A stretch of DNA of 64,000 nt from Lachnospiraceae bacterium (lineage in GTDB: Bacteria; Bacillota; Clostridia; Lachnospirales; Lachnospiraceae): positions 62,001-126,000 of the forward strand of contig JAGAJL010000012.1 in assembly GCA_017626095.1 (NCBI GenBank), read 5' to 3'. The notes below the pieces were generated by a model that saw only the letters and a list, made by a program, of their open reading frames with translations, ran no database searches and was not told the DNA's origin. How positions within the stretch are numbered: the stretch's first letter is position 1; each line of letters starts with the position of its first letter. Both the position numbers and the translations under genes were made by a program. Below are positions 1 through 64,000 of this stretch, one piece after another.

Positions 1-1268
1 TCCACAAGGAGAAGGATGAAATCACACAGATTGCCATTGATGGAACCAATATGGTAAAAGAACGCGCCAAGGATTTCCCGGGCAAGATTATCCTGGAGTA
101 CTCTCCGGAAAGCTTTACCGGCACGGAGTTAGACTATGCATTAGAGATTTGTACAGCGGTGCAAAAGACCTGGGGTGCGACCAAAGAAAATCCGATTATT
201 ATCAATCTGCCTTCGACTGTTGAGATGACAACTCCCAATGTTTATGCAGATCAGATTGAATGGATGAATAAACATTTTGAAAACAGAGAAAGTATTATAT
301 TATCCGTTCATCCTCACAATGATCGTGGTACCGGTGTTGCTAGCGCTGAACTGGCATTGCTTGCAGGAGCAGAGCGTATCGAAGGTACTCTGTTTGGAAA
401 TGGAGAAAGAACCGGCAATGTCGATATCATGAATATCGGATACAACATGTTTTCACAGGGTATCAATCCTGAATTAAACATTGAACGGATTAACGATATT
501 ATTGAAATTTACGAAAGATGCACCAAGCTTCCCATCCATCCCAGACATCCTTATGCCGGCAAGTTAGTATTTACCGCATTTTCCGGTTCCCATCAGGATG
601 CCATCAACAAAGGTGTTGCTGCGATGAAAGAGCGCAACAATGAATATTGGGAAGTACCGTATCTGCCGATTGATCCTGCAGATATCGGAAGGGAATATGA
701 ACCGATTGTCCGTATTAATTCCCAGTCCGGAAAGGGCGGAGTAGCCTTTGTTATGGATAATTATTTCGGTTTCAAACTGCCCAAAGGAATGCATCGTGAA
801 TTTGCGGATGTTATTCAAAAGATTTCCGAAAAACAGGGTGAGGTTTCACCGGATCTGATTATGGATAAGTTCCGTGAGGAATATCTGAATCAAAAAGAAC
901 CGATTCACTTCCGCCAGTTAAAGGTCGATGATTTAAGTGATACCATTGACAGTGAATTTGATACTCATGTAAAAGTTGTCTATACGGATCATGGCGTGGA
1001 GAAGGTATTTGAGGCTGTCGGTAATGGCCCGATTGATGCGGTTCAGCGTGGTCTTCAGGAACAACTGGATATCCGTATCAAAGTATTGGATTATGAGGAG
1101 CATGCATTACAAAGCGGTTCCAATTCCCAGGCTGCTGCATATATCCATATGTTAGATTCCGAGAGCGGAAAAGTAACATACGGTGTCGGTGTTTCAAGTA
1201 ATATTACAAGAGCCAGTGTGAGAGCTATTTTCTCAGCAATCAACCGCCTCGGGCTCGGTGAAAAATAA
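1..1268 (+). CDS. leuA: 2-isopropylmalate synthase, 3' part (5' end outside window)
   Basis: Catalyses condensation of acetyl-CoA with 2-oxoisovalerate, the first committed step of leucine synthesis, in the cytoplasm. The frame is open from base 3, upstream of the first ATG at 51, so the gene enters from outside the window. The metal-binding HPHND motif is encoded near 306-320, followed by the GTLFGNGERTGN stretch typical of the DRE-TIM metallolyase core. The last 110 or so residues form the C-terminal LeuA dimer/regulatory domain, as seen from the VGNGPIDAV motif. The long C-terminal layout fits the long LeuA subfamily (about 550 residues), so roughly 130 residues are missing here. It is the only central-metabolism gene in the window and marks the left boundary of the polysaccharide locus. 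Confidence 0.95.
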   Translation, partial: HKEKDEITQIAIDGTNMVKERAKDFPGKIILEYSPESFTGTELDYALEICTAVQKTWGATKENPIIINLPSTVEMTTPNVYADQIEWMNKHFENRESIILSVHPHNDRGTGVASAELALLAGAERIEGTLFGNGERTGNVDIMNIGYNMFSQGINPELNIERINDIIEIYERCTKLPIHPRHPYAGKLVFTAFSGSHQDAINKGVAAMKERNNEYWEVPYLPIDPADIGREYEPIVRINSQSGKGGVAFVMDNYFGFKLPKGMHREFADVIQKISEKQGEVSPDLIMDKFREEYLNQKEPIHFRQLKVDDLSDTIDSEFDTHVKVVYTDHGVEKVFEAVGNGPIDAVQRGLQEQLDIRIKVLDYEEHALQSGSNSQAAAYIHMLDSESGKVTYGVGVSSNITRASVRAIFSAINRLGLGEK

Positions 1269-1317
1269 ACCTGCAGTTAGCAAAAGCTAATTCAATGCGC
1301 GTTTGAGAGGAAGGCTT

Positions 1318-2139
1318 ATGCTAAACAAAATCAAACATTTTTTATCAAAATATGCATACATTTATCTGCCAATAGGTACCCTGCTATGTTTAGCAGGGTT
1401 TATTGGCAGTTATTTATTTCCGAATGAAGTTTTAGATACGTACAAAGTCAACATTGCCGAAGAAGAAGGAGATACGGAATTTGTGCAGTATTTTACCGGA
1501 GCAGAAAATGAAATCGGTTATATCATGGAAACCGATGGCAGAGCCATGAAAGGATTTCAGATTGGGATATCCAAAAATGGACAGGCTTTAGAAGGAACCG
1601 AACTGGTTTATCGCGTTTATGCTTTGAACGATGAGAATCGCAATCAGGAATTGTCTGGCGCTGAAGTGCCAAATGAAAATGATAAATTGTCAAATGAAGA
1701 ATCATCGGGTAACAATAATGTTTCAGAAATAGATGAATATTTAGTAGAAGAAGTGGATATTTCATCCATGACATTATTGGACGAGGAAGTGTATGACCTG
1801 GGTACCTGTTTAGACGGACAGTATCCCTATCTGCCGTTTGGCAATGAATTATGCACCGGAAAAATCTATATTACTCTGACATATCGCGCCAATGGCAATA
1901 CCGAACCGGCTCCCGGCATTTTTATGAACCATAGTGAAATTTTGCATGTTGCAACCTATGTTGATGGTAAAAAGATGGATGGCAATCTGAAATGTTACTA
2001 CATTTACACACATGATACCTATCCGTTCCTTTACGACAGCAGGGTGATGTTTTGCATTCTTCTGGCGGCAACCGCCTGCGTTGCGTTTCCTGCCTATTCT
2101 AAAAAGAAGGAGGTAACGAAGTCAGATGAAGAAAAATAG
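1318..2139 (+). CDS. Membrane-anchored protein of unknown function with two end membrane segments
   Basis: I do not recognise a family. The 273-residue product has one hydrophobic segment near residues 9-33, a large polar and probably extracytoplasmic middle, and a second segment at about 243-260 with a lysine-rich cytoplasmic tail. The start is placed at the ATG at 1318 because AGAGGAAGG at 1305-1313 is well spaced from it; an in-frame TTG at 1303 lies inside that ribosome site. A low-complexity acidic stretch rich in N, E and S is encoded at about 1630-1745. The gene overlaps the next one by 14 bases, so the two are almost certainly co-translated. It could be an accessory subunit of the DUF2142 protein. 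Confidence 0.75.
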   Translation: MLNKIKHFLSKYAYIYLPIGTLLCLAGFIGSYLFPNEVLDTYKVNIAEEEGDTEFVQYFTGAENEIGYIMETDGRAMKGFQIGISKNGQALEGTELVYRVYALNDENRNQELSGAEVPNENDKLSNEESSGNNNVSEIDEYLVEEVDISSMTLLDEEVYDLGTCLDGQYPYLPFGNELCTGKIYITLTYRANGNTEPAPGIFMNHSEILHVATYVDGKKMDGNLKCYYIYTHDTYPFLYDSRVMFCILLAATACVAFPAYSKKKEVTKSDEEK

Positions 2140-4246
2140 AAGACATATCATTGCCGTTTTATTGATTATTGTTATGGCATCATTGTTGGAAATTGTGGTT
2201 TTTAACAGGGATGTCATAAACAGTCCTTATACATTTTTGTGTTTCAATGTTGCAGATGACGAAGATCAGACTCATGCTGCCACCGGTTATACGATGCTAA
2301 CCGAAGTGGTGGACTATCTGTCGCCCTTGACGGAGGAAGAAACCAATGAAATAAAAGTGCGTCAGGACAATGAGAGGATTTTGGCAGAATACAGAGGGGA
2401 AGAGTACGAACCTGTCTACGATGAAAATATTGTGGTTGGTGATGATGGGACCTTGTACCGCAAATTCAAGCAGATGGAAATTTCGCTTGATTTAGGCGGA
2501 GACTACTACATGAAAAAGCTGAAACTGGAAGCCAATCTGGATACGTTTGGAGGATTTCTGGTAGAGGCATATCAGGACAATCAGCTGATAAAAGACAATA
2601 TGTATTGTAGTGTGGATCCCAAAATTGATGCGGGAGTTATGTATGTGGGATGTCGTGCCGATCATTTGAAAATTGTATTATCTTCGGAAGATACCTTATC
2701 GCAGGATGATATTCGGATTGAAATATCTGCACAGATGAATTTTAGTCTGTTAAGAGCATCTTTTTTTGCTGTTCTTTTATTTGCTATCTATATTTTGTTT
2801 TTTGCAGGAAAAGAAATGTGGGCTTTACTGCATAAAAAGCCGGAATGGTTTTTTGCAATTTTTGCACTTATGTTAGGTGGATTGATTATCGAGGGACTGG
2901 GGACCAATATGGTCAGCTATGATGAGTATGCCCATGCCAAAAGCGCATATAAATTATCTTTTGGCACAACCATTGAGACGACGGAAGCTGCTATGCAGAT
3001 GGTTGGAAATACGCTTCCCTATTTCAATAATCCCGAGGAAAGGGAATTGATAGAAGCTTACGAAAATAGGATTAACGACCCGGACTATATTGCACCGGAT
3101 ATCGGACATCAGACCCGTCTGCCACGTACAGAGACGAGAGTATACTATCCCATGGCAGCCGGATTTTATCTGGGTAGAGTTCTTCATGCCGGATTTGCGG
3201 ATATGATGGAGCTTGCCAGACTGGGCAATTTGTTGTGTTATATCTTTATTGTATTTTTTGCGGTAAAGAAGGCAAAAGGCTATCAAATGTTAGTTGCTGC
3301 AATCGGTTTGCTTCCAAATAACATTTTTGTGGCATCCTCTTTGTCGTATGATATGTTAGTCAATTCCTGCCTGCTCTTGGGATATGTGCTTTTGGTCAAT
3401 GAAATACTGACGCCGGATGAAAAGATAAAGCCTTCCAATGCATTTTGGATGCTGTTTGCATTTATGGTTGGCTGCCTCTCAAAACCGGTATATATCATTA
3501 TGTCTCTGATGCTTTTGTTTTTACCGAAAAAGAAATTCCAAAACAGAGTATCTGAGGTTGTGTTCAAGGTAGCACTGTTAGGACTGAATGGATTTATGCT
3601 ATACAATATTTTCTTCCCGACTCCGGTTGCAGGAGGAGATTATGCACTGGTAACGAACAATGCATATGCAGGTGACAAAAGAAATATTGGTACAAGCACG
3701 ATGGGGCAGTTAAAATACGTTTTGGAGAATCCGCTGACGTACACAAAGATTTTGCTTGAATCAATGGGCTCAATGCTGGCCGATTATACGGTCAGAAAAC
3801 AGCCGTATATCACCTATGCCTATATGGGAAGCGCAAACTATCTGATCAACTGGGTTATGATTGGTGTGGGACTTTTTGCAGCATTGTTTGCAAATGTCAA
3901 AACATCCATGGGAAAGGTTATGGGAGCTTTGACACACCTGATGAATTTCGGTGTTGTGGCAATTGTATTTTCTTCCATGTATATTTCTTATACGCCGGTT
4001 GGAAGCCCTAAAATTCTGGGTGTTCAGGGCCGATATGTAATCCCTCTGTTTTTGCCGTTTTTGAGTTGTTTCTTAGGCTGGGGAATCAGAAAATACCAAA
4101 AAACGGATAAACAGGGATTTATTGTGAAATGCAGACAGAGCCTCTCTGCTCTGCCGGCAGTTTACGAAAGAGTGATTTTTGGCGTTATGATGGCAGTCAG
4201 TTTGTGGATGACCTACCATTTAATTATTCTGACGATTAATGTATAA
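2126..4246 (+). CDS. DUF2142-like polytopic membrane protein (GT-C-like)
   Basis: 706 residues with an N-terminal membrane segment (about 7-26), a predicted extracytoplasmic beta-rich domain (about 30-210), then many hydrophobic segments. After the second membrane segment comes an acidic YDEYAHAKSAY motif at about 264-275, which resembles the PDEPAH-type motif of DUF2142 proteins. These are found in surface-polysaccharide loci and are thought to be GT-C glycosyltransferases using lipid-linked donors. The start overlaps the end of the previous gene by 14 bases, and the GT2 gene follows after 12 bases, so these are one operon. Function is inferred from family and context; donor and acceptor are unknown. 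Confidence 0.75.
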   Translation: MKKNRRHIIAVLLIIVMASLLEIVVFNRDVINSPYTFLCFNVADDEDQTHAATGYTMLTEVVDYLSPLTEEETNEIKVRQDNERILAEYRGEEYEPVYDENIVVGDDGTLYRKFKQMEISLDLGGDYYMKKLKLEANLDTFGGFLVEAYQDNQLIKDNMYCSVDPKIDAGVMYVGCRADHLKIVLSSEDTLSQDDIRIEISAQMNFSLLRASFFAVLLFAIYILFFAGKEMWALLHKKPEWFFAIFALMLGGLIIEGLGTNMVSYDEYAHAKSAYKLSFGTTIETTEAAMQMVGNTLPYFNNPEERELIEAYENRINDPDYIAPDIGHQTRLPRTETRVYYPMAAGFYLGRVLHAGFADMMELARLGNLLCYIFIVFFAVKKAKGYQMLVAAIGLLPNNIFVASSLSYDMLVNSCLLLGYVLLVNEILTPDEKIKPSNAFWMLFAFMVGCLSKPVYIIMSLMLLFLPKKKFQNRVSEVVFKVALLGLNGFMLYNIFFPTPVAGGDYALVTNNAYAGDKRNIGTSTMGQLKYVLENPLTYTKILLESMGSMLADYTVRKQPYITYAYMGSANYLINWVMIGVGLFAALFANVKTSMGKVMGALTHLMNFGVVAIVFSSMYISYTPVGSPKILGVQGRYVIPLFLPFLSCFLGWGIRKYQKTDKQGFIVKCRQSLSALPAVYERVIFGVMMAVSLWMTYHLIILTINV

Positions 4247-4258
4247 AGTGAGAAAGCT

Positions 4259-5269
4259 ATGATTAGTGTCATTGTTCCGGTTTATAAGAGTGAAAAAACA
4301 TTACAGCGATGCGTAGATAGTTTGTTGGCACAAACCTACAAAGATTTTGAAATTCTTTTAGTTGTGGATGGTCCGCCGGATAATTCCGGAGTTTTGTGCG
4401 AGAAATTAGCTAAGACCGATTCCCGTATCCGGGTAATCAATCAGGAAAATCAGGGTGTTTCCAAAGCAAGGAATCGGGGTATAAAAGAAGCTAGAGGCGA
4501 ATATATCCGATTTGTAGACAGTGATGATTATGTAGATGCGGATTCCAACGAAATCCTGTTGCAGGCAATGCAGACAACGGATGCGGATTTTGTGATTGCA
4601 GGCTATCATCATTTATATTTTGGGAGAGATATTGTAAAACTACCCAAGACAGGATGCTATGAGTTTGTTTCCATGTCGGACGAGGACAGAAGAGAATTTC
4701 TGGATTTATACAAAAAGGGCTTTTTAAATATGCCTTGGAACAAGCTCTATAAAAAGGAATTGATACAGGAAGGATTTCCTACTGATTTGAATCTGGGAGA
4801 AGATTTGCTGTTTAATCAGGCTTATGTTTTGCAGTGTAAAAAGTGTGTGAGTGTCACGGCACCGGTGTGCAATTATATCCAGGATGACAGGGGGACTACG
4901 TTGTCAACCAAAAAGCGGATGGATAAGATTCCGATTGCCCTTCGTCTCTATGACGAAAGCACTCGTTTTTTTCAAGCTCTTTCCATTCCGGATGAAGATG
5001 TGCCGGCAACCAAGGCCGTTATGGAGTTTTTAGATGATATAGAAGGTCTGGCGTATGATAAAAAGATGGACAGACAGGAAAAAATTGAGACGATCCATGT
5101 TTATGAAGAAGCATTGAAAACACTGGATGCTACGCATAAAAGAATATCGTTGGAACAGCTTGATTATAAAATCATTTATCACTTCTATAAGAAAAACTCT
5201 ACCACAGTGGTACACTTTTTGGTTATGATTCGTGGTTTCATTGTGAAGCTGTTGAAAAAACGTGGATAA
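4259..5269 (+). CDS. GT2 family glycosyltransferase
   Basis: A 336-residue cytoplasmic or membrane-associated GT-A enzyme. The N-terminus has the ISVIVPVY strand, and the nucleotide-binding region continues to the metal-binding DSDD at residues 87-90. A later NMPWNKLYKK stretch is common in GT2 enzymes of capsule clusters. The C-terminal third has no membrane segment but ends in a basic tail. It starts 12 bases after the DUF2142-like gene and shares its operon. It should transfer one sugar from a nucleotide donor to the growing lipid-linked unit; the sugar cannot be named from sequence. Confidence 0.9.
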   Translation: MISVIVPVYKSEKTLQRCVDSLLAQTYKDFEILLVVDGPPDNSGVLCEKLAKTDSRIRVINQENQGVSKARNRGIKEARGEYIRFVDSDDYVDADSNEILLQAMQTTDADFVIAGYHHLYFGRDIVKLPKTGCYEFVSMSDEDRREFLDLYKKGFLNMPWNKLYKKELIQEGFPTDLNLGEDLLFNQAYVLQCKKCVSVTAPVCNYIQDDRGTTLSTKKRMDKIPIALRLYDESTRFFQALSIPDEDVPATKAVMEFLDDIEGLAYDKKMDRQEKIETIHVYEEALKTLDATHKRISLEQLDYKIIYHFYKKNSTTVVHFLVMIRGFIVKLLKKRG

Positions 5270-5310
5270 ATTGCAGATAGAGTAAAGAAATATAGATGGT
5301 TGAAGAATAC

Positions 5311-5405
5311 AGATTGAGTGAAGAAGTAGAGATTGAGTGAAGAAGTACAGATTGAGTGAAGAAGTACAGATCGAGTGAAGAAATACAGATCAAGCAAAGA
5401 AATGT
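5311..5405 (+). repeat. Five-copy 19-bp tandem repeat in a spacer
   Basis: Units start at 5311, 5330, 5349, 5368 and 5387, with consensus AGATTGAGTGAAGAAGTAC. Units 2 and 3 are identical and the outer ones drift, the usual pattern of array growth from the middle. The period is not a multiple of three and it lies in the 185-base spacer between two glycosyltransferase genes, so it is not coding. Confidence 0.9.
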
Positions 5406-5454
5406 CAGTTGAGATTCGGAAATTAGAGATAGAAAGCGAATAAACGAGGTATCT

Positions 5455-8262
5455 ATGGATCAATGTGTTTCCGTAATTGTTCCAATTTATATGGTGGAAC
5501 CATATTTGAAAAGAGCCGTGGATTCGATCCGAAATCAAACCTATCAAAATCTGGAAATTATTCTGGTAGATGATGGGTCAAAGGACCAGTGCGGCAGAAT
5601 ATGTGACGATTACGCTAAAGCAGACAATCGAATAGTGGTTATTCACAAGGAAAATGGTGGTTTGTCCGATGCACGCAATGCCGGTCTGGATATTGCCCGG
5701 GGCGAATACATTATGTTTGTGGACAGCGATGATTATATTGCGCCGGATTGTGTAGAAACTCTGCTAAAATGTCTGACAGAGCATGATGCGGATGTATCGA
5801 TGTGTTCTTATGCCGTTACGGACAGTACAGAATTTGATGAAAGCATTTTTGCGGCTGGAAGAAATAACGAAAAAGAGAAAAAACAGAGTAAAGAATGGAA
5901 GATAAAGACAGATAATCATAAATCTGACGGGCACGAATATGATGGCAGCGTAGAAATCTGTGACAGGCGAAAGCTTCTTTCCAATCTTTACGATGCAAAT
6001 CACAGGGACGCTACGTATTTTATTGTTTCATGGAATAAGATTTACAAAGCTTCACTGTGGGATGGGATTCGGTTTCCGAAGGGAAAAATCCATGAAGATG
6101 AGGCGACTACTTACAAGATTTATGACCGTGCCAAAAAGGGAATCTATCTTCACAAGCCGCTTTACGGATATTTTACCGCACCGGACAGCATTACCAGAGC
6201 AAAATTCAATATCAAAAGATTACAGTGGATGGATGCGCTGGATGACAGAATTGCATATTTTGAAAATCAGTTAGCTGAATCTCAAAATAAAACAAAAAAT
6301 TATTCTGATCTTATTAAAGGAAATTGGAAAGAGAACAAACAAGTTACCTTTCAGGAAAAGGCGGAGTTAAAAAATGAGAAGGAACAATTAGAGAAAGATA
6401 CAGAAGAGAAGAATACAGAAGACCAGAATATAAAAGAACAGAATATTGAAGAGCTTGATTTTTTGCAAGACCAGATTGCCTGTGCCAAAAGGGCAAGAGC
6501 GGATGCGGCAATTCATTATTATTACCCATTAAAGGATGAGCTTCCTATGGAACGGGATGCGGCAAAGCGGTTAAAGAAATATGTATATCAAGAGTGGAAA
6601 AGTGAAAAACGGCCGGGCTATTTGATATTTTTTCTTTCTGCGCCACTCTATCGGTTGATAACCAACATAGACCGGGATAAGAAGGAGAGAGTATTTCAAA
6701 TCCTATGTATCATCTTGTTTGCATGGCTGACTTTTCTGTGTTTTTATAAGCTGGATGTAAAATATGTAGATCCCTGGGATGAAGCCAGACACGGAGTGAA
6801 TGCTTATGAGATGCTAAAACAGGGAAATCTGATAGAAAGCACATACCGCTATGAAACAGATTATTACAATTTGAAACCGCCGCTTAGTATGTGGAGTATC
6901 ATACTTTCCATGCTGTTTTTCGGTAAAAATGTATTCAGTCTCCGATTTGCATCGGTTTTGTGTTATTTGATACTGGCTCTGGCTGTTGTGTGCTTTGCAA
7001 GAAAGCGTTATGGAAAAACAGCGGCATTGTTTAGTCTGATGTTACTGGCTGCTAACACAACTCCTTTTATTGCGCATATGGTGCGTGCGGGAGATGCAGA
7101 CAGTCTTTATGTTCTGCTGTTTTCTCTTGCCATGCTCTGCATGCTTCAGATTCGGGAAAATCATCAAAAATTGTATTGGTGCGGATTTTTCTTTGCGCTT
7201 GCATTTTTGACGAAGAGTTTTCATGCCGGTGTGATTGTGGCAATCGGAGGATTGTATCTGCTGGTAACCGGAGAACTAAAAAGAATCAAGCTTTGGGAAT
7301 ATCTGAAATTCTTTGCTTCCTTTGTAATTCCGCTTGGTTTATGGGCACTTGGCAGGATCTGTGTGGATGGAACCGCCTTTTTAAAAGAAATGTGGCTTAC
7401 GGATGTATTGGGAAGATCCCAAAGTGGCTTTGGAAGTAATGAAGCAGGATTTTCTTACTATTTTTCCTACTTTATCGGCAACATGACAAAGAGTGTACCG
7501 GTATATCGGGTGGCTTTGGTTTTGCTTTTGCTGGCATCAGGTATCTTATTGATTGTGAAGGTGGCAGATGCAAAAAAACAGACAGATGCAAAGAACATGA
7601 AAGACGTATCATTTTTCAAACATTTGAAAGGATGCTTGTTTCATCGTGATGTGATTGGAATGAGCCTGTGGATCTTGGTTCCTACGCTGGCTTTTTCTAT
7701 GGTTCGGACAAAGCTGTTGTGGTACCAATATCCGTCCGTGACGGCATTGTTGATTGTGACCGGAATTGTAACCGGTATCGTTTGTGAAAAGAAACAAATC
7801 CCCCTGCTTTTTCGCATGGGAATCGGCGTGGTAACCATTGTGACAGTATGCTATTTTAGTTATTCGCTGTTTCAGACATTTCAATCTTATGGTAAAGACG
7901 GATATATGACCAATGATTTTCAACTTCTGATACAGGATGTGGCCGCCGGTGAAGCTTCAGGGGATTTCTATACAGCGGTATACCGTGCACTTCCGACAGA
8001 TGATCCCAATCATCCCATTGACAGTAAATGGGCGCAGCAGGATGTTTTTGTGGCAGAAGTTTATGGTGAATATCATTGTGATGACGGTGGATTTGAAGGT
8101 ATGATATTTAATTCCGTTTCCCGTGATCTGGCTCCTGTTTCGGATATCCTGTTTACTACAACACAGTTGTATGATTTTTATATGAGCAATATGGAGAATG
8201 ATGTCAATATACAGGTAATTGGAAGACGTGGAGAATATGTGGCGGTGGAACTTGTACATTGA
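5455..8262 (+). CDS. Fusion of GT2 glycosyltransferase and ArnT/PMT-like GT-C membrane transferase
   Basis: 935 residues in one uninterrupted frame. Residues 1 to about 290 are a GT2 domain with the VSVIVPIY strand, VDDGS and the metal-binding DSDD at 90-93. It is interrupted by a charged insert encoded near 5850-5945. A charged, coiled-coil-like linker (about 275-370) follows. From about residue 413 the protein becomes a polytopic GT-C domain with the DPWDEARHG motif (catalytic-type acidic pair at 442-443), a KPPLSMW motif and many membrane segments, as in PMT_2/ArnT enzymes. The GT2 half would act in the cytoplasm and the GT-C half at the outer face, possibly making a polyprenyl-phosphate sugar and then using it. 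The substrate is unknown. Confidence 0.85.
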   Translation: MDQCVSVIVPIYMVEPYLKRAVDSIRNQTYQNLEIILVDDGSKDQCGRICDDYAKADNRIVVIHKENGGLSDARNAGLDIARGEYIMFVDSDDYIAPDCVETLLKCLTEHDADVSMCSYAVTDSTEFDESIFAAGRNNEKEKKQSKEWKIKTDNHKSDGHEYDGSVEICDRRKLLSNLYDANHRDATYFIVSWNKIYKASLWDGIRFPKGKIHEDEATTYKIYDRAKKGIYLHKPLYGYFTAPDSITRAKFNIKRLQWMDALDDRIAYFENQLAESQNKTKNYSDLIKGNWKENKQVTFQEKAELKNEKEQLEKDTEEKNTEDQNIKEQNIEELDFLQDQIACAKRARADAAIHYYYPLKDELPMERDAAKRLKKYVYQEWKSEKRPGYLIFFLSAPLYRLITNIDRDKKERVFQILCIILFAWLTFLCFYKLDVKYVDPWDEARHGVNAYEMLKQGNLIESTYRYETDYYNLKPPLSMWSIILSMLFFGKNVFSLRFASVLCYLILALAVVCFARKRYGKTAALFSLMLLAANTTPFIAHMVRAGDADSLYVLLFSLAMLCMLQIRENHQKLYWCGFFFALAFLTKSFHAGVIVAIGGLYLLVTGELKRIKLWEYLKFFASFVIPLGLWALGRICVDGTAFLKEMWLTDVLGRSQSGFGSNEAGFSYYFSYFIGNMTKSVPVYRVALVLLLLASGILLIVKVADAKKQTDAKNMKDVSFFKHLKGCLFHRDVIGMSLWILVPTLAFSMVRTKLLWYQYPSVTALLIVTGIVTGIVCEKKQIPLLFRMGIGVVTIVTVCYFSYSLFQTFQSYGKDGYMTNDFQLLIQDVAAGEASGDFYTAVYRALPTDDPNHPIDSKWAQQDVFVAEVYGEYHCDDGGFEGMIFNSVSRDLAPVSDILFTTTQLYDFYMSNMENDVNIQVIGRRGEYVAVELVH

Positions 8263-8324
8263 TGATACTATTTATTATAAAAATACGAACCACGTTTCTC
8301 ATTTTTATTATTCGTAGCTTTGGA

Positions 8325-8482
8325 GACATAGCAATTCATCCTAACGAAAATTTATATATCTTTGTCCGCCGTCTTTTGCGAGGTTTTGTGCCTCTCTTAG
8401 TGGCATAAGCGAACAAAATTAATGCCCGGTTTCAACTGTCTGAAGACGAAGTCTGAGTTTTGAAACCGGGCATTTAATATAC
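8325..8482 (-). repeat. Two-hairpin dispersed element, copy 1 (3' of fucosyltransferase-like gene)
   Basis: A perfect 15-bp stem (8421-8435 with 8460-8474) starts 11 bases past the stop of the - strand gene. Next in the - direction is a second module, about 8420 to 8331, ending in GCGGACAAAGATATATAA. A homologous arrangement follows the gene ending at 48647. The hairpin may terminate transcription from either strand. The loop in this copy reads in the opposite direction, relative to the second module, from copy 2. Confidence 0.75.
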
Positions 8483-8485
8483 CCC

Positions 8486-9274
8486 TTATTCTCCGGCTAT
8501 CTTTTTGGGGATTTGATGCATATCGGCAGCAATGTCGGTAAACGACGAAAAGAAACTGCCGATAATCTGATTTGTGGCTGCCAGACAATACAAATCCAGC
8601 ATGGCATCCTGAATTCCGGCAATGCTGTCTCTGGATAAGTCACGGTTTTGATTAGAAATAATTTTGCCGGAAAATTCATTACGTAAATGTTCTTCTTCTG
8701 AAAGATCATCCGTTGCCAGATAAAACATGGTTTCGGGATCGCTTGCTAACGCTTCTTTCATGGATTTACAAAATGCGTCGGTCGAACTTTTTCCGATTGC
8801 CGGTTTATTATCTGTCCGGCGGATATGGACACCGATGGCATGGGTTCCAAGCTCTTTTTGTTTCTGCCTGATTTTTTCGGCAATCTCTTTTGCCGGAACA
8901 AAAGGTGTGTAATCATGGCATTCATAGAAATGCTCTTCCGTTGCAATATAAGTCAATTTTTTCAAAGATGCTTCAAATGCTTCATCCAGATTGCCGTCTC
9001 CCTTATGTTTGCGGATAACCGGATTATCTGCAAAAGAGCCAAACAGCATGGCAGATATTTGAAGAAACATTTTTCGGATATCCCATTTAGAGCGGATGTT
9101 GATGACTTTAAAAGCATCGGTGGGTTCAAAAATCCGTTCAAAGGGGCAGCCGAGCTCTGGATTGACAAACCAGATTACTGTCAGTTTTTCACCCCGTTTT
9201 TGGGCTAATACACGCGCAGAATTTATGGATCTCATGCGGTTGCACAAACCGCCTACAGGTTGTATTATTAACAT
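8486..9274 (-). CDS. Fucosyltransferase-like protein (GT11/NodZ-type HxRRxD motif)
   Basis: 262 residues, no membrane segment. It opens with a short strand and a GGLCNRMRSINSA stretch resembling the GGLGNQ region of alpha-1,2 and alpha-1,6 fucosyltransferases. GVHIRRTD at about 148-155 matches the HxRRxD motif that binds GDP-fucose in GT11/GT23-type enzymes. A GDP-fucose synthase gene at 43956 supports this donor. The gene is inverted within a long + strand run, has its own spacers on both sides and is followed by a dispersed hairpin element, so it looks like an inserted cassette. The exact GT family is uncertain. Confidence 0.7.
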   Translation of the reverse strand: MLIIQPVGGLCNRMRSINSARVLAQKRGEKLTVIWFVNPELGCPFERIFEPTDAFKVINIRSKWDIRKMFLQISAMLFGSFADNPVIRKHKGDGNLDEAFEASLKKLTYIATEEHFYECHDYTPFVPAKEIAEKIRQKQKELGTHAIGVHIRRTDNKPAIGKSSTDAFCKSMKEALASDPETMFYLATDDLSEEEHLRNEFSGKIISNQNRDLSRDSIAGIQDAMLDLYCLAATNQIIGSFFSSFTDIAADMHQIPKKIAGE

Positions 9275-9440
9275 AAGTGTGTCCTTTCTGTCTAAGCTTT
9301 TTATTCCTGTTCTTTTGACTTTATAAAAATATAAAAATCATTTTCGAGAACAAGGGTTATTTGTAGAATGGCATAACGACAGACGTCGATATCATTATAG
9401 CAGACTTCGCAAATTTAAGAAATGGAAAGAGTAGAAATAA

Positions 9441-10673
9441 ATGAAGATTCTATTGGTGAATACGGTAATCAATCGGGGAAGCGTGGGAAGAATCACAGCA
9501 GATTTGTATCGGGAAATTGAAGCCTCCGGCAATGAAGCGATTCTTGGCATTGGCAGAGAACCCTGGGATGATTCCTACAAAGGAAGATTGATTGGCAATA
9601 AGGGCGATTTTTATGTCCACGTCATGAAAAACTTTGTGCAGGGTGAGGCCGGATTTGGATCCGATGCGGTCACGGCAGAGTTTTTAAAGTGGGTAGATGA
9701 AGAAAAACCGGATTTGATTCATTTACAAAATATACACGGATTTTATATCCAGATTGAGCGTTTGTTTGCCTATATTAAGAAAAGAAATATACCGGTAGTT
9801 TGGACCTTGCATGACTGCTGGCCTTATACGGGACACTGTGCTTTTTATGACTATGCTGCCTGTGATAAATGGAAGACAGGCTGCAACAATTGTATCCATC
9901 ACGCCAAGGTCTATCCTTATGCATTGTTGAAGGATAACTCTGTTATCTCGTACAGTAGAAAGAGAAAAGCTTTTTGTGGTGTAAAGAATCTAACAATTGT
10001 CACACCAAGCAGGTGGTTAAAAGGACAGCTTGCGGAGTCCTTTTTAAAAGAATACCCCGTAGAAGTTATATATAACGGAATTGATCTGGATATTTTTAAG
10101 CCGTCCGAAGATCCTGATATCAAAACAAAGCAGCCTTATCCGATTGTTTTGGGAGTTGCCAATGTGTGGGAACACCGGAAGGGATTAAACTATTTTAAAA
10201 AGCTTGCGAGAGATTTGCCAAATAACTGCAAAATTCATCTGATTGGTGTCAACAAAAAGCAGATCAAAGAACTGTCAAAGGAATTTGGTGAAAAGATGAT
10301 TTTGACGCCTCATACCAACGGACAGGCTGAGTTAGCCAAAGCTTATCAGGAAGCAACCGTTTTTGTAAATGCGACACTGGAGGATAATTTTCCGACCACT
10401 AATTTGGAGGCAATGGCATGCGGTACCCCGGTCATTACCTATCAGACGGGCGGCAGCGGAGAATCGGTTTCCGATAAGAGTGGAATTGTTGTATACAGAG
10501 CTTCCTATGATGGTCTGCTACAGGCGGTAAAGGATGTTTTGGATGGTACGAAGACTTTTTCACAGGACGACTGTCGTAAACAGGCATTAAACTACGATAA
10601 GCACACACGATATCAGGAATATCTGGAATTATATAAAAAAGTATTGCAACAAACTGACCATTCACAGGAATAA
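9441..10673 (+). CDS. GT4 family glycosyltransferase
   Basis: 410 residues with a GT-B layout. The N-terminal half has WTLHDCWPYTGHCAFYDYA and a set of cysteines (CDKWKTGCNNC) found in WcaC-like enzymes of extracellular polysaccharide loci. The C-terminal nucleotide-sugar domain carries EDNFPTTNLEAMACGTPV near 313-330, the usual EX7E-type motif of GT4 retaining transferases. The cysteine cluster may bind a metal or be structural. It has its own spacer of about 166 bases on the left, shared with the inverted fucosyltransferase-like gene, so the two genes are divergently transcribed. Confidence 0.92.
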   Translation: MKILLVNTVINRGSVGRITADLYREIEASGNEAILGIGREPWDDSYKGRLIGNKGDFYVHVMKNFVQGEAGFGSDAVTAEFLKWVDEEKPDLIHLQNIHGFYIQIERLFAYIKKRNIPVVWTLHDCWPYTGHCAFYDYAACDKWKTGCNNCIHHAKVYPYALLKDNSVISYSRKRKAFCGVKNLTIVTPSRWLKGQLAESFLKEYPVEVIYNGIDLDIFKPSEDPDIKTKQPYPIVLGVANVWEHRKGLNYFKKLARDLPNNCKIHLIGVNKKQIKELSKEFGEKMILTPHTNGQAELAKAYQEATVFVNATLEDNFPTTNLEAMACGTPVITYQTGGSGESVSDKSGIVVYRASYDGLLQAVKDVLDGTKTFSQDDCRKQALNYDKHTRYQEYLELYKKVLQQTDHSQE

Positions 10674-10685
10674 GGATTGTTTTCG

Positions 10686-10835
10686 TTTTGTGGCTGACGG
10701 ATTTGCCATTCTATCACAGACGCGTTCTCACTTGGATGACAACGTAACAGTACTAAATTCGCAATAAATTGCTCATTAAGTGCTGACGTTGTCATACAGT
10801 CTGTGAGTAGAATAGCAAATTCGTCAGCCGCAAAA
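10686..10835. repeat. 150-bp imperfect inverted repeat able to form one long hairpin
   Basis: The outer arms (10686-10722 and 10796-10835) are complementary over about 37 bases, with three transition differences and one extra base. An inner pair, GATGACAACGT near 10735 and ACGTTGTCAT near 10786, extends the stem. It fills most of the spacer between a GT4 gene and a GT-C-like gene. It may be a MITE-like element or a structured RNA; no obvious target-site duplication was identified. Confidence 0.75.
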
Positions 10836-10865
10836 TAAAAATTGATGTAGGAAAAACGCAAATTA

Positions 10866-13325
10866 ATGAGCATGAAAACAAACACAGTTAAAACAGTTAC
10901 AGAAAAAGTGATCAGAATGTCTGTCATTGTGATAATGGCAGTCCTTTTTGTTGTACTGTTTTTTCTGTTTGTAAACGGATTTGATTCTTATTCAGATGCC
11001 GGATTTATCTATTCATTTGCAAATAAAGCAGAGCGCATCTTTTTAGCAGGGCTTTCTCTGCTCTTTTTTGGGTTTCTTTTTCATATCGCGGGGCCTTTTT
11101 TAAAAAAGTGTACGCAAAAAAGTATTAAATGTATCAATCTGGGGATGTGGATTGTCTTTGTATTGATACAGGCTTTTTTTCTGTTTTATATTCGTAGCTA
11201 TTATAAGTGGGACAGCGGATTTGTCATCGGTGCGGCGGCTTCTCTTGCCGAACAAAAAAGTGTTGCAGAAGAGGCATATTATTATCTGTCCGTATATCCC
11301 AATCAGAATCTGTTTGTATTTCTGACGGCAGTTCTGGTTCACTTGGCAAACATTTTCAACATTCCGGTTGCGGACAGGCCGCTTCTGTTTAACACATTTA
11401 ATACGATTCTGATGGATTTATCGCTTATTCTTCTGATTTCTATTTTGAAAAAATTTCATAAAGAATCCCTGTTTGGGAAAAAAATAAGGTCAGAGCAGGA
11501 AAGAGAAGCACTTCTTTGTCGAATGCGTTTTCTGCTGTTTTGTAATCCTTTTCTTTATCTGGGGGTATCCTATTACTATACGATAACGTTGTCGTGGATT
11601 TTTACGATGGGGTTTTTGGTACTGTTGTTTGATGAAAAAGAAACTACTGAAAAAGAAAGAAAAATAAAAGAAGCCATAGCAGTAATAAGTGAAGAGAACA
11701 GAGATGAAAGAAGAGAAAAAGCAAGAAAAGAAACAGGAAAAGAAACAGGAAAAGAAACAAGAGCGGAAATAGGTGCAGAGAAAACCCCAAAAATTCAAAC
11801 GATCATAAAATGGGTCATTGCAGGGCTTTTGCTCGGAATAGGTTATGAACTGCGTGCAACAGCCATTATTTTTGCTATAGCGGCCATGATACTGGTTATC
11901 TTTCGCTTAGTTACCGGAGTAGCGCAGAAAAAGAGACTGGCAGCGAAGACCATCATAATCGTGCTGGTTGCTGTTTTATCATTACAGCTTATTCATGTAT
12001 CAACGGAAAAATTTGTAGGAATTGACACAACCAATACTGCTTTTCCGACAACACACTGGATTATGATGTCGCTGACACCGCCTGGCGGACATAATGCGGA
12101 GGACGAAGAATTTACAGCTTCTTTTGCAACGAAAGAGGAAAAAAAGGCTGCGGTTTCGGAACGGATGCGTGAAAAACTGCAGACGATGGGAATAAAAGGA
12201 TATGCAGAATTGGTTTTGACAAAGGTAAAACGAACCTTTGGGGATGGGATGAACGGTTATACGACCTTTCTTTCAGACGGATACAAAACAGGAAAATTGT
12301 ATGATGCGCTTTTTGGAAACCATAAGGATTTGTTCATTCTTTGGCATCAGGGGTATTATCTGTTTCTGATGTTGGGCATTTTGATATCCGTTGGGGTGAT
12401 GCTCAAAGCGGGTTGTAATAAAGACGTATTTCATGTATCGCGGTATCGTGAGCTTTTCTGTTTTCTCCTTGTGTTGCTTGGAGCAATCCTGTTTTATGTT
12501 ATATGGGAAGCATCCGAGCAGTATAGTGTTCCGTTTATGCCGATTATGCTGTTTTTGGGACTTTCCGGTATGCAGATGATGGAAGATAACGGATGCATAA
12601 AGCAGGAAAATAATATACTTCTTGGACAATCAAAACGGGTAAATGCATTTATAAATCAAAATAGATGGCTTTGGATTTTGGGGTTATCTGCAGCTTTTGC
12701 ATTTGTCGCATGGAGTATCTGCAGATATCCTGTTTTTGTAAATCAGCCGTTTCATCAGTCACAAACAGTGGCAACACAGATTTTAGCCAATGAACCGTTT
12801 TGGGTGGATGACGGGGAGACCTTAATCCAAAATCTGACCTTGGATGGCTCTTGTAATCATCTGGTAATCCAGTGGCGAAATCCTTTGGGCGAAGAAAATG
12901 ATTCGGTCTATGAGATTGTTTTTGGTAGCAGAGACGGACAGGAAATCTATTTTAAAGAGCAGATTGTTGCGGCACAAAGTGGTTATAATGGGGCTGGAAT
13001 CTATGATTTTGAGACGGTAACACCGAAAAAAGAAACTGTGATTTCCATACAGAAAGTAGCAGGAAGTCCGGATAGTGATCTGCAATTTGTGCGTTATCAT
13101 ATGTATGGCTACACCCCTTATCCGGGTGGCAGTCTGGAAATCGTCAGGGATTCTGAGACCACAAAGACAGATTCTTCCTTGTTGTTCCTTTTGTCAAATG
13201 AAACAGAAAAAAGCTATGCGACACCTACCGGTTATATCTTTTTTGTGACTTGTTTATTCCTTATCTTCCTATTTATGGGAATTTGTTGTAAACTAAAAGT
13301 AATGGGTTTCTTTCAAAATGAATAA
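10866..13325 (+). CDS. Polytopic GT-C-like membrane glycosyltransferase with C-terminal beta domain
   Basis: 819 residues with about a dozen hydrophobic segments. Residues around 115-165 hold a YYKWDSGF motif and SVYPNQN, corresponding to the acidic motif and YPNN-like motif of PMT/ArnT-type transferases. A charged insert encoded at about 11633-11800 contains 12-bp repeats. A GYELRATA segment follows it. The last membrane segments flank a soluble beta-rich domain (about 640-780), probably outside the cell. It is a paralogue of the gene at 22276: the THW, FGDG/YADG and C-terminal DSVY motifs align. A role in adding a side-chain sugar from a lipid donor is an inference. Confidence 0.75.
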   Translation: MSMKTNTVKTVTEKVIRMSVIVIMAVLFVVLFFLFVNGFDSYSDAGFIYSFANKAERIFLAGLSLLFFGFLFHIAGPFLKKCTQKSIKCINLGMWIVFVLIQAFFLFYIRSYYKWDSGFVIGAAASLAEQKSVAEEAYYYLSVYPNQNLFVFLTAVLVHLANIFNIPVADRPLLFNTFNTILMDLSLILLISILKKFHKESLFGKKIRSEQEREALLCRMRFLLFCNPFLYLGVSYYYTITLSWIFTMGFLVLLFDEKETTEKERKIKEAIAVISEENRDERREKARKETGKETGKETRAEIGAEKTPKIQTIIKWVIAGLLLGIGYELRATAIIFAIAAMILVIFRLVTGVAQKKRLAAKTIIIVLVAVLSLQLIHVSTEKFVGIDTTNTAFPTTHWIMMSLTPPGGHNAEDEEFTASFATKEEKKAAVSERMREKLQTMGIKGYAELVLTKVKRTFGDGMNGYTTFLSDGYKTGKLYDALFGNHKDLFILWHQGYYLFLMLGILISVGVMLKAGCNKDVFHVSRYRELFCFLLVLLGAILFYVIWEASEQYSVPFMPIMLFLGLSGMQMMEDNGCIKQENNILLGQSKRVNAFINQNRWLWILGLSAAFAFVAWSICRYPVFVNQPFHQSQTVATQILANEPFWVDDGETLIQNLTLDGSCNHLVIQWRNPLGEENDSVYEIVFGSRDGQEIYFKEQIVAAQSGYNGAGIYDFETVTPKKETVISIQKVAGSPDSDLQFVRYHMYGYTPYPGGSLEIVRDSETTKTDSSLLFLLSNETEKSYATPTGYIFFVTCLFLIFLFMGICCKLKVMGFFQNE
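11730..11765 (+). repeat. 12-bp in-frame repeat encoding KETG units
   Basis: GAAACAGGAAAA occurs at 11730 and 11742, and a diverged unit starts at 11754. It lies inside the charged loop of the GT-C-like protein. The period is a multiple of three, so unit changes keep the frame. Confidence 0.8.
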
Positions 13326-13345
13326 TTCCTATATGAGGTAGCGAT

Positions 13346-14335
13346 ATGATTAAAAAGAGAATCTTTACAGTAATCCTTGCTGTTTTACTTGTCATATGCT
13401 GTGTGACGGAGGCATTTTTTATTAAAATGCTACAAAGTGATAATGCAAAGCTAAAAGAAGAAATTGATTCGATACAAAAAACAGTTGATGCTCAGAGTGA
13501 GCAATTGGACAGTGTAAATGAAACATTATCAAAAAAAGCGGATGAGCCGTTGATCCGTTTTTATCTGCCGGATGATATTTATGTATGTGAATCGCAGGGG
13601 ACCGATATTTATAATAGTTCGGTGGTTTATGGCATCAACCATAACAATTATGCATTTCACTGGGATGCTCCGATTGGAAATAGCCGTAACGACCGTTTTG
13701 AAATTCCGGCAAATTCATATCCCGGTGATTATGAAGTGACCTTATATATTTATGATCTTGCACTCGATGAACTCGCATCAAAGACAACCATGCTTCATAT
13801 TGTTCCGGACTATCTTGGTGATGATAAAGATTTGGAAGCAATTGGTATGATTCATCCGGTGGTATATTGTGAAAACGAAGAGGAACTGCCCGATAAAATA
13901 AAACAGATTCGTATCGATCCCGAAGGAGAACAACAGCCCAATGCGGTTTTGGTATTTCCTTCTTCCTATGAGGTTTATTCCGATTTGGATGCGACCATGG
14001 AACATATTACTAAGTTAATTCCTCAGATTAAAGAGTTGTATGGGGAAATCCCCATTTTGATTGTGGAACCGTCTTATCCGGGAAGCAATGTGGAAGAGGA
14101 AGCGCAGATAGATGAAGAAGGACATCAGATTCAAAGATGGGCCTATGCGGAAAAAACCATGGTATTTCATCTGGTTTCCGATCTTGAGAAAACCTATATT
14201 GATGATGATAATGTGTGGATTGTGCCCAATGCCCTGATGACAAAATCCGAAAACAGCCCTCAGAAAGTGGAAAATGCCATTTGCGGTATTTTATGTCATT
14301 TGATTTCGGAGCAAAGGATAAAGACAGATGAGTGA
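13346..14335 (+). CDS. Membrane-anchored extracytoplasmic protein, possibly a degenerate SGNH-type hydrolase
   Basis: 329 residues: an N-terminal membrane anchor (about 5-27), a short coiled coil (about 28-62), a beta-rich Ig-like region (about 65-155) and a C-terminal alpha/beta region. The IPILIVEPSYPG and DNVWIVPNALMT stretches resemble the C-terminal half of SGNH/GDSL proteins from Lachnospiraceae. I see no GDS nucleophile block, so catalytic activity is doubtful. It starts 20 bases after the GT-C-like gene and overlaps the next GT2 gene by 8 bases, so it belongs to their operon. It may act as an assembly partner at the cell surface. Confidence 0.6.
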   Translation: MIKKRIFTVILAVLLVICCVTEAFFIKMLQSDNAKLKEEIDSIQKTVDAQSEQLDSVNETLSKKADEPLIRFYLPDDIYVCESQGTDIYNSSVVYGINHNNYAFHWDAPIGNSRNDRFEIPANSYPGDYEVTLYIYDLALDELASKTTMLHIVPDYLGDDKDLEAIGMIHPVVYCENEEELPDKIKQIRIDPEGEQQPNAVLVFPSSYEVYSDLDATMEHITKLIPQIKELYGEIPILIVEPSYPGSNVEEEAQIDEEGHQIQRWAYAEKTMVFHLVSDLEKTYIDDDNVWIVPNALMTKSENSPQKVENAICGILCHLISEQRIKTDE

Positions 14336-15101
14336 TAAAAAGATTTCAATTATAACAACCACCTATCAGGATGTCAGACATCTGAAAAAAGTGGTGGAAG
14401 GTATTAAAAATCAGGACTATCCCAGACTGGAGTATATCATTGTGGACGGTGGTTCCACGGATGGAACGGTAGAATATCTTAAGGAACTGGAAAAGGATTT
14501 TTCTTATGGATGGCCGGAACGGGAAGTGAAGTGGATATCGGAAAAAGATAACGGTATTTATGATGCACTGAACAAAGGAATCCGCATGGCAACCGGTGAT
14601 ATCATAGGTCCGATGTTTGATAAATTTTCCCACTCTCATGTTTTGTCTGATATGGTTTCTGTTATGGAAAAAGAAGGAACTGATGGAGTCCACGGAGATT
14701 TATATTATGTGGATGAACAGGACAATCCTGTCCGGGAATGGAAAATGGGCAACACAAAGACCATTCGCGACGGTTGGATGCCGGCACATCCTACACTTTA
14801 TTTAAAAAAAGAAGTCTATGACAAATTTGGTGTTTATAAGACGGATTATAGGATTGCGGCAGATTATGAGTTCATGATTCGGATTTTAAAAGATAATCAA
14901 GTCAGACTTTCCTATATCCCCGAGGTTTTGGTACACATGTTTTATGGAGGAACCAGTTCCGGAGGACTGAAAAATTACATTCTGTCCTTTCAGGAGGGAA
15001 AGAGGGCTTTGGAAGAAAATCAGATGAAAGGTGCTTTTTTCATCACAGTAAAAAGAACCCTGATCGTGCTGATGCAATTTGTGAAGGCAAAAATCGGATA
15101 A
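14328..15101 (+). CDS. GT2 glycosyltransferase (WcaE-like), DXD region altered
   Basis: 257 residues. The N-terminal SIITTTYQD strand, VDGGSTDGT at about 39-47 and SEKDNGIYDALNKG near 73-86 are hallmarks of the WcaA/WcaE type of GT2 enzymes. After ATGDIIG, where these enzymes normally have a NADD or NSDD metal site, this protein reads PMFDKF. The usual acidic pair is therefore missing, and either another residue substitutes or activity is altered. HGDLYYVDEQ and WMPAHPTLY follow as expected. The ATG overlaps the end of the preceding gene by 8 bases. Confidence 0.85.
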   Translation: MSDKKISIITTTYQDVRHLKKVVEGIKNQDYPRLEYIIVDGGSTDGTVEYLKELEKDFSYGWPEREVKWISEKDNGIYDALNKGIRMATGDIIGPMFDKFSHSHVLSDMVSVMEKEGTDGVHGDLYYVDEQDNPVREWKMGNTKTIRDGWMPAHPTLYLKKEVYDKFGVYKTDYRIAADYEFMIRILKDNQVRLSYIPEVLVHMFYGGTSSGGLKNYILSFQEGKRALEENQMKGAFFITVKRTLIVLMQFVKAKIG

Positions 15102-15289
15102 CTGTTTGTGAAATCTGTTTGAGAAATATTTGGAATGTCCGGATGATAGTCAGGATTTGTAATTGTTTGTTCCAAATTAAGAATTAGAAAATTGTAAAAT
15201 TGGATAATAGCTATTTGAAATGAAACAAAATTGAGATATATGCAGAATTGATATATCGCGATTGAGAATAATGATAAAACGGTAAGAGG

Positions 15290-15982
15290 ATGAAAATGAA
15301 AATACTCATTATGATACCCGCTTATAATGAAGAACTGAATATAGAACGTGTCGTAAATAATCTGATTGAGAATTATCCACAATATGACTATGTGGTAATC
15401 AATGACGGTTCGAAGGATGATACGGCAAAAATCTGCAGAGAAAAAGGGTTTCATCTGATTGATTTACCGATTAATCTGGGACTGTCCGGTGCAGTACAGG
15501 CAGGCATGCGCTACGCATGGCAGAACGGTTATGATGCTGCCATCCAGATTGACGGAGACGGACAGCACCGCCCGGAGTTTATCGGAAAATTGGCAGAAGA
15601 GTTAGACAAGGATAACGCTCAGATTGTTATCGGTTCTCGTTTTGTAACCCAAAAGAAACCGCATTCTTTGCGAATGCTTGGCAGTAATGTGATTTCCGCT
15701 TTTATCAAATTGTCCACCGGATTCCGATTGAATGATCCGACCTCCGGTATGCGCATGTTTAACAGGGATATCATCAAAGAATTTGCTTTGAATATTAATT
15801 ACGGACCGGAGCCCGATACCATTTCCTACCTGATTAAAAAAGGCGTCCGGGTAAAAGAAGTACAGGTACAGATGGATGAAAGAGTGGCAGGAGAAAGCTA
15901 TCTTAATATTACCAGATCCATGAAATATATGATTTTGATGAGTTTCTCCATTCTTTTTATCCAGGGATTCAGAAAGAGGTAA
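15290..15982 (+). CDS. GT2, DPM1/DPG-synthase-like, first of a tandem pair
   Basis: 230 residues with IMIPAYNEELNI at the N-terminus, INDGSKDDT at about 38-46 and the metal-binding DGDGQH at 88-93. This is the dolichyl/polyprenyl-phosphate glycosyltransferase type of GT2. NDPTSGMRM follows, as is usual in this subfamily. There is no strong C-terminal membrane pair; the neighbouring DUF2304 protein, only 3 bases downstream, could supply the membrane anchor. The likely product is a polyprenyl-phosphate sugar for a GT-C enzyme. Its paralogue is at 16361. Confidence 0.88.
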   Translation: MKMKILIMIPAYNEELNIERVVNNLIENYPQYDYVVINDGSKDDTAKICREKGFHLIDLPINLGLSGAVQAGMRYAWQNGYDAAIQIDGDGQHRPEFIGKLAEELDKDNAQIVIGSRFVTQKKPHSLRMLGSNVISAFIKLSTGFRLNDPTSGMRMFNRDIIKEFALNINYGPEPDTISYLIKKGVRVKEVQVQMDERVAGESYLNITRSMKYMILMSFSILFIQGFRKR

Positions 15983-15985
15983 ACA

Positions 15986-16345
15986 ATGTCTTTATACTTA
16001 AGAATATTATTGATTGTGATGTCTTTTCTGGCAGCCGTTTATGCGGTTCATCAGATTCGGAAATCACAGATGAAAATTGAAAACGCCATATACTGGTTTA
16101 TGTTTATCCTGATCGTTGTGGTATTGAGTATTTTCCCTGAGCTTGCTATGATTTTAGCACGTATTCTGGGCATTGAATCACCGGTTAATCTGATTTATCT
16201 GGCTATGATTTTCCTATTGCTGGTCAAGGTGTTTTCCCAGTCCATCAAGATTTCCCAGATGGAATATAAAATTGGTATTCTGGCTCAGGAATCAGCTATT
16301 ATGAAAAAGAAGGCAGAAGAAAACGACAAAGAATCGAAACAATAG
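15986..16345 (+). CDS. DUF2304 small membrane protein
   Basis: 119 residues: three hydrophobic segments followed by a charged, coiled-coil-like C-terminal tail. This matches DUF2304 proteins, which usually sit beside a DPM1-like GT2 gene in polysaccharide clusters. The gene begins 3 bases after the GT2 stop and another GT2 follows after 15 bases. A role as membrane anchor or partner of the adjacent GT2 is inferred from this constant pairing and has not been shown from sequence. Confidence 0.82.
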   Translation: MSLYLRILLIVMSFLAAVYAVHQIRKSQMKIENAIYWFMFILIVVVLSIFPELAMILARILGIESPVNLIYLAMIFLLLVKVFSQSIKISQMEYKIGILAQESAIMKKKAEENDKESKQ

Positions 16346-16360
16346 AAAGTATCAGAAACT

Positions 16361-17056
16361 ATGGAAATAAAAAGTATTGTCATTATTCCGGCGTACAATG
16401 AAGAAAAGAGCATTGTAAAAACTGTGCAGGATATCTGTGAGCATGCACCGGAATTTGATTATGTGATCATCAATGATTGCTCTACAGATCATACACTTTC
16501 CGTTTGCAGAGAACATCATCTTCATGTGCTGAATTTGCCGGTTAATTTAGGAATTGGCGGAGCTGTGCAGACCGGTTTTTTATATGCATATAAAAATGGA
16601 TATGACTATGCCATCCAGTTCGACGGAGATGGACAGCATGATGCAAAATACCTGCATGAAATGCGTGATTATATGATAGAACAAAATGCCGATATGCTGA
16701 TTGGTTCCCGTTTTTTAGAAAAAGAGGGGTTTCAGTCCACCGGAATGCGGCGATTTGGAATACGCTATTTTTCGGCATTGATCAAGCTTTTGACAGGACA
16801 GAAAATTACCGATCCGACTTCCGGTATGCGTATGATAAACCGGGACATTCTTGCTATGTACAGTGAATCCTATCCCAAGGATTATCCGGAGCCGGAAAGT
16901 GTAGTGGCCATTATGAATTCCGGAAAAAAAGTGATGGAATATCCGGTTATTATGAGAAAGCGTATGGAAGGAACATCTTCTATTTCACCACTAAAGAGTG
17001 TTTATTACATGATTAAGGTTAGCCTTGCTATCTTTTTGGAGATGCTTAGAAAATAA
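16361..17056 (+). CDS. GT2, DPM1/DPG-synthase-like, second of a tandem pair
   Basis: 231 residues, clearly paralogous to the gene at 15290. It shares IPAYNEE, INDCSTDHT, NLPVNLGIGGAVQTG, DGDGQH at 88-93 and TDPTSGMRM. Its C-terminal third has diverged most, which in this subfamily shapes the acceptor side. It follows the first DUF2304 gene by 15 bases and is followed by a second DUF2304 gene, so a GT2+DUF2304 unit has been duplicated. The two may make different polyprenyl-phosphate sugars. Confidence 0.88.
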   Translation: MEIKSIVIIPAYNEEKSIVKTVQDICEHAPEFDYVIINDCSTDHTLSVCREHHLHVLNLPVNLGIGGAVQTGFLYAYKNGYDYAIQFDGDGQHDAKYLHEMRDYMIEQNADMLIGSRFLEKEGFQSTGMRRFGIRYFSALIKLLTGQKITDPTSGMRMINRDILAMYSESYPKDYPEPESVVAIMNSGKKVMEYPVIMRKRMEGTSSISPLKSVYYMIKVSLAIFLEMLRK

Positions 17057-17075
17057 GAAATCAACCGGAATATTA

Positions 17076-17190
17076 TGGAATGAAACCAAATGAACAAACG
17101 GATAAGACATATTTTGGAATAAAACCAAATGAACAAATGGATAAGATATATTGTGAAATAAAATCGTATGAATAATGAATAAGATAAAAT
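17076..17190 (+). repeat. Three-copy 39-bp tandem repeat in a spacer
   Basis: Units begin at 17076, 17115 and 17154, each starting TGGAAT or TGAAAT and containing AAATGAACAAATGGATAAGA or a variant. Copies 1 and 2 are nearly identical; copy 3 has diverged. It lies between the second GT2 gene and the second DUF2304 gene and ends at the ribosome-site region of the latter. Confidence 0.85.
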
Positions 17191-17223
17191 GGAAAAGGTA
17201 AAATGAAAGGGGACAGGCAGAAT

Positions 17224-17631
17224 ATGATGACGTTAAAAATTCAGATTATTATTGCAGTGTTCTTGGTGATTGCCCTGGCGGTTATGATAAATATGATTCG
17301 CAAGCGTCAGTTGGAACTAAAGTATGCGTTATCCTGGCTGATTGCGATTTTCTTTGTGCTGATCTTAGATTGTTTTCCTGTGCTTTTGACAAAGTTGTCC
17401 TATGCGCTGGGTATCTGGGCGCCGGTGAATATGATTTTTTTCCTGGGATTTTGTTTTTCGCTGGTTATTATCTTTGGACTGACGGTAAGCATGTCACGGA
17501 TGTCAGAGCGTATGAAGAAATTATCCCAAGCCTTAGCCATTCAGGAAGAAATGATAGAAAAACTGCAATTCAAAGAAGAACAAATTGCTGAGAAAGAAAC
17601 TATAGAAAACGGAAAAATGAATCGAAAATGA
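17224..17631 (+). CDS. DUF2304 small membrane protein, second copy
   Basis: About 135 residues from the ATG at 17224, chosen because the AAAGGGG stretch at 17206-17212 is well placed as its ribosome site; an in-frame ATG at 17203 overlaps that site. There are three hydrophobic segments, with the APVNMIFF stretch matching SPVNLIYL of the first copy, then a long charged tail (IQEEMIEKLQFKEEQ) that looks like a coiled coil. As with the first copy, it follows a DPM1-like GT2 gene. The tail is longer than in the first copy and ends in low-complexity E/K/N sequence. Confidence 0.8.
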   Translation: MMTLKIQIIIAVFLVIALAVMINMIRKRQLELKYALSWLIAIFFVLILDCFPVLLTKLSYALGIWAPVNMIFFLGFCFSLVIIFGLTVSMSRMSERMKKLSQALAIQEEMIEKLQFKEEQIAEKETIENGKMNRK

Positions 17632-17807
17632 AATTAAATACGATAAATAGAACACGATAAATAAAATATATCTATGAGAAAACGAATCGTGAAGGCAGAG
17701 AAGATGAATGGGAAAATTCAGTAAGAGATCTGCGTGAAACTGATAAACAAATGAAAAGAAAATGATAAAAATATGATAAAAGAATATGATGAGAAGAAGG
17801 TAAAATC

Positions 17808-18845
17808 ATGAAGATATTGATGATTGGTCTTGGCAGTATCGGTCAGCGCCATTTGAGAAATATAAAAAGAGTGTTGGGAGACGAGGCAGAAATCATTGCA
17901 TATCGCGTCAGAGGCCTGCAGCGAACCTTTTCTGACACGATGCAAATTCGGGAAAATGTCAGTCTGGAAGAGGAATTTCATATTACTTCTTTTTCTACGC
18001 TGGAAGAAGCACTTTCCGAGAAACCGGAGGTCGCTTTTATTACCAATCCGACGAACCTCCACATTGCCTGTGCCACAGCCTGCGCAAAAGCCGGATGTCA
18101 TCTGTTTTTGGAAAAGCCGATTTCGGATGACATGACGGGTATGGATGAATTAAAAGAGGCAATTCGTGAAAACAATGTCAAGGTGTTTGTGGGTTATCAG
18201 AACCGCTTTCATCCCGGAATCCGTGTTGTGAAAGAGACTCTTCAAAAGAAAGAACTTGGTCGTATTTTATCCGTGGAGGCGGTTGTGGGGGAAAGACTTA
18301 CCACAATGCACACATACGAAGATTATAAAGAAACTTACATGGCACGAAAAGACATGGGTGGCGGAGTAGTAACCAACCAGCTTGTTCACGAAATGGATTA
18401 TCTGTATTACTTATTTGGAAAGCCACTTACGGTTTACGCCTTTGGCGGTACGCAGGGCGATTTATCTATCGATGTCGAAGATAATTGTGATGGCATTTTT
18501 ACTTTGGATTATGATGGGCAGATTTTGGGAGCCAGAGTGCATGCTGACTTTTATCAAAGTCCTCCTTCCCGTTTTATCAAAGTAGTCGGCGAGCATGGCA
18601 AAATCCGGGCTGATTTAATTAAGAACACCGTGACCAAAACTGTGAAGGATGAAACCAAAACAACAGAGTTTCCGGAATTTTCACGTAACGATATGTTTAT
18701 TGAGGAATTAAAGCTGTTTTTTGACAGTATCAGAAAGCATACGCCCGAAGCTATCACTTTAGAAGACGGAATTGTCAGTTTGAAGATGGCTTTGGCAATC
18801 AAAGAATCTATGAAAACGGGGGAAATTGTACATGTCAATATTTGA
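17808..18845 (+). CDS. Gfo/Idh/MocA family sugar dehydrogenase
   Basis: 345 residues. The Rossmann NAD(P)-binding motif GLGSIGQRH is at about 7-15 and the conserved EKP at 102-104, followed by GYQNRFHP and GGGVVTNQLVHEMDYL of the C-terminal substrate domain. It overlaps the SDR gene by 14 bases, so the pair probably carries out two linked redox steps on one nucleotide sugar or nonulosonic acid precursor. Similar Gfo+SDR pairs occur in flagellar and capsular sugar loci beside cytidylyltransferases, but no cytidylyltransferase is seen here. The substrate is unknown. Confidence 0.9.
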   Translation: MKILMIGLGSIGQRHLRNIKRVLGDEAEIIAYRVRGLQRTFSDTMQIRENVSLEEEFHITSFSTLEEALSEKPEVAFITNPTNLHIACATACAKAGCHLFLEKPISDDMTGMDELKEAIRENNVKVFVGYQNRFHPGIRVVKETLQKKELGRILSVEAVVGERLTTMHTYEDYKETYMARKDMGGGVVTNQLVHEMDYLYYLFGKPLTVYAFGGTQGDLSIDVEDNCDGIFTLDYDGQILGARVHADFYQSPPSRFIKVVGEHGKIRADLIKNTVTKTVKDETKTTEFPEFSRNDMFIEELKLFFDSIRKHTPEAITLEDGIVSLKMALAIKESMKTGEIVHVNI

Positions 18846-19665
18846 CCAGTTTAAAATCAAAGATCAGGTAATCATCATTACGGGAGGAGCCGGATTAATC
18901 GGAAGAAGACACGCAGAAGCGGTTTTAGAAGGCGAAGGAATTCCGGTTCTCTTAGATATATTTGAAGAGCCGCTAAAAAAGGTAAAAGAGGAATTTTTGC
19001 AGCAGTATCCGGACCGTGCCATAGAAACCTGTGTTGCGGATATTACCAACCGTTCCTGTTTAGAATCCATCCGGGATGAGCTACTTAAAAAATACGGACA
19101 TATTGACGGTTTGATTAATAATGCCGCCAACAATCCCAAAGTAGAGGGCGGATCCAAAAATCTCGGAGCTATGCGCTTTCATAATCTGCCTTTGGATATC
19201 TGGGAAGATGATATGCGCGTTGGTCTGACGGGAGCTTTTCTTTGCTGCCAGGTCTTTGGTTATGAAATGGAAAAACAGAAAAAAGGCGTTATCATCAATA
19301 TTTCTTCGGATTACGGTGTAATTTCACCCAATCAGAATATTTATAAAAAAGAAGGCGTGCCGGAAGAAGAGCAGACGGTAAAACCTGTTTCTTATTCCGT
19401 TGTAAAGCACGGAATCATGGGACTGACCAGATATTTGGCGACCTATTGGGCAAAATGCGGTGTGCGTGTGAATACACTTTGCCCCGCATCTCTTGCAAAC
19501 GGACAAAATGAAGAATTTGTCCAAAAAATCAGTGAATTAATTCCCATGGGAAGAATGTCCAGACCGGATGAATATCCGGCTACCGTGCTCTATATGCTGT
19601 CTGAGGCAAGCTCTTATATGACAGGGGCAACCGTTATTTTGGATGGCGGACGTACAATCTGGTAA
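18832..19665 (+). CDS. Short-chain dehydrogenase/reductase (SDR)
   Basis: 277 residues from the ATG at 18832, preceded by a GGGGGAA ribosome site inside the previous gene; a TTG codon two codons earlier is less likely. The TGGAGLIG cofactor motif is at 17-24. NNAANNP, the NISSDYG serine region and the SYSVVKHG YxxxK active site are present, then a GAT-DGG C-terminus. The family uses NAD(P)H to reduce or oxidise a hydroxyl or keto group. The 14-base overlap with the Gfo/Idh/MocA gene implies joint function in a modified-sugar pathway, possibly that of the NeuB-family product at 53474. Confidence 0.9.
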   Translation: MSIFDQFKIKDQVIIITGGAGLIGRRHAEAVLEGEGIPVLLDIFEEPLKKVKEEFLQQYPDRAIETCVADITNRSCLESIRDELLKKYGHIDGLINNAANNPKVEGGSKNLGAMRFHNLPLDIWEDDMRVGLTGAFLCCQVFGYEMEKQKKGVIINISSDYGVISPNQNIYKKEGVPEEEQTVKPVSYSVVKHGIMGLTRYLATYWAKCGVRVNTLCPASLANGQNEEFVQKISELIPMGRMSRPDEYPATVLYMLSEASSYMTGATVILDGGRTIW

Positions 19666-19757
19666 TTATTTCGTGATAACTGGTATGTAAGATACCATGA
19701 AATAATATGTGCGAATGATATGATTTTTGATAGAAATATTATTAGAAAGAGATAAAA

Positions 19758-20954
19758 ATGCAGGAAGCAAAAAAACTTGGCTATTTGGACGGGCTCAAAG
19801 TCATCGCCTGTTTTATGGTCTTTAATTTTCATTTTGTAAATCTGTTTTATCCCGGTGAATATTGCCTTTTACCGGAATATTATCATGCACCGAAAGTAGA
19901 ATATTTTATCGGTTCCACGCCTCTCAATATTCTGTGCGGAGCGAAGTTTGCGGTACGCATTTTTTTGGCGCTAAGTGGATTTTTTGTTGGATATCGTTTC
20001 TTTTTGACCAAAGATAAAGAATCTTTAAAATCCGGAGCCATAAAAAAATATTTCCGACTGGTATTTCCGATTGTGGCTGCCAATCTTTTGGTCTATATTC
20101 TGATGAAGCTTTCCTTGTATCAGAACGCGGAGGCATCTGTTTTAGCACATTCGGAGGTTTTTTCAGGCAATTACAATACCTTTGCACCCAGTTTGGGAGG
20201 AGCCTTGAAAGAGGCTTTTATCGGTTGTTTTATCAATGGCTCTAATCAGTATAATGGGCCCATCTGGTTTATCTTTTATGAGTTTTTCGGAACTCTAATG
20301 GTTGCTGTCATCATTTTACTGTTCGGAGAAAAAAAATGGCGCCACATCGTTTATGCGGTTGCGGCAATTGCCTTTATCCGTTCGGATTTTCTTTCCATGA
20401 TTTTAGGCATGGTAGTTTGTGATCTGACCTATTGTGAGCCTAAATGGCTTGCAAAGTTTTCGACGAAGCGGTGGCTTATGGGATTGCTTTTGGCATGCGG
20501 AATTTTCTTAGGCTCATTTCCGCCAATCGGTGAACATTATGAAGGAACCATTTATCAGTTCTTTCCCATCAAAGTTATGTTTTATTATAATGTGGCTGCA
20601 CCTATGATTTTATATGCGCTGTTACATTTGAAAACTGTGCCGAAGGCTTTGGACATCAAGGTGCTGACCTGGTTTACCAAATATACTTATTGTTTTTATT
20701 TGCTGCATTTTCCAATCCTATGTACCTTTTCGAGCGGATTGTTTATCGCATGGTATGGAAAAATAAATTATCATTTATTGGCATTCATTAATGTACTTCT
20801 GACGGTTTTACTGATTTCGGTTCTGGCTGTATTGATGCATAAATTTGTTGAAAAACCAGGCATTAAAATAGCGAATATGGTTGTGGAATTATTTGAAGGT
20901 AATACTGGGGAAGAGAAAACTGTAGAAGAAAAAACTGAGATAGAAAAAACTTAA
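19758..20954 (+). CDS. Acyltransferase family 3 membrane protein
   Basis: 398 residues with about ten hydrophobic segments. The N-terminus YLDGLKVIACFMVFNFHFVNLF has the start of the acyltransferase-3 signature, with the catalytic-type histidine after the first helix. NGPIWFIFYEF and the C-terminal YCFYLLHFPIL stretch are also typical. These enzymes O-acylate sugars on exported or lipid-linked glycans. A low-complexity E/K/T tail (EEKTVEEKTEIEKT) ends the protein. It begins 92 bases after the SDR gene, in the same direction. Confidence 0.88.
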   Translation: MQEAKKLGYLDGLKVIACFMVFNFHFVNLFYPGEYCLLPEYYHAPKVEYFIGSTPLNILCGAKFAVRIFLALSGFFVGYRFFLTKDKESLKSGAIKKYFRLVFPIVAANLLVYILMKLSLYQNAEASVLAHSEVFSGNYNTFAPSLGGALKEAFIGCFINGSNQYNGPIWFIFYEFFGTLMVAVIILLFGEKKWRHIVYAVAAIAFIRSDFLSMILGMVVCDLTYCEPKWLAKFSTKRWLMGLLLACGIFLGSFPPIGEHYEGTIYQFFPIKVMFYYNVAAPMILYALLHLKTVPKALDIKVLTWFTKYTYCFYLLHFPILCTFSSGLFIAWYGKINYHLLAFINVLLTVLLISVLAVLMHKFVEKPGIKIANMVVELFEGNTGEEKTVEEKTEIEKT

Positions 20955-21024
20955 GAAGACATTTCTTAAACATATTGAAAATTGTAAGCAGTAGATAACA
21001 AAAGCAGGAAGCATTGTAGAAGAT

Positions 21025-22125
21025 ATGAAAGAAAATGTTTTGCGCAAGAACTGGATTGATGCCGCAAAGGCTGTTGCCATGTTCATTGTAGTATTAAATC
21101 ATAGCGAACTTCGAATACCCGGCGTAAATTTTTGGGGCGGCATGTTTTTTGTGCCGGCCTTTTTCCTATTGTCCGGTTACACCTATCATCCGGATAATGG
21201 GACGTATATTGACTATGTAAAAAAGAAAGCAAAACGTCTGCTAATTCCTTATCTGGTGGTCAATCTTTTTTTATTTCTGTTCTTTTTAATAAAAAGGGTT
21301 TTGACACATAATTTATCTTCGGATTTTGTTGTCAGGTCACTCTTTGGAATTCTATATGGTCGAAATCAGATTTTTATAAGATCAGATTATCATTCGAATC
21401 TGATGATTAATCTCAATGCACCGACCTGGTTTTTGCCTGCATTATTTGTAGCGTTGATCATGTTGGAAGGCTTTTATCGTTTATATAAAGGAAATGAAAA
21501 AAAAGTAGTGCTGATTGTAGTTGTTTATGCGCTTTTTGCAACCGGATATCATTATTTCGTGCCGGTTCTTTTGCCTTGGTGTCTTGATATCATGCCGTTT
21601 TTCCTTTTGATGATGTTGGCCGGAAATCTGCTCAAAAAAATAGATTTTTTTAATGAGAATGATGAAAAATTAATTTTGGAGATTTCTCCTAAAATAAGGC
21701 GTGTTGTCATTGTGCTCCTTTTTATCATCTGTATCGTTTCAGGACTGCTCAACGGTTCCTATAATTTATCGCTGAGCGATACCGGAAAGAGTGTTACATT
21801 GATGTGTACGGCGGCAATCAGTTCTTCTATTTTATTAATGGTCATCATGAACTTACTGGATAAAAAAGCAGAAAAAATCTGCTCCATTTTAGCAAAACTT
21901 GGTAAGCATACGCTAACTATTTTGTGCTATCACTATTTTATTCTGGTTATGGTGATGATGGTTCTCGGATTTTTAGACAATTATCTTATGAATTGGATCA
22001 TGCAGTATCCGGACTGGGTTTTACAAATGCTTTATGCTGTTGAAAAGTTGGTAGCCATCGTTGTCTCAATTGCTGCTTGTGTGATGATAGATGGAATTAA
22101 GAGAAAAATATCCCATAGTGTGTAA
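21025..22125 (+). CDS. Acyltransferase family 3 membrane protein
   Basis: 366 residues. RKNWIDAAKAVAMFIVVLNHSEL carries the family pattern with the first-helix histidine, followed by FFVPAFFLLSGY and the NAPTWFLPALF stretch, all typical of acyltransferase-3 enzymes related to the OafA/WecH group. It lacks the charged inserts seen in the third acyltransferase gene at 24742. It is 70 bases downstream of another acyltransferase-3 gene, so two different O-acyl modifications, or two positions, are plausible. Confidence 0.88.
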   Translation: MKENVLRKNWIDAAKAVAMFIVVLNHSELRIPGVNFWGGMFFVPAFFLLSGYTYHPDNGTYIDYVKKKAKRLLIPYLVVNLFLFLFFLIKRVLTHNLSSDFVVRSLFGILYGRNQIFIRSDYHSNLMINLNAPTWFLPALFVALIMLEGFYRLYKGNEKKVVLIVVVYALFATGYHYFVPVLLPWCLDIMPFFLLMMLAGNLLKKIDFFNENDEKLILEISPKIRRVVIVLLFIICIVSGLLNGSYNLSLSDTGKSVTLMCTAAISSSILLMVIMNLLDKKAEKICSILAKLGKHTLTILCYHYFILVMVMMVLGFLDNYLMNWIMQYPDWVLQMLYAVEKLVAIVVSIAACVMIDGIKRKISHSV

Positions 22126-22275
22126 CTGGCGGGGCATGAGAGATAAAAATGAGAAGGCCATACCCCGCGGCAAACAACCGGCGGAGCGTAGAAGACATAA
22201 ACAGAGAAATATGGAACAGAAAACAGAAATCTGAGAACTATAGAAATACAGAAAAGAACGGAAAGAATATATTAT
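22126..22275 (+). other. Spacer with a GC-rich hairpin
   Basis: GCGGGGCATG at 22129-22138 pairs with CATACCCCGC at 22159-22168 (one G-T pair), just after the acyltransferase stop. A terminator is possible but no T-run follows. The GC content is clearly higher than in surrounding spacers. The rest of the spacer is A-rich degenerate sequence of the kind seen between other genes in this locus. Confidence 0.5.
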
Positions 22276-24741
22276 ATGCAGACAAAGTTTTATCGGGGAA
22301 TCCGGTTTTTTATTTTTTCCATATCGATGGCAGTTTTTGCTATATTTTCCATATACTTGCTAATTATGGGAGCATTTGTATGGTTTAACGGTGGCTGCAG
22401 TGCTTTTGAGCAACTGCCGGTTATTCTGCGCGGAATTTGCATGTTGCTGTCAGTCATGCTTTTAACCATGGTATATCGTATTGTGGGGAAAAAGCTTGTT
22501 TCTTTACCAAAGCAGAAACTAAAACAAATTGCCATGATGACCGGTGCATGTATGTTCGTGCTGCAGATGGTATTTGTGATGCTTGCAAAAGCCGGGATAC
22601 GCTATGATTCGTTAAAAGTAGTAGATGAAGCCATTGCTCTTTTCAGTCAGCCGGGAATACAGGAAACGGATTTGGAGGGATATTTTGCCCGTTATGCCAA
22701 TAACTACGCTATGACGATCATGACGCACTGGTTTATTAAAATCTTTCGTATGATTGGTCTGATCAGGCAGGATTTTTCCAATGCGGTCATTGTTTTACAG
22801 TTTATCAATGTTCTGTTTGTAGATGCTGCATTTGCCGGCTGTTATGCTTTTTTAAATAAATATTTTTCAAAAGCAAAGGCTGTCTTGTTTTTGCTTTACA
22901 TGGTCTTTAATCCTTTAAGCTATGTCTGGCTTCCGTTTTATTATACCAATACCTGTTCCATGGCCTTTGCCATCTGGGGGATTTATCTTTTATATACGGT
23001 TTATGACTTAATATGTGAGAAAAATGATAAAATAACAAAGCAAGCAGAAATGCATAAAGCGACAATTGGAGAAAACGAAGAGCAAGTAGAAAAACAAGAA
23101 GTAGCAATCGGAGAAAATGTAAAACAATCAGAAATTCAAGTTGTAGCAATCGAAGAAAACATAAAACAATCAGAAACGAAAACAGAAGAAACGATAGACA
23201 CAGATAATGATTTGAAGCAACAAAGGCGAAATCATATAAAGCAAATACTTTATACTATATTAGCCGGTATTATCTTTTACTTTGGTTATAAGCTTCGTGC
23301 AACGGTGGCCATTGCACTGATTGCCGCTGTTATCGGCCTGTATTGCAGGGGAAAACGGATAAATCTAAAAAGCTTTATCCTTGTTCTTCTTCTGTTTTGT
23401 ATCTCATTTGGAGGCACAAAAATCATTTATGGTGCCGTGGAAGATCACTATCTGGCATTTGATGAAACAGATACGGCATTTCCTTTGACACATTGGATTG
23501 CTATGGGATTGAACGAATTGGGGGATGGTTCTTTTAATGCAAATGATGAACAAAGAACCATGAGTTATCTTACTGCGAAGGAGAAAAAAGATGCGACTGT
23601 TTCGCTGCTAAAGGAGCGTGCAGACGAACTGGGAGCTTTGGGTATTGCAAAGCTGTATATGCGCAAATTGTCCAATACCTATGCGGATGGTGCGGGTGGT
23701 TACCATTCGGAGTTGAATATCAGCAGTGACTATGGTCTGATTTGGCAGATTGTCTACGGAGTTCACAGAGATCCGGTTCTTTTATGGACCCAGATTTTTT
23801 ATTTGATGTCAATTTTGTGCAGTATTTTTGCTGTTGTTTCTTTCTTTCAAAAAAGATTGCCGGTCGAAGGATTTGTTTTACTGCTTTTATTAACAGGAAG
23901 TTATCTGTTTCAGATGATTTGGGAATCTGCAACGATTTACAGTATCGGGACGATGTATTTAAATGGATGTATGGTTGCCTTAGGCTTACCGATGTGGAAA
24001 ATGAAACATCTTACAGAAAGTGGAATAAAGAAAAATGCATTGCTTCTTGCAGATGATGCTGTGGAGGAATATACATTAATTACTGCAGAAAAGGTTGTGG
24101 AGAAAGATGTATCAATCTTTTCAGAAGGCATAATAAAGAAACAATCATTGCTTTCTGCAAATATTTTTGAAAATAATAGGAAATACAAAAAAAACAAAAA
24201 ACACAATAGAATAGTATTTAATCTCTGTGTTATATTATTTGGAATTCTTGGTTTGGGAATTCTAATTGGAAAATTAGCGAAAACGGATTATGTTGAGGTC
24301 AGTGTCAGTGTCGACCAGTTTTTATTCCAGGCACAGGAATATCCGGCATTATCCGATGGACAATGCATTACACAGACCTTTGAGAGTGAAAAAGATTTTT
24401 CTATCATATCATTTCAGGTACGTAACCTGACGGGAGCGTATAATGATAGTGTTTACATGATTTCGTTATGTGATCAGAATGGAAATTGTTTACAGAAACA
24501 GCAGTTGATTGGTTCTGAGACGACGGACTACGGATTTTGTCCTCTCTGTTTTCAAAATGTGCCTGAGGTTACAAAATATGAAATACAGATTGAAAAAGAA
24601 GCCGGTGAAGATGATTTGATTTTCTTATATTATGATACCGGACACTACGACACCTATCAAAAAGGAAAGATGACAGGACCAATGATTGAAGGCGAGCTTG
24701 CGGATTTGTTATTCGAGGTTTATGACCGGGAGGAAGAGTAA
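22276..24741 (+). CDS. Polytopic GT-C-like membrane glycosyltransferase with C-terminal beta domain (paralogue)
   Basis: 821 residues, paralogous to the protein at 10866. Shared points are an acidic motif after the third membrane segment (IRYDSL), the YFARYANN motif in place of YPNQN, GYKLRATV, TDTAFPLTHW, YADGAGGY and the C-terminal NDSVY beta domain. Two charged inserts interrupt the membrane part: one encoded at about 23025-23230, made of 14-residue repeats, and one at about 24005-24205. The first occupies the same loop as the unrelated KETG-rich insert of the paralogue. The ATG of the next gene follows the stop with no gap, so the genes are coupled. Likely acts at the outer membrane face; sugar unknown. 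Confidence 0.72.
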   Translation: MQTKFYRGIRFFIFSISMAVFAIFSIYLLIMGAFVWFNGGCSAFEQLPVILRGICMLLSVMLLTMVYRIVGKKLVSLPKQKLKQIAMMTGACMFVLQMVFVMLAKAGIRYDSLKVVDEAIALFSQPGIQETDLEGYFARYANNYAMTIMTHWFIKIFRMIGLIRQDFSNAVIVLQFINVLFVDAAFAGCYAFLNKYFSKAKAVLFLLYMVFNPLSYVWLPFYYTNTCSMAFAIWGIYLLYTVYDLICEKNDKITKQAEMHKATIGENEEQVEKQEVAIGENVKQSEIQVVAIEENIKQSETKTEETIDTDNDLKQQRRNHIKQILYTILAGIIFYFGYKLRATVAIALIAAVIGLYCRGKRINLKSFILVLLLFCISFGGTKIIYGAVEDHYLAFDETDTAFPLTHWIAMGLNELGDGSFNANDEQRTMSYLTAKEKKDATVSLLKERADELGALGIAKLYMRKLSNTYADGAGGYHSELNISSDYGLIWQIVYGVHRDPVLLWTQIFYLMSILCSIFAVVSFFQKRLPVEGFVLLLLLTGSYLFQMIWESATIYSIGTMYLNGCMVALGLPMWKMKHLTESGIKKNALLLADDAVEEYTLITAEKVVEKDVSIFSEGIIKKQSLLSANIFENNRKYKKNKKHNRIVFNLCVILFGILGLGILIGKLAKTDYVEVSVSVDQFLFQAQEYPALSDGQCITQTFESEKDFSIISFQVRNLTGAYNDSVYMISLCDQNGNCLQKQQLIGSETTDYGFCPLCFQNVPEVTKYEIQIEKEAGEDDLIFLYYDTGHYDTYQKGKMTGPMIEGELADLLFEVYDREEE
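23059..23190 (+). repeat. In-frame 42/45-bp repeat in membrane-protein loop
   Basis: Units start near 23059, 23104 and 23146 and encode AIGENVKQSE-type segments. The spacings are 45 and 42 bases, both multiples of three. Located in a predicted cytoplasmic loop. Confidence 0.8.
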
Positions 24742-26178
24742 ATGAAAAGCATGACAGGAAATGTCAAAGTAAATGCAGAATTTACAAAACTGAATAGAGA
24801 TATTTCTTTAGATGCTGTTAAGGGATTTGCCATTCTACTGGTTATGTTGGGTCATTGCATTGTGTTAAATGGGTTAGCAGACCCTTACTTATATGATGCT
24901 ATTGCAGCGGTTCAGATGCCGTTGTTTATGGCAGTGAGCGGATATCTTGCAGGACAAAAACATGGTGAGCCGGAACAAAAGCCTGATTTAAAAAGAAGTG
25001 CCAAAACTTTTGGAAAGAGAAGTGTAGCATATCTGGTTCCCTTTTTTACATGGATGATAATTGTTTCGTTTCCACATTGTTTGAAGGAGCTAAAAACAGA
25101 GTTGTTTCATTTAGATTATGGGCTCTGGTTTCTGGCGACACTTTGGATTATCACACTTGTTCATATGATAGCATCATATCTTGCCGATTATTCTGCGTAT
25201 ACCGTAAGTATGCATGGCGCTGTGGTTTCACAAAGTGCGGTTGAAAATGAAACTGATACTATGCATGATGTTGTGGATGGACAACATACAATTGAAAATG
25301 AATCTAAAACGATTGGTAGCCAAGATGAAATGGAAAAAAGGGATTGCCATGGCCCTAATAAAGTAGGTCGCAAGGAAAAAACAATCCGATTTCTTGTATA
25401 TTGTCTGGTTATTTTTATCTGTTATTCCGGTTTCTTTTTACAGGCTCGAAGCGGAAATACCTTTTTAAGCCCCAGTCTGACAGTGCGTTATCTGCCATTT
25501 TATGTTGTGGCATATCTGGTGGCTTATGATGTTCTTCCGTATTTACAAAAAAGGAAAACTCATGGATTGGATGATGGACAAGAGCAGTATACAATTGGAC
25601 AAAACAAAGTAGATGAATTAGATAAAATCAAACAGACAACTATGAATGAGTATGTTGAAAAATGTGATGATACTAGTATGAAAGGCAGAGCAGATGGAGC
25701 CCCAAAAATAAAATCCATTAGGAATAATCACATAGTTAGTAATATCTTTTGTATGTTGTGCACACTTATTTTCATTTATCTGGTATGTGCCTATGACATG
25801 GTGGTGGTAACGGATACGACCTCGCTCATTATCCAGATGACAGCCTCTTTTTTGGGTGTTTTTGCCTGCTTTTACGGCGTGGCACATTTTTGTAAAGGAT
25901 GGTTACAAAGGGCTTTTGCATATATCGGTCAGTATACTTTGGAAATCTACGTTCTTCATTTCCGTTTTGCAAGAATTTTGGGACTTTCTGAGAAAAATCT
26001 GTCGCCCTTTCATGCGGATACTATATTGTGGATACTCGCAACATTTGTACTTATGAGTATTCTGACGGCTGTCTTTATTTCTGCTTTGAAGCAGCTTTGG
26101 ATAACTGATTTCTTATGCTTCGGAAAAATCCGTTCTCGCAGGAAGAAACAAACATCACAAGAAGCAGAAATACCGTAA
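24742..26178 (+). CDS. Acyltransferase family 3 membrane protein with long charged inserts
   Basis: 478 residues, about 100 longer than its two relatives in the window. The N-terminus ISLDAVKGFAILLVMLGHCIVL carries the family signature with the histidine; VQMPLFMAVSGYLAG and the C-terminal YTLEIYVLHFRFA also fit. The extra length is two hydrophilic low-complexity inserts, encoded at about 25205-25380 and 25545-25720, both placed between membrane segments. The start abuts the stop of the GT-C-like gene, with GGGAGGAAG at 24728-24736 as ribosome site. The last 104 bases overlap the end of the convergent gene on the other strand. Confidence 0.85.
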   Translation: MKSMTGNVKVNAEFTKLNRDISLDAVKGFAILLVMLGHCIVLNGLADPYLYDAIAAVQMPLFMAVSGYLAGQKHGEPEQKPDLKRSAKTFGKRSVAYLVPFFTWMIIVSFPHCLKELKTELFHLDYGLWFLATLWIITLVHMIASYLADYSAYTVSMHGAVVSQSAVENETDTMHDVVDGQHTIENESKTIGSQDEMEKRDCHGPNKVGRKEKTIRFLVYCLVIFICYSGFFLQARSGNTFLSPSLTVRYLPFYVVAYLVAYDVLPYLQKRKTHGLDDGQEQYTIGQNKVDELDKIKQTTMNEYVEKCDDTSMKGRADGAPKIKSIRNNHIVSNIFCMLCTLIFIYLVCAYDMVVVTDTTSLIIQMTASFLGVFACFYGVAHFCKGWLQRAFAYIGQYTLEIYVLHFRFARILGLSEKNLSPFHADTILWILATFVLMSILTAVFISALKQLWITDFLCFGKIRSRRKKQTSQEAEIP

Positions 26179-27844
26179 CAAACATCATCGGATAATTATA
26201 TTGGATAAAAGAAGCAGGAGCAGTCAGAAAAATGACTGCTTCTCTTGCTATCAGGGAAGCAAATGCAAAGAAATAAAAAAGCTTTTTCTCTAATAACGTA
26301 TACAACATAAAGATTGCGGCAAAAAACAAAATAATCAGATATGCTTCGCCGCCATGTTCAAACAAAAACAGCAGTATATCCTGACTGCTTTCATAATGCC
26401 ATCGTGCATTACCGTTTACCAGTTCTTTTCCATATTCCCGGTCAGCCTGGAAGGATAAAAATTCAGATGTAGTAACCGGCTTTAAATTCATTACCATAGC
26501 AGGATTATAGTCATAGTATCCGTTAGTCACTGCTAACAGTTGTAGACGTTCAGCAATATATAAATCCAGATTGTTCCAGATCAGCCTGACCGCACTTTTT
26601 AAAAAGGCTTTCTGTGTGTCGGCATCTGCTCCGGTTTCGGTAAAATGACCGCTGTTGTGATCAGAATTGTAGCGGTTATAGGAACTGCACGAAAGTGTTT
26701 CGTAACTGATATAATCCAAGTCAATAACAGCATCAATATTTGCAAGATCTTCCTCGGCACCCACATAGGTCTGTTCTCTGTGGATAATCAGGGAAAGCGG
26801 ACGGATGGTGGAAATAATCAGATAGTCACTTCCGTAATATTTCTTCTCCCCATTAGTCTGGGGGATTTTAATCAAAGAAAACGAGATGATAAATACCAGT
26901 AAAAAACAGAGTGCGTGTTTACATTGAAAACGGACAGTTCGATCAGTTTGACCTGTTTTTTGGGGCAATCCATAAACTGTAGGAATCAACACAAAACAGA
27001 ACAAAATCAGAACAATCCCTTCACTGCGCCAGAAACAAAGCAAGGCGGTTAAGAGAGAAAGCATAATACTTTTTGGTATGCTAAAAGAAGCTTTTTTCTG
27101 TTTTTCAAAGAATAGAAAAGCAAAGAAAAACAGGAAAAAGGGTGCATACAATACCGGTCGAAAACACATGGCGGCAGATAAGAGCACAAAAGGAAAAAGA
27201 CCGGCGATAGCAATGACATATTTTATTTTTGCAGTATATAAACGGTCAGTTTCATAGAAAATATAGGAAAAAACCATAGCCAGAATCAAATCGTTTAAAA
27301 TGATGGGACCTGTGGAAGCCGGAAACAAAGAAAGCCCAATCATGTAATAAATGCTGGTCAGATAATTATGCCAGTAGACCGGATAATAGCGGGTGGCATA
27401 ACCCAAAATAATGGTATCGTCACTCATGAAATAACCGGGATAATTCAGGAGAAGAATTCCCAGATATATGGCAAAATAAATGACAAAAGCAAATAACAGC
27501 TTACGATGACGGATGCCATAAGAGATAAAACACAGAAGCCCGACAATTGTTCCAAGCAATACAATTTTGGAAAGAATCTGCATCAAAAAAACAGCATCAG
27601 TATCGATGGGCAGACTGCTCATATTGAGAGGATCACCGGTAAATATTTTTGTGTCCGTGATAAAAGTAAGTGCCCACCAGATCAGCGAAAGGATGCCGAT
27701 GATCAGGATGTTTTTGCGTCCGGATATATAATTGTTTGTGGTGGTTTTGTCAGTGTTGTTTGGTTCGCCAGTTTGGTTAGTTTTGCCAGTTTGGTTAGTT
27801 TCGCCAGTGATATTAGTTTTATCAGTTTTGATTATGTTAGTCAT
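26075..27844 (-). CDS. Polytopic membrane protein, DUF6020-like (GT-C-like)
   Basis: 589 residues with around twelve hydrophobic segments. The NYPGYFMSDD motif near residue 140, followed by WHNYLTSIYYMIG, is what I associate with DUF6020 membrane proteins; it has the look of the acidic loop of GT-C transferases. The N-terminal 40 residues are a T/N/G-rich repeat (TNQTGK-type units) before the first membrane segment. The gene is convergent with and overlaps the acyltransferase-3 gene by 104 bases. Its left neighbour on the same strand is distant, so it is likely transcribed alone. Function unproven. Confidence 0.65.
   Translation of the reverse strand: MTNIIKTDKTNITGETNQTGKTNQTGEPNNTDKTTTNNYISGRKNILIIGILSLIWWALTFITDTKIFTGDPLNMSSLPIDTDAVFLMQILSKIVLLGTIVGLLCFISYGIRHRKLLFAFVIYFAIYLGILLLNYPGYFMSDDTIILGYATRYYPVYWHNYLTSIYYMIGLSLFPASTGPIILNDLILAMVFSYIFYETDRLYTAKIKYVIAIAGLFPFVLLSAAMCFRPVLYAPFFLFFFAFLFFEKQKKASFSIPKSIMLSLLTALLCFWRSEGIVLILFCFVLIPTVYGLPQKTGQTDRTVRFQCKHALCFLLVFIISFSLIKIPQTNGEKKYYGSDYLIISTIRPLSLIIHREQTYVGAEEDLANIDAVIDLDYISYETLSCSSYNRYNSDHNSGHFTETGADADTQKAFLKSAVRLIWNNLDLYIAERLQLLAVTNGYYDYNPAMVMNLKPVTTSEFLSFQADREYGKELVNGNARWHYESSQDILLFLFEHGGEAYLIILFFAAIFMLYTLLEKKLFYFFAFASLIAREAVIFLTAPASFIQYNYPMMFVTVFLLLVMFVSSCENGFFRSIRNQLSKAASKQK
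27749..27838 (-). repeat. Five-unit 18-bp in-frame repeat at the N-terminus of a membrane protein
   Basis: On the + strand the GCCAGTTTGGTTAGTTTT-type unit recurs at 27767, 27785 and 27803, with diverged units at 27749 and 27821. It encodes six-residue TNQTGK-type units just after the start codon, ahead of the first membrane segment. Confidence 0.85.
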
Positions 27845-28077
27845 CTTTGTTCCTTTTAAATTTGCATTTTTGCTTTCCTTTTTGGGAGACAGTGAGAGTA
27901 TACGATCAATTATCTCTTTTTCTTTATTTAATATAACTCCAAGTACTATATAAAATGGGTTATTCCTTTGGAATATTATACATTAGTTTGAAATTGAAAT
28001 CTACCATGTAAAATTGATGATAGTAGGATGCCCTTGGTGTGCCAAAGTATGTCAATTAACGTAAATAATTTCGCAAG

Positions 28078-28291
28078 AGGCATACCTGAGAGAGCAAGTA
28101 AAGGGAAAAGTATGCCTCGGGAAGCAAATTTGGCAAGAAAAATGAATAAGAAACCCGAAAGGGGCATACCCAAGAGAGTGAGCAAGAGAAAAAGTATGCC
28201 CCGGAAATTGAAACTGGCAAGAAAAGGGCATACCAGAGAGAGCAAGCAAGGGAAAAAGTATGTCCCGGGAAGCGAAACTGGCAAGAAAAAA
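28078..28291. repeat. Three tandem hairpin units, about 65-83 bp each
   Basis: Units start near 28078, 28161 and 28226. Each has a GGCATAC arm, a 20-30 base A/G-rich loop with AGAGAG and GCAAG, and a GTATGCC arm (GTATGTC in the third), then an ACTGGCAAGAAAA-type tail. A diverged partial unit begins at about 28292. Stem sequences are conserved better than loops, which suggests that the folded form matters. Confidence 0.8.
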
Positions 28292-28318
28292 GGTGCGCAT
28301 CCCAACTGAGAGAACAAA

Positions 28319-28346
28319 TTGACAAAAATTTTTACCACTATATAAT
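28319..28346 (+). promoter_or_regulatory. Sigma-A-type promoter for the gene at 28480
   Basis: TTGACA at 28319-28324 and TATAAT at 28341-28346, 16-base spacing; both boxes match consensus. It begins directly after the hairpin repeat array and leaves an approximately 125-base leader. Confidence 0.75.
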
Positions 28347-28479
28347 TAAAAAAGATACAAGATTAAAAGATCATACTATTTGTGCTTAAACAAAAGTATG
28401 ATTTGTGGGAATTCGCAAATCATGAGAAAATGGCCCGAATATATAGCCAAAATAATAATTCAAATTTGAGGAAACAAAA

Positions 28480-30546
28480 ATGATAATAGTATTCATCATT
28501 TCTTTTTATATGATATTTCAATATGTAAGCTGCAAAGTGAATGCAGGTTATGGGAAAATGCAACGAGCAGAGGTTTGGTTTCGGACAATTGTATTGTTTG
28601 AAGCTATTGTTTTGATTCTGACTAATCTTTTGAGTATCCTGCATATTATGACACGTGCTGTAGATTTTGTAGCATGGTTAGTCATTTCAATTATATTTGC
28701 TTTTTTATATGGGAAAAACAAAAATGAACGAACACTTGAGAAGCTTTCTGTTGTAAAAATGTTTCAAAATGGAGCAAATCATACAGGCGAAAAAAGCAAA
28801 TCCGAAAAAGCACTTATTTGGATTATGCTTGCTATTCTTGGTATTTTATCTTTGGTATTGCTGTTTGGAGCAATTTTTACAGTTCCGTATAATTATGATT
28901 CTATGACATATCATTTGGCACGTATCGGATACTGGATTGACCATAAAAGTGTTGCACATTACATTACCAATATTGACAGACAGGTGTATTCGCCGGTTTT
29001 TGCGGAATACAATCTTTTACACATGATGTTACTGTCCGGCAATGATACATTTTTGAATTTCTTTCAGTATTTTTGTATGTTTGCTTCCGCTTACTTTATT
29101 TATAAATGTGCCCAAAAACTTGGAGTGAACCAGCTTTTTTCTTTCTTTGGGGCGTTCATTTTTATGTTGATGCCGCTGACAATTTCGCAGAGCATTACTA
29201 CGCAAAATGATTTATTTGCCGCTTTGATTTTTATTCTTTTTGTATACAAACTATTGGATGTGATCTGCTATGACAAAATCATTTTGAATGCGGAGCAGAC
29301 TTTGGATATAGTCATGCTGGGATTACTGGTGGGATATGCTTACCTTGCAAAAACAAGTGTGTGTGCCTCCATGGTTATGTTTATGCCCTGGCTCTTAATT
29401 GCCCGGCTTAGAAAAAAAGATGATTTCAAGAAATTGATTGGCTGTGTGGGAATTGCACTTGCCGGTATTGTTGTGACTATTTCAGAAACACTGATTCGCA
29501 CGTTTCTTTCCAGTGGCAGTCTGATGACGAGCACCGCCAGTGGAAATATCATGGTTGCTACAAAAAACGTAAAATATATCATTGTAAATATTCTGAAAAA
29601 CTTCTCTATGCTGATTACGCAGAATTACTATCGGCCACTAAATGGTTTTATCTACCGCATTGCAATCGGAGCGGGAGAGAAGCTGCAGGTTGAAGTCAAT
29701 CATGAAGCGATTGCCTTTCATGGATTTGATTTTCTGCATCATATGAACATGGGCGATGATATGTATTCGCATGATAAGACACCAAGTGCTTTTGTGGCAT
29801 ATCTTGCTGTCATTGCGGGAGTTATTCTGATTGGAATGATTGTGGTAGCCGTCTTCAAAAGATTATCTCATAGAAAAATCCAAGAAATATCAAGTAGAGG
29901 AAATCAAATAAAGCAAGAATTATCAATTGGCTTTGCTATATCCGCATGGTTGTCCTTGGGATTTATTATGGCATTGCTTCGTTGGCAGCCGTGGGGAACC
30001 AGATTGATGTATCCTGCATTGGCAGTGACGGTCATCATGAGTGTAGATATGCTTTACTGTCTTATGAGACATTGGAAAAAGCCTGTTACGGTAGCAGTAT
30101 TGGGCATATTGATTGTTTTGGCAACAATGCTTGCAGTTCCTTCTGTGTCCTATAATCTGCAGCCTGCCGTAGAATTTGTAAAAGGTGGTTGTCAAAATCG
30201 CATCAATCAATATTTCAAATCCAATCACAGAGAAGATGGTTATGCGAAGATGATTGAATTGGCACAAAATGATCAGGCAAAAGATATCGGACTGATCATT
30301 TCCGGTGACGGATATGATTATCCGCTGTGGCTTATGCTAAGAAAGGATTATCCGGAGGCAAAACTGAGACATCTGATAAAAGAAGATGCATCCGATGTTA
30401 CACAAAAAGCCCCTGATTGTATTTATATGATTGAGCGTGATGTGTTGGAAGTGGGAGAAACATTTGAATATGCCGGTGTTGTCTATACCTGTGCATATAA
30501 AAATGATACTTCCGGAGACTGTTATCTGGAAAAAACAAATGAATAA
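28480..30546 (+). CDS. Polytopic GT-C/ArnT-like membrane glycosyltransferase
   Basis: 688 residues with a series of hydrophobic segments. After the third or fourth comes FTVPYNYDSMTYHLARIGYW, an acidic-motif loop typical of PMT_2-like enzymes, then SVAHYITNIDRQVYSP and a second loop with LMPLTISQSITTQND. A soluble C-terminal domain (about 590-688) contains ISGDGYDYPLWLMLRKDYPEA. A charged stretch encoded at about 28720-28815 precedes the catalytic part. It has its own promoter and tandem terminators and is divergent from the DUF6020-like gene. The sugar is unknown. Confidence 0.72.
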   Translation: MIIVFIISFYMIFQYVSCKVNAGYGKMQRAEVWFRTIVLFEAIVLILTNLLSILHIMTRAVDFVAWLVISIIFAFLYGKNKNERTLEKLSVVKMFQNGANHTGEKSKSEKALIWIMLAILGILSLVLLFGAIFTVPYNYDSMTYHLARIGYWIDHKSVAHYITNIDRQVYSPVFAEYNLLHMMLLSGNDTFLNFFQYFCMFASAYFIYKCAQKLGVNQLFSFFGAFIFMLMPLTISQSITTQNDLFAALIFILFVYKLLDVICYDKIILNAEQTLDIVMLGLLVGYAYLAKTSVCASMVMFMPWLLIARLRKKDDFKKLIGCVGIALAGIVVTISETLIRTFLSSGSLMTSTASGNIMVATKNVKYIIVNILKNFSMLITQNYYRPLNGFIYRIAIGAGEKLQVEVNHEAIAFHGFDFLHHMNMGDDMYSHDKTPSAFVAYLAVIAGVILIGMIVVAVFKRLSHRKIQEISSRGNQIKQELSIGFAISAWLSLGFIMALLRWQPWGTRLMYPALAVTVIMSVDMLYCLMRHWKKPVTVAVLGILIVLATMLAVPSVSYNLQPAVEFVKGGCQNRINQYFKSNHREDGYAKMIELAQNDQAKDIGLIISGDGYDYPLWLMLRKDYPEAKLRHLIKEDASDVTQKAPDCIYMIERDVLEVGETFEYAGVVYTCAYKNDTSGDCYLEKTNE

Positions 30547-30574
30547 GAAATATTTCAAATAAATAATAATCACA

Positions 30575-30609
30575 AAAATAGCTTAGCCTAAAACGGACTA
30601 AGCTATTTT
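30575..30609. terminator. Intrinsic terminator hairpin 1
   Basis: AAAATAGCTTAG at 30575-30586 pairs perfectly with CTAAGCTATTTT at 30598-30609, 28 bases past the stop of the GT-C-like gene. The A and T flanks make it usable on either strand. Confidence 0.8.
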
Positions 30610-30617
30610 GAAAAAGA

Positions 30618-30651
30618 AAAACTCTGTACTCAAATCTGAATACAGAGTTTT
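30618..30651. terminator. Intrinsic terminator hairpin 2
   Basis: AAAACTCTGTA at 30618-30628 pairs with TACAGAGTTTT at 30641-30651. It lies between two convergent genes and probably stops transcription from both sides together with hairpin 1. Confidence 0.8.
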
Positions 30652-30744
30652 ATTTGTTGTATCATTATATTAAAATATCCTTTTCAAAATTCGCTTTATA
30701 AATATCGGGAACATAAATCCGAAAAGGGAAAACAGATATAAAAA

Positions 30745-31821
30745 TTAGTCTTGGCAAAGTCGTTTGACATCATCCCAGCTCCTTGCGATAAATACATTGT
30801 CGCAAAGTGATGAGAAAGCAGAAAAATAATCTTCGTAGTCGCACTTTTCATTAAATGAATCCTCGGAAAGCGGATATAAAAAGATAATGCGGCATTTGCT
30901 TTTGAATAAGAGTTTGCCGGAAACGCAGGCGGTAGAATAAAAAGAAATAAGTGTTTTGTCTTCAAATTTACCGGAAGCGATGGCTAACTCAAAAGGACAG
31001 CTGTCTTTATAAATCTTCAATTCGCCGTGAAAATCATCATGTTCGCCTCTGGGATGCGGCTTTAAGATGAAATTGTCATCACCTGCAAGATCCCGGAATT
31101 GTCGGATCAAACGCTGATAAGTCTTGGAATTTTGCATTCCGTTTTCAGTGCCCTGACCCAAAAAGATATATTTCTCATCAGGAACCTGTACCTGAAATTG
31201 AAAAATATCCTTTGCAGTGGAAATGATTTTTTCGATACGTTCAGGTGTTTTTTCGATTTGTTTCTTTTCAAAAGTGACATTTTTTTCAGCCATATCCGGC
31301 TCAAACAACCACATATCTCTTTCCATCTTTTCCACATCATAGTGCCAGATGGTTTTGTACATTTTGATACCCAAATCCGTATTGATTACATGGGCGGGTA
31401 TTTTGGTATAGCTTGCAAAACCGTCTTCAAAACGATGAAAAACCAGTTTTTTGTTTTTTCTAATCAAAGATTTTGCTACTTCTTTTACAATTTCATCCGG
31501 AAGGCCGGGGGAAGCAAAATACATTTCGTCATAAAAATCCAAGGGTTTATCCAGAATGATATCGGTTGTATGGTTATAAATAAAGCTTTCAAAAAAAGTG
31601 ACGAAGGCATTCTTATATGGATTTTTGATTTTTCTGCCATCGCCGAAAAAGACCTTATGAAAATAAGAATCCAAACGTCCGCTTTGATAGAGATCTTCCA
31701 TCGAAGCGGTTTTGTCTGTAATCATCAGATCGACTTCATCCTCAGATAAATATGCATCTTTGATAAATAAGAAAACCAGCAACTGATAGGGGGTGCTGGC
31801 AACACCTAAGATTTTAGCCAT
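30745..31821 (-). CDS. GT52-type (sialyltransferase-like) glycosyltransferase
   Basis: 358 residues, no membrane segment. STPYQLL at about 9-15, KPHPRGEHDDF at about 258-268 and FYSTAC near 294-299 match the pattern of bacterial sialyl/polysialyltransferase-like families, best GT52, where the HP pair and the late serine/threonine site bind the CMP-sugar. The NeuB-family gene at 53474 supports a nonulosonic acid donor. No CMP-sugar synthetase is in the window. It is followed by convergent terminators and probably transcribed with the flippase gene upstream. Confidence 0.75.
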   Translation of the reverse strand: MAKILGVASTPYQLLVFLFIKDAYLSEDEVDLMITDKTASMEDLYQSGRLDSYFHKVFFGDGRKIKNPYKNAFVTFFESFIYNHTTDIILDKPLDFYDEMYFASPGLPDEIVKEVAKSLIRKNKKLVFHRFEDGFASYTKIPAHVINTDLGIKMYKTIWHYDVEKMERDMWLFEPDMAEKNVTFEKKQIEKTPERIEKIISTAKDIFQFQVQVPDEKYIFLGQGTENGMQNSKTYQRLIRQFRDLAGDDNFILKPHPRGEHDDFHGELKIYKDSCPFELAIASGKFEDKTLISFYSTACVSGKLLFKSKCRIIFLYPLSEDSFNEKCDYEDYFSAFSSLCDNVFIARSWDDVKRLCQD

Positions 31822-31979
31822 GATATTTCCTTTATATTTGTTCTTTAAAAAAATTCCTTGTTAGATTTAGTCTTCTATTTGGTTCTATCTTTATTTGCAT
31901 CATAACTTGTATCATAATTTGCATTATAGTAAACTGCTATTTTGACTTATTATCAATCATGCATTAAATACAATACTGT

Positions 31980-33533
31980 TTATTTTCTCACATATTTCTT
32001 TACAACATCCAAAAGCATGGCACGTTCTTTTTGACCAAATAAGAATAAAATATTGATGACGGAGCCTGTCACACCGCAGATGACAATATCAATAAAGAGC
32101 CACATCCAGTTAGTTGTAGGTAACACAAGATACAGACCGCAGAAAGCAGCACACATAGCAATGCTGACAACGACGTATCGAATAATGGTCGGATAGAAGG
32201 AACGCTTCGAAACGCCAAGGCAATGTGCGGCATACATGGGTGTAAACGTAAGGTTTTTAATGATGCCGAGGACAGTAGATGTTCCGGCAACTGCATAGAC
32301 ATACAAGTTGGTAGTTTTTAACAAAATAAACACGATAATGGTATTGGCGATACCCATGTACAGAGTAATCAAAGAATTCCATTTTAATTTGTTGACCACG
32401 GTATAGACGTTAAACAAAGGGCTGATAACACCGCCGACAATGGTTCCAAACATCGTAAGCACAGTCAGCAGATAAATCATAATGATCACGGAATGGTCTG
32501 ACGCCATATCGGTTCGGGGCAGCCATAGTGTATAAAACGGAATACCAAATGCAATGACAAAGCATAGCGGAATGTTGGCAAAAAAACCTGTCATTTTCAT
32601 GGCAGAAGTTAAATCCTGCAATAATTCTTCTTTATTTTCTTTCGCATAACTGATGGTAAGCGATGGGGTAAAGACTGCAGAGATGGTTTCGTAAAGCGTA
32701 TTGATTGCAACTGCGATGGTTTTTGAAGTGCTGACATATCCCATTTCTTCTCCGCCAATCATTAGGTTGGTGATCAGAATATCCAATCCGTTTGTCAAAG
32801 TCTGACCGGCTCTCATGATGGTGTTCCAAACTCCGGCAGAAAGAATTTCAATGACCTTTTTCATGGAAAAATGTTTACGACTGATTTCAATTTGCGGCAT
32901 TAATTTCTTTGTATAATGAATATACGAAATCAACATGTAAACGGTTGCGATGACAGTTGCCAGAGCCATGTAACTTACATGAATTGGTAAAAAGAAAAAG
33001 GTAATAATTAAAATAGCGGAACGAAGAATCTGGGATTCGATGGTTCTAAATGCCTGTAAATCCAAGCGGTTGGCCGCGAACGTTGCGGTTGAAAAGGTCG
33101 TACTGATAATGGTGACCATAAAGTTTAAAAAGGTCAGGGCAAATAACAGCTTCACATCCGGTATCAGCACAGGTGAAATGTTGACCAGATGCTCTAAAAA
33201 GGTCACAACAAAAACGCATGGCAGGAACATAAATGCCACAATGGCTATATTGGCGTACATGGTGGAATTGAAGTACTTGTTGGCGTTGTCATAATCTCCC
33301 TTTGTCAGACTGACAGTAATAAAACGACCTGCCATGGAGTTTAATGCCATAGCTGCAATATTGGCATAGCTGACAAAGTCATTGGCCAAAGTCCAAAAAC
33401 CATATGCTTCAAAATTTAGTTTGTCAATGATAATCGGCGATAATACAAAACTAATCGCAAGGCTGACCAAAGTGGATACCATGCTGGCCGCCATATTGAT
33501 CATAATTTGTTTGCTTTTACTTACTGTTTTCAT
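31980..33533 (-). CDS. Oligosaccharide flippase (Wzx-like, MOP superfamily)
   Basis: 517 residues with about fourteen hydrophobic segments and few charged loops. The N-terminus KQIMINMAASMVSTLVSLAISFVLSP and the NFEAYGFWTLANDF stretch are typical of polysaccharide flippases, which move lipid-linked repeat units to the outer face. It is the only clear export protein here, so it should serve the whole locus in a Wzx/Wzy scheme with the polymerase at 56063. It is read on the - strand, upstream of the GT52-like gene with 158 bases between. Confidence 0.88.
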   Translation of the reverse strand: MKTVSKSKQIMINMAASMVSTLVSLAISFVLSPIIIDKLNFEAYGFWTLANDFVSYANIAAMALNSMAGRFITVSLTKGDYDNANKYFNSTMYANIAIVAFMFLPCVFVVTFLEHLVNISPVLIPDVKLLFALTFLNFMVTIISTTFSTATFAANRLDLQAFRTIESQILRSAILIITFFFLPIHVSYMALATVIATVYMLISYIHYTKKLMPQIEISRKHFSMKKVIEILSAGVWNTIMRAGQTLTNGLDILITNLMIGGEEMGYVSTSKTIAVAINTLYETISAVFTPSLTISYAKENKEELLQDLTSAMKMTGFFANIPLCFVIAFGIPFYTLWLPRTDMASDHSVIIMIYLLTVLTMFGTIVGGVISPLFNVYTVVNKLKWNSLITLYMGIANTIIVFILLKTTNLYVYAVAGTSTVLGIIKNLTFTPMYAAHCLGVSKRSFYPTIIRYVVVSIAMCAAFCGLYLVLPTTNWMWLFIDIVICGVTGSVINILFLFGQKERAMLLDVVKKYVRK

Positions 33534-33576
33534 AGTTTCAAGTATAACATAAGGAAAAAGAGCTTTCCATAAAAAT

Positions 33577-33675
33577 AAACATTTTTGATTTTCGTTAAGA
33601 TTAGTAATAAAACATTTCTGATTTTCGTGAAAAAACAGTATAAAACATTTTTGATTTTCGTGAAAAACAGTATAG
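33577..33675 (+). repeat. Three-copy 33-bp tandem repeat upstream of an aminotransferase gene
   Basis: AAACATTTTTGATTTTCGT (one variant) occurs at 33577, 33610 and 33643, spacing exactly 33 bases. The third unit ends where the promoter at 33677 begins, so copy number changes would alter the upstream context of that promoter. Confidence 0.85.
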
Positions 33676-33676
33676 T

Positions 33677-33705
33677 TTGACGAGTCATTTCTCTAATGGT
33701 AAAAT
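33677..33705 (+). promoter_or_regulatory. Sigma-A-type promoter for the fdtB-like operon
   Basis: TTGACG at 33677-33682, a 17-base spacer, then TAAAAT at 33700-33705. It leaves a leader of roughly 115 bases to the ATG at 33830. Confidence 0.6.
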
Positions 33706-33829
33706 AAATTGTAACTTTCGGTATATTACACCAAGATTTGTGTATGAAGAAGAATATAAGAATTGTATTTCACGATAGAGTTATGATAGATATTTACCAT
33801 AATTTGGCAGGACGAAGTGAGGATGCATT

Positions 33830-34921
33830 ATGAAGATTATGCCAAACCGGATGGACCGGGGATTTTTTCAGTATCAGGATGAATTTGAGAATAAGGCTTT
33901 AGAAGTATTGCGTAGCGGTTGGTATGTACTCGGAAAGGAAGTTTCTTCTTTTGAGGAAGAATTTGCTGCATATACCGGGGCAAAATACTGTGTTGGTCTG
34001 GCAAGTGGATTGGATGCGCTTTGGCTTGCATTTCGCGTACTTGGTATAGGCGAGGGTGATGAAGTTATCGTGCAGGGTAATACCTACATCGCCAGCGTTA
34101 TGGGGATTACCATCAATGGTGCAACTCCCATTTTTGTGGAACCGGATGATTATTACCAGATTGATCCGGCTAAAATAGAAGAAAAGATTACAGACAAGAC
34201 AAAAGCGATTCTGGTTGTGCACTTATATGGCCAGGCGTCTAATATGGAGCCGATTGTTTCCTTGTGCAAAAAATATCATTTGCGATTGGTTGAAGACTGT
34301 GCACAGTCTCATGGAGCCTGCTATCGTGGACAGATGACCGGAACATTCGGGGATATTGGTTGTTTTTCCTTTTATCCGTCCAAAAATCTTGGAGCATTTG
34401 GTGATGGTGGTGCCATTGTAACTAATGATGAGAATATTGCAAAGGATATGAAAATATACCGCAATTACGGTAGTGAAAAAAGATATTACAACAAAGTTGT
34501 CGGAACAAATTCCAGACTGGATGAATTGCAGGCAGGGCTTTTGCGGGTGCGTTTGTCACATATGGACGAGCTGACTGCTGAGAAACAGGCAATCGGAGCT
34601 CGCTATCTGGCAGAATTGCACAACGATAAGATTACATTACCGAAGTTGCTTGATGGAGCAACGCATGTGTATCATCAGTTTGTGATCCGTTGTAAAGATA
34701 GAGACCGTCTGATTGCATATCTTAATGAAAAAGAAATCGGAACCATCATCCATTATCCGATTCCGCCGCATTTAGCAGAGGCTTACCGTTATCTTGGTTT
34801 TAGGGAAGGCGATTTTCCGATTACTGAGACTTTGGCAAATGAGGTTCTGTCAATTCCAATGTATAATGGGATGACCAAAGAAGAGCAGGATTACGTCATT
34901 GATGCGATCAATGCATTTTAG
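33830..34921 (+). CDS. DegT/DnrJ/EryC1 aminotransferase, FdtB/QdtB-like
   Basis: 363 residues, PLP-dependent. LASGLDALWLAF and EDCAQSHGA precede the FYPSKNLGAFGDGGA site, where Lys185 is the PLP Schiff-base residue. The N-terminus (QYQDEFENKALEVLRSGWYVLG) and the FRVLGIGEGDEVIVQGNTYIA stretch are typical of transaminases making dTDP-3-amino-3,6-dideoxyhexoses. The next gene encodes an FdtA-like ketoisomerase, which fits the dTDP-Fuc3N/Qui3N route. The dTDP-glucose synthase and dehydratase must be encoded elsewhere. Confidence 0.88.
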   Translation: MKIMPNRMDRGFFQYQDEFENKALEVLRSGWYVLGKEVSSFEEEFAAYTGAKYCVGLASGLDALWLAFRVLGIGEGDEVIVQGNTYIASVMGITINGATPIFVEPDDYYQIDPAKIEEKITDKTKAILVVHLYGQASNMEPIVSLCKKYHLRLVEDCAQSHGACYRGQMTGTFGDIGCFSFYPSKNLGAFGDGGAIVTNDENIAKDMKIYRNYGSEKRYYNKVVGTNSRLDELQAGLLRVRLSHMDELTAEKQAIGARYLAELHNDKITLPKLLDGATHVYHQFVIRCKDRDRLIAYLNEKEIGTIIHYPIPPHLAEAYRYLGFREGDFPITETLANEVLSIPMYNGMTKEEQDYVIDAINAF

Positions 34922-35021
34922 TCATTATGATGAATGATTTGTGTTATTGTCAGTTGATAAAGGCTCAAATATGATTGCAGATGAAAACGAACATTAAAAA
35001 CTTTTTTTATTATTTTCGAGT

Positions 35022-35072
35022 AATATCAATGATGATAGTACAGGTAATTTGAATAATATCGATGATAGTACA
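35022..35072 (+). repeat. Two-copy degenerate spacer repeat
   Basis: AATATCAATGATGATAGTACA near 35022 recurs as AATATCGATGATAGTACA near 35055. It lies between the FdtB-like and FdtA-like genes, in a 186-base AT-rich spacer with nothing else recognised. Confidence 0.6.
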
Positions 35073-35107
35073 CTATTTTGAATAATTTTTTATAAAAGTG
35101 AGAATCT

Positions 35108-35530
35108 ATGAAAAAACTAAGTGAATTATACGAAATCATTAATTTTAATGAATATGGTGATGAACGAGGCAATCTGGTGGTTGCTGAGGGAGATGGCATG
35201 GATGTGCCCTTTGCCATTAAGCGCGTGTTTTACATGTATGGTTCGGACGATGAAGTGATTCGCGGACAGCATGCAAACCGGAAGACGGAGTTTGTACTGA
35301 TTAATGTCAGTGGGACAAGCAAGGTGAAGGTTGACAATGGTTATGAGACAGAAATCATTGAACTAAACAAGCCGCGTATGGGACTGTATCTCAAAACGAT
35401 GGTTTGGAAAGACATGTATGATTTTTCACCGGATTCGGTATTACTGGTACTTGCCAGTGAGCATTATGACGGAGAAGAGTACATTCGCGATTACGAAGAA
35501 TTTATAAAGGAAGTAAAACAACATGAGTAA
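35108..35530 (+). CDS. FdtA/QdtA-like dTDP-sugar 3,4-ketoisomerase (cupin)
   Basis: 140 residues forming a single cupin. KRVFYMYGSDDEVIRGQHANRKTEF contains the RGxHA(N) histidine motif of the WxcM/FdtA family, which isomerises the 4-keto group of dTDP-4-keto-6-deoxyglucose to C3 before transamination. YLKTMVWKDMYDFSPDSVLLVLAS is also characteristic. Together with the preceding DegT-family transaminase it gives a dTDP-3-amino-3,6-dideoxyhexose. It overlaps the next GT2 gene by 8 bases. The exact sugar (galacto or gluco) cannot be decided. Confidence 0.88.
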   Translation: MKKLSELYEIINFNEYGDERGNLVVAEGDGMDVPFAIKRVFYMYGSDDEVIRGQHANRKTEFVLINVSGTSKVKVDNGYETEIIELNKPRMGLYLKTMVWKDMYDFSPDSVLLVLASEHYDGEEYIRDYEEFIKEVKQHE

Positions 35531-36503
35531 AATTTCAATCGTTGTTCCGGTTTATTATAATTCAGATACCCTAATGCTTTTATATGAGGATATGAAAGAA
35601 AAAATTCTTGGAAAGCTTGGAGATTACGAGTTGGTATTTGTGGATGACGGCTCCGGTGACAATTCATGGGAAATCATGAATCAGATAAGGGAAATGGATG
35701 GTCATACACAATGTGTAAAGCTTTCCAGAAATTTTGGTGAACATGCGGCACTTTTAGCTGGATTGTCAGTCTGCACAGGGGATTGTGCGGTCACAAAGCA
35801 GGCGGATTTACAGGAAGACAGTGAAATCATTCTGGATATGTACGAGAGCTGGAAAAAAGGCAATAAAGTTGTATTGGCGGTTCGTTCTTCCCGTGATGAA
35901 AATCCGATTAAAAAGTTTTTTGCCAGCATGTATTATCATATTATTCATAAACTGGTTAATGACAAGATGCCTGTTGGAGGATGCGACTGTTACTTGTTGG
36001 ATCGACAGGTTATTCAGGTTTTGGAACTGTTGGATGAGAAAAATTCATCCCTGACTTTGCAGGTTTTGTGGGCAGGATTTCAGACGGACCATGTATATTT
36101 CCATCGAAAAGACCGTGAAGTCGGCGTGTCACGTTGGACTTTGTCCAAAAAAATAAAACTGGCGATGGATTCCATGCTCAGTTTTTCTTATTTTCCGATC
36201 CGTTTCATGTCCACAATGGGTGTATTGTTTTTTTTAGCATCGGTCATCTGGATGATTTGTGTACTGGTTGAGAAATTTACCGTAGGTACGCCTATTTTAG
36301 GATGGGCTTCCCTGATGTGCGTTGTGCTGTTTTCTTTTGGATGCATGATGTTAATGATGGGGATTTTAGGAGAATATGTCTGGCGCGCGTTGGATGCCTC
36401 CCGAAACAGACCGCCGTATCTGATTGATGTTGTCAAGGGAAAAGATGGCGCTGGGGACGGTTCTTCCGGTGCAAGTAGCATAGAAACAAATAATGATAAT
36501 TAA
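35523..36503 (+). CDS. GT2 polyprenyl-phosphate glycosyltransferase (GtrB/ArnC-like)
   Basis: 326 residues. The GT-A part has ISIVVPVYYN, FVDDGSGDNS and KQADLQED, the DXD equivalent of this subfamily. Two C-terminal membrane hairpin segments (about 228-250 and 262-287) and the GEYVWRALDASRNRPPYLI end match GtrB/ArnC/YfdH-type enzymes, which load a sugar on undecaprenyl phosphate for a GT-C enzyme at the outer face. Translation is coupled to the FdtA-like gene by an 8-base overlap, so the sugar loaded may be the 3-amino sugar made by the two preceding genes. That link is inference. Confidence 0.9.
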   Translation: MSKISIVVPVYYNSDTLMLLYEDMKEKILGKLGDYELVFVDDGSGDNSWEIMNQIREMDGHTQCVKLSRNFGEHAALLAGLSVCTGDCAVTKQADLQEDSEIILDMYESWKKGNKVVLAVRSSRDENPIKKFFASMYYHIIHKLVNDKMPVGGCDCYLLDRQVIQVLELLDEKNSSLTLQVLWAGFQTDHVYFHRKDREVGVSRWTLSKKIKLAMDSMLSFSYFPIRFMSTMGVLFFLASVIWMICVLVEKFTVGTPILGWASLMCVVLFSFGCMMLMMGILGEYVWRALDASRNRPPYLIDVVKGKDGAGDGSSGASSIETNNDN

Positions 36504-36521
36504 AGAGAATGTGGTGGTATT

Positions 36522-36797
36522 ATGTTTCATAATATTGTTCAGGTTGTTCCTTGTGAAGATTATAAAGTATATGTATATTTTGAAGATGGAAAAATTGTAT
36601 GCTATGATGTAAAGCCTTTACTTTCGAAAAAAGTATTTGAGCCACTTAATAATAAGGATTTTTTTATGAATTCCTGTACGATATTGAATGATACATTGGC
36701 GTGGGATGTATCAGGAAATAGAGATACACAAACATGTATTGATATTGATCCTGAGATGCTTTATGAGTTAGAGCATGTATCGGAAAAGATTGCATAG
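36522..36797 (+). CDS. DUF2442 small protein (orphan)
   Basis: 91 residues. The pattern of two short beta hairpins, YVYFEDGKIVCYDVKPLL, then LAWDVSGN and IDIDPEMLYE matches DUF2442. Such genes commonly pair with a DUF4160 gene in a small two-gene, toxin-antitoxin-like unit; no partner is adjacent here. It sits between the GT2 gene and a strong terminator. It may be a remnant of a mobile pair. Confidence 0.8.
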   Translation: MFHNIVQVVPCEDYKVYVYFEDGKIVCYDVKPLLSKKVFEPLNNKDFFMNSCTILNDTLAWDVSGNRDTQTCIDIDPEMLYELEHVSEKIA

Positions 36798-36802
36798 AAA
36801 AG

Positions 36803-36863
36803 AAAAACATCTCTCTTGTTTTTAGACCAAAAGATGATCTGGATAACAAGAGAGATGTTTTTT
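36803..36863. terminator. Bidirectional terminator between convergent operons
   Basis: AAAAACATCTCTCTTGTT at 36803-36820 pairs with AACAAGAGAGATGTTTTT at 36845-36862, a stem of about 17 bp. It stops + transcription after the DUF2442 gene and - transcription directly after the ACP stop codon. Confidence 0.88.
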
Positions 36864-37104
36864 ATGAAATCCGACTCAAAATCAAATCAACCATGGCACC
36901 GACATTTTTCATGGTGGTTACTTCGCCCATGTTGAACTTGATGCCAAAACAATTTTCCACAGCCACAATCAAATTGATATGTTCTAAGCTGTCCCAGTCC
37001 TCAATATCATCTGCTGTTGTTTCATCGTTGACGATAATTTCTTCATCGTCGAAAACATCCTGAAATACTTCATTTAATTTTTCAAAAACTTCTTCTCTGG
37101 TCAT
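36862..37104 (-). CDS. Acyl carrier protein
   Basis: 80 residues from the ATG at 37104, chosen over 37122 because AGAGGA lies 7 bases upstream of it. Acidic four-helix type; the IEDWDSLEHINLI motif places the phosphopantetheine serine at residue 39. It is the last gene of a - strand set with an FkbH-like HAD-IIIC protein, an MBOAT acyltransferase and an SGNH protein. In that setting it would carry an acyl group, by FkbH precedent a glyceryl thioester, to the MBOAT. It is unlikely to be the fatty-acid-synthesis ACP, which would lie in a fab cluster. Confidence 0.92.
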   Translation of the reverse strand: MTREEVFEKLNEVFQDVFDDEEIIVNDETTADDIEDWDSLEHINLIVAVENCFGIKFNMGEVTTMKNVGAMVDLILSRIS

Positions 37105-37130
37105 ATGTATTTCCTCTTTCATTTTTTATG

Positions 37131-37170
37131 TGATGTTGGGGTCAAAAGGTATTTTGACTCCATGATACCG
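37131..37170. repeat. Dispersed near-palindromic repeat, copy 1
   Basis: TGATGTTGGGGTCAAAAGG followed by TATTTTGACTCC and CATGATACC. Copy 2 at 43848-43887 matches at 31 of 39 positions. The inner part is self-complementary (GTCAAAA with TTTTGAC). It lies between the FkbH-like and ACP genes. Confidence 0.65.
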
Positions 37171-37180
37171 TTTAATCTTT

Positions 37181-38959
37181 CTAATTAACATCAATTACAC
37201 AATTGCGCTTTTCATAATGCTTAGGAATAACAAAACTCCATACAGAATTTTCTCCGTCATCGGATATTTTTTCAAATCCCAAACTATTACCATAAAAATC
37301 TTTTACCATGGCATTTTTGGCTGTTTTATAATAATAGCCGCGAATTTCTTTGATGCCGTGCCTGATACAAGTATCTACGATTTCATCCAATAATGCAAGT
37401 TCCATGTCACGTTTTAAGACCCGACAGCTCATCAGCCAGAGTTCCATATGGCAGATGGTAGCATCTACACGACCAATGGCTACTGTTACCACACCATTAT
37501 CTCCAAACTTATCTTCCAGTTTTCCGTAAAATGAAAGCTTCGTGGGATCTTCTAAGACTTGGGAAATTTCTTCCTGTGTATATCTGCGGGTAGTCAGGTT
37601 AAACTGATTGCTTTTGTTTGTAAGCTGTGCGATTCGTGATAAATAAACGGGCTCGAACGGACCAATTACAGCCTTCATTTCCAGCGATTTTAAATAGTCT
37701 TCATAATTATCAAATGATTGAATAGTAGCATTTCGCTCCACATTTGCTTTATACATATTGCTACGATTCAGATCATCCTTGGATAATTTTAAAACTTCAA
37801 AATAACCATGTTTGTCAATCTGACGAATATACTGATCAACAGAAGTAATTTCCGGAACTGCAACCGATGGAAGCTGCTTTTTGATAATTTCTCTTTCAGC
37901 GGGATTGTCATCGACAAATACCAGACTGTTTTCCAAAATGTTCAATTCTTTTGCTATGGTAGCAGTATTGATGCTTTTAGGTTCCCAGTTAGCTTTGATA
38001 ACAATAAAATCTTCTTTTTTCAAAATACCGTCCGGATGAGACAGACCGGAAAAAGCGTTTTCTTCTTCGTTTTTGGAACTGATATTTAGTAATACGCCCA
38101 TGTCTTTATGTGCTTTCAAATAGGACTGGAATTCACAATATGCCTGACCGATGGATGTTTCCTGGCCTAATTCCAGATTTTCCATACCATCGTCGCCAAC
38201 AATACCGCCCCAGAGCGTGTTGTCAAGATCCAGGACAAACGCCTTTTTGTTCATCCCGTAAATTGCTTTGATAATATGTGACAGATTATAAGCAAAGGTG
38301 GGAATGGCGGGAACGCACAAAGCATATTTGTACATGTGCCAGTAAAAAGGATCTGACCATGCATCCAGTCCATAGCCGGCAGATAAAGACAGAATGTCGT
38401 GAATATAAAAACTTTCGTGCTCTTGTGCATATTGATGAAATAAATCATTTAATTTTAAAATGAAATTGGTACGTCCATGCAGATTGACACAATCCTGATT
38501 GCCGAGCAGACGATAGGAAGGCAGTTCCATATTATTTTGAATAATGGGGCAGTGGTATTGATCGGACAGATGCTCCCACATATCTTCAAACTCATGGTAA
38601 ACATTGGCTAACTTCTCGGAAACGGTATTTTCGTCATCGGACATTTCTGGATAAAAGCGAATGTTGCGATTGGTGGTATGGATAAAAATCAGATCCGGTG
38701 CAAAGTCTAAAAGTTCCGGCGGATCAAACATGGCATCCTCATAATACTGATTGTATTCGGATTCATAAAATTCAGCCTTGATACCATAATTTAATAGAAA
38801 TAAATCCAGAATTTTTACAATATCACTTGTGGTCGAACCGCCCAGTACAGCTATTTTTTTCATTAAAAAAGTCCTGTCGGTATCCAAAAGTTCCCGGCGA
38901 AGTTTCTTTTTCTTTTTTAAAATATAATCAGAATCAAACGGATATTCTAACTCTTTCAT
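37181..38959 (-). CDS. HAD-IIIC family protein, FkbH-like acyl loader
   Basis: 592 residues from the ATG at 38959, which has GAGGAG 8 bases upstream; an ATG at 38995 has no such site. An N-terminal SGNH-like region (VLGGSTTSDI) is followed by the HAD domain with LDLDNTLWGGIVGDDG and FVDDNPAEREIIK, then a GNAT-like domain containing LTNKSNQFNLTTRRYT. This order is that of FkbH-type proteins, which take a glyceryl group from 1,3-bisphosphoglycerate, dephosphorylate it and place it on an ACP. The ACP gene lies 76 bases downstream. It may be the loader for extracellular glycan acylation by the MBOAT upstream. Confidence 0.88.
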   Translation of the reverse strand: MKELEYPFDSDYILKKKKKLRRELLDTDRTFLMKKIAVLGGSTTSDIVKILDLFLLNYGIKAEFYESEYNQYYEDAMFDPPELLDFAPDLIFIHTTNRNIRFYPEMSDDENTVSEKLANVYHEFEDMWEHLSDQYHCPIIQNNMELPSYRLLGNQDCVNLHGRTNFILKLNDLFHQYAQEHESFYIHDILSLSAGYGLDAWSDPFYWHMYKYALCVPAIPTFAYNLSHIIKAIYGMNKKAFVLDLDNTLWGGIVGDDGMENLELGQETSIGQAYCEFQSYLKAHKDMGVLLNISSKNEEENAFSGLSHPDGILKKEDFIVIKANWEPKSINTATIAKELNILENSLVFVDDNPAEREIIKKQLPSVAVPEITSVDQYIRQIDKHGYFEVLKLSKDDLNRSNMYKANVERNATIQSFDNYEDYLKSLEMKAVIGPFEPVYLSRIAQLTNKSNQFNLTTRRYTQEEISQVLEDPTKLSFYGKLEDKFGDNGVVTVAIGRVDATICHMELWLMSCRVLKRDMELALLDEIVDTCIRHGIKEIRGYYYKTAKNAMVKDFYGNSLGFEKISDDGENSVWSFVIPKHYEKRNCVIDVN

Positions 38960-39105
38960 ATGACTTTGCTCCTCATATCTGAAATTCGTTTTCATTAAAT
39001 TTATGGTATAACTATCTGTACTGTATTTGCAACAATTTGCTTTTGTTTCTCCCTGTCCTCTTGTTTACAAGGAATATTTGTGCTATTTCCTATTGTTCCT
39101 ACTTG

Positions 39106-40815
39106 TTAAAATTGTTGATAAATAAATGCCTGTGCGTCATACCCAGGACCGTAGCAGCCAAACAAAATGACACTGACAAAAAGTGCAATGTATAAAATCC
39201 AGCGGAACAGCAGCGGCTGACTGGCAATCAGAACCCGAATGGGAACTTTTTTCACATAACGTATAATGCCTGCAATGGCTAAAACCATCATATAGAATAC
39301 AATAATCTGCCAGTCCTTTGCATCCAATCCAAAAGAGAGAAGGGAACCATCAAAAAAGATCCAGGGACTGAATTCGAATAATGCGGAACGCCAGATTTTC
39401 AGACCTTCCAGAAAGCCGCCGTAGGAGCGGAAAAAAGACAGGCCAAATGTAAACAAACAAAATGTGCGGATACACTGAAATAAGCGAAAACCAAAGGAAT
39501 CGACATTTACTTTTAATACGGTAATGAGCTTGTCTGTCAAAGGCTTAATCATCTCACCGAGAATAATCACAACTCCGAAAAACAGGCCGACCCCAATGAT
39601 GTAGTTCCAATATCCGCCATGCCAGAAACCGATTAAAAACCAGGAAATTAACATACCGCACCAGACCGGTATTTTTTTGCCGGTTTTCTTGCCAAATTTC
39701 TTTTTACACAATGTTCCTAATTTTTGAAAAGGTGCTGATTTCAAAATGGAATACAGAATATAATCTCTTAAAAAAGCACCGATGGATATATGCCAACGTC
39801 TCCAGAATTCGGAAAGACTGTGGGAAATAAAAGGAAGGTCAAAGTTTTCCGGCAAATCGATACCGAGCATTTCTGAAATACCGATGATGATATCGATGCA
39901 ACCTGAAAAATCGGTATAGAGCTGGAAAACAAACAAAACCATTGCCAGCAAGACATAAGTTCCTACAAAACAGTTATAACCGTTTCCGTCATAAATGGCA
40001 TTGACATAGACTGCGAGACGTGATGAAATAACAAGTTTTTTCATCAGACCCCATAAAATACGCTGAAGTCCAAAACAAAACTTCTCATAATCAAAGCGGT
40101 GTCCGGTGACAATGGAAGCAGAATAGTCCTTGTATCGGATGATAGGACCGGAAGTTAAAAGCGGAAAATATCCGGCAATGACGGAAAACTTCAGGATATT
40201 TTTTTCTGCTGTTGCAATTCCCCAATAGACATCCAGAAGATACCCTATCCAGGAAAGAGAATAATAAGAAATTCCGATAGGAGCCGTAAAATGAACCTGA
40301 GGGAATCGAAGCGGAATGTGAAGAGCTCCTGCCATTAGATTCCAGGTATTGATAAAGAAATTCGAATCCTTTAATACAATCAGAAATCCTGCGATACAGA
40401 TAATTGATAATGTCAAAACGAGTTTGATTTTCTTATTGTTTGCTGTATTTGTTTCTTTCGTTTTATTCGTTTTATTTGTATTATTTGTTTTATTCGTTTC
40501 AATTATATTAGTCGATTTATTTTTGGATATGTTCGTATCTATACTCGGATTATTAACGCGCTTTGAATCAATATCAGATATGATTGCCGTGGTATTTGTA
40601 GTTTTCTCACGGCATTTACCAATGTAGTTAGCGGTTGCATACGTAACAAAAGCCGGGATCAGCATACAGACAAGAGCAAAAACAGAATCAGCTTGCAAAA
40701 TAAACCAGATATTGGAAACAAGAAGCGCAAGAAAGCGGAATTTCAGTGGGAGAAGATAATACAGGCAAACGGTGCATGCAATCATAATAAAAAATTCAAA
40801 TGATGTTAAGCTCAT
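39106..40815 (-). CDS. MBOAT O-acyltransferase (AlgI/DltB-like)
   Basis: 569 residues, polytopic. SLSEFWRRWHISIGAFLRDY and IGFWHGG, with the presumed catalytic histidine at 399, are the standard MBOAT motifs; YTDFSGCIDI is also conserved. AAGGAG lies 6 bases before the ATG. After the second or third membrane segment there is a hydrophilic insert encoded near 40435-40610, including a 9-bp repeat (TNK/NKT-rich). In the dlt and alg systems the MBOAT carries an acyl group across the membrane with an SGNH partner; here the partner is the gene just upstream and the donor is probably the FkbH-loaded ACP. Confidence 0.92.
   Translation of the reverse strand: MSLTSFEFFIMIACTVCLYYLLPLKFRFLALLVSNIWFILQADSVFALVCMLIPAFVTYATANYIGKCREKTTNTTAIISDIDSKRVNNPSIDTNISKNKSTNIIETNKTNNTNKTNKTKETNTANNKKIKLVLTLSIICIAGFLIVLKDSNFFINTWNLMAGALHIPLRFPQVHFTAPIGISYYSLSWIGYLLDVYWGIATAEKNILKFSVIAGYFPLLTSGPIIRYKDYSASIVTGHRFDYEKFCFGLQRILWGLMKKLVISSRLAVYVNAIYDGNGYNCFVGTYVLLAMVLFVFQLYTDFSGCIDIIIGISEMLGIDLPENFDLPFISHSLSEFWRRWHISIGAFLRDYILYSILKSAPFQKLGTLCKKKFGKKTGKKIPVWCGMLISWFLIGFWHGGYWNYIIGVGLFFGVVIILGEMIKPLTDKLITVLKVNVDSFGFRLFQCIRTFCLFTFGLSFFRSYGGFLEGLKIWRSALFEFSPWIFFDGSLLSFGLDAKDWQIIVFYMMVLAIAGIIRYVKKVPIRVLIASQPLLFRWILYIALFVSVILFGCYGPGYDAQAFIYQQF
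40457..40501 (-). repeat. Five-unit 9-bp in-frame repeat in the MBOAT loop
   Basis: TTCGTTTTA-type units at 40457, 40466, 40475, 40484 and 40493 on the + strand, encoding NKT-type tripeptides on the - strand. Located in a loop between membrane segments. Confidence 0.85.
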
Positions 40816-40921
40816 GGTTCTTCTCCTTTGTATATAGTATGTTTTTTAATTATCTGTTTTTAGATAATTTCTTTGTAGATAATATTTTAGAGCAACTTTT
40901 TCACAGATTGCTTCTGAAAGG

Positions 40922-42073
40922 TTATTGATATAAATCTGTCAGAAAATCCTGATAATATTGTTTCGTGCTTTCAAAATCAGATGAAGTTTTCGGAGTGGCA
41001 AGACCTTCGGAAAGTACAAAATCAGCCAGATAATCCGAAATTTTTTCGCCGCCTGAAATGGTCATATGATGAGTATCGTAGCAATCTGTGAAATAATCCA
41101 TCTGCGTTGCTTCGTATAGTTCTTTGGTATTGAAGTCTAAATAAGTCAGATTGTTTGCGGCTGCGTACTGAGCTGTTAAATCATGGCGGGCTTGTGTCTG
41201 AATGGGAGCAACCGTGGTTACAAGAACAAGACGAATATTTTTTTCTTTGCAAAGGGCTACGATTTTATCCATATATTCCTGCATCAGGGGCAGGATGGTC
41301 TCATCTGATGTAGCGGTGGCAGTAACTGTTTTTGAAGCGGTTTCGTCTGTAGTTGATATAGAAACATTTGTGATATTTGTACTATTTGAAAAATCTTTAG
41401 CAGCTACATTCGTATTTTCCAGTGGAACAAAATCGGGCTCACCCTCTTCATGCAGGCTGCCATAAAGAGGTGCAAACCCATATAGTTTACTGGGGGTATA
41501 TGTAAAGTCCAGTTTTCCAAGCTCTTTCCAACGGTCATGATAACGCACAATGGGAAGATAGTAGCTTAATTCAGATTGAGATGAATCCAAAGAGCAAATG
41601 TCATGAACAGCGGTCATTTTGACTTTGGACCATTTCATATAGTCGAAATCCTTACGTTGTCCCGGCTCCTTAAAATTGAGTGGTTCATCTTCATAAAAGG
41701 TAAACAGCATCTGATTATCCAGAAATACAACAGAAGGAGACTGAAAACGAAGTGCTTCCTCCAACCAGTAATAGGAAGTAATCAAGGTCTGTTCAGGAGA
41801 TGCCAGATTATAGCTGACAATTCCGTTTTTGTCATATAAGTACTGGGGAATACCGGCTGTAGACATGCAACTGCTTCCGACAAATAAAACATCAACCGTA
41901 TTTTCTTCCATTTCATAAAATTGGGTAAAAGTAGACGTGGATGGCCAGCTGGAGTTTTCCAATAAAAATTTTGGAACCACCAGTTTGGTCACATAATAGG
42001 TAATAATGATAATCAACAGACTAAAAACAGCTGTTTTAATGACAGCTGTCTTTGTTAATGGCTTACTTTGCAT
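40922..42073 (-). CDS. SGNH/DltD-like membrane-anchored acyl-handling protein
   Basis: 383 residues: one N-terminal membrane anchor (about 14-33) and an extracytoplasmic SGNH-like domain. VLFVGSSCMSTAGIP holds the presumed nucleophile serine in a GSS form of the GDS block, and DTHHM near the end provides the D-x-x-H acid/base pair. NLASPEQTL fits the block after it, and a T/S/N/A-rich repeat insert is encoded at about 41290-41420. DltD and AlgX/AlgJ proteins with this layout work with an MBOAT in O-acylation of exported glycans, and the MBOAT gene is next. Confidence 0.8.
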   Translation of the reverse strand: MQSKPLTKTAVIKTAVFSLLIIIITYYVTKLVVPKFLLENSSWPSTSTFTQFYEMEENTVDVLFVGSSCMSTAGIPQYLYDKNGIVSYNLASPEQTLITSYYWLEEALRFQSPSVVFLDNQMLFTFYEDEPLNFKEPGQRKDFDYMKWSKVKMTAVHDICSLDSSQSELSYYLPIVRYHDRWKELGKLDFTYTPSKLYGFAPLYGSLHEEGEPDFVPLENTNVAAKDFSNSTNITNVSISTTDETASKTVTATATSDETILPLMQEYMDKIVALCKEKNIRLVLVTTVAPIQTQARHDLTAQYAAANNLTYLDFNTKELYEATQMDYFTDCYDTHHMTISGGEKISDYLADFVLSEGLATPKTSSDFESTKQYYQDFLTDLYQ

Positions 42074-42116
42074 AAAAAAGCTTCTTCTTTCGCATATCTA
42101 TTTTCTTTACAATATT

Positions 42117-42230
42117 GCAATCTGACATAAATATCACAACAATTTTGCAATATCGCAATCTGACATAAATATCGTAACAATTTTGCAATATCGCAATCTG
42201 ACTGAAATACCGCAACAATCTTGCAATATT
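42117..42230. repeat. Three-copy 38-bp tandem repeat
   Basis: Units start at 42117, 42155 and 42193, each GCAATCTGACATAAATAT or a variant, then CAACAATTTTGCAATAT. Units 1 and 2 are almost identical. It fills the spacer between the PAP2-like gene and the SGNH gene, so it is transcribed within the presumed - strand operon. Confidence 0.88.
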
Positions 42231-42238
42231 TCAATAAA

Positions 42239-42703
42239 CTACATCACATTATAGTAAATAATCGCAATACTGATTCCCAAAAATGCACCGACAAATATCT
42301 GAATGGGAGTATGTCCAACAAATTCCTTCAGATGTTCATGAGCCTTAGAAGGCTTCCATTGTGGCATTTCTTTAAACATTAACAGCATGTCATTCAGTAT
42401 TTTAGCTTGTTTTCCTGTTTCCAGACGCACGCCCATAGCATCGTTCATAACGATGATGGCAAAAAAAGCAACCATAGGAAACTCGAATCCTGAAAAACCA
42501 TAATGCAGGCCGGTAGCTGTTGCTAACGCACATACAGTTGCCGAATGCGAACTGGGCATTCCACCATTGCCCAAAAAACGTTCAAAGCGGAATTCTTTGT
42601 TGACAATTAAATATATAATCATTTTTAAAAACTGAGCTACAAACCACCCCAGTGCGGCACTGGCGAATAGTGGATTGTTAAGTATATCAAGAATAATATT
42701 CAT
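42239..42703 (-). CDS. Divergent PAP2 family membrane protein (DUF212/YuiD-like)
   Basis: 154 residues, four or five hydrophobic segments. GNGGMPSSHSATVCAL at about 46-60 is the conserved phosphatase-like motif, and VMNDAMGVRLETGKQAKILND follows, both typical of the divergent PAP2 (DUF212) family. The role is unproven; hydrolysis of a polyprenyl or lipid phosphate would fit a polysaccharide locus. It is the first gene of the - strand set leading to SGNH, MBOAT, FkbH-like protein and ACP, separated by a repeat-filled 165-base spacer, so membership of that operon is probable but not certain. Confidence 0.85.
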   Translation of the reverse strand: MNIILDILNNPLFASAALGWFVAQFLKMIIYLIVNKEFRFERFLGNGGMPSSHSATVCALATATGLHYGFSGFEFPMVAFFAIIVMNDAMGVRLETGKQAKILNDMLLMFKEMPQWKPSKAHEHLKEFVGHTPIQIFVGAFLGISIAIIYYNVM

Positions 42704-42845
42704 TGGATTAATGCCCCCTTTGCGCTAAAAATGAGCGCAATTTATAAAATTTCCATAAATATTATAGCAAAGTCATCTGTTTTCTACAACAAATAAACGG
42801 AAATAGAACGATTGCAATGATCGAAACAATGACTGCAAATTATAT

Positions 42846-43688
42846 TTAGTGCCACAATTTCCGATAGCTGCTGGGTGTCATGGATTCGTATTTTACAAAA
42901 ACCTTGGTGAAATAGTTAACATCCGGAATACCACAGGAAAGAGCAATAGCACCAATAGACTGCTCGGTAAAGCGGAGCATTTTTTTTGCTTCGCTGATGC
43001 GACGAGAATTCAGGTAATTGATAATAGTGACACCCGTTAGTTTTTTAAACTCTCTTGATAGATGAAATTTGCTGATAAAAAAAGCGGTTTCCAGATAGTC
43101 TAAATCAATATCCCGATTATAATTTTCATCCAGATAAACACGGACTGCAATTATCTTATCCAAGTTTGATACGCAGGCATATTTTGTTCTATCACTGTTT
43201 TCGATATAACAGAGAGTAATAATATCAGTCAGATACTTATGGCATTTTTGTTCAAAACAGGTATGTTTCATACTTAATTCTTCATATATGTTGTTTAGAG
43301 TTGTCAAAAACGCAGAAGAATCCATGGGATGAAAAATTGCATTACCATTTTGTTCTGTGTAATGTTGGTATATTTCTAATGCATCTTTACCATAAAAGTG
43401 TACCCACGCCAGTTCCCATGGGTCATTTGGGCTACTTTCGTGCGAATATTCATCCAGACAATTGATAAAAATACAGTCGCCGCTCTGAATATGAAAACGT
43501 TTATCACGCAGTGTTAAATAACCACTTCCTTTCATAACAATAAAAAATAAAAGCGACTGTAGATGTTCTCTACGACTAATATGTGGTTCTAAACTTTGTA
43601 AAGTACCGGTCTCCTGTACATAAAGATAATGGTCTTTGGCGTAGGAGGATGGTGTTGAAATGATACGATTTGAATGATTTCTTTTCAT
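42846..43688 (-). CDS. AraC family transcriptional regulator
   Basis: About 280 residues from the ATG at 43688, preceded by TTGGGAG; an upstream ATG at 43709 lies before that ribosome site. The N-terminal half is a cupin-like effector domain (GSGYLTLRDKRFHIQSGDCIFI). The last 100 residues hold two helix-turn-helix units with the AraC signature GIPDVNYFTKVFVKYESMTPSSYRK. It is divergent from fcl, so it may control the GDP-fucose genes or itself through the inverted repeat at 43726-43754. The effector is unknown, probably a sugar. Confidence 0.92.
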   Translation of the reverse strand: MKRNHSNRIISTPSSYAKDHYLYVQETGTLQSLEPHISRREHLQSLLFFIVMKGSGYLTLRDKRFHIQSGDCIFINCLDEYSHESSPNDPWELAWVHFYGKDALEIYQHYTEQNGNAIFHPMDSSAFLTTLNNIYEELSMKHTCFEQKCHKYLTDIITLCYIENSDRTKYACVSNLDKIIAVRVYLDENYNRDIDLDYLETAFFISKFHLSREFKKLTGVTIINYLNSRRISEAKKMLRFTEQSIGAIALSCGIPDVNYFTKVFVKYESMTPSSYRKLWH

Positions 43689-43725
43689 GAAAACTCCCAA
43701 AACATGCAAAAAAAGTACAAATAAA

Positions 43726-43783
43726 GCTACAGCAATATTTTACTATTTTGTAGCAAAATTGTCTATTGCTTTCTATTTAATAT
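43726..43783 (+). promoter_or_regulatory. Inverted repeat and weak promoter between araC-type gene and fcl
   Basis: GCTACA at 43726-43731 and TGTAGC at 43749-43754 form an inverted repeat that could bind the AraC-type regulator. A weak promoter, TTGTCT at 43759 and TATAGA at 43781 with 16-base spacing, follows on the + strand. Confidence 0.4.
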
Positions 43784-43847
43784 AGAAGTAAATTAATCTA
43801 TAGTTTGGATTGTTTTTTAAAATTTACTTTTAATACTCATATCATTA

Positions 43848-43887
43848 TGATGTTGGAGTTAGAAGATATTTGACCTCCATGATATCA
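43848..43887. repeat. Dispersed near-palindromic repeat, copy 2
   Basis: TGATGTTGGAGTTAGAAG, then ATATTTGACCTCC and ATGATATCA. It aligns without gaps to 37131-37170 with 8 mismatches in 39 positions. It lies in the fcl leader. Confidence 0.6.
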
Positions 43888-43955
43888 ATGGATTACTACG
43901 GTATGAAAAGAAATCAGTTAAAACAAGAAATTTAAATTAAGGAAGGGTAGATGAC

Positions 43956-44906
43956 ATGAACAAAACAGACAAAATTTATGTAGCCGGACACAGAGGGTTG
44001 GTTGGAAGTGCCATTGTTCGTAATCTGAAGTCCAAGGGTTATACCAATATAGTCGGCAGAACACATCAGGAATTAGAATTGACAAATCAGGCGGCTGTCA
44101 GAGCCTTTTTTGAAGAAGAAAAGCCGGATGTGGTTGTTCTTGCAGCCGCAAAAGTTGGGGGAATTAATGCAAATAATACAGCTCCTGCGGACTTTGCATG
44201 GGATAATATGCAGGTTCAGTGCAATGTGATTAAGTGCTGCCATGATTATAAGGTTAAAAAGTTACTGTTTTTAGGAAGCACCTGTATTTATCCTAAGATG
44301 GCGGAACAACCCATTGTGGAAGATGCTTTGCTGACAGGTCCGCTTGAGCAGACCAATGAAGCTTATGCGATTGCCAAAATCTCCGGTATGCAGATGTGTA
44401 AATATTTCAAGCGTCAGTATGGAGATAATTTTATCAGCTGTATGCCTACCAATTTATATGGACCGTATGATAACTATGATTTAAAGGGCTCGCATGTTCT
44501 TCCGGCCATGATCCGTAAATTTCATGAAGCCAAGATGCAGAATGCTCCCACTGTGGAATTATGGGGAACGGGTTCTCCGCTTCGCGAGTTTTTATATGTG
44601 GATGACATGGCAGATGCCTGTGTATTTCTTTTGGAAAATTACGATGGTGAGCAGCATGTAAATATTGGAACCGGAAAAGAGCTTACCATCAAAGAGCTGG
44701 CAGAGCTTGTCAAAAAGACAGTTGGATTTGAAGGTAAAATTGTATGGAATTCATCTATGCCGGATGGTACTCCTCGTAAATTAACCGATGTAACCAAACT
44801 CCACGAGTTAGGATGGACACACAAGGTTGAACTGGAAGAGGGAGTAAAGCTTGCCTATGAATGGTTTAAAGAAAATGTGGATCATGCCCGTATGAATGGC
44901 AGATAA
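43956..44906 (+). CDS. fcl: GDP-L-fucose synthase
   Basis: 316 residues, cytoplasmic, NADPH-dependent epimerase/reductase converting GDP-4-keto-6-deoxymannose to GDP-L-fucose. [13 protein letters not shown] at 9-21 is the family's distinctive cofactor motif; [18 protein letters not shown] (YxxxK) and [10 protein letters not shown] also match. GGAAGGG precedes the ATG. The partner enzyme GDP-mannose 4,6-dehydratase (gmd) is not in the window. It is followed by manC and the PMI fusion, giving most of the route from fructose-6-phosphate to GDP-fucose, the likely donor for the HxRRxD transferase at 8486. Confidence 0.95.
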
Positions 44907-45016
44907 TAGGAAGATAACAGGAAGACCTTGTAAATTTAATCGGAAACAACAAAAATGATGCGTTTGTTAGCGTATTATAAAATAAAGGATTGAACAAAGA
45001 ATAAAGAGGAAAACAA

Positions 45017-46108
45017 ATGAACAAATTCGGAGTAGTTATGGCAGGAGGCGGTGGAACCCGTTTTTGGCCTTTAAGCAGAAAAGAAAGACCTAAACAGTTG
45101 TTGAATTTAAGTGGAAAAGATTTGATGGTTAATGAGACTTTAGATCGTCTTGCCAAAAGTATCGAACGGGAAAATCTTTTTATCGTAACCAATGAGACTC
45201 AGGCAAAATTAATGGCAGAAGAAACAACCGGCAAAATGAATCCGGAGCATATTCTTTCAGAGCCTGCAGCCAGAAATACAGCGGCATGTATCGGATATGC
45301 TGCAATGGAGATTGTGAAAAAGCATAACGATGGTGTGATGGTAATTGTGCCTTCGGATCATTTTATTAAAGATGAGACTGAGTTTACCGCTATTATCAAT
45401 GCCGCAATCGAAACAGCAGAAAAAACGGATGCACTGGTAACGATTGGTATCAACCCCTCTTTTCCGGCAACCGGTTATGGCTATATCAAAGCAAAGGCCG
45501 ATAGTGTGACCGAAATCGGCGATGTAAATCACAAAAAATATTCTCAGGTAGAAGAGTTTGTGGAAAAACCGGATTTGGAAACTGCCAAAAAATATCTTGC
45601 AGAAGGTGGGTATTCATGGAACAGTGGTATGTTTATCTGGAAAGCTTCTACCATCTTGTCCTATATGGAGAAATTGCTTCCGGACATATATGCATGTCTT
45701 GAAAAGATCGGCGATGCCATGAATACAGTGGATGAGAAAAAGGTAATTGAAGAAGTCTATCCGGTTATTCCGAAAATTTCCATTGATTACGGCATTATGG
45801 AAAGAGCAGACAATGTATTGGTTATTTCCGCTGAATTTGGCTGGAATGACATTGGAAGTCTGGATATGTTAAATATCATGAAAGCTGCGGATGAGAATGG
45901 AAATGTGGCATATGGTAAACAATTATTGTTGGATACCAAAGACTGTATTGTATATGGGAATGACAAAATGATTGCAACCATTGGATTGTCCGACATGATT
46001 ATCGTACAGACAGCAGATGCTCTTTTAGTTTGCCCCAAAGACCGTGCACAGGATGTAAAGACGGTTGTTGAAACCTTAAAAGAGCAGGGGAAAGACCAAT
46101 ATTTATAA
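45017..46108 (+). CDS. manC: Mannose-1-phosphate guanylyltransferase
   Basis: 363 residues. GGGGTRFWPLSRKERPKQLL at 10-29 is the intact nucleotidyltransferase signature. EPAARNTAACIGYAA, VPSDHFI, TGYGYIKA, VEKPDLETAKKYL, YSWNSGMF, IDYGIMER and WNDIGS are all present, so it should be active: mannose-1-phosphate + GTP to GDP-mannose. It is a short form without the C-terminal isomerase cupin, which instead occurs in the next gene. Context between fcl and the PMI fusion fits GDP-mannose/GDP-fucose supply. Confidence 0.95.
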   Translation: MNKFGVVMAGGGGTRFWPLSRKERPKQLLNLSGKDLMVNETLDRLAKSIERENLFIVTNETQAKLMAEETTGKMNPEHILSEPAARNTAACIGYAAMEIVKKHNDGVMVIVPSDHFIKDETEFTAIINAAIETAEKTDALVTIGINPSFPATGYGYIKAKADSVTEIGDVNHKKYSQVEEFVEKPDLETAKKYLAEGGYSWNSGMFIWKASTILSYMEKLLPDIYACLEKIGDAMNTVDEKKVIEEVYPVIPKISIDYGIMERADNVLVISAEFGWNDIGSLDMLNIMKAADENGNVAYGKQLLLDTKDCIVYGNDKMIATIGLSDMIIVQTADALLVCPKDRAQDVKTVVETLKEQGKDQYL

Positions 46109-46238
46109 GGAACGATACTAATGTCAAAATATTTTGTTCACGTATCAATGAATTAGTAACAAGCAAAACGATAAGTATATAACAAGAAAGTATGAATGAT
46201 TCGATTTGGCTAACAGATTCGAATCGCAAATAAAACGT

Positions 46239-48647
46239 ATGAAATGTGTTATTTTAGCAGGAGGCAGTGGTGATGCGCTATGGCCGCTGTCCCGCAAGAA
46301 TTACCCCAAACAATTTATTAATATCAGAGAAGGAAGGTCGCTTTTTCAGGAAGCAGTTGCAAGAAACCTTCCTTTTTGTGATGATTTTTATATCATAACC
46401 AATGAAAAATACCGCTACATCGTGGAAGGACAGGTTCAGGTCTTTCAGGGATTATCATACCAATTGTTTTTAGAAGAAATGGGCAGACAGACGGCACCGG
46501 CCGTAGCCGTTGCGGCATTGTGTATTGATAAAGGTGAAGATGTGTTAGTCGTATCGACGGATCATTTGATTGATGATGGGGATTATAATGGTACGATTTT
46601 GGCTGCAAAAGAACTTCTTACGGATGACAATGTTGTGGTTGTTGGTTGCAATCGGCAGCAGGTTATGAAAAACGGAATGATAAAAGGGCATAGTGCTTTT
46701 GGATGTATAGGAAATAATGTTGTAGAGTTTTTTTCTCAATATGATGCTTCTGAAGTCTCAGCGTTATCAAATGAAGCAGCACGATCAAATGCATCTGCAC
46801 TCTCAAATGAAGCTGAACAATCAGAAGAATCCGCATTGAAAGAGGAAGAAATTCTGCTAGACAGTGGAATTTTTATGATGAAAGCGGGGGTATACCTGTC
46901 CGCGATAAAAGAAAATGCCCCGGAATTATATAAAAAATGTCAATTGGGAATAGACCGTGTCCGATTAGATGGCAATGCATTTTTGATTACCGGAAGATGG
47001 CTTTCATCTATCCCTTCGCTTAGTGTGGGAGAAGTTGTCTTTGCTAACTGGGCAGGAAAAAAGGTAAAAGCAGTTCGTGCGCAGTTTAGCTGGTCACGTC
47101 TGTTAAATACGGAAATGGTTACGCAATATGATGCGCCCTCTTTGCAGGGCCCCTCTATTATTGAAAACAGCAGCAATGTTTCCGTTCTCAATGAGACCAA
47201 AGATAAGCTGGTGGTTGTCAATGGATGCGATGATCTGCTTGTGGTAAATGCAAAAGATGCAACTTATATTTCCCGTAAAGGCGATAGCCAGGCGGTTCGG
47301 GAAATTATGAATAAACATTATGCAGAACAGAAGGATATCTTTGATGAAGGAGATGTTTTTTATACCACATGGGGGATCAAAGAAACATTAAATCGAACCG
47401 ACGGATATATGGTACGTAAGGTCACTGTCTTTCCGGGTAAGGAGATTGCCCTTCACAAGCACGAAAAGAGAAGTGAGCATTGTTCCATTGTAAGTGGAAA
47501 TGCAACGATTACCATGGATGGCATTACCAGGGAATATGGCTGTGAAGATAATGTTTTTATTCCCGTTGGATGCTTTCATTGTATCAAAAATATTTTTGCA
47601 AAAGATTTTGTTTTTATTGAGGTGTCTGTGGGCGACAGCGCAGGACAAAAGACCGGTGATATGGTTCGTGCTATGGATGATTTTGTAAAGTTAGGGCCTG
47701 CTTACAAGGATTATCTGTGGGGCGGCACCAGATTGTATGAAAAATACGGGAAGAAAAATAAGGATAATAAAGAACATATCATTGCAGAGAGCTGGGAAGT
47801 TTCTGCGCACAGTGCCGGACCATCCATCGTTACGGAAGGGAATGCAAAGGGAATGACATTCCCACAATATCTGGAAAAGATTGGAAAAGAAGCATGGGGC
47901 TGGAAATGCAAGCCGTTTGATCGGTTCCCGCTTTTGATAAAATTAATTGATGCAACAAAATCTCTTTCGGTGCAGGTGCATCCGGATGACGAGTATGCCA
48001 TGAGCGTAGAAGGCGAATACGGAAAAAATGAAATGTGGTACGTCATGGATGCGGCAAAGGATGCCGGATTGTATGTGGGCTTTAAAGAAGAAATCACGGC
48101 TAAGCAGTGCCGTGAACACATAGAAAAAGGTACATTGACCGATGTCCTTCAGAGAATACCGGTAAAAAAAGGCGATGTTATCTTTGTAAAAGCCGGAACC
48201 GTACATGCGATTTTAGAGGGACTATTGATATTGGAAATTCAGCAAAGCTCCAATGCCACCTACCGGTTATATGATTATGACCGTGTGGATAAAAATGGAA
48301 ACAAGAGAGAACTTCACTTGGAAAAAGCATTGGATAACCTTAATTTTTCAGTGATGCCCTGCGACTGTAAGCCGGCAGGAGAGGCAGAAAAAGGAAAAGG
48401 ATATACCAAACAGCTTTTGGGTGAATGTAAATACTTTTCGGCAACTCTGTATACCGTTGAGAAAGAAGCGGAGATTTCTTTGGATGAAACATCCTTTAGT
48501 GCCATTGTATTTTTAGAGGGAAAGGGAATGCTTCAGACAGAAAAGCAAAAAAGCCGTTTTAAAGCAGGAGACAGCTATTTTGTTCCGGCCGGAAAGAAAG
48601 TGCTTGCCATTGACGGAGCATGTCAATTTGTGCTGAGTCGGATTTAA
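46239..48647 (+). CDS. Degenerate ManC domain fused to type II cupin and type I phosphomannose isomerase
   Basis: About 802 residues from the ATG at 46239; a TTG at 46206 is an alternative, and neither has a strong ribosome site. The first 340 residues keep the fold marks VILAGGSG, WPLSR and YPKQF, but GTRLWP has become GDALWP, the EKP and WNSG motifs are replaced by three 12-residue repeats, and the IDY and GW-D-GS motifs are gone. It is probably a pseudoenzyme. A cupin follows (GKEIALHKHEKRSEH), then a full ManA-like domain from KLGPAYKDYLWGG, with QVHPDDEYAM, KNEMWYV and AGTVHAI zinc-site motifs. The intact manC is directly upstream. The fusion should provide mannose-6-phosphate. Confidence 0.88.
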   Translation: MKCVILAGGSGDALWPLSRKNYPKQFINIREGRSLFQEAVARNLPFCDDFYIITNEKYRYIVEGQVQVFQGLSYQLFLEEMGRQTAPAVAVAALCIDKGEDVLVVSTDHLIDDGDYNGTILAAKELLTDDNVVVVGCNRQQVMKNGMIKGHSAFGCIGNNVVEFFSQYDASEVSALSNEAARSNASALSNEAEQSEESALKEEEILLDSGIFMMKAGVYLSAIKENAPELYKKCQLGIDRVRLDGNAFLITGRWLSSIPSLSVGEVVFANWAGKKVKAVRAQFSWSRLLNTEMVTQYDAPSLQGPSIIENSSNVSVLNETKDKLVVVNGCDDLLVVNAKDATYISRKGDSQAVREIMNKHYAEQKDIFDEGDVFYTTWGIKETLNRTDGYMVRKVTVFPGKEIALHKHEKRSEHCSIVSGNATITMDGITREYGCEDNVFIPVGCFHCIKNIFAKDFVFIEVSVGDSAGQKTGDMVRAMDDFVKLGPAYKDYLWGGTRLYEKYGKKNKDNKEHIIAESWEVSAHSAGPSIVTEGNAKGMTFPQYLEKIGKEAWGWKCKPFDRFPLLIKLIDATKSLSVQVHPDDEYAMSVEGEYGKNEMWYVMDAAKDAGLYVGFKEEITAKQCREHIEKGTLTDVLQRIPVKKGDVIFVKAGTVHAILEGLLILEIQQSSNATYRLYDYDRVDKNGNKRELHLEKALDNLNFSVMPCDCKPAGEAEKGKGYTKQLLGECKYFSATLYTVEKEAEISLDETSFSAIVFLEGKGMLQTEKQKSRFKAGDSYFVPAGKKVLAIDGACQFVLSRI
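46758..46844 (+). repeat. 36-bp in-frame repeat inside the degenerate ManC domain
   Basis: Units start at 46758, 46794 and 46830 and encode SALSNEAARSNA, SALSNEAEQSEE and SALKEEE. The period is exactly 36 bases. The array sits where active ManC proteins have the sugar-binding EKP to WNSG segment. Confidence 0.9.
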
Positions 48648-48795
48648 ATAATGCCCGGTTTCAACTGTCCGAAGACGAAGTCTGAGTTTTGAAACTGGGC
48701 ATTTAATATATACTTTGTGAGCATGCCGCTTAGAAATACCGGAAACCGAAGTATGAAGCGGGCAAAGATATATAATTTCTGTTAGAATGACAGCC
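48648..48795 (+). repeat. Two-hairpin dispersed element, copy 2 (3' of PMI fusion)
   Basis: Stem 48650-48664 with 48689-48703 (one G-T pair) begins 3 bases past the stop codon. The 61 bases from 48650 match 8421-8481 with 2 differences. The second module, 48711-48790, has stem TGCCGCTT with AAGCGGGCA and ends GGCAAAGATATATAA, matching copy 1 in reverse orientation. A terminator role is likely for the first hairpin. Confidence 0.78.
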
Positions 48796-48853
48796 ATTTT
48801 ACAAAGATTGTGAATTTTGTGAGGAACGACTTTAATGAAATAATAGAAATATG

Positions 48854-49789
48854 CTAATCTATAACTCCCTTAAAATATGCAATCGTTTTCTTTAACCCAT
48901 CTTCCAACGCAATCGTGGGTTCCCAATCCAGCTTTTCTTTTGCCAAATCAATCACAGGCTTTCTCTGTGTCGGATCATCGCCGGGCAGCGGCATATACAC
49001 TAACTTAGAATCAGATCCGGTCAATTCCAAAACCTTTTGAGCCAATTCTAACATCGTAAATTCACCTGGATTTCCCAGATTAACAGGACCGGTAAAGTCC
49101 TTGGAATTCATCATACGAATCATACCTTCAATCAGATCATCTACATAACAAAAGCTTCTGGTCTGTTTTCCGTCACCATAGATTGTGATATCTTCACCTT
49201 TTAAAGCCTGTACAATAAAATTGGAAACTACGCGTCCGTCATTAGGATTCATTCTGGGACCATAGGTATTGAAAATACGGATTACTTTGATATCAACGTT
49301 ATGTTGTCTGTGATAATCAAAAAATAAAGCCTCTGCCATTCTTTTTCCTTCATCGTAGCAGGAACGAATACCATGTGTATTTACATTTCCGCGGTAGCTT
49401 TCCGGCTGGGGATGCACCAGAGGATCCCCATATACCTCTGATGTACTTGCCTGTAATATTTTTGCCTGACATCTTTTGGCTAATCCCAGCATATTTATAG
49501 CACCATAAACGCTGGTCTTAGCGGTTTTAATGGGATCAAACTGATAAAACGGAGGACTGGCGGGACATGCCAGATTATAAATCTGATCCACATCCACATC
49601 ATATAGTGGCTCTGTTATGTCGTGACATATAAATGTAAACCTCGGATTGGAAAGTAAATGACTGATGTTGTCTTTACTTCCCGTAAAAAGATTATCTACA
49701 CAGATGACCTCATTTCCGGCCTCGATCAACCGGTCACATAAATGCGAACCTAAAAATCCGGCACCACCGGTTACTAATATTCTGCTCAT
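48854..49789 (-). CDS. UDP-glucuronate decarboxylase (UDP-xylose synthase)
   Basis: 311 residues, NAD-dependent extended SDR converting UDP-glucuronate to UDP-xylose. [19 protein letters not shown] with the cofactor motif at 7-15, [49 protein letters not shown] (YxxxK) and NTYGPRM are the family signatures. No membrane segment, so it is the short cytoplasmic form. It lies 74 bases downstream of the UDP-glucose dehydrogenase gene, which supplies its substrate, and the two form an operon. Confidence 0.95.
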
Positions 49790-49863
49790 GTTTTGTTTGC
49801 CTTTCTATCTTTTTTCTTATATCAGCATCCTATATTTTCTCTGTTTTCGCTGCTCTTTGTTCT

Positions 49864-51192
49864 TTATTTTCCCACACCAATTTGATAGTATTCAAATCCC
49901 AGTTCTTCCAACCGATCTGCATTATACTGGTTTCTACCATCAAAAATAACCGGGGCATTTAAGCGTTTGCTGATCTCATCAAAATCAGGGGCACGGAATT
50001 CTTTCCATTCCGTTACCAAAATCATGGCATCAGCGCCAATCAATGTATCGTATTTACTGTCGCAGTATTCTACGTTGGTAACTCCTTTTAGATAACACTC
50101 TTTTGCTTCATTTACAGCTTTAGGGTCATATGCCTTCACTTTTGCACCGCGTTTTGTCAATTCCTTTATCAGTGTAATGGCCGGAGCCTGTCGCATATCA
50201 TCTGTTTTGGGTTTAAAGGCAAGTCCCCATACAGCAAAGGTTTTGCCGGACAAATCTTCCCCATATTTTTTGACAATCTTACGGACTAATACCATTTTCT
50301 GATCTGCATTTACATGTTCAACGGCATTTAAAATCCTTGTTTCATATCCATAATCAGCACTTGTTTTGATTAAAGCCTGTACATCCTTGGGAAAACAACT
50401 TCCGCCGTAACCACAGCCGGGATAAATAAACTGGAAACCAATTCGGTGATCGCTTCCGATACCCATTCGGACTTTATTGACATCTGCTCCGACAAGCTCA
50501 CAGATATTGGAAATCTCATTCATAAAGGAAATCTTGGTGGCGAGCATCGCATTGGCTGTATACTTGGTCATTTCTGCACTTGCGATATCCATAAAAATAA
50601 AGGATTCCGTATTTTTTACCAGAGGCAGATACATTTCGCGCATAACCTTTGCCGCATCATCATTATCCGTACCGATAACAATTCGGTCCGGTCTGGAACA
50701 GTCCTCGACAGCCGTTCCTTCTTTTAAGAATTCCGGATTTGATATTACGTCAAAAGTGAGAGAACTTTGCCTTTTATCCAACTCTTTCTGAATCGTTTCA
50801 CGTACCTTTTTGGCAGTTCCTACCGGAACGGTTGATTTATCAATGACATAAATATGGTGATTCATGTACTTGCCGATGCTTTCGGCTACGCCTAAGACAT
50901 ACTGCAAATCGGCACTGCCGTCTTCACCCATCGGAGTTCCAACAGCGATAAAGCAGATATCTGATTTTTGCAGTGCACTCTGAATATCTGTCGTAAAATC
51001 CAGTCTTCCGGACTGATAATTTTCCAATACCATGCCTTCCAAGCCCGGCTCATAAATCGGAATGATTCCTTTTTTTAATTTCTCGATTTTTTCTTGTATG
51101 ACGTCAACACAGATGACATCATTTCCATAATCAGCCAGACATGTTCCGGTAACAAGTCCGACATATCCTGTTCCCACAACGGCAATTTTCAT
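49864..51192 (-). CDS. UDP-glucose 6-dehydrogenase
   Basis: 442 residues. VVGTGYVGLVTGTCLADYG at the N-terminus is the NAD-binding motif; IAVGTPMGEDGSADL, NPEFLKEGTAVEDC and GCGYGGSCFPKD, with catalytic Cys266, are all present. The C-terminal domain has AFKPKTDDMRQAP and DGRNQY. Oxidises UDP-glucose twice to UDP-glucuronate. The product can be used directly or passed to the UDP-xylose synthase encoded just downstream. No regulatory tyrosine is obvious. Confidence 0.95.
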   Translation of the reverse strand: MKIAVVGTGYVGLVTGTCLADYGNDVICVDVIQEKIEKLKKGIIPIYEPGLEGMVLENYQSGRLDFTTDIQSALQKSDICFIAVGTPMGEDGSADLQYVLGVAESIGKYMNHHIYVIDKSTVPVGTAKKVRETIQKELDKRQSSLTFDVISNPEFLKEGTAVEDCSRPDRIVIGTDNDDAAKVMREMYLPLVKNTESFIFMDIASAEMTKYTANAMLATKISFMNEISNICELVGADVNKVRMGIGSDHRIGFQFIYPGCGYGGSCFPKDVQALIKTSADYGYETRILNAVEHVNADQKMVLVRKIVKKYGEDLSGKTFAVWGLAFKPKTDDMRQAPAITLIKELTKRGAKVKAYDPKAVNEAKECYLKGVTNVEYCDSKYDTLIGADAMILVTEWKEFRAPDFDEISKRLNAPVIFDGRNQYNADRLEELGFEYYQIGVGK

Positions 51193-51320
51193 GAATGTTC
51201 TCCTTTTATCTACATTTTATATCAAATATAATAATTATAGCCCACCTAAAGGCTTTTTTACAAGGAAACTTATAAAACGTCAATTATTATGAACTGTTTT
51301 GTCACATATATATCTAAAAA

Positions 51321-52436
51321 TTATACAATAACACTATCAAAAAACATTTTGATTGCAAATAAAGATGAAATAATTAAAAAGAACGCTATTGTTAACTTAT
51401 TTTTTTTAACAACTTGTTTAGATGCTAAAATAAGTGCTACATCTGAACACATAAGATATTGTCTATATGGAGATACTCCATTACCCATAATAAGCAAAAA
51501 AAAGTATATAATCACAATAGAAATAGAACTAATTACATATATTTTGTTTAAATATAGTTTTTCTTTAAAAAAAATCACAACTACAAATATAAATAACAAT
51601 AAGAAAATGAAAGATATAAAACTTTGTTGGCTAGCAGTTATATTTTCACTTTTAATATTACTTAAGAATCCCCAAAGTGTTTTAACAGGGTTGTGTATGC
51701 CATGACCATATTTTTTTTGTGTTAAGAAAAAAGCTTTAATATTTCCTGTTGCTATGAAAATAATAATATGAACAGTAAAAAAGCCCATGAATCCTAATAC
51801 TGGAGCTTTCAAAACTTTTATAATAAAATTCTTAAGACTCTCTTTTTCTTTAATGCATTCATAAATAAGATAACATCCCAATACCCCACAATATAAAAAT
51901 GCAGTACTATAGGACAAACATGATATAAAACAGAATAATCCGGAAAGAACATATTTTTTTTGTAAAATGCATAAAATACTAAGATTCATAAATAGTAAAC
52001 ACAAACTTAAAGGAAACGCAGCTGCAAGATAGATATTACCAGTAAAAGACAATAAAAAAAACAGCCCCCATTCTTTTGATATACTATTTTCACCAAATTT
52101 ATCTATAATACTCAAAAAGGTAATTATTAGAGCGAATGTGCTTATAAATGAAATAATAAAGGAAGCATCATGAAAGCTAAGTCCAAACGAAAGTCGAAGA
52201 ACAAAAGCCAAAAATGGCATAAGCGGAAACCATCCGCAGGTTCCATTTAATACATCTGTATTATCTATTTTTTCAACTATATACCCTGATTCGCTTATTG
52301 TGGCATACAATCCGGAATCCCATCTGGAAAAATTTCCGGTGTTGAACGGATTATATCCATTAATATATCCTATTAAGAATATAAAACCATAAAAAAACAG
52401 CATTGCAATTATACCTAGATTAATGTTTTTTTTCAT
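51321..52436 (-). CDS. PIG-V/Gpi18-like GT-C membrane transferase
   Basis: 371 residues with about nine hydrophobic segments. NFSRWDSGLYATISESGY followed by GWFPLMPFLAFVLRLSF corresponds to the RWDSxxY...FFPLxP motif of the PIG-V/Gpi18-like mannosyltransferase family found in bacteria near polysaccharide genes. The C-terminal loop GNGVSPYRQYLMC also fits. The gene is clearly more AT-rich than its neighbours and uses many AAA, ATA and TTT codons, which points to recent acquisition. It could transfer a mannose-like sugar from a polyprenyl-phosphate donor; the substrate is unknown. Confidence 0.75.
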   Translation of the reverse strand: MKKNINLGIIAMLFFYGFIFLIGYINGYNPFNTGNFSRWDSGLYATISESGYIVEKIDNTDVLNGTCGWFPLMPFLAFVLRLSFGLSFHDASFIISFISTFALIITFLSIIDKFGENSISKEWGLFFLLSFTGNIYLAAAFPLSLCLLFMNLSILCILQKKYVLSGLFCFISCLSYSTAFLYCGVLGCYLIYECIKEKESLKNFIIKVLKAPVLGFMGFFTVHIIIFIATGNIKAFFLTQKKYGHGIHNPVKTLWGFLSNIKSENITASQQSFISFIFLLLFIFVVVIFFKEKLYLNKIYVISSISIVIIYFFLLIMGNGVSPYRQYLMCSDVALILASKQVVKKNKLTIAFFLIISSLFAIKMFFDSVIV

Positions 52437-52808
52437 TGTCTTTTACACTTCCTGTTTTCTGGACTCTTGTTCTCAACTTTATAATTTTCAACCGTTTCTT
52501 TTACACTAGATTTTATTACAACCTCTTTATTTTAACACTAACAAATCAAAAAAGAAAGAGAACGTTGCACGACTGTGAAATATATCATTTTTGATAAAAA
52601 AATACAAAAAACAAGCGGAGAAAATGACGATTTGGCAAAAACTGTTCATTTTTAGGCAGTTTTTGCATTTTCCCCCAATAGATTTCTTTCTACAAAAAAT
52701 ATATATTTATACTATAACCGCGCAGGGTACAACAGATAAAAACATTTTCTTACAGAAACAAGGAAAATGAAACAATTTGAAACAGTTTAAATGAAAAGGG
52801 GAGATATT
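52437..52808. other. Gene-free 372-base stretch
   Basis: AT-rich divergent spacer between the PIG-V-like gene and the Spo0A-like gene. The only clear structure is GCAAAAACTG at 52635-52644 pairing perfectly with CAGTTTTTGC at 52655-52664, a terminator-like hairpin with only a short T-run. No good promoter pair was found. Confidence 0.6.
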
Positions 52809-53204
52809 ATGATAATGGTTGAAGAAACAAAACAAAAAATCGGAATGGAAAGATACATCACAAAAATTATGCTGGATCTTGGTGTACCGGCACATCTGAA
52901 AGGTTATCATTACATACGCGAGGCAATCCTTTTATCGGAACAGGATATGGAAGTAGTCAGCAGCGTAACAAAACTATTGTATCCGGAAATTGCAAAAACA
53001 TATAAAACAACTTCTCAGAAAGTAGAAAGAGCCATTCGTAATGCAATCGAAGTTTCCTGGAGCAGAGGAAATACGGATACGATGCAGGAATTGTTTGGAT
53101 ATTCCAGTGCAGAAGGAAAAAACAGACCGACAAACAGTGAATACATTGCGAGAATTGCGGATAAAATACGATTGGACTTGAGAACGGAAACATTGGCTTC
53201 CTAA
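52809..53204 (+). CDS. Stand-alone Spo0A C-terminal (sigma-factor-contacting, DNA-binding) domain protein
   Basis: About 131 residues from the ATG at 52809, preceded by AGGGGAG; an ATG at 52791 lies upstream of that site. The whole protein matches the Spo0A effector domain: ITKIMLDLGVPAHLKGYHYIREAI, VTKLLYPEIAKTYKTTSQKVERAIRNAIEVSW and NSEYIARIADKIRL. There is no receiver domain and no room for one. Such a protein would bind 0A-box-like DNA constitutively, or when another partner is present. It lies at the head of the right-hand block and could control polysaccharide genes, for instance the NeuB-family gene downstream. Confidence 0.88.
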   Translation: MIMVEETKQKIGMERYITKIMLDLGVPAHLKGYHYIREAILLSEQDMEVVSSVTKLLYPEIAKTYKTTSQKVERAIRNAIEVSWSRGNTDTMQELFGYSSAEGKNRPTNSEYIARIADKIRLDLRTETLAS

Positions 53205-53234
53205 ATGGTGAACGTGAAAAAAAGAAAAGAGAGT

Positions 53235-53278
53235 AAAAAAGATTTGGAAAAAGCGCGGTTTTATTCCAAATCTTTTTT
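53235..53278 (+). terminator. Intrinsic terminator after the Spo0A-like gene
   Basis: AAAAAAGATTTGGAA at 53235-53249 pairs with TTCCAAATCTTTTTT at 53264-53278, with a T-run inside and after the stem. Confidence 0.9.
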
Positions 53279-53303
53279 TATATATGCTTGTCAAAGGTAC
53301 TCT

Positions 53304-53343
53304 ATTAGAGTAGTCCCCATGAATTCCATTAGAGTAGTCCCCA
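53304..53343 (+). repeat. Two-copy 24-bp spacer repeat
   Basis: ATTAGAGTAGTCCCCA at 53304-53319 and again at 53328-53343. It lies immediately upstream of the promoter at 53353. Confidence 0.85.
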
Positions 53344-53352
53344 CGAAACATG

Positions 53353-53393
53353 TTGAAAAAAAACAATTGTTTGAATATAATAGATACAGTATC
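53353..53393 (+). promoter_or_regulatory. Sigma-A-type promoter with a small palindrome at the start site
   Basis: TTGAAA at 53353-53358, 17-base spacer, TATAAT at 53376-53381. GATACAGTATC at 53383-53393, about where transcription would start, is an 11-base palindrome and could be an operator. It should drive the NeuB-family gene. Confidence 0.65.
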
Positions 53394-53473
53394 TCATTCG
53401 GCTTTATATGATGATGCATATTTTTCGGATGAGGCAGTAAAATGAATTAACAAAAAGAAAAAGGACATTTAAA

Positions 53474-54355
53474 ATGGCAAATAAAGAAATAAAAATTGGC
53501 GATTATGTGGTTAATGAAACCAGTCGTCCGTACATGATTGCAGAAATCGGTATCAATCACAATGGCGATATAAATATTGCCAAGAAATTAATTGATGCGG
53601 CAAATGCGACGGGCTGGAACAATGTAAAATTCCAAAAGAGAAATCCGGAGCTTGCGGTTCCGGAAGCACAAAAGAGTGTTCCGAGAGAAACCCCCTGGGG
53701 TACCATGACCTATCTGGAATACAAATATCGTGTGGAATTTGAAAAGCCCGAATATGATATCATTGATGCTTATTGTAAAGATAAGGGGATGACCTGGAGT
53801 GCATCGCCCTGGGATATGCCGAGCTTGGAATTTTTATTAAACTACGATATCCCCTATATTAAAGTGGCAAGCGCTTCCAACGGCAGGGATGAGATGATCA
53901 GCGAGGCTGCCAAATCCGGCAAACCGGTTATTTTATCAACCGGAATGACAACAATGGAAGAAATTGACCACGCTGTTGAAGTACTGGAAAAATACGGACA
54001 TGGCGATTATATTTTACTTCATACCAACAGTGCGTACCCGGCGCCTACCAAGGATTTGAATCTTCGCATGATTGAGACACTTCGCAAGCGTTTTGACTGT
54101 CTGGTGGGCTATAGCGGACATGAGGCTAATATGGAGCCTACCATTGCGGCAGCAGTACTTGGTGCATGCGTGATTGAAAGACATGTCACTCTATCTCATG
54201 AGATGTGGGGCAGCGATCAAAAGGCCAGCCTTGAGGTGCATGCAATGGATATGTTAAATAAGCGTATCCAGAGTGTATACGATGCTTTGGGAACCGGTGT
54301 GAAATACATGTCTGAGAGCGAAGCTGCTCAGCGAAAGAAATTAAGAACGGTTTAA
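53474..54355 (+). CDS. NeuB-family nonulosonate synthase without SAF domain
   Basis: 293 residues. AEIGINHNGDINIAKKLIDAA, NNVKFQKR, STGMTTMEEID, LLHTNSAYPAPTKDLNLR, VGYSGHE and IERHVTL are the conserved parts of the sialic acid synthase TIM barrel, which joins phosphoenolpyruvate to an acylated amino sugar. Typical NeuB, LegI and PseI proteins have about 340-350 residues with a C-terminal antifreeze-like (SAF) domain; this one ends after the barrel. The SAF-less variant is known, but its sugar is uncertain. The GT52-like gene at 30745 and perhaps the Gfo/SDR pair may use or modify its product. Confidence 0.88.
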   Translation: MANKEIKIGDYVVNETSRPYMIAEIGINHNGDINIAKKLIDAANATGWNNVKFQKRNPELAVPEAQKSVPRETPWGTMTYLEYKYRVEFEKPEYDIIDAYCKDKGMTWSASPWDMPSLEFLLNYDIPYIKVASASNGRDEMISEAAKSGKPVILSTGMTTMEEIDHAVEVLEKYGHGDYILLHTNSAYPAPTKDLNLRMIETLRKRFDCLVGYSGHEANMEPTIAAAVLGACVIERHVTLSHEMWGSDQKASLEVHAMDMLNKRIQSVYDALGTGVKYMSESEAAQRKKLRTV

Positions 54356-54455
54356 AATTGTGATATATATATTTGTTTCTATTTAAATTATTTAGTTACT
54401 TTCTCTTATTTAATTAAGGGGAAGTAACTATTCTAAACTTATTCCATGCACATTC

Positions 54456-54638
54456 GTGCAATTATTCAGAAATGTGTCAATAAAAAAGATTACACCGGAA
54501 AAAGCATTTAAAGGCAGCTTTAATGTCCGTATTGGTGCTGATCTTCATAGGGACGTAGCGATGAAAGCTCAGGAAAAGAATATGACTATCAATGCATTTG
54601 TCAAATCTGTATTACTAAAAGAAGTTGCGAATATATGA
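54456..54638 (+). pseudogene. HicB antitoxin remnant (C-terminal ribbon-helix-helix part only)
   Basis: 60 residues from a GTG. ITPEKAFKGSFNVRIGADLHRDVAMKAQEKNMTINAFVKSVL is the C-terminal DNA-binding part of HicB antitoxins. The N-terminal RNase H-like part and a hicA toxin gene are both missing, and I see no ribosome site. Most likely a fragment left after deletion, though a small active RHH protein cannot be ruled out. Confidence 0.7.
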
Positions 54639-54919
54639 TATAGGGACATTTCTCGTGATAAAAGAACCATCCTTTTGCAAGATTGTAAAAATAAACGAAA
54701 ATTCGTTTATAAATATTTGAAAAACGTATTGACATACAAAACTTTTGAAATTATAATACAAACTATCTTAAGTGAAAACATCTGCTGTAAATCACATCTT
54801 CAGCAATATCTTGGCATTCGCCAACATTTTTCACAGAGAAATAATTTTATATGTTGGCGGAGTTGGATTTGTTTTGAAAATCTATTATTACTCATGGCTC
54901 CGCCGGTAAGGAGGATCTA
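54639..54919 (+). promoter_or_regulatory. Promoter and attenuator-like leader of the Rpn transposase gene
   Basis: A full consensus promoter lies at 54729-54757 (TTGACA, 17-base spacer, TATAAT). The leader of about 155 bases holds alternative hairpins. ATGTTGGC at 54851-54858 can pair with GCCAACAT at 54820-54827. The overlapping GGCGGAG at 54856-54862 can instead pair with CTCCGCC at 54898-54904, which lies 3 bases before the ribosome site AAGGAGG at 54908-54914. A separate TTGGC-ATTC-GCCAA hairpin is at 54811-54824. Such mutually exclusive folds could limit translation. Confidence 0.65.
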
Positions 54920-55930
54920 TTGAGTAATAAAGATTTTGAAGACTTAAGTTTGATTGACAATTTTATGGTACTGTCAGTAGCATCTGATTTGAAATGCGGA
55001 CCGAAATGCGGACGGCTGCTGGCCGAAGGGCTTTTGCATGAAAAAGTCGGATATGTACGGATTCATGCCGAAAAAATTGTTCCGGGAATCGGTCTGACCA
55101 AGCGAGGTATCCGGATGGATGTGGAATTGCAGTCATTCCCCCACAAACCGGAAGAAAACGAACTTCCGGAAAAGGTTTATGATTTCGAACCACATCACAA
55201 AAATTCAGACAATCTTTTTAAGCGAAACCGGTTCAATCAGGCAAAGATCGATGCCCACAATCTGTATTCGGGTGAAAGTGATTTTAATAATCTGCCGGAT
55301 TTATGTGTGATTAACATTCTGGATTATGATCCTTTCGGAAAGGGGAAAGCAAAATATCATTTCCGCAATATGTGCGCAGAGGATGTTACCATTCCCTATC
55401 CGGACGGGTTGGATTATTATTATTTCAATACCAGTTCGCCTAATGATGAGGATGACGAACTGAATGCCCTGCTCAGATACATCCAGAACAGTACCGAAGA
55501 AAATGCAACAACAGAATTAACCAGACAGTTACATGAGTATGTGACGAAAGTAAAATCGTCACCGGAAGAGAGGTATCGGTATATGACATGGGGAGAATAC
55601 ATTGATTTTGAAACGATGGAAGCAAAGGCAGAGGCTCGTAAAGAAGGGCATGCCGAAGGTAAAGAGCAAGGTTTAGCAGAAGGACGAGCAGAAGGACGAG
55701 CAGAAGGACGAGCAGAAGGACGAGCAGAAGGACGAGCAGAAGGTCGTGCAGAAGCAGTGCTTGCGACATATCGAGAGAATACTTTAGAAGTACTAAATAA
55801 ATTAGGAGATGTCCCGGATGATGTTGTGGAGAAAGTGAATTCTGTCACAGATATAGATGTATTAAAGCAGTGGTTCACACTAGCTGTCAAATCCGATAGT
55901 ATGGCATCGTTTTTATTTCAAATCAATTAA
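54920..55930 (+). CDS. Rpn family recombination-promoting nuclease / putative transposase
   Basis: 336 residues, TTG start with AAGGAGG five bases upstream. The N-terminal two thirds match the PD-(D/E)XK nuclease-like transposase family: VASDLKCGPKCGRLLAEGLL, GIGLTKRGIRMDVELQS and INILDYDPFGKGKAKYHF. The C-terminal third contains AEGR tetrapeptides from a perfect 12-bp repeat at about 55670-55750, a feature common in this family. A C-terminal helix-rich tail follows. Rpn proteins are DNA endonucleases proposed to promote recA-independent recombination; flanking inverted repeats were not identified. A strong promoter and a terminator make it a self-contained unit. Confidence 0.85.
   Translation: MSNKDFEDLSLIDNFMVLSVASDLKCGPKCGRLLAEGLLHEKVGYVRIHAEKIVPGIGLTKRGIRMDVELQSFPHKPEENELPEKVYDFEPHHKNSDNLFKRNRFNQAKIDAHNLYSGESDFNNLPDLCVINILDYDPFGKGKAKYHFRNMCAEDVTIPYPDGLDYYYFNTSSPNDEDDELNALLRYIQNSTEENATTELTRQLHEYVTKVKSSPEERYRYMTWGEYIDFETMEAKAEARKEGHAEGKEQGLAEGRAEGRAEGRAEGRAEGRAEGRAEAVLATYRENTLEVLNKLGDVPDDVVEKVNSVTDIDVLKQWFTLAVKSDSMASFLFQIN
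55677..55750 (+). repeat. 12-bp in-frame repeat encoding AEGR units
   Basis: GCAGAAGGACGA recurs five times in perfect tandem, with diverged units on each side. It encodes a charged helical linker in the Rpn protein. Confidence 0.92.
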
Positions 55931-55954
55931 ATAAAAAATAGTATCGGTAGCAAA

Positions 55955-55986
55955 AAAAGGTCCACTGCCCGGGCAGTGGGCCTTTT
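55955..55986 (+). terminator. Strong intrinsic terminator after the Rpn gene
   Basis: AAAAGGTCCACTGCCC at 55955-55970 pairs with GGGCAGTGGGCCTTTT at 55971-55986, with one T-G pair, then ATTTT. The stem is 16 bp with almost no loop. Confidence 0.9.
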
Positions 55987-56062
55987 ATTTTCAAAAGTGG
56001 GTGGTTTTACCATCCGCAATGGTGTAAAATGACATAAAGCATAAACGAGGAGTGCAAATGAA

Positions 56063-57667
56063 ATGTCAAATAAATTAGTAAGTGCAAAAGCAAATAAAAC
56101 AAAGAAAAAAGACAATAATACAGCGGATATTGCCAAAAGTCTGGTGGAATATGCTGTTGCAGTCTTTGTTATAGCGATTGCGATTTTGGTCCCGCTTTAT
56201 TTAAAAGATGGTTATCATGGTGTAGGAGACTGCAAATATGAGTTGTATCGAAATATTATGATCATAGGACTAATCGTAACAGGCATTTTTTTGCTTATAT
56301 ATTGGCTGATGAGTAGTTTTGTGATAAAAGATAAGCTGTCGTTAACTGACGCATTTGTTTTGGCATTTGTTGTGATGGTGTTCATTTCTGCGATTACGGG
56401 AGGAAATTTCAAGGACTGCATCAAGGGCTATAGCGGATGGTACATGGGAATCCTAATGCTATTGTCCTTTGTGGCACTGTATTTTCTGCTTTCGCGGTTT
56501 GGAAGATATCAAAATGCCATTTTGATTGCCCTTTTGGCAACGGCGTTTATTACCTATGTGATTGCCGTTTTACATAGGATGAAGATCGATCCCATTGGAA
56601 CCTATGGGATTGGGACGGAGGCAGAAATCTCGGATTATTATAAAAACTGGTTTCTTTCTACCTTGGGGCAATCGAGCTGGAACAGTGCCTATCTGTGTAC
56701 ACTTTTTCCAATCGGCATGGGAATTTATTGTGTGTGTAAAAAAAGTTATCTACGAATTATTTCAGGAATGTTTGTATTAGTCGGCTTTATGACTTTGGTT
56801 ACCCAGAATGGAGACAGTGCCTACTTTGCGATGCTTGGTTTTATGCTTGTTTTGTTTGCACTTTGTGCGAATGATTCACAAAAAATGGTACGTTTTTGGG
56901 AAATGGCACTGATGTTTTTTGTGGCGACCAGGCTTATTGTGGTTTTGTTCCGCATTCATCCGTTTGAAGGATTGCAGTTGGATACAATCAGCAGTTTCCT
57001 TCTTTATCATAAGCTTATGTGGTTCTTTGGAGCAGTCATTTTAATGCTCTTTCTCATCTGTTTATGGTGTCATCGCAGAGCTTGCTATCCTGTAAAAGCT
57101 ATGAAAATAACAAGCTTCCTATTGATTGGAGTTGCAGTATTGGTGCTTTTGTCTGCAATCGGTATCTTAATCGCAGGTGCAAAAGGTGTATTGCCTCCAA
57201 GTTTAACCAAATTAACAGAAAAAATCCCCTATCTGGTTTGGAATGAGCAATGGGGAAACGGCAGAGGAAGAACATGGGCATTTTCAGCTCAGATGTTTCA
57301 GGATATGAATTTAGTAAACAAACTTTTCGGAGTAGGACCGGATGGATATGCACCATATGCATATGCATTTTATCAGGACAGACTGGTTGCCATGTGGGGC
57401 GAATTAAAGCTGACCAATGCGCACAACGAATGGTTTACGGCATTGATTAATTATGGCATAATCGGAACGATTGCTTACATTGGCATTTTTGTTTCTGCAA
57501 TTGTTGCATTTATAAAGCAGAGCAAAAACAAGCCCATTTTAATTGGTTATGCGGCAGCGATTGTATCCTATATGTGTCACAATCTCTTTTGTTATCAGAC
57601 GGTCTGCTGTACCCCTTTTATTTTTATGGTTATTGGAATGGGAATGTATTTGTGTAAAAAAAGTTGA
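56063..57667 (+). CDS. O-antigen polymerase/ligase-like membrane protein (Wzy-like)
   Basis: 534 residues with about twelve hydrophobic segments. A large periplasm-side-type loop contains NEQWGNGRGRTWAFSAQMF and FGVGPDGYAPYAY, and TNAHNEWFTALINYGIIG follows. The AHNEW motif and the R-x-x-W loop are characteristic of the Wzy_C/O-antigen ligase superfamily. It should polymerise flipped repeat units at the outer face of the membrane. A charged N-terminus (KANKTKKKDNN) precedes the first membrane segment. It is isolated from upstream transcription by the terminator at 55955. Confidence 0.88.
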   Translation: MSNKLVSAKANKTKKKDNNTADIAKSLVEYAVAVFVIAIAILVPLYLKDGYHGVGDCKYELYRNIMIIGLIVTGIFLLIYWLMSSFVIKDKLSLTDAFVLAFVVMVFISAITGGNFKDCIKGYSGWYMGILMLLSFVALYFLLSRFGRYQNAILIALLATAFITYVIAVLHRMKIDPIGTYGIGTEAEISDYYKNWFLSTLGQSSWNSAYLCTLFPIGMGIYCVCKKSYLRIISGMFVLVGFMTLVTQNGDSAYFAMLGFMLVLFALCANDSQKMVRFWEMALMFFVATRLIVVLFRIHPFEGLQLDTISSFLLYHKLMWFFGAVILMLFLICLWCHRRACYPVKAMKITSFLLIGVAVLVLLSAIGILIAGAKGVLPPSLTKLTEKIPYLVWNEQWGNGRGRTWAFSAQMFQDMNLVNKLFGVGPDGYAPYAYAFYQDRLVAMWGELKLTNAHNEWFTALINYGIIGTIAYIGIFVSAIVAFIKQSKNKPILIGYAAAIVSYMCHNLFCYQTVCCTPFIFMVIGMGMYLCKKS

Positions 57668-57840
57668 ATTATCCACATATTCTTCAATTTTCCTTCCATT
57701 TTCCTGAAATTTCCGCTTGAAAAATTAGTTGTTGATATATTACACTAATAAATAGAGCGATTTACATAATATGATAATATTGTGTCAAAAGTATAATTTG
57801 AGGATGTGTTTGTACAAATGAGAAAATGATATTTATTGGC

Positions 57841-57900
57841 ACACCGGACAACGAATGCTCTCCACCAACGGGCACCCATATCAGGGCGGGGTGGTATCAT
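57841..57900 (+). other. GC-rich structured segment in the amidase leader
   Basis: In an AT-rich spacer, this stretch is GC-rich and foldable: CCACC at 57862-57866 pairs with GGTGG at 57890-57894, with CCC/GGG inside. It ends about 20 bases before the ribosome site of the gene at 57923. I do not recognise a known riboswitch class. Confidence 0.4.
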
Positions 57901-57922
57901 ACAAAAGAAAAGGCGGTTTAAT

Positions 57923-60043
57923 ATGTTTCAAAAAGCAAAACATTTTATTACATATTTCTTGATAGCAGGATTGACACTCGGAGTGCTTTCTGCGCAACCG
58001 GCATTTGCTGAGGAAACAGTATCAGCTGATAGCATAGCTGCGACAGACACAGTAGATACAGTCAACACAGCAGATATAACTAACACAGTAGGCACAGCCA
58101 ATACAGCAAAGGATGCTTCAAAGTTGGCATATGTTTACCTGAATCAGAAAACAGTTGAAACGCCGGGAACGCAAGTGGTAATGGTCGGATACGGGGATGA
58201 AGATACTCTTGTTTCAGACGCCGTATTGACGGTAAAAAATTATTATACCGGTGCGACAACCACTTATGAAAAAACGGATGTCATGGAAAATGTAGCTGTT
58301 TTTGAAATGGATTATTCCACCACAGACAAGGGTATATATGAGATTACAGATGTAGCAATCACAACATCTGACGGAGTGCAGGACCAAATCCATCTGAGAG
58401 ATACCGGGATGGCTAACGTCTATTTTGGTGTAGATGAAGAATTCACGGAAGAGACAAGTGAAGATGTTCAGGCTTTATCCACAGAGTCAGAAGATTTAGC
58501 AGACATTGATATTCATGATGTGGAGCTTCAGATTGTTCATTTGGATGGAAATGCTGATGAGATTTCTACATCGGATATTGCAGATATCAAAAATACATTG
58601 CAAAACGCACAGAAAAGCCGGACAACGTTGCAGACTGAAGCGGGCGAAGATTATGTTGTGGTATTAGATCCCGGTCATGATTCGACTCATGCGGGCGCCA
58701 GAGCAAATGGATTGGCAGAAGAAAATGTGACACTTCAGATTGCCCAGTATTGCAAAGAAGAGTTAGAGCAGTATTATCATGTCAAAGTTTATATGACCAG
58801 AAGTGGGGCAGGATGTCCATATCCCGGCAATTCTTCGGTTATGGATAACAAAAACAGAGTTCTAGCTGCAGCAGGCGTGGGCGCCGATTTATATGTGAGT
58901 ATCCATATTAATTCCTCCAGAAGCGGTTCACCCAATGGAGCAGAAGTTTTTTATCCCAATGCCAGCTATCGGCCGGATATCAGCTCGGCAGGAGCCAATC
59001 TGTCGACGCAGATTATGAGACAACTAACCGCACTTGGTTTATCTAACAGAGGAATTTCAATACGTAATTCAGAGGATCGCTCAACCTATCCGGACGGATC
59101 GCTTGCCGATTATTATGGTGTAATTAAAAACTCCAAATTATGTGGATTTCCCGGAATTATTGTCGAGCATGCCTATATTTCCAATGCATCGGATGCGGCA
59201 TTTTTAAGAAGCGAAGAAAATCTGAAACGATTAGGGATTGCAGATGCTACCGGTATTGCAAACTATCTGGGATTGTCCAAGACACCGGATAAAGTGGCGG
59301 ACCCGGTTTTAGTTACGGATTTTGTAACCAGACTGTATGATAAGTGCCTTGGAAGATATCCGGATGAAAAAGGATTAAACGACTGGGTAAATTCTTTGTG
59401 CAGTTTTGAGCAGGATGGTGTTGGCGTTGCATATGGTTTTGTTTTTAGTGACGAAATGATTAATAGCAATCTGAGCGATGAGGAGTTTGTGGAAGTACTG
59501 TACAATGTGTTTTTAGATCGTGGGTCTGATGCGGCAGGAAAACAAGACTGGTTATACAACCTGAACAATGGTGTATCCCGATACGGTGTTTTTATGGGAT
59601 TTGCCAATTCCAAAGAATTTACCGGTATCTGTGAGCAATATGGAATTGAAAAAGGAGAAGCAAAGGCAATTGAGGGGCGAGACAGAAGTCTTGGATTGAC
59701 AACATTTGTCTCAAGATTATATACAAAGGCATTGGGAAGAGGTTATGATGTTAAAGGACTTAACGACTGGTGCAATGCCATTATGGATGGAAGAGAGACC
59801 GTAACCAGTGTATCGACAAATGGATTTTTTAATTCCAGAGAGTTTTTAGAAAAGAATATGGATGATTCGGAATTTGTAAAGACTTTGTATCGTACATTTT
59901 TTGATCGTGAATATGATCAGGCAGGCTACGATACCTGGATGGATAACCTGCAGAATCACAAGATGACAAGGGATGAAGTTTTACTTGGATTTGCCAATTC
60001 CAAAGAATTTGCCGACCTGAAAAAACAGTATGGTGTCAAATAA
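57923..60043 (+). CDS. Secreted N-acetylmuramoyl-L-alanine amidase with DUF4214 domains
   Basis: 706 residues from the ATG at 57923, which begins a clear signal peptide ending near PAFA; an in-frame codon at 57836 would place 29 charged residues before it. After a T/A/N/V-rich repeat linker (about 35-60) and a beta-rich region comes an Amidase_3 domain: VVLDPGHD with zinc ligand His252, the AEENVTLQIA glutamate, SIHINSS and IIVEHAYISN with the catalytic-type glutamate. The rest is DUF4214 sequence with four LYxxxLxR-type motifs. It should cut peptidoglycan stem peptides at the cell surface. The DUF4214 part closely resembles that of the next gene and may anchor both to the same polymer. Confidence 0.9.
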   Translation: MFQKAKHFITYFLIAGLTLGVLSAQPAFAEETVSADSIAATDTVDTVNTADITNTVGTANTAKDASKLAYVYLNQKTVETPGTQVVMVGYGDEDTLVSDAVLTVKNYYTGATTTYEKTDVMENVAVFEMDYSTTDKGIYEITDVAITTSDGVQDQIHLRDTGMANVYFGVDEEFTEETSEDVQALSTESEDLADIDIHDVELQIVHLDGNADEISTSDIADIKNTLQNAQKSRTTLQTEAGEDYVVVLDPGHDSTHAGARANGLAEENVTLQIAQYCKEELEQYYHVKVYMTRSGAGCPYPGNSSVMDNKNRVLAAAGVGADLYVSIHINSSRSGSPNGAEVFYPNASYRPDISSAGANLSTQIMRQLTALGLSNRGISIRNSEDRSTYPDGSLADYYGVIKNSKLCGFPGIIVEHAYISNASDAAFLRSEENLKRLGIADATGIANYLGLSKTPDKVADPVLVTDFVTRLYDKCLGRYPDEKGLNDWVNSLCSFEQDGVGVAYGFVFSDEMINSNLSDEEFVEVLYNVFLDRGSDAAGKQDWLYNLNNGVSRYGVFMGFANSKEFTGICEQYGIEKGEAKAIEGRDRSLGLTTFVSRLYTKALGRGYDVKGLNDWCNAIMDGRETVTSVSTNGFFNSREFLEKNMDDSEFVKTLYRTFFDREYDQAGYDTWMDNLQNHKMTRDEVLLGFANSKEFADLKKQYGVK

Positions 60044-60091
60044 GGATGATTTCAGGATTTCAAAGAACTACCGAATTTGTGTTTTATGTAC

Positions 60092-60120
60092 AAAAAACGT
60101 CATTTTATATGGCGTTTTTT
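60092..60120 (+). terminator. Intrinsic terminator after the amidase gene
   Basis: AAAAAACGTCAT at 60092-60103 pairs with ATGGCGTTTTTT at 60109-60120 (with G-T pairs), followed by GTTG. Confidence 0.8.
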
Positions 60121-60121
60121 G

Positions 60122-60150
60122 TTGCAATTAAATAAAAAATATACGATAAT
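60122..60150 (+). promoter_or_regulatory. Candidate promoter for the DUF5722-like gene
   Basis: TTGCAA at 60122-60127, 17-base spacer, GATAAT at 60145-60150, directly after the terminator. GAAAGGAG at 60171-60178 is the ribosome site for the ATG at 60185. Confidence 0.45.
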
Positions 60151-60184
60151 ATAAAAGGATTTTTATGAGCGAAAGGAGAAGAAA

Positions 60185-62383
60185 ATGAGAAAAATCAAAA
60201 GAATTTCAAAGGGTGCTTTTGCGCTTCTTTTGTCTTTGACTATGGTATTGGCCCCGGTTAACGGAGTACATGCTACAGAAATTGATGAAAATCAGGAATA
60301 TGACGATTCCAACTTTTTTGACTATCAAGGTGTACCGGTAACCGAAGAAGTGGCAATAACAGAAGAGGTAATGTCAGAAGCGACAGTTTCAGAGAATAAT
60401 GCAGAGATGCAGTCGCCGGAAAACACCTTGGAAATAGAGGGTTTAAGAGGTTATATTGCAGATTCACCACAATATGTTACAAGAGATGCTTTTGCTTCTA
60501 CGACAAGCTACAAAGGTTTACAGACGGTTAGCGTATCAGATGCGGTTGAAAATGGATGCGAGCATATGTTCTTTAACTTGTTTTTGGAGTCATATTGGGC
60601 TGATCCTTCTTATGGTGTCAAATATATTTATAATGGCAATGAGTATTATTTTAGTGATATGAGTGGCATTGTCAGCGTTGTAAAACAGGCTAATGCAAGA
60701 GGAATTACCGTAACAGCACAGCTTATGTTACAATCCTCCAGTGCGGCAAGAAACGGTGTGTTGATTGCACCGAGTGCTCGAAGTGGACTGGGAGCGCATA
60801 CATATTATGCACCAGATGTTGATAGTCATTTTTATCAGGCAGAAATTCAGTATTTAGCACAATTATTCAGCCAAGCGGATTGTCACATTGACAACTGGGT
60901 GGTTGGCAATGAAGTGAATATGCCCAATTCACCTTATTCACCTTATACAGGATATGGGACGGATATTGAATCCAATACGAGTCAGTGGGCAAAGGATTTC
61001 AAGTTGGTATACAATACTGTAAGAAAATACACACAAGCTTCCCGTGTCAGCATCTGTGTTGATCATAGCTGGCAGCATAATGATGAGGGAAGAGGTATCA
61101 GTACAAAGGATTTCCTTGATAATTTTGCACCTAAGGTTTCAGGTACGGACTGGTGTGTCGCATACCATATGTATCCCGCTGTATTATATGAGCCTACTCT
61201 TTGGGGGATTACGCAGTTAGAGACCGCTGCCGGAAGAGATCTGAACCCCAGAAATGAAGCGGCTGAATTTGTTGATGGTTACAATCTGTATATTATGTCC
61301 AATTATATTAAAAATAAATTTGGTTCCAACCATCGTATTATGCTGACAGAAGAAGGCTTTTCTGATAATGACGGAGAAAAAATACAGGCTGCATCTTTAG
61401 CTTTATCTTACTATGCCGCAAAATTTAATGATATGGTAGATTGCTTTATCCTCAATACACAGAACGCAGGAAAATTGGATACTGCATACGGCACAAAGAG
61501 TATGGATTTCAGATTAAAGGGACTTGCTAACGAAGTCTGGAAAAATCTGGATACCAATCAACCTTATGTAGAATCCGTAACATTACCTGTAATCGGAATT
61601 AAAAACTATTCGGAAGTGATTCCCGGATATGGAAGAGTGGTTGATAAAGAAAAAGTTGGCGCATTTGTTGACCGTTTATACAACAAATGTCTGGGCAGGG
61701 ATGCGGATGAAAAAGGAAGAGCGGACTGGGTTGGATCGCTGGTGAATGGCTCACAGACAGGAGCCGGAGCTGCATATGGATTTTTCTTTAGTGATGAGCT
61801 AAAAAATAAAAATCTGAGCGATGAAGATTTCGTCGAATTACTTTATAATGTATTTTTAGATCGTTCTTCTGATGCACCCGGTAAAGCAATGTGGGTATCA
61901 CAATTAAAGACCGGATATGGAAGACTGGGTGTATTTCGTGGATTTGCAGAGTCGGATGAGTTTAATAAAATTTGTGGTTCTTACGGTATCAATCGCGGAA
62001 CTGTAAAAATTACAGAAGGACGAAGCAGAAATGCCGGTGTAACAGCATTTGTCGGTAGATTGTATACAGAGTGTCTTGGCAGAAGCTATGATGAAGGTGG
62101 TCTGAACAACTGGTGTAATATTATTTGTGATAAAAAGTGGAGTGTCAATAAAGTTTCTACAGATGGTTTCTTCTTCTCCGAAGAATTTTTGGAGAAAAAT
62201 ACGAGCAATGAAGAATATGTCAGAATCTTGTATGCAACCTTCCTTGGAAGAGAACCTGATAAAACCGGTTACGATATGTGGGTAGGTATTTTAAACAGAG
62301 GTGAAAAATCCAGAAAAGAAGTACTGTATGGTTTTTCCAATTCAGACGAGTTTGGTAAAATAAAAGCTTCGTTTGGATTATAA
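60185..62383 (+). CDS. Secreted glycoside-hydrolase-like protein (DUF5722-like) with DUF4214 domains
   Basis: 732 residues with a signal peptide (basic start, hydrophobic stretch, cut near VHATE). An acidic linker follows, then a (beta/alpha)8-like domain (about 90-475). NWVVGNEVN with Glu243 and LTEEGFS with Glu389/390 have the spacing of acid/base and nucleophile in clan GH-A enzymes, and the overall sequence resembles DUF5722 proteins. The C-terminal 230 residues are DUF4214 sequence parallel to that of the amidase gene. It likely cleaves or remodels a surface glycan, perhaps the one made by this locus. Family assignment is from memory of motifs and is moderately sure. Confidence 0.78.
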   Translation: MRKIKRISKGAFALLLSLTMVLAPVNGVHATEIDENQEYDDSNFFDYQGVPVTEEVAITEEVMSEATVSENNAEMQSPENTLEIEGLRGYIADSPQYVTRDAFASTTSYKGLQTVSVSDAVENGCEHMFFNLFLESYWADPSYGVKYIYNGNEYYFSDMSGIVSVVKQANARGITVTAQLMLQSSSAARNGVLIAPSARSGLGAHTYYAPDVDSHFYQAEIQYLAQLFSQADCHIDNWVVGNEVNMPNSPYSPYTGYGTDIESNTSQWAKDFKLVYNTVRKYTQASRVSICVDHSWQHNDEGRGISTKDFLDNFAPKVSGTDWCVAYHMYPAVLYEPTLWGITQLETAAGRDLNPRNEAAEFVDGYNLYIMSNYIKNKFGSNHRIMLTEEGFSDNDGEKIQAASLALSYYAAKFNDMVDCFILNTQNAGKLDTAYGTKSMDFRLKGLANEVWKNLDTNQPYVESVTLPVIGIKNYSEVIPGYGRVVDKEKVGAFVDRLYNKCLGRDADEKGRADWVGSLVNGSQTGAGAAYGFFFSDELKNKNLSDEDFVELLYNVFLDRSSDAPGKAMWVSQLKTGYGRLGVFRGFAESDEFNKICGSYGINRGTVKITEGRSRNAGVTAFVGRLYTECLGRSYDEGGLNNWCNIICDKKWSVNKVSTDGFFFSEEFLEKNTSNEEYVRILYATFLGREPDKTGYDMWVGILNRGEKSRKEVLYGFSNSDEFGKIKASFGL

Positions 62384-62405
62384 AATTGAATCATGTGACA
62401 GTGTT

Positions 62406-62446
62406 AATCCATCCTTTGCAATATGCAGAGGATGGATTATTATTTT
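62406..62446 (+). terminator. Intrinsic terminator after the DUF5722-like gene
   Basis: AATCCATCCT at 62406-62415 pairs perfectly with AGGATGGATT at 62429-62438, followed by ATTATTTTT. Confidence 0.9.
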
Positions 62447-62454
62447 TCTGGCCT

Positions 62455-62545
62455 GCGACAATTCAACCTTATCCTACATTGCGACAATCCAAACTTGTCC
62501 CACAATTGACAATTCCTTTCACCTGGCAATCGACAATTCCCTGCT
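62455..62545 (+). repeat. Degenerate 24-26 bp spacer repeat
   Basis: A GACAAT core recurs at 62457, 62483, 62508 and 62532, each with similar C/T-rich flanks. Spacing shrinks from 26 to 24 bases. Non-coding. Confidence 0.6.
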
Positions 62546-62571
62546 TCCAGCCACTACACGCCCCGCAATCG

Positions 62572-62600
62572 TTGCATATTACTTGAAAAAATGGTAAAAT
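62572..62600 (+). promoter_or_regulatory. Promoter for the priming transferase gene
   Basis: TTGCAT at 62572-62577, 17-base spacer, TAAAAT at 62595-62600; 42 bases before the ATG. Confidence 0.55.
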
Positions 62601-62642
62601 CTATTTAATTATGCATAGAAATAAAAGTAGTAGGAAATTCAA

Positions 62643-64000
62643 ATGAGAGAACAATATAAACATTTATTAAATTTTTGTGCTAACTTTGTGATGCTGGCTT
62701 TTCAGGGGGCTCTTTTTGCATTTATCTGGTACAGATATTATGCAACAGGAGGGTATTTATTTTATCGAAGAGGTCATTGGGCTGCCATTGGTATATATAT
62801 GCTAATCGTTTTCTTTTTTACCAGGACATTCAACGGCTACAAGATAGGATATCTTCGGATTATGGATATCTGCCTTTCGCATATTCTGGCGATTTTGTTA
62901 GGCGGCTTTGTTGGATATGTGGAAGTGTGTCTGATTAAAAGAGATTATGTGAGTCCGATTCCGATTTTGGTAATAAGTGTCATTGAGATTATTTTTGCCA
63001 TGTTTTGGGTTTATCAGGTTCGCCATCTTTATACTATTTTGTATCCGCCAAGGGATGTAATTTTTATCTACGGTGAATACGAACCGACAGATCTGATTCA
63101 AAAGTTTGGAAGCAGAGAAGACAAATACCACATTTGTGAAACCATCAGCTACAAGACTGATGAGGACAAGCTTTATGCGGAAATTGAACAATATCAGGCA
63201 GTTATGCTTTGCGATTTGCCTGCGGCTGAACGAAATAAAATATTGAAGTACTGTTATCGTAATAATATCCGGGTTTATGTGACACCAAAGATATCGGATA
63301 TTATTATGAATGGTGCAGATAATATTTTCCTGTTTGATACTCCTCTTTTGCTTTGCCGTAATCGGGGACTTTCCATCGAACAGCGCTTTTTAAAGCGTGT
63401 CATGGATATTATCATTTCACTTCTGGGAACGATTATTGCATCGCCATTTATGTTAATAATTGCAATTGCAATCAAACTATATGATGGCGGTCCCGTTTTA
63501 TATAAGCAGGAGCGTATTACCAGAGATGGCAAACCCTTTATGATTTACAAGTTTCGCAGTATGAGTACAGATTCAGAAGTCAAGGGCGCAAGACTTGCCA
63601 TGAAAAATGATAAGCGCGTTACACCGGTAGGAAAGATTATCCGCAACATTCATTTTGATGAGCTTCCTCAGCTTTTCAATATTTTAAAAGGTGAGATGTC
63701 AGTTGTTGGTCCTAGACCGGAACGCAAGGTAATTATGGATGAATATCAAAAAGAGCTGCCGGAATTTGATTTTCGAACCAAAGTCAAGGCCGGACTCACA
63801 GGATATGCACAGGTGTTTGGCAAATACAATACATCTCCATATGACAAGCTAAAGTTTGACATGCAGTATATTGAGAATTATTCGCTGGGATTAGATATTA
63901 AAATATTGATTTTGACTTTTAAGATTCTATTTCAGAAAGAAAATACAGAAGGTGTTGATGAAAGTCAGACGACAGCATTAAAAAACAATAATGAAAAGTA
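62643..64000 (+). CDS. Polyprenyl-phosphate sugar-1-phosphate transferase (priming enzyme), 3' end at or beyond window edge
   Basis: About 452 residues are visible from the ATG at 62643 (AGGA 7 bases upstream); the next codon, TA plus an unseen base at 63999, may be the stop. The N-terminal half has four or five membrane segments and a CoA-binding-like region. From about residue 250 comes the bacterial sugar transferase domain: KRVMDIIIS, GGPVLYKQERI, PFMIYKFRSM, FDELPQLFNILKGEMSVVGPRPE and KAGLTGYAQVFGKYNTSP. This enzyme moves a sugar phosphate from a UDP-sugar to undecaprenyl phosphate, which starts each repeat unit of the polysaccharide. It would initiate the polymer extended by the transferases of this window. 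Confidence 0.92.
   Translation, partial: MREQYKHLLNFCANFVMLAFQGALFAFIWYRYYATGGYLFYRRGHWAAIGIYMLIVFFFTRTFNGYKIGYLRIMDICLSHILAILLGGFVGYVEVCLIKRDYVSPIPILVISVIEIIFAMFWVYQVRHLYTILYPPRDVIFIYGEYEPTDLIQKFGSREDKYHICETISYKTDEDKLYAEIEQYQAVMLCDLPAAERNKILKYCYRNNIRVYVTPKISDIIMNGADNIFLFDTPLLLCRNRGLSIEQRFLKRVMDIIISLLGTIIASPFMLIIAIAIKLYDGGPVLYKQERITRDGKPFMIYKFRSMSTDSEVKGARLAMKNDKRVTPVGKIIRNIHFDELPQLFNILKGEMSVVGPRPERKVIMDEYQKELPEFDFRTKVKAGLTGYAQVFGKYNTSPYDKLKFDMQYIENYSLGLDIKILILTFKILFQKENTEGVDESQTTALKNNNEK

Follow-up and report, generated by a model that had tools for sequence, protein, structure and literature searches.

Genes and features of the locus

The window, meaning the whole 64,000 nt stretch of Lachnospiraceae bacterium DNA analyzed here (GCA_017626095.1, contig JAGAJL010000012.1, positions 62,001-126,000, forward strand), is crowded with surface-glycan genes. 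Five genes on its minus strand encode, in order, a DUF212 protein, an SGNH/DltD-like protein, an MBOAT acyltransferase, an FkbH protein and an acyl carrier protein (ACP). The initial annotation had located all five correctly, and the motifs that it had read (LDLDNTLWGG, DSL, WHGG, GSS and DTHH) are all present in the translations. The features are as follows:

42239..42703, minus strand: DUF212 "divergent PAP2" membrane protein (PF02681, 161 bits), upstream of the acylation genes
40922..42073, minus strand: membrane-anchored SGNH/DltD-like transferase (GSS at residues 66-68, D333xxH336)
39106..40815, minus strand: MBOAT acyltransferase, a DltB relative with a C-terminal extension (PF03062, above cut-off)
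39619..39621, minus strand: His399 codon, for the catalytic histidine of the MBOAT within WHGG (from alignment)
39109..39126, minus strand: FIYQQF, an FXYXXF acyl-shuttle motif and the C-terminal hexapeptide of the MBOAT (from translation)
37181..38995, minus strand: FkbH/HAD-IIIC glyceryl-ACP synthase-like loader (TIGR01686; PF21211, FkbH_N)
36862..37122, minus strand: stand-alone ACP (PF00550, 22.9 bits, cut-off 20.8)
36800..36865, minus strand: intrinsic terminator (hairpin and T-run) directly after the ACP gene (dG -29.7 kcal/mol, z -8.2)

The Shine-Dalgarno-like sites and the relatives suggest, on a reading of the sequence, that FkbH starts at 38959 (592 aa) and the ACP at 37104 (80 aa). 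The hairpin with T-run after the ACP gene was missed in the initial annotation; it is also absent from the output of a simple scan, which admits loops of 3-8 only.

The locus was compared with 80 related FkbH loci, 68 of which carry Lachnospiraceae, or one of its genera, in the title. DUF212 had been counted as a working part of the set, a role that was rejected because it adjoins the set in only 2 of these loci; it probably lies outside the acylation core. FdtA and a DegT-type aminotransferase adjoin the set in the window, and the neighbourhood resembles a surface-polysaccharide locus, leaving the teichoic-type polymer once proposed as acceptor unsupported.

The loader, the carrier and the membrane acyltransferase

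The window FkbH scores 279 bits against TIGR01686 (cut-off 146.65), which places it by score in the glyceryl-ACP synthase family. Residues D256, D258, T260, S307, K340, D362, D363 and C524 are invariant in 81/81 FkbH sequences, the window's included, and an FkbH from a PKS/tetronate-type cluster agrees with the window enzyme at the seven HAD positions and at C524 but not at G53, S54 and T558. For NRPS lines, PMC8949500 describes FkbH replacing an adenylation domain and loading glyceryl from D-1,3-bisphosphoglycerate, and PMC3625739 cites an in vitro examination of glyceryl transfer by Tmn16 to an ACP. The vioprolide FkbH domain is reported to activate 3-phosphoglycerate (PMC10099666), hence the donor may be 1,3-bisphosphoglycerate or a related phosphoglycerate. 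Family knowledge and the residues common with tetronate-type FkbH are consistent with glyceryl as the cargo that the window FkbH would load. The ACP carries its phosphopantetheine site, DSL, within EDWDSLEH, and DS[LFIM] is found in 76/76 ACPs, the window's included.

The best solved relatives of the MBOAT are DltB (profile E 1e-31), and it scores 134 bits against the DltB model TIGR04091, below the cut-off of 375. The key feature, missed in the initial annotation, is its FIYQQF end. Among 957 window ORFs of at least 20 aa, the MBOAT alone ends exactly in F.Y..F, and no other ORF is DltX-like in this respect; as the MBOAT itself bears the shuttle motif, it would need no DltX. Across the 80 related loci, this end occurs in 102 of 103 MBOATs longer than 400 aa vs 0 of 2660 other ORFs of at least 100 aa. 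H399, F564, Y566 and F569 are kept in 30/30 aligned MBOATs, and WHG in 64 of the 65 window-like MBOATs longer than 400 aa (the exception lies in L082). The protein combines the C-terminal FXYXXF (FIYQQF) and the catalytic histidine (H399) of a shuttle MBOAT. The FXYXXF acyl-shuttle motif was described in PMC12148441, where PatA is acetylated on the tyrosine of the motif and PatB uses an acyl-tyrosine peptide. By analogy, the FIYQQF tyrosine of the window MBOAT would carry the acyl group.

The SGNH-like protein has no family match at E<=0.001 in direct family searches, Pfam DltD included. When profiles are compared, it is related with a probability of 97.9 (E 3.8e-13) to the SGNH proteins that accompany other MBOATs in related loci, and these match Pfam DltD in five cases out of five; no match was obtained with the GDSL set A6, and the comparison of its profile with the PDB gave nothing useful. 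Among 20 aligned SGNH relatives, H336 is invariant and G66, S68 and D333 are kept at 90% or more, so that a separate SGNH protein with a serine and a DxxH is present as judged at motif level only. A partner of the window type stands on the FkbH strand in 23 of the 67 related loci with a window-like MBOAT, and a GDSL-family protein is found instead or additionally in 41; neither occurs within the sequence stretch examined in 8.

Related loci, adenylating ligases and the MBOAT tree

An ACP is found in 75/80 related FkbH loci, always on the FkbH strand (75/75) and at a median gap of 49 bp. A window-like MBOAT is present in 67/80 and missing from the other 13; the shuttle motif is found in 66 of these 67 proteins, the remaining one being truncated by a contig end. 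In 38 of the 67 loci the MBOAT lies at least 1 kb from FkbH. A separate draw of 200 family genomes gave 42 fetched FkbH places, 35 of which have an ACP beside FkbH. An MBOAT longer than 380 aa lies within 9.5 kb in 19 of the 42 (20 without the length filter), and the other 23 have no MBOAT of that length in this range, some being truncated by contig ends. About 4 places would be expected from a chance rate of 0.09 per place, based on the 12 MBOAT matches that the window genome gives over its 2.74 Mb (binomial P 8e-10, a rough value as the places are not strictly independent). The set was found in Kineothrix alysoides and Sinorhizobium meliloti, as well as on a Rhodobacteraceae plasmid; for the pSymB set, the carrier may be the orphan ACP SMb20651 of S. 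meliloti.

The initial annotation had proposed that FkbH stands in for DltA, and had named an adenylating loader adjacent in related genomes as evidence against this. The nearest loci favour the proposal, an adenylating ligase being found in 0/80 using a single DltA-like seed and then a ten-ligase profile. The single-seed search performs poorly on divergent enzymes, giving 23 bits to a protein that scores 304 in Pfam, while the profile recovers divergent ligases left out of its building (L142, L147, L148, L174 and L190). A counter-case is the more distant L147, of the same class with an MBOAT of another lineage, in which FkbH, ACP, MBOAT and a TIM-barrel/AMP-binding protein lie close together. 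In the family draw, a ligase occurs at 2/42 FkbH places, neither beside an MBOAT, and the only PF00501 protein of the window genome, in an assembly 86.6% complete, is acyl-CoA-synthetase-like and lies on another contig. The DltA model TIGR01734 is above cut-off in 0/61 genomes; because this includes the ligase-linked genomes, that test alone says little.

In the MBOAT tree, 22 FkbH-linked MBOATs, the window's included, form one clade (support 100/99), nested in a clade of 38 rows (98/99) that also includes every one of the 13 ligase-linked rows and lies apart from most MBOATs with neither loader. Loaders were thus exchanged within the clade, in one direction or the other. A second MBOAT lineage is also paired with FkbH in two phyla, among them Alphaproteobacteria such as S. 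meliloti. The MBOATs of L102, L109 and L129 count in the tree as FkbH-linked and not as "PatA-like", since each stands directly beside FkbH; no ACP was found near these pairs. FkbH-linked MBOATs overall are not one clade, requiring 7 changes for three states.

Proposed route and competing explanations

The set is a variant of MBOAT-SGNH acylation and not a Dlt system; Dlt membership was rejected because there is no adenylating loader and no DltX, and the MBOAT falls below the DltB cut-off. It resembles Dlt in having a dedicated carrier, a DltB-related MBOAT, a probably DltD-related SGNH protein and the FXYXXF shuttle motif, but FkbH replaces the adenylating DltA, the motif borne by a separate DltX is fused to the MBOAT, and the cargo is probably uncharged glyceryl instead of D-alanine. 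PatA/PatB and other MBOAT-SGNH O-acetylation pairs share the fused FXYXXF, the WHG histidine and the separate SGNH partner, but not the dedicated ACP and loader. FkbH with a stand-alone ACP is also the arrangement of the polyketide/NRPS glyceryl-ACP synthases (Tmn16; Mad7 and Mad14 by prediction). However, these systems hand the acyl group to a polyketide, whereas that of the window is proposed to go to a membrane acyltransferase, and the window set is without KAS III or PKS genes. No KAS III or acyltransferase/dehydratase partners are seen among the five genes and the scanned neighbours, in contrast to L135 and L153; AT3 and KAS III genes were found near FkbH in no locus, in a search without a positive control that is not used as evidence.

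Glyceryl esters on a bacterial exopolysaccharide have a precedent in gellan, which bears an L-glycerate ester on glucose (PMC9104527, in passages that do not name the responsible enzyme). In the open-access literature searched, nothing was found on an acyltransferase for gellan glyceryl in Sphingomonas, on bryostatin with FkbH and lactate, on HAD-IIIC together with MBOAT or on an FkbH-loaded MBOAT-SGNH export combination; the work naming FkbH and MBOAT together concerns, by title, cyanobacterial peptides.

We consider it probable that the set performs a glycolysis-fed O-acylation of an exported surface glycan, in which glyceryl-ACP made from a glycolytic phosphoglycerate esterifies a surface polysaccharide. 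Judging from its family, FkbH would dephosphorylate 1,3-bisphosphoglycerate, or a related phosphoglycerate, and load a glyceryl thioester onto the dedicated ACP. The motif and the chemistry of PatA and Dlt suggest that the MBOAT would then carry glyceryl through the membrane, from the ACP to its own FIYQQF tyrosine, from which the serine of the DltD-like SGNH protein may take it to esterify a polysaccharide hydroxyl. The route from FkbH to ACP, MBOAT tyrosine, SGNH serine and glycan is complete on paper. What was observed is the gene content, with its order and strand, the motifs and their conservation, the lack of a detectable adenylating ligase and the tree, from which we propose glyceryl as the group, an ester as the linkage and a surface polysaccharide as the acceptor.

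The same route could carry another cargo, either a different phosphorylated or C3 acid, or a glyceryl-ACP epimerised or made lactyl by enzymes encoded elsewhere, which we hold to be unlikely although it is the most serious alternative. It is suggested by the relatives, in which a VOC gene lies near FkbH in 46/80 loci and a MaoC gene in 13/80 (11 with an SDR), never both in the same locus (Fisher P 2.9e-6, with loci taken as unrelated); the family draw gave VOC at 14/42 and MaoC at 7/42 places, none in common. Six out of six VOCs tested match the methylmalonyl-CoA epimerase model TIGR03081, below cut-off, and the metal-ligand-like residues H5, E54, H73 and E122 are kept in 47 or 48 of 48. In the relatives, such variants point to three-carbon acyl groups other than glyceryl. 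However, 43 of the 46 loci have VOC and FkbH on opposite strands, though within 2.1 kb; the window set has neither VOC nor MaoC beside it, and a search of the window genome for relatives of the L091 VOC, which had no positive control, gave none. The agreement of the window FkbH with the PKS/tetronate-type enzyme at the HAD positions and C524, though not at G53, S54 and T558, also argues for glyceryl.

Much less probable is a separation of the two halves, with FkbH and ACP working in cytoplasmic nucleotide-sugar N-acylation or some other pathway while the MBOAT-SGNH pair acts as an ordinary acetyl-CoA acetyltransferase. FkbH and ACP do occur without an MBOAT in many loci, as in L176, where they lie beside GNAT-like and NeuB-like genes (named from sequence reading), the FdtA and DegT-type genes are next door in the window, and, according to PMC12148441, other MBOAT pathways of the shuttle type have no carrier and use acyl-CoA. 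Against this, the window-like MBOAT and FkbH share a strand in 67/67 loci, FkbH-linked MBOATs group with ligase-linked ones away from most loader-less MBOATs, and a second lineage repeats the pairing across two phyla. That the genes are chance neighbours with no joint function is hardly credible even in a window full of surface-glycan genes and a genome with 12 MBOAT matches, given the excess over expectation in the family draw and the same set in Sinorhizobium and on the Rhodobacteraceae plasmid.

Beyond the proposed glyceryl transfer in the window, a modular C3-acylation of surface glycans may exist in Lachnospiraceae and Alphaproteobacteria, in which FkbH was recruited to at least two shuttle-MBOAT lineages, in one of them replacing or replaced by a DltA-like ligase, and tailoring sets fix the product. 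The absence of a tailoring set would give D-glyceryl, a VOC epimerase L-glyceryl, and MaoC with SDR lactyl, while FkbH would divert 1,3-bisphosphoglycerate into extracellular acyl esters with no adenylating enzyme involved. This extension is tentative and somewhat doubtful, as most VOC genes lie on the strand opposite FkbH and the loader exchange could have run either way. If it is true, surface decoration follows glycolytic flux directly. The proposed route itself would add a three-carbon acid of glycolysis to the acetyl and D-alanyl groups handled by the tyrosine-shuttle mechanism, and would show that a loader can be swapped while the export machine is kept. Each ester would spend 1,3-bisphosphoglycerate that otherwise yields ATP, hence linking surface chemistry to glycolysis. 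Since glyceryl groups change the gel properties of gellan (PMC9104527), they may also matter for gut glycans.

Gene set and acyl-shuttle motif

The five-gene set proposed in the initial annotation was borne out. Its position, together with those of repeats and further acyltransferase genes in the window, is as follows:

36862–42703, minus strand: DUF212, SGNH-like, MBOAT, FkbH and ACP genes, in 5′ to 3′ order
40446–40522, within the MBOAT gene: low-complexity, Asn/Lys/Thr-rich stretch from 9-, 18- and 27-base tandem repeats, most of which is missing from the MBOAT of a close relative (L034)
42106–42229, between the SGNH-like and DUF212 genes: 38-base unit repeated 3.3 times with 89% matches
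about 27725–27844, start of the ORF at 26075–27844: low-complexity, Asn/Lys/Thr-rich stretch
19758–26178: three Acyl_transf_3 (AT3) genes, further acyltransferases of the glycan region

The gaps separating the SGNH-like, MBOAT, FkbH and ACP genes are about 60–150 bases, varying with the start codons chosen. A hairpin with a T-run lies directly 3′ of the ACP gene (dG −29.7 kcal/mol, z −8.2), hence this gene is likely the last of the operon. The genome is a draft of 2.74 Mb, 86.6% complete.

The most telling feature of the set, absent from the initial annotation, is the fused C-terminus of the MBOAT, FIYQQF, which fits the acyl-shuttle motif FXYXXF. As described in PMC12148441, the tyrosine of this motif in PatA is acetylated from acetyl-CoA, an acyl-tyrosine peptide serves as donor for PatB, the SGNH partner of PatA, and in Dlt systems the motif is carried by DltX. 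Whereas the Dlt motif resides on this separate protein, in the window it is fused to the MBOAT, and the set unites a fused shuttle motif with a dedicated carrier. An F.Y..F terminus is found in one of the 957 window ORFs, the MBOAT alone. Across the best 80 of at least 478 related FkbH loci, it is present in 102 of 103 MBOATs longer than 400 aa and in none of the 2660 other ORFs that are 100 aa or longer.

FkbH as the probable loader in related genomes

The related loci were obtained by scanning genome contigs with a five-FkbH alignment, and are the best 80 of at least 478 confirmed loci; 68 of these 80 have record titles naming Lachnospiraceae or a genus of it. They contain FkbH (80/80), ACP (75/80) and a window-like MBOAT (67/80), the latter two always on the FkbH strand (75/75 and 67/67). 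The FkbH-MBOAT distance is below 1 kb in 29 of the 67 loci and reaches up to 8.9 kb in the remainder. The shuttle motif ends 66 of the 67 window-like MBOATs, the exception (L097) running off its contig. The 13 loci missing such an MBOAT are mostly short stretches; three of them (L102, L109 and L129) have an MBOAT of another lineage, ending FLYFNF or FLYFQF, directly after FkbH, and no ACP was found near the pair.

Against TIGR01686, whose cut-off is 147 bits, the window FkbH reaches 279 bits. All 81 FkbH sequences compared share seven HAD positions and C524 (in 'MSCRV'), the Cys that would hold the glyceryl group. These positions are identical in the FkbH of a PKS/tetronate-type cluster (L135), in which G53, S54 and T558 differ.

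The initial annotation had FkbH replacing DltA, and related genomes agree: no adenylating ligase was detected at E ≤ 0.01 in the same 80 loci (best 80 of at least 478), either with a DltA-like seed, which recovers 9 of 9 ligase sets, one being its own, or with a ten-ligase profile, which recovers divergent ligases outside its making (L142, L147, L148, L174 and L190). The DltA model exceeds its cut-off in 0 of 61 genomes and thus does not discriminate. The window genome has 12 MBOAT matches versus one PF00501 protein, acyl-CoA-synthetase-like and on another contig, which leaves most of its MBOATs with no dedicated adenylating loader. In relatives of this genome (L043–L051) there are Dlt-like sets whose ligase, although DltA-like, scores far under the DltA cut-off; their MBOATs have the shuttle motif fused, in some cases as a variant (e.g., LIYAGY).

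Among 200 family genomes drawn irrespective of similarity to the window, TIGR01686 exceeded its cut-off in 42, at 43 places. Leaving out the window, the 42 places include 35 with an ACP, 19 with an MBOAT within 9.5 kb of FkbH (18 on the same strand) and two with a ligase, neither adjoining an MBOAT; the shuttle motif occurs in 18 of the 19 MBOATs, one loose (YIYAGF). In a phylum draw, FkbH passed the cut-off in 14 of 398 genomes, the window's counted, and an MBOAT lies in the stretch at 2 of 14 other FkbH places (L145 and L147). L147 is the sole mixed case seen: it has FkbH, an MBOAT ending FLYLRF and, just after the ACP, a TIM-barrel/AMP-binding fusion protein (11372–13894), and is possibly a set with two loaders. 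The FkbH–ACP pair thus serves other uses besides MBOAT sets, as in a sugar cluster with MaoC and SDR (L176).

MBOAT lineages and SGNH partners

In a tree of 60 MBOATs, whose root was not inferred, the 22 FkbH-linked rows that include the window's form one clade (support 100/99), enclosed in a 38-row clade (98/99) together with the complete set of 13 rows whose MBOATs are linked to a DltA-like ligase. This shared clade is read as suggesting loader exchange, in either direction; because the fork between FkbH-linked and ligase-linked MBOATs is unsettled and the root not inferred, the tree gives no order of loaders. A separate 7-row clade (99/96) consists of one row labelled 'other' and additional MBOATs with an FkbH link, which come from Lachnospiraceae and two Alphaproteobacteria. 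It includes those of S. meliloti pSymB-type replicons (MBOAT ending FLYQGF, SGNH-like, ACP, FkbH) and Rhodobacteraceae SC52 (ACP, FkbH, MBOAT ending FIYFNF, GSS protein, VOC). Hence, judging from the tree, FkbH pairs with shuttle MBOATs in two separate lineages. Finer details of the tree are uncertain owing to the long rows L133, L147 and L037, the last an MBOAT without the motif placed outside the 22-row clade.

Of 115 plasmid records with FkbH, ten stretches were examined and three have an MBOAT, two of these from one species. In the record of S. meliloti 1021 pSymB (L137), FkbH reads as two overlapping frames (13206–15268, minus strand), as opposed to a single gene in another strain (L133). 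The SGNH-like gene of this S. meliloti set is annotated 'TonB-dependent receptor' in CP050512, and the orphan SMb20651 is a candidate for the ACP of the set.

The window SGNH-like protein matched no family in domain-model searches. Its H336 occurs in all 20 relatives aligned, and G66, S68 and D333 are each conserved in at least 90% of them. Profile comparison links the protein to SGNH proteins that partner other MBOATs of the related loci (probability 97.9, E 3.8e-13), 5 of 5 of which match Pfam DltD, and gave no match with a GDSL set. Among the 67 loci with a window-like MBOAT (80 best loci), a window-type SGNH partner is on the FkbH strand in 23 and a GDSL-family protein is present in 41; 59 have an SGNH-type or GDSL partner and 8 have neither.

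Acyl group and acceptor

Of the best 80 of at least 478 loci, 46 have a VOC gene no more than 2.1 kb from FkbH, on the opposite strand in 43 of them, and 13 have MaoC, always on the FkbH strand and with an SDR in 11. The two never occur together (Fisher P 2.9e-6, counting loci as independent despite kinship), nor in the family draw (VOC 14/42, MaoC 7/42, shared 0). Each of the six VOCs tested has a match to methylmalonyl-CoA epimerase, scoring under its cut-off, and in five this is the best match; metal-ligand-like residues are conserved, and the solved relatives of one VOC, by sequence, are named glyoxalase I or lactoylglutathione lyase. VOC would thus be an epimerase of the acyl thioester, from D- to L-glyceryl. 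MaoC with SDR would perform dehydration and reduction to a lactyl product, presumably in analogy to the bryostatin loader. This precedent was not found in the open-access literature. Native gellan carries L-glycerate (PMC9104527), indicating that esters of this kind do occur. The window has neither the VOC nor the MaoC(+SDR) set, and its simplest product would be D-glyceryl.

In the open-access literature, FkbH appears with MBOAT in cyanobacterial peptide work only, and nothing was found for HAD-IIIC with MBOAT. Among papers, mostly open-access, that combine at least three of FkbH, MBOAT, SGNH, ACP and glyceryl, none deals with such a set, judging by title and opening of the abstract; a description of an FkbH-MBOAT acylation set was therefore not found in this literature.

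Judging from its neighbours, some named by sequence reading alone, the set sits in a surface-polysaccharide region comprising a flippase, GT2, FdtA, a DegT aminotransferase, a GDP-fucose synthase-like gene, mannose-1-phosphate genes, AT3 acyltransferases and NeuB. Nothing seen in these surroundings points to teichoic acid, which leaves the teichoic-type polymer previously suggested unsupported; the acceptor would most likely be the surface polysaccharide of the surrounding locus.
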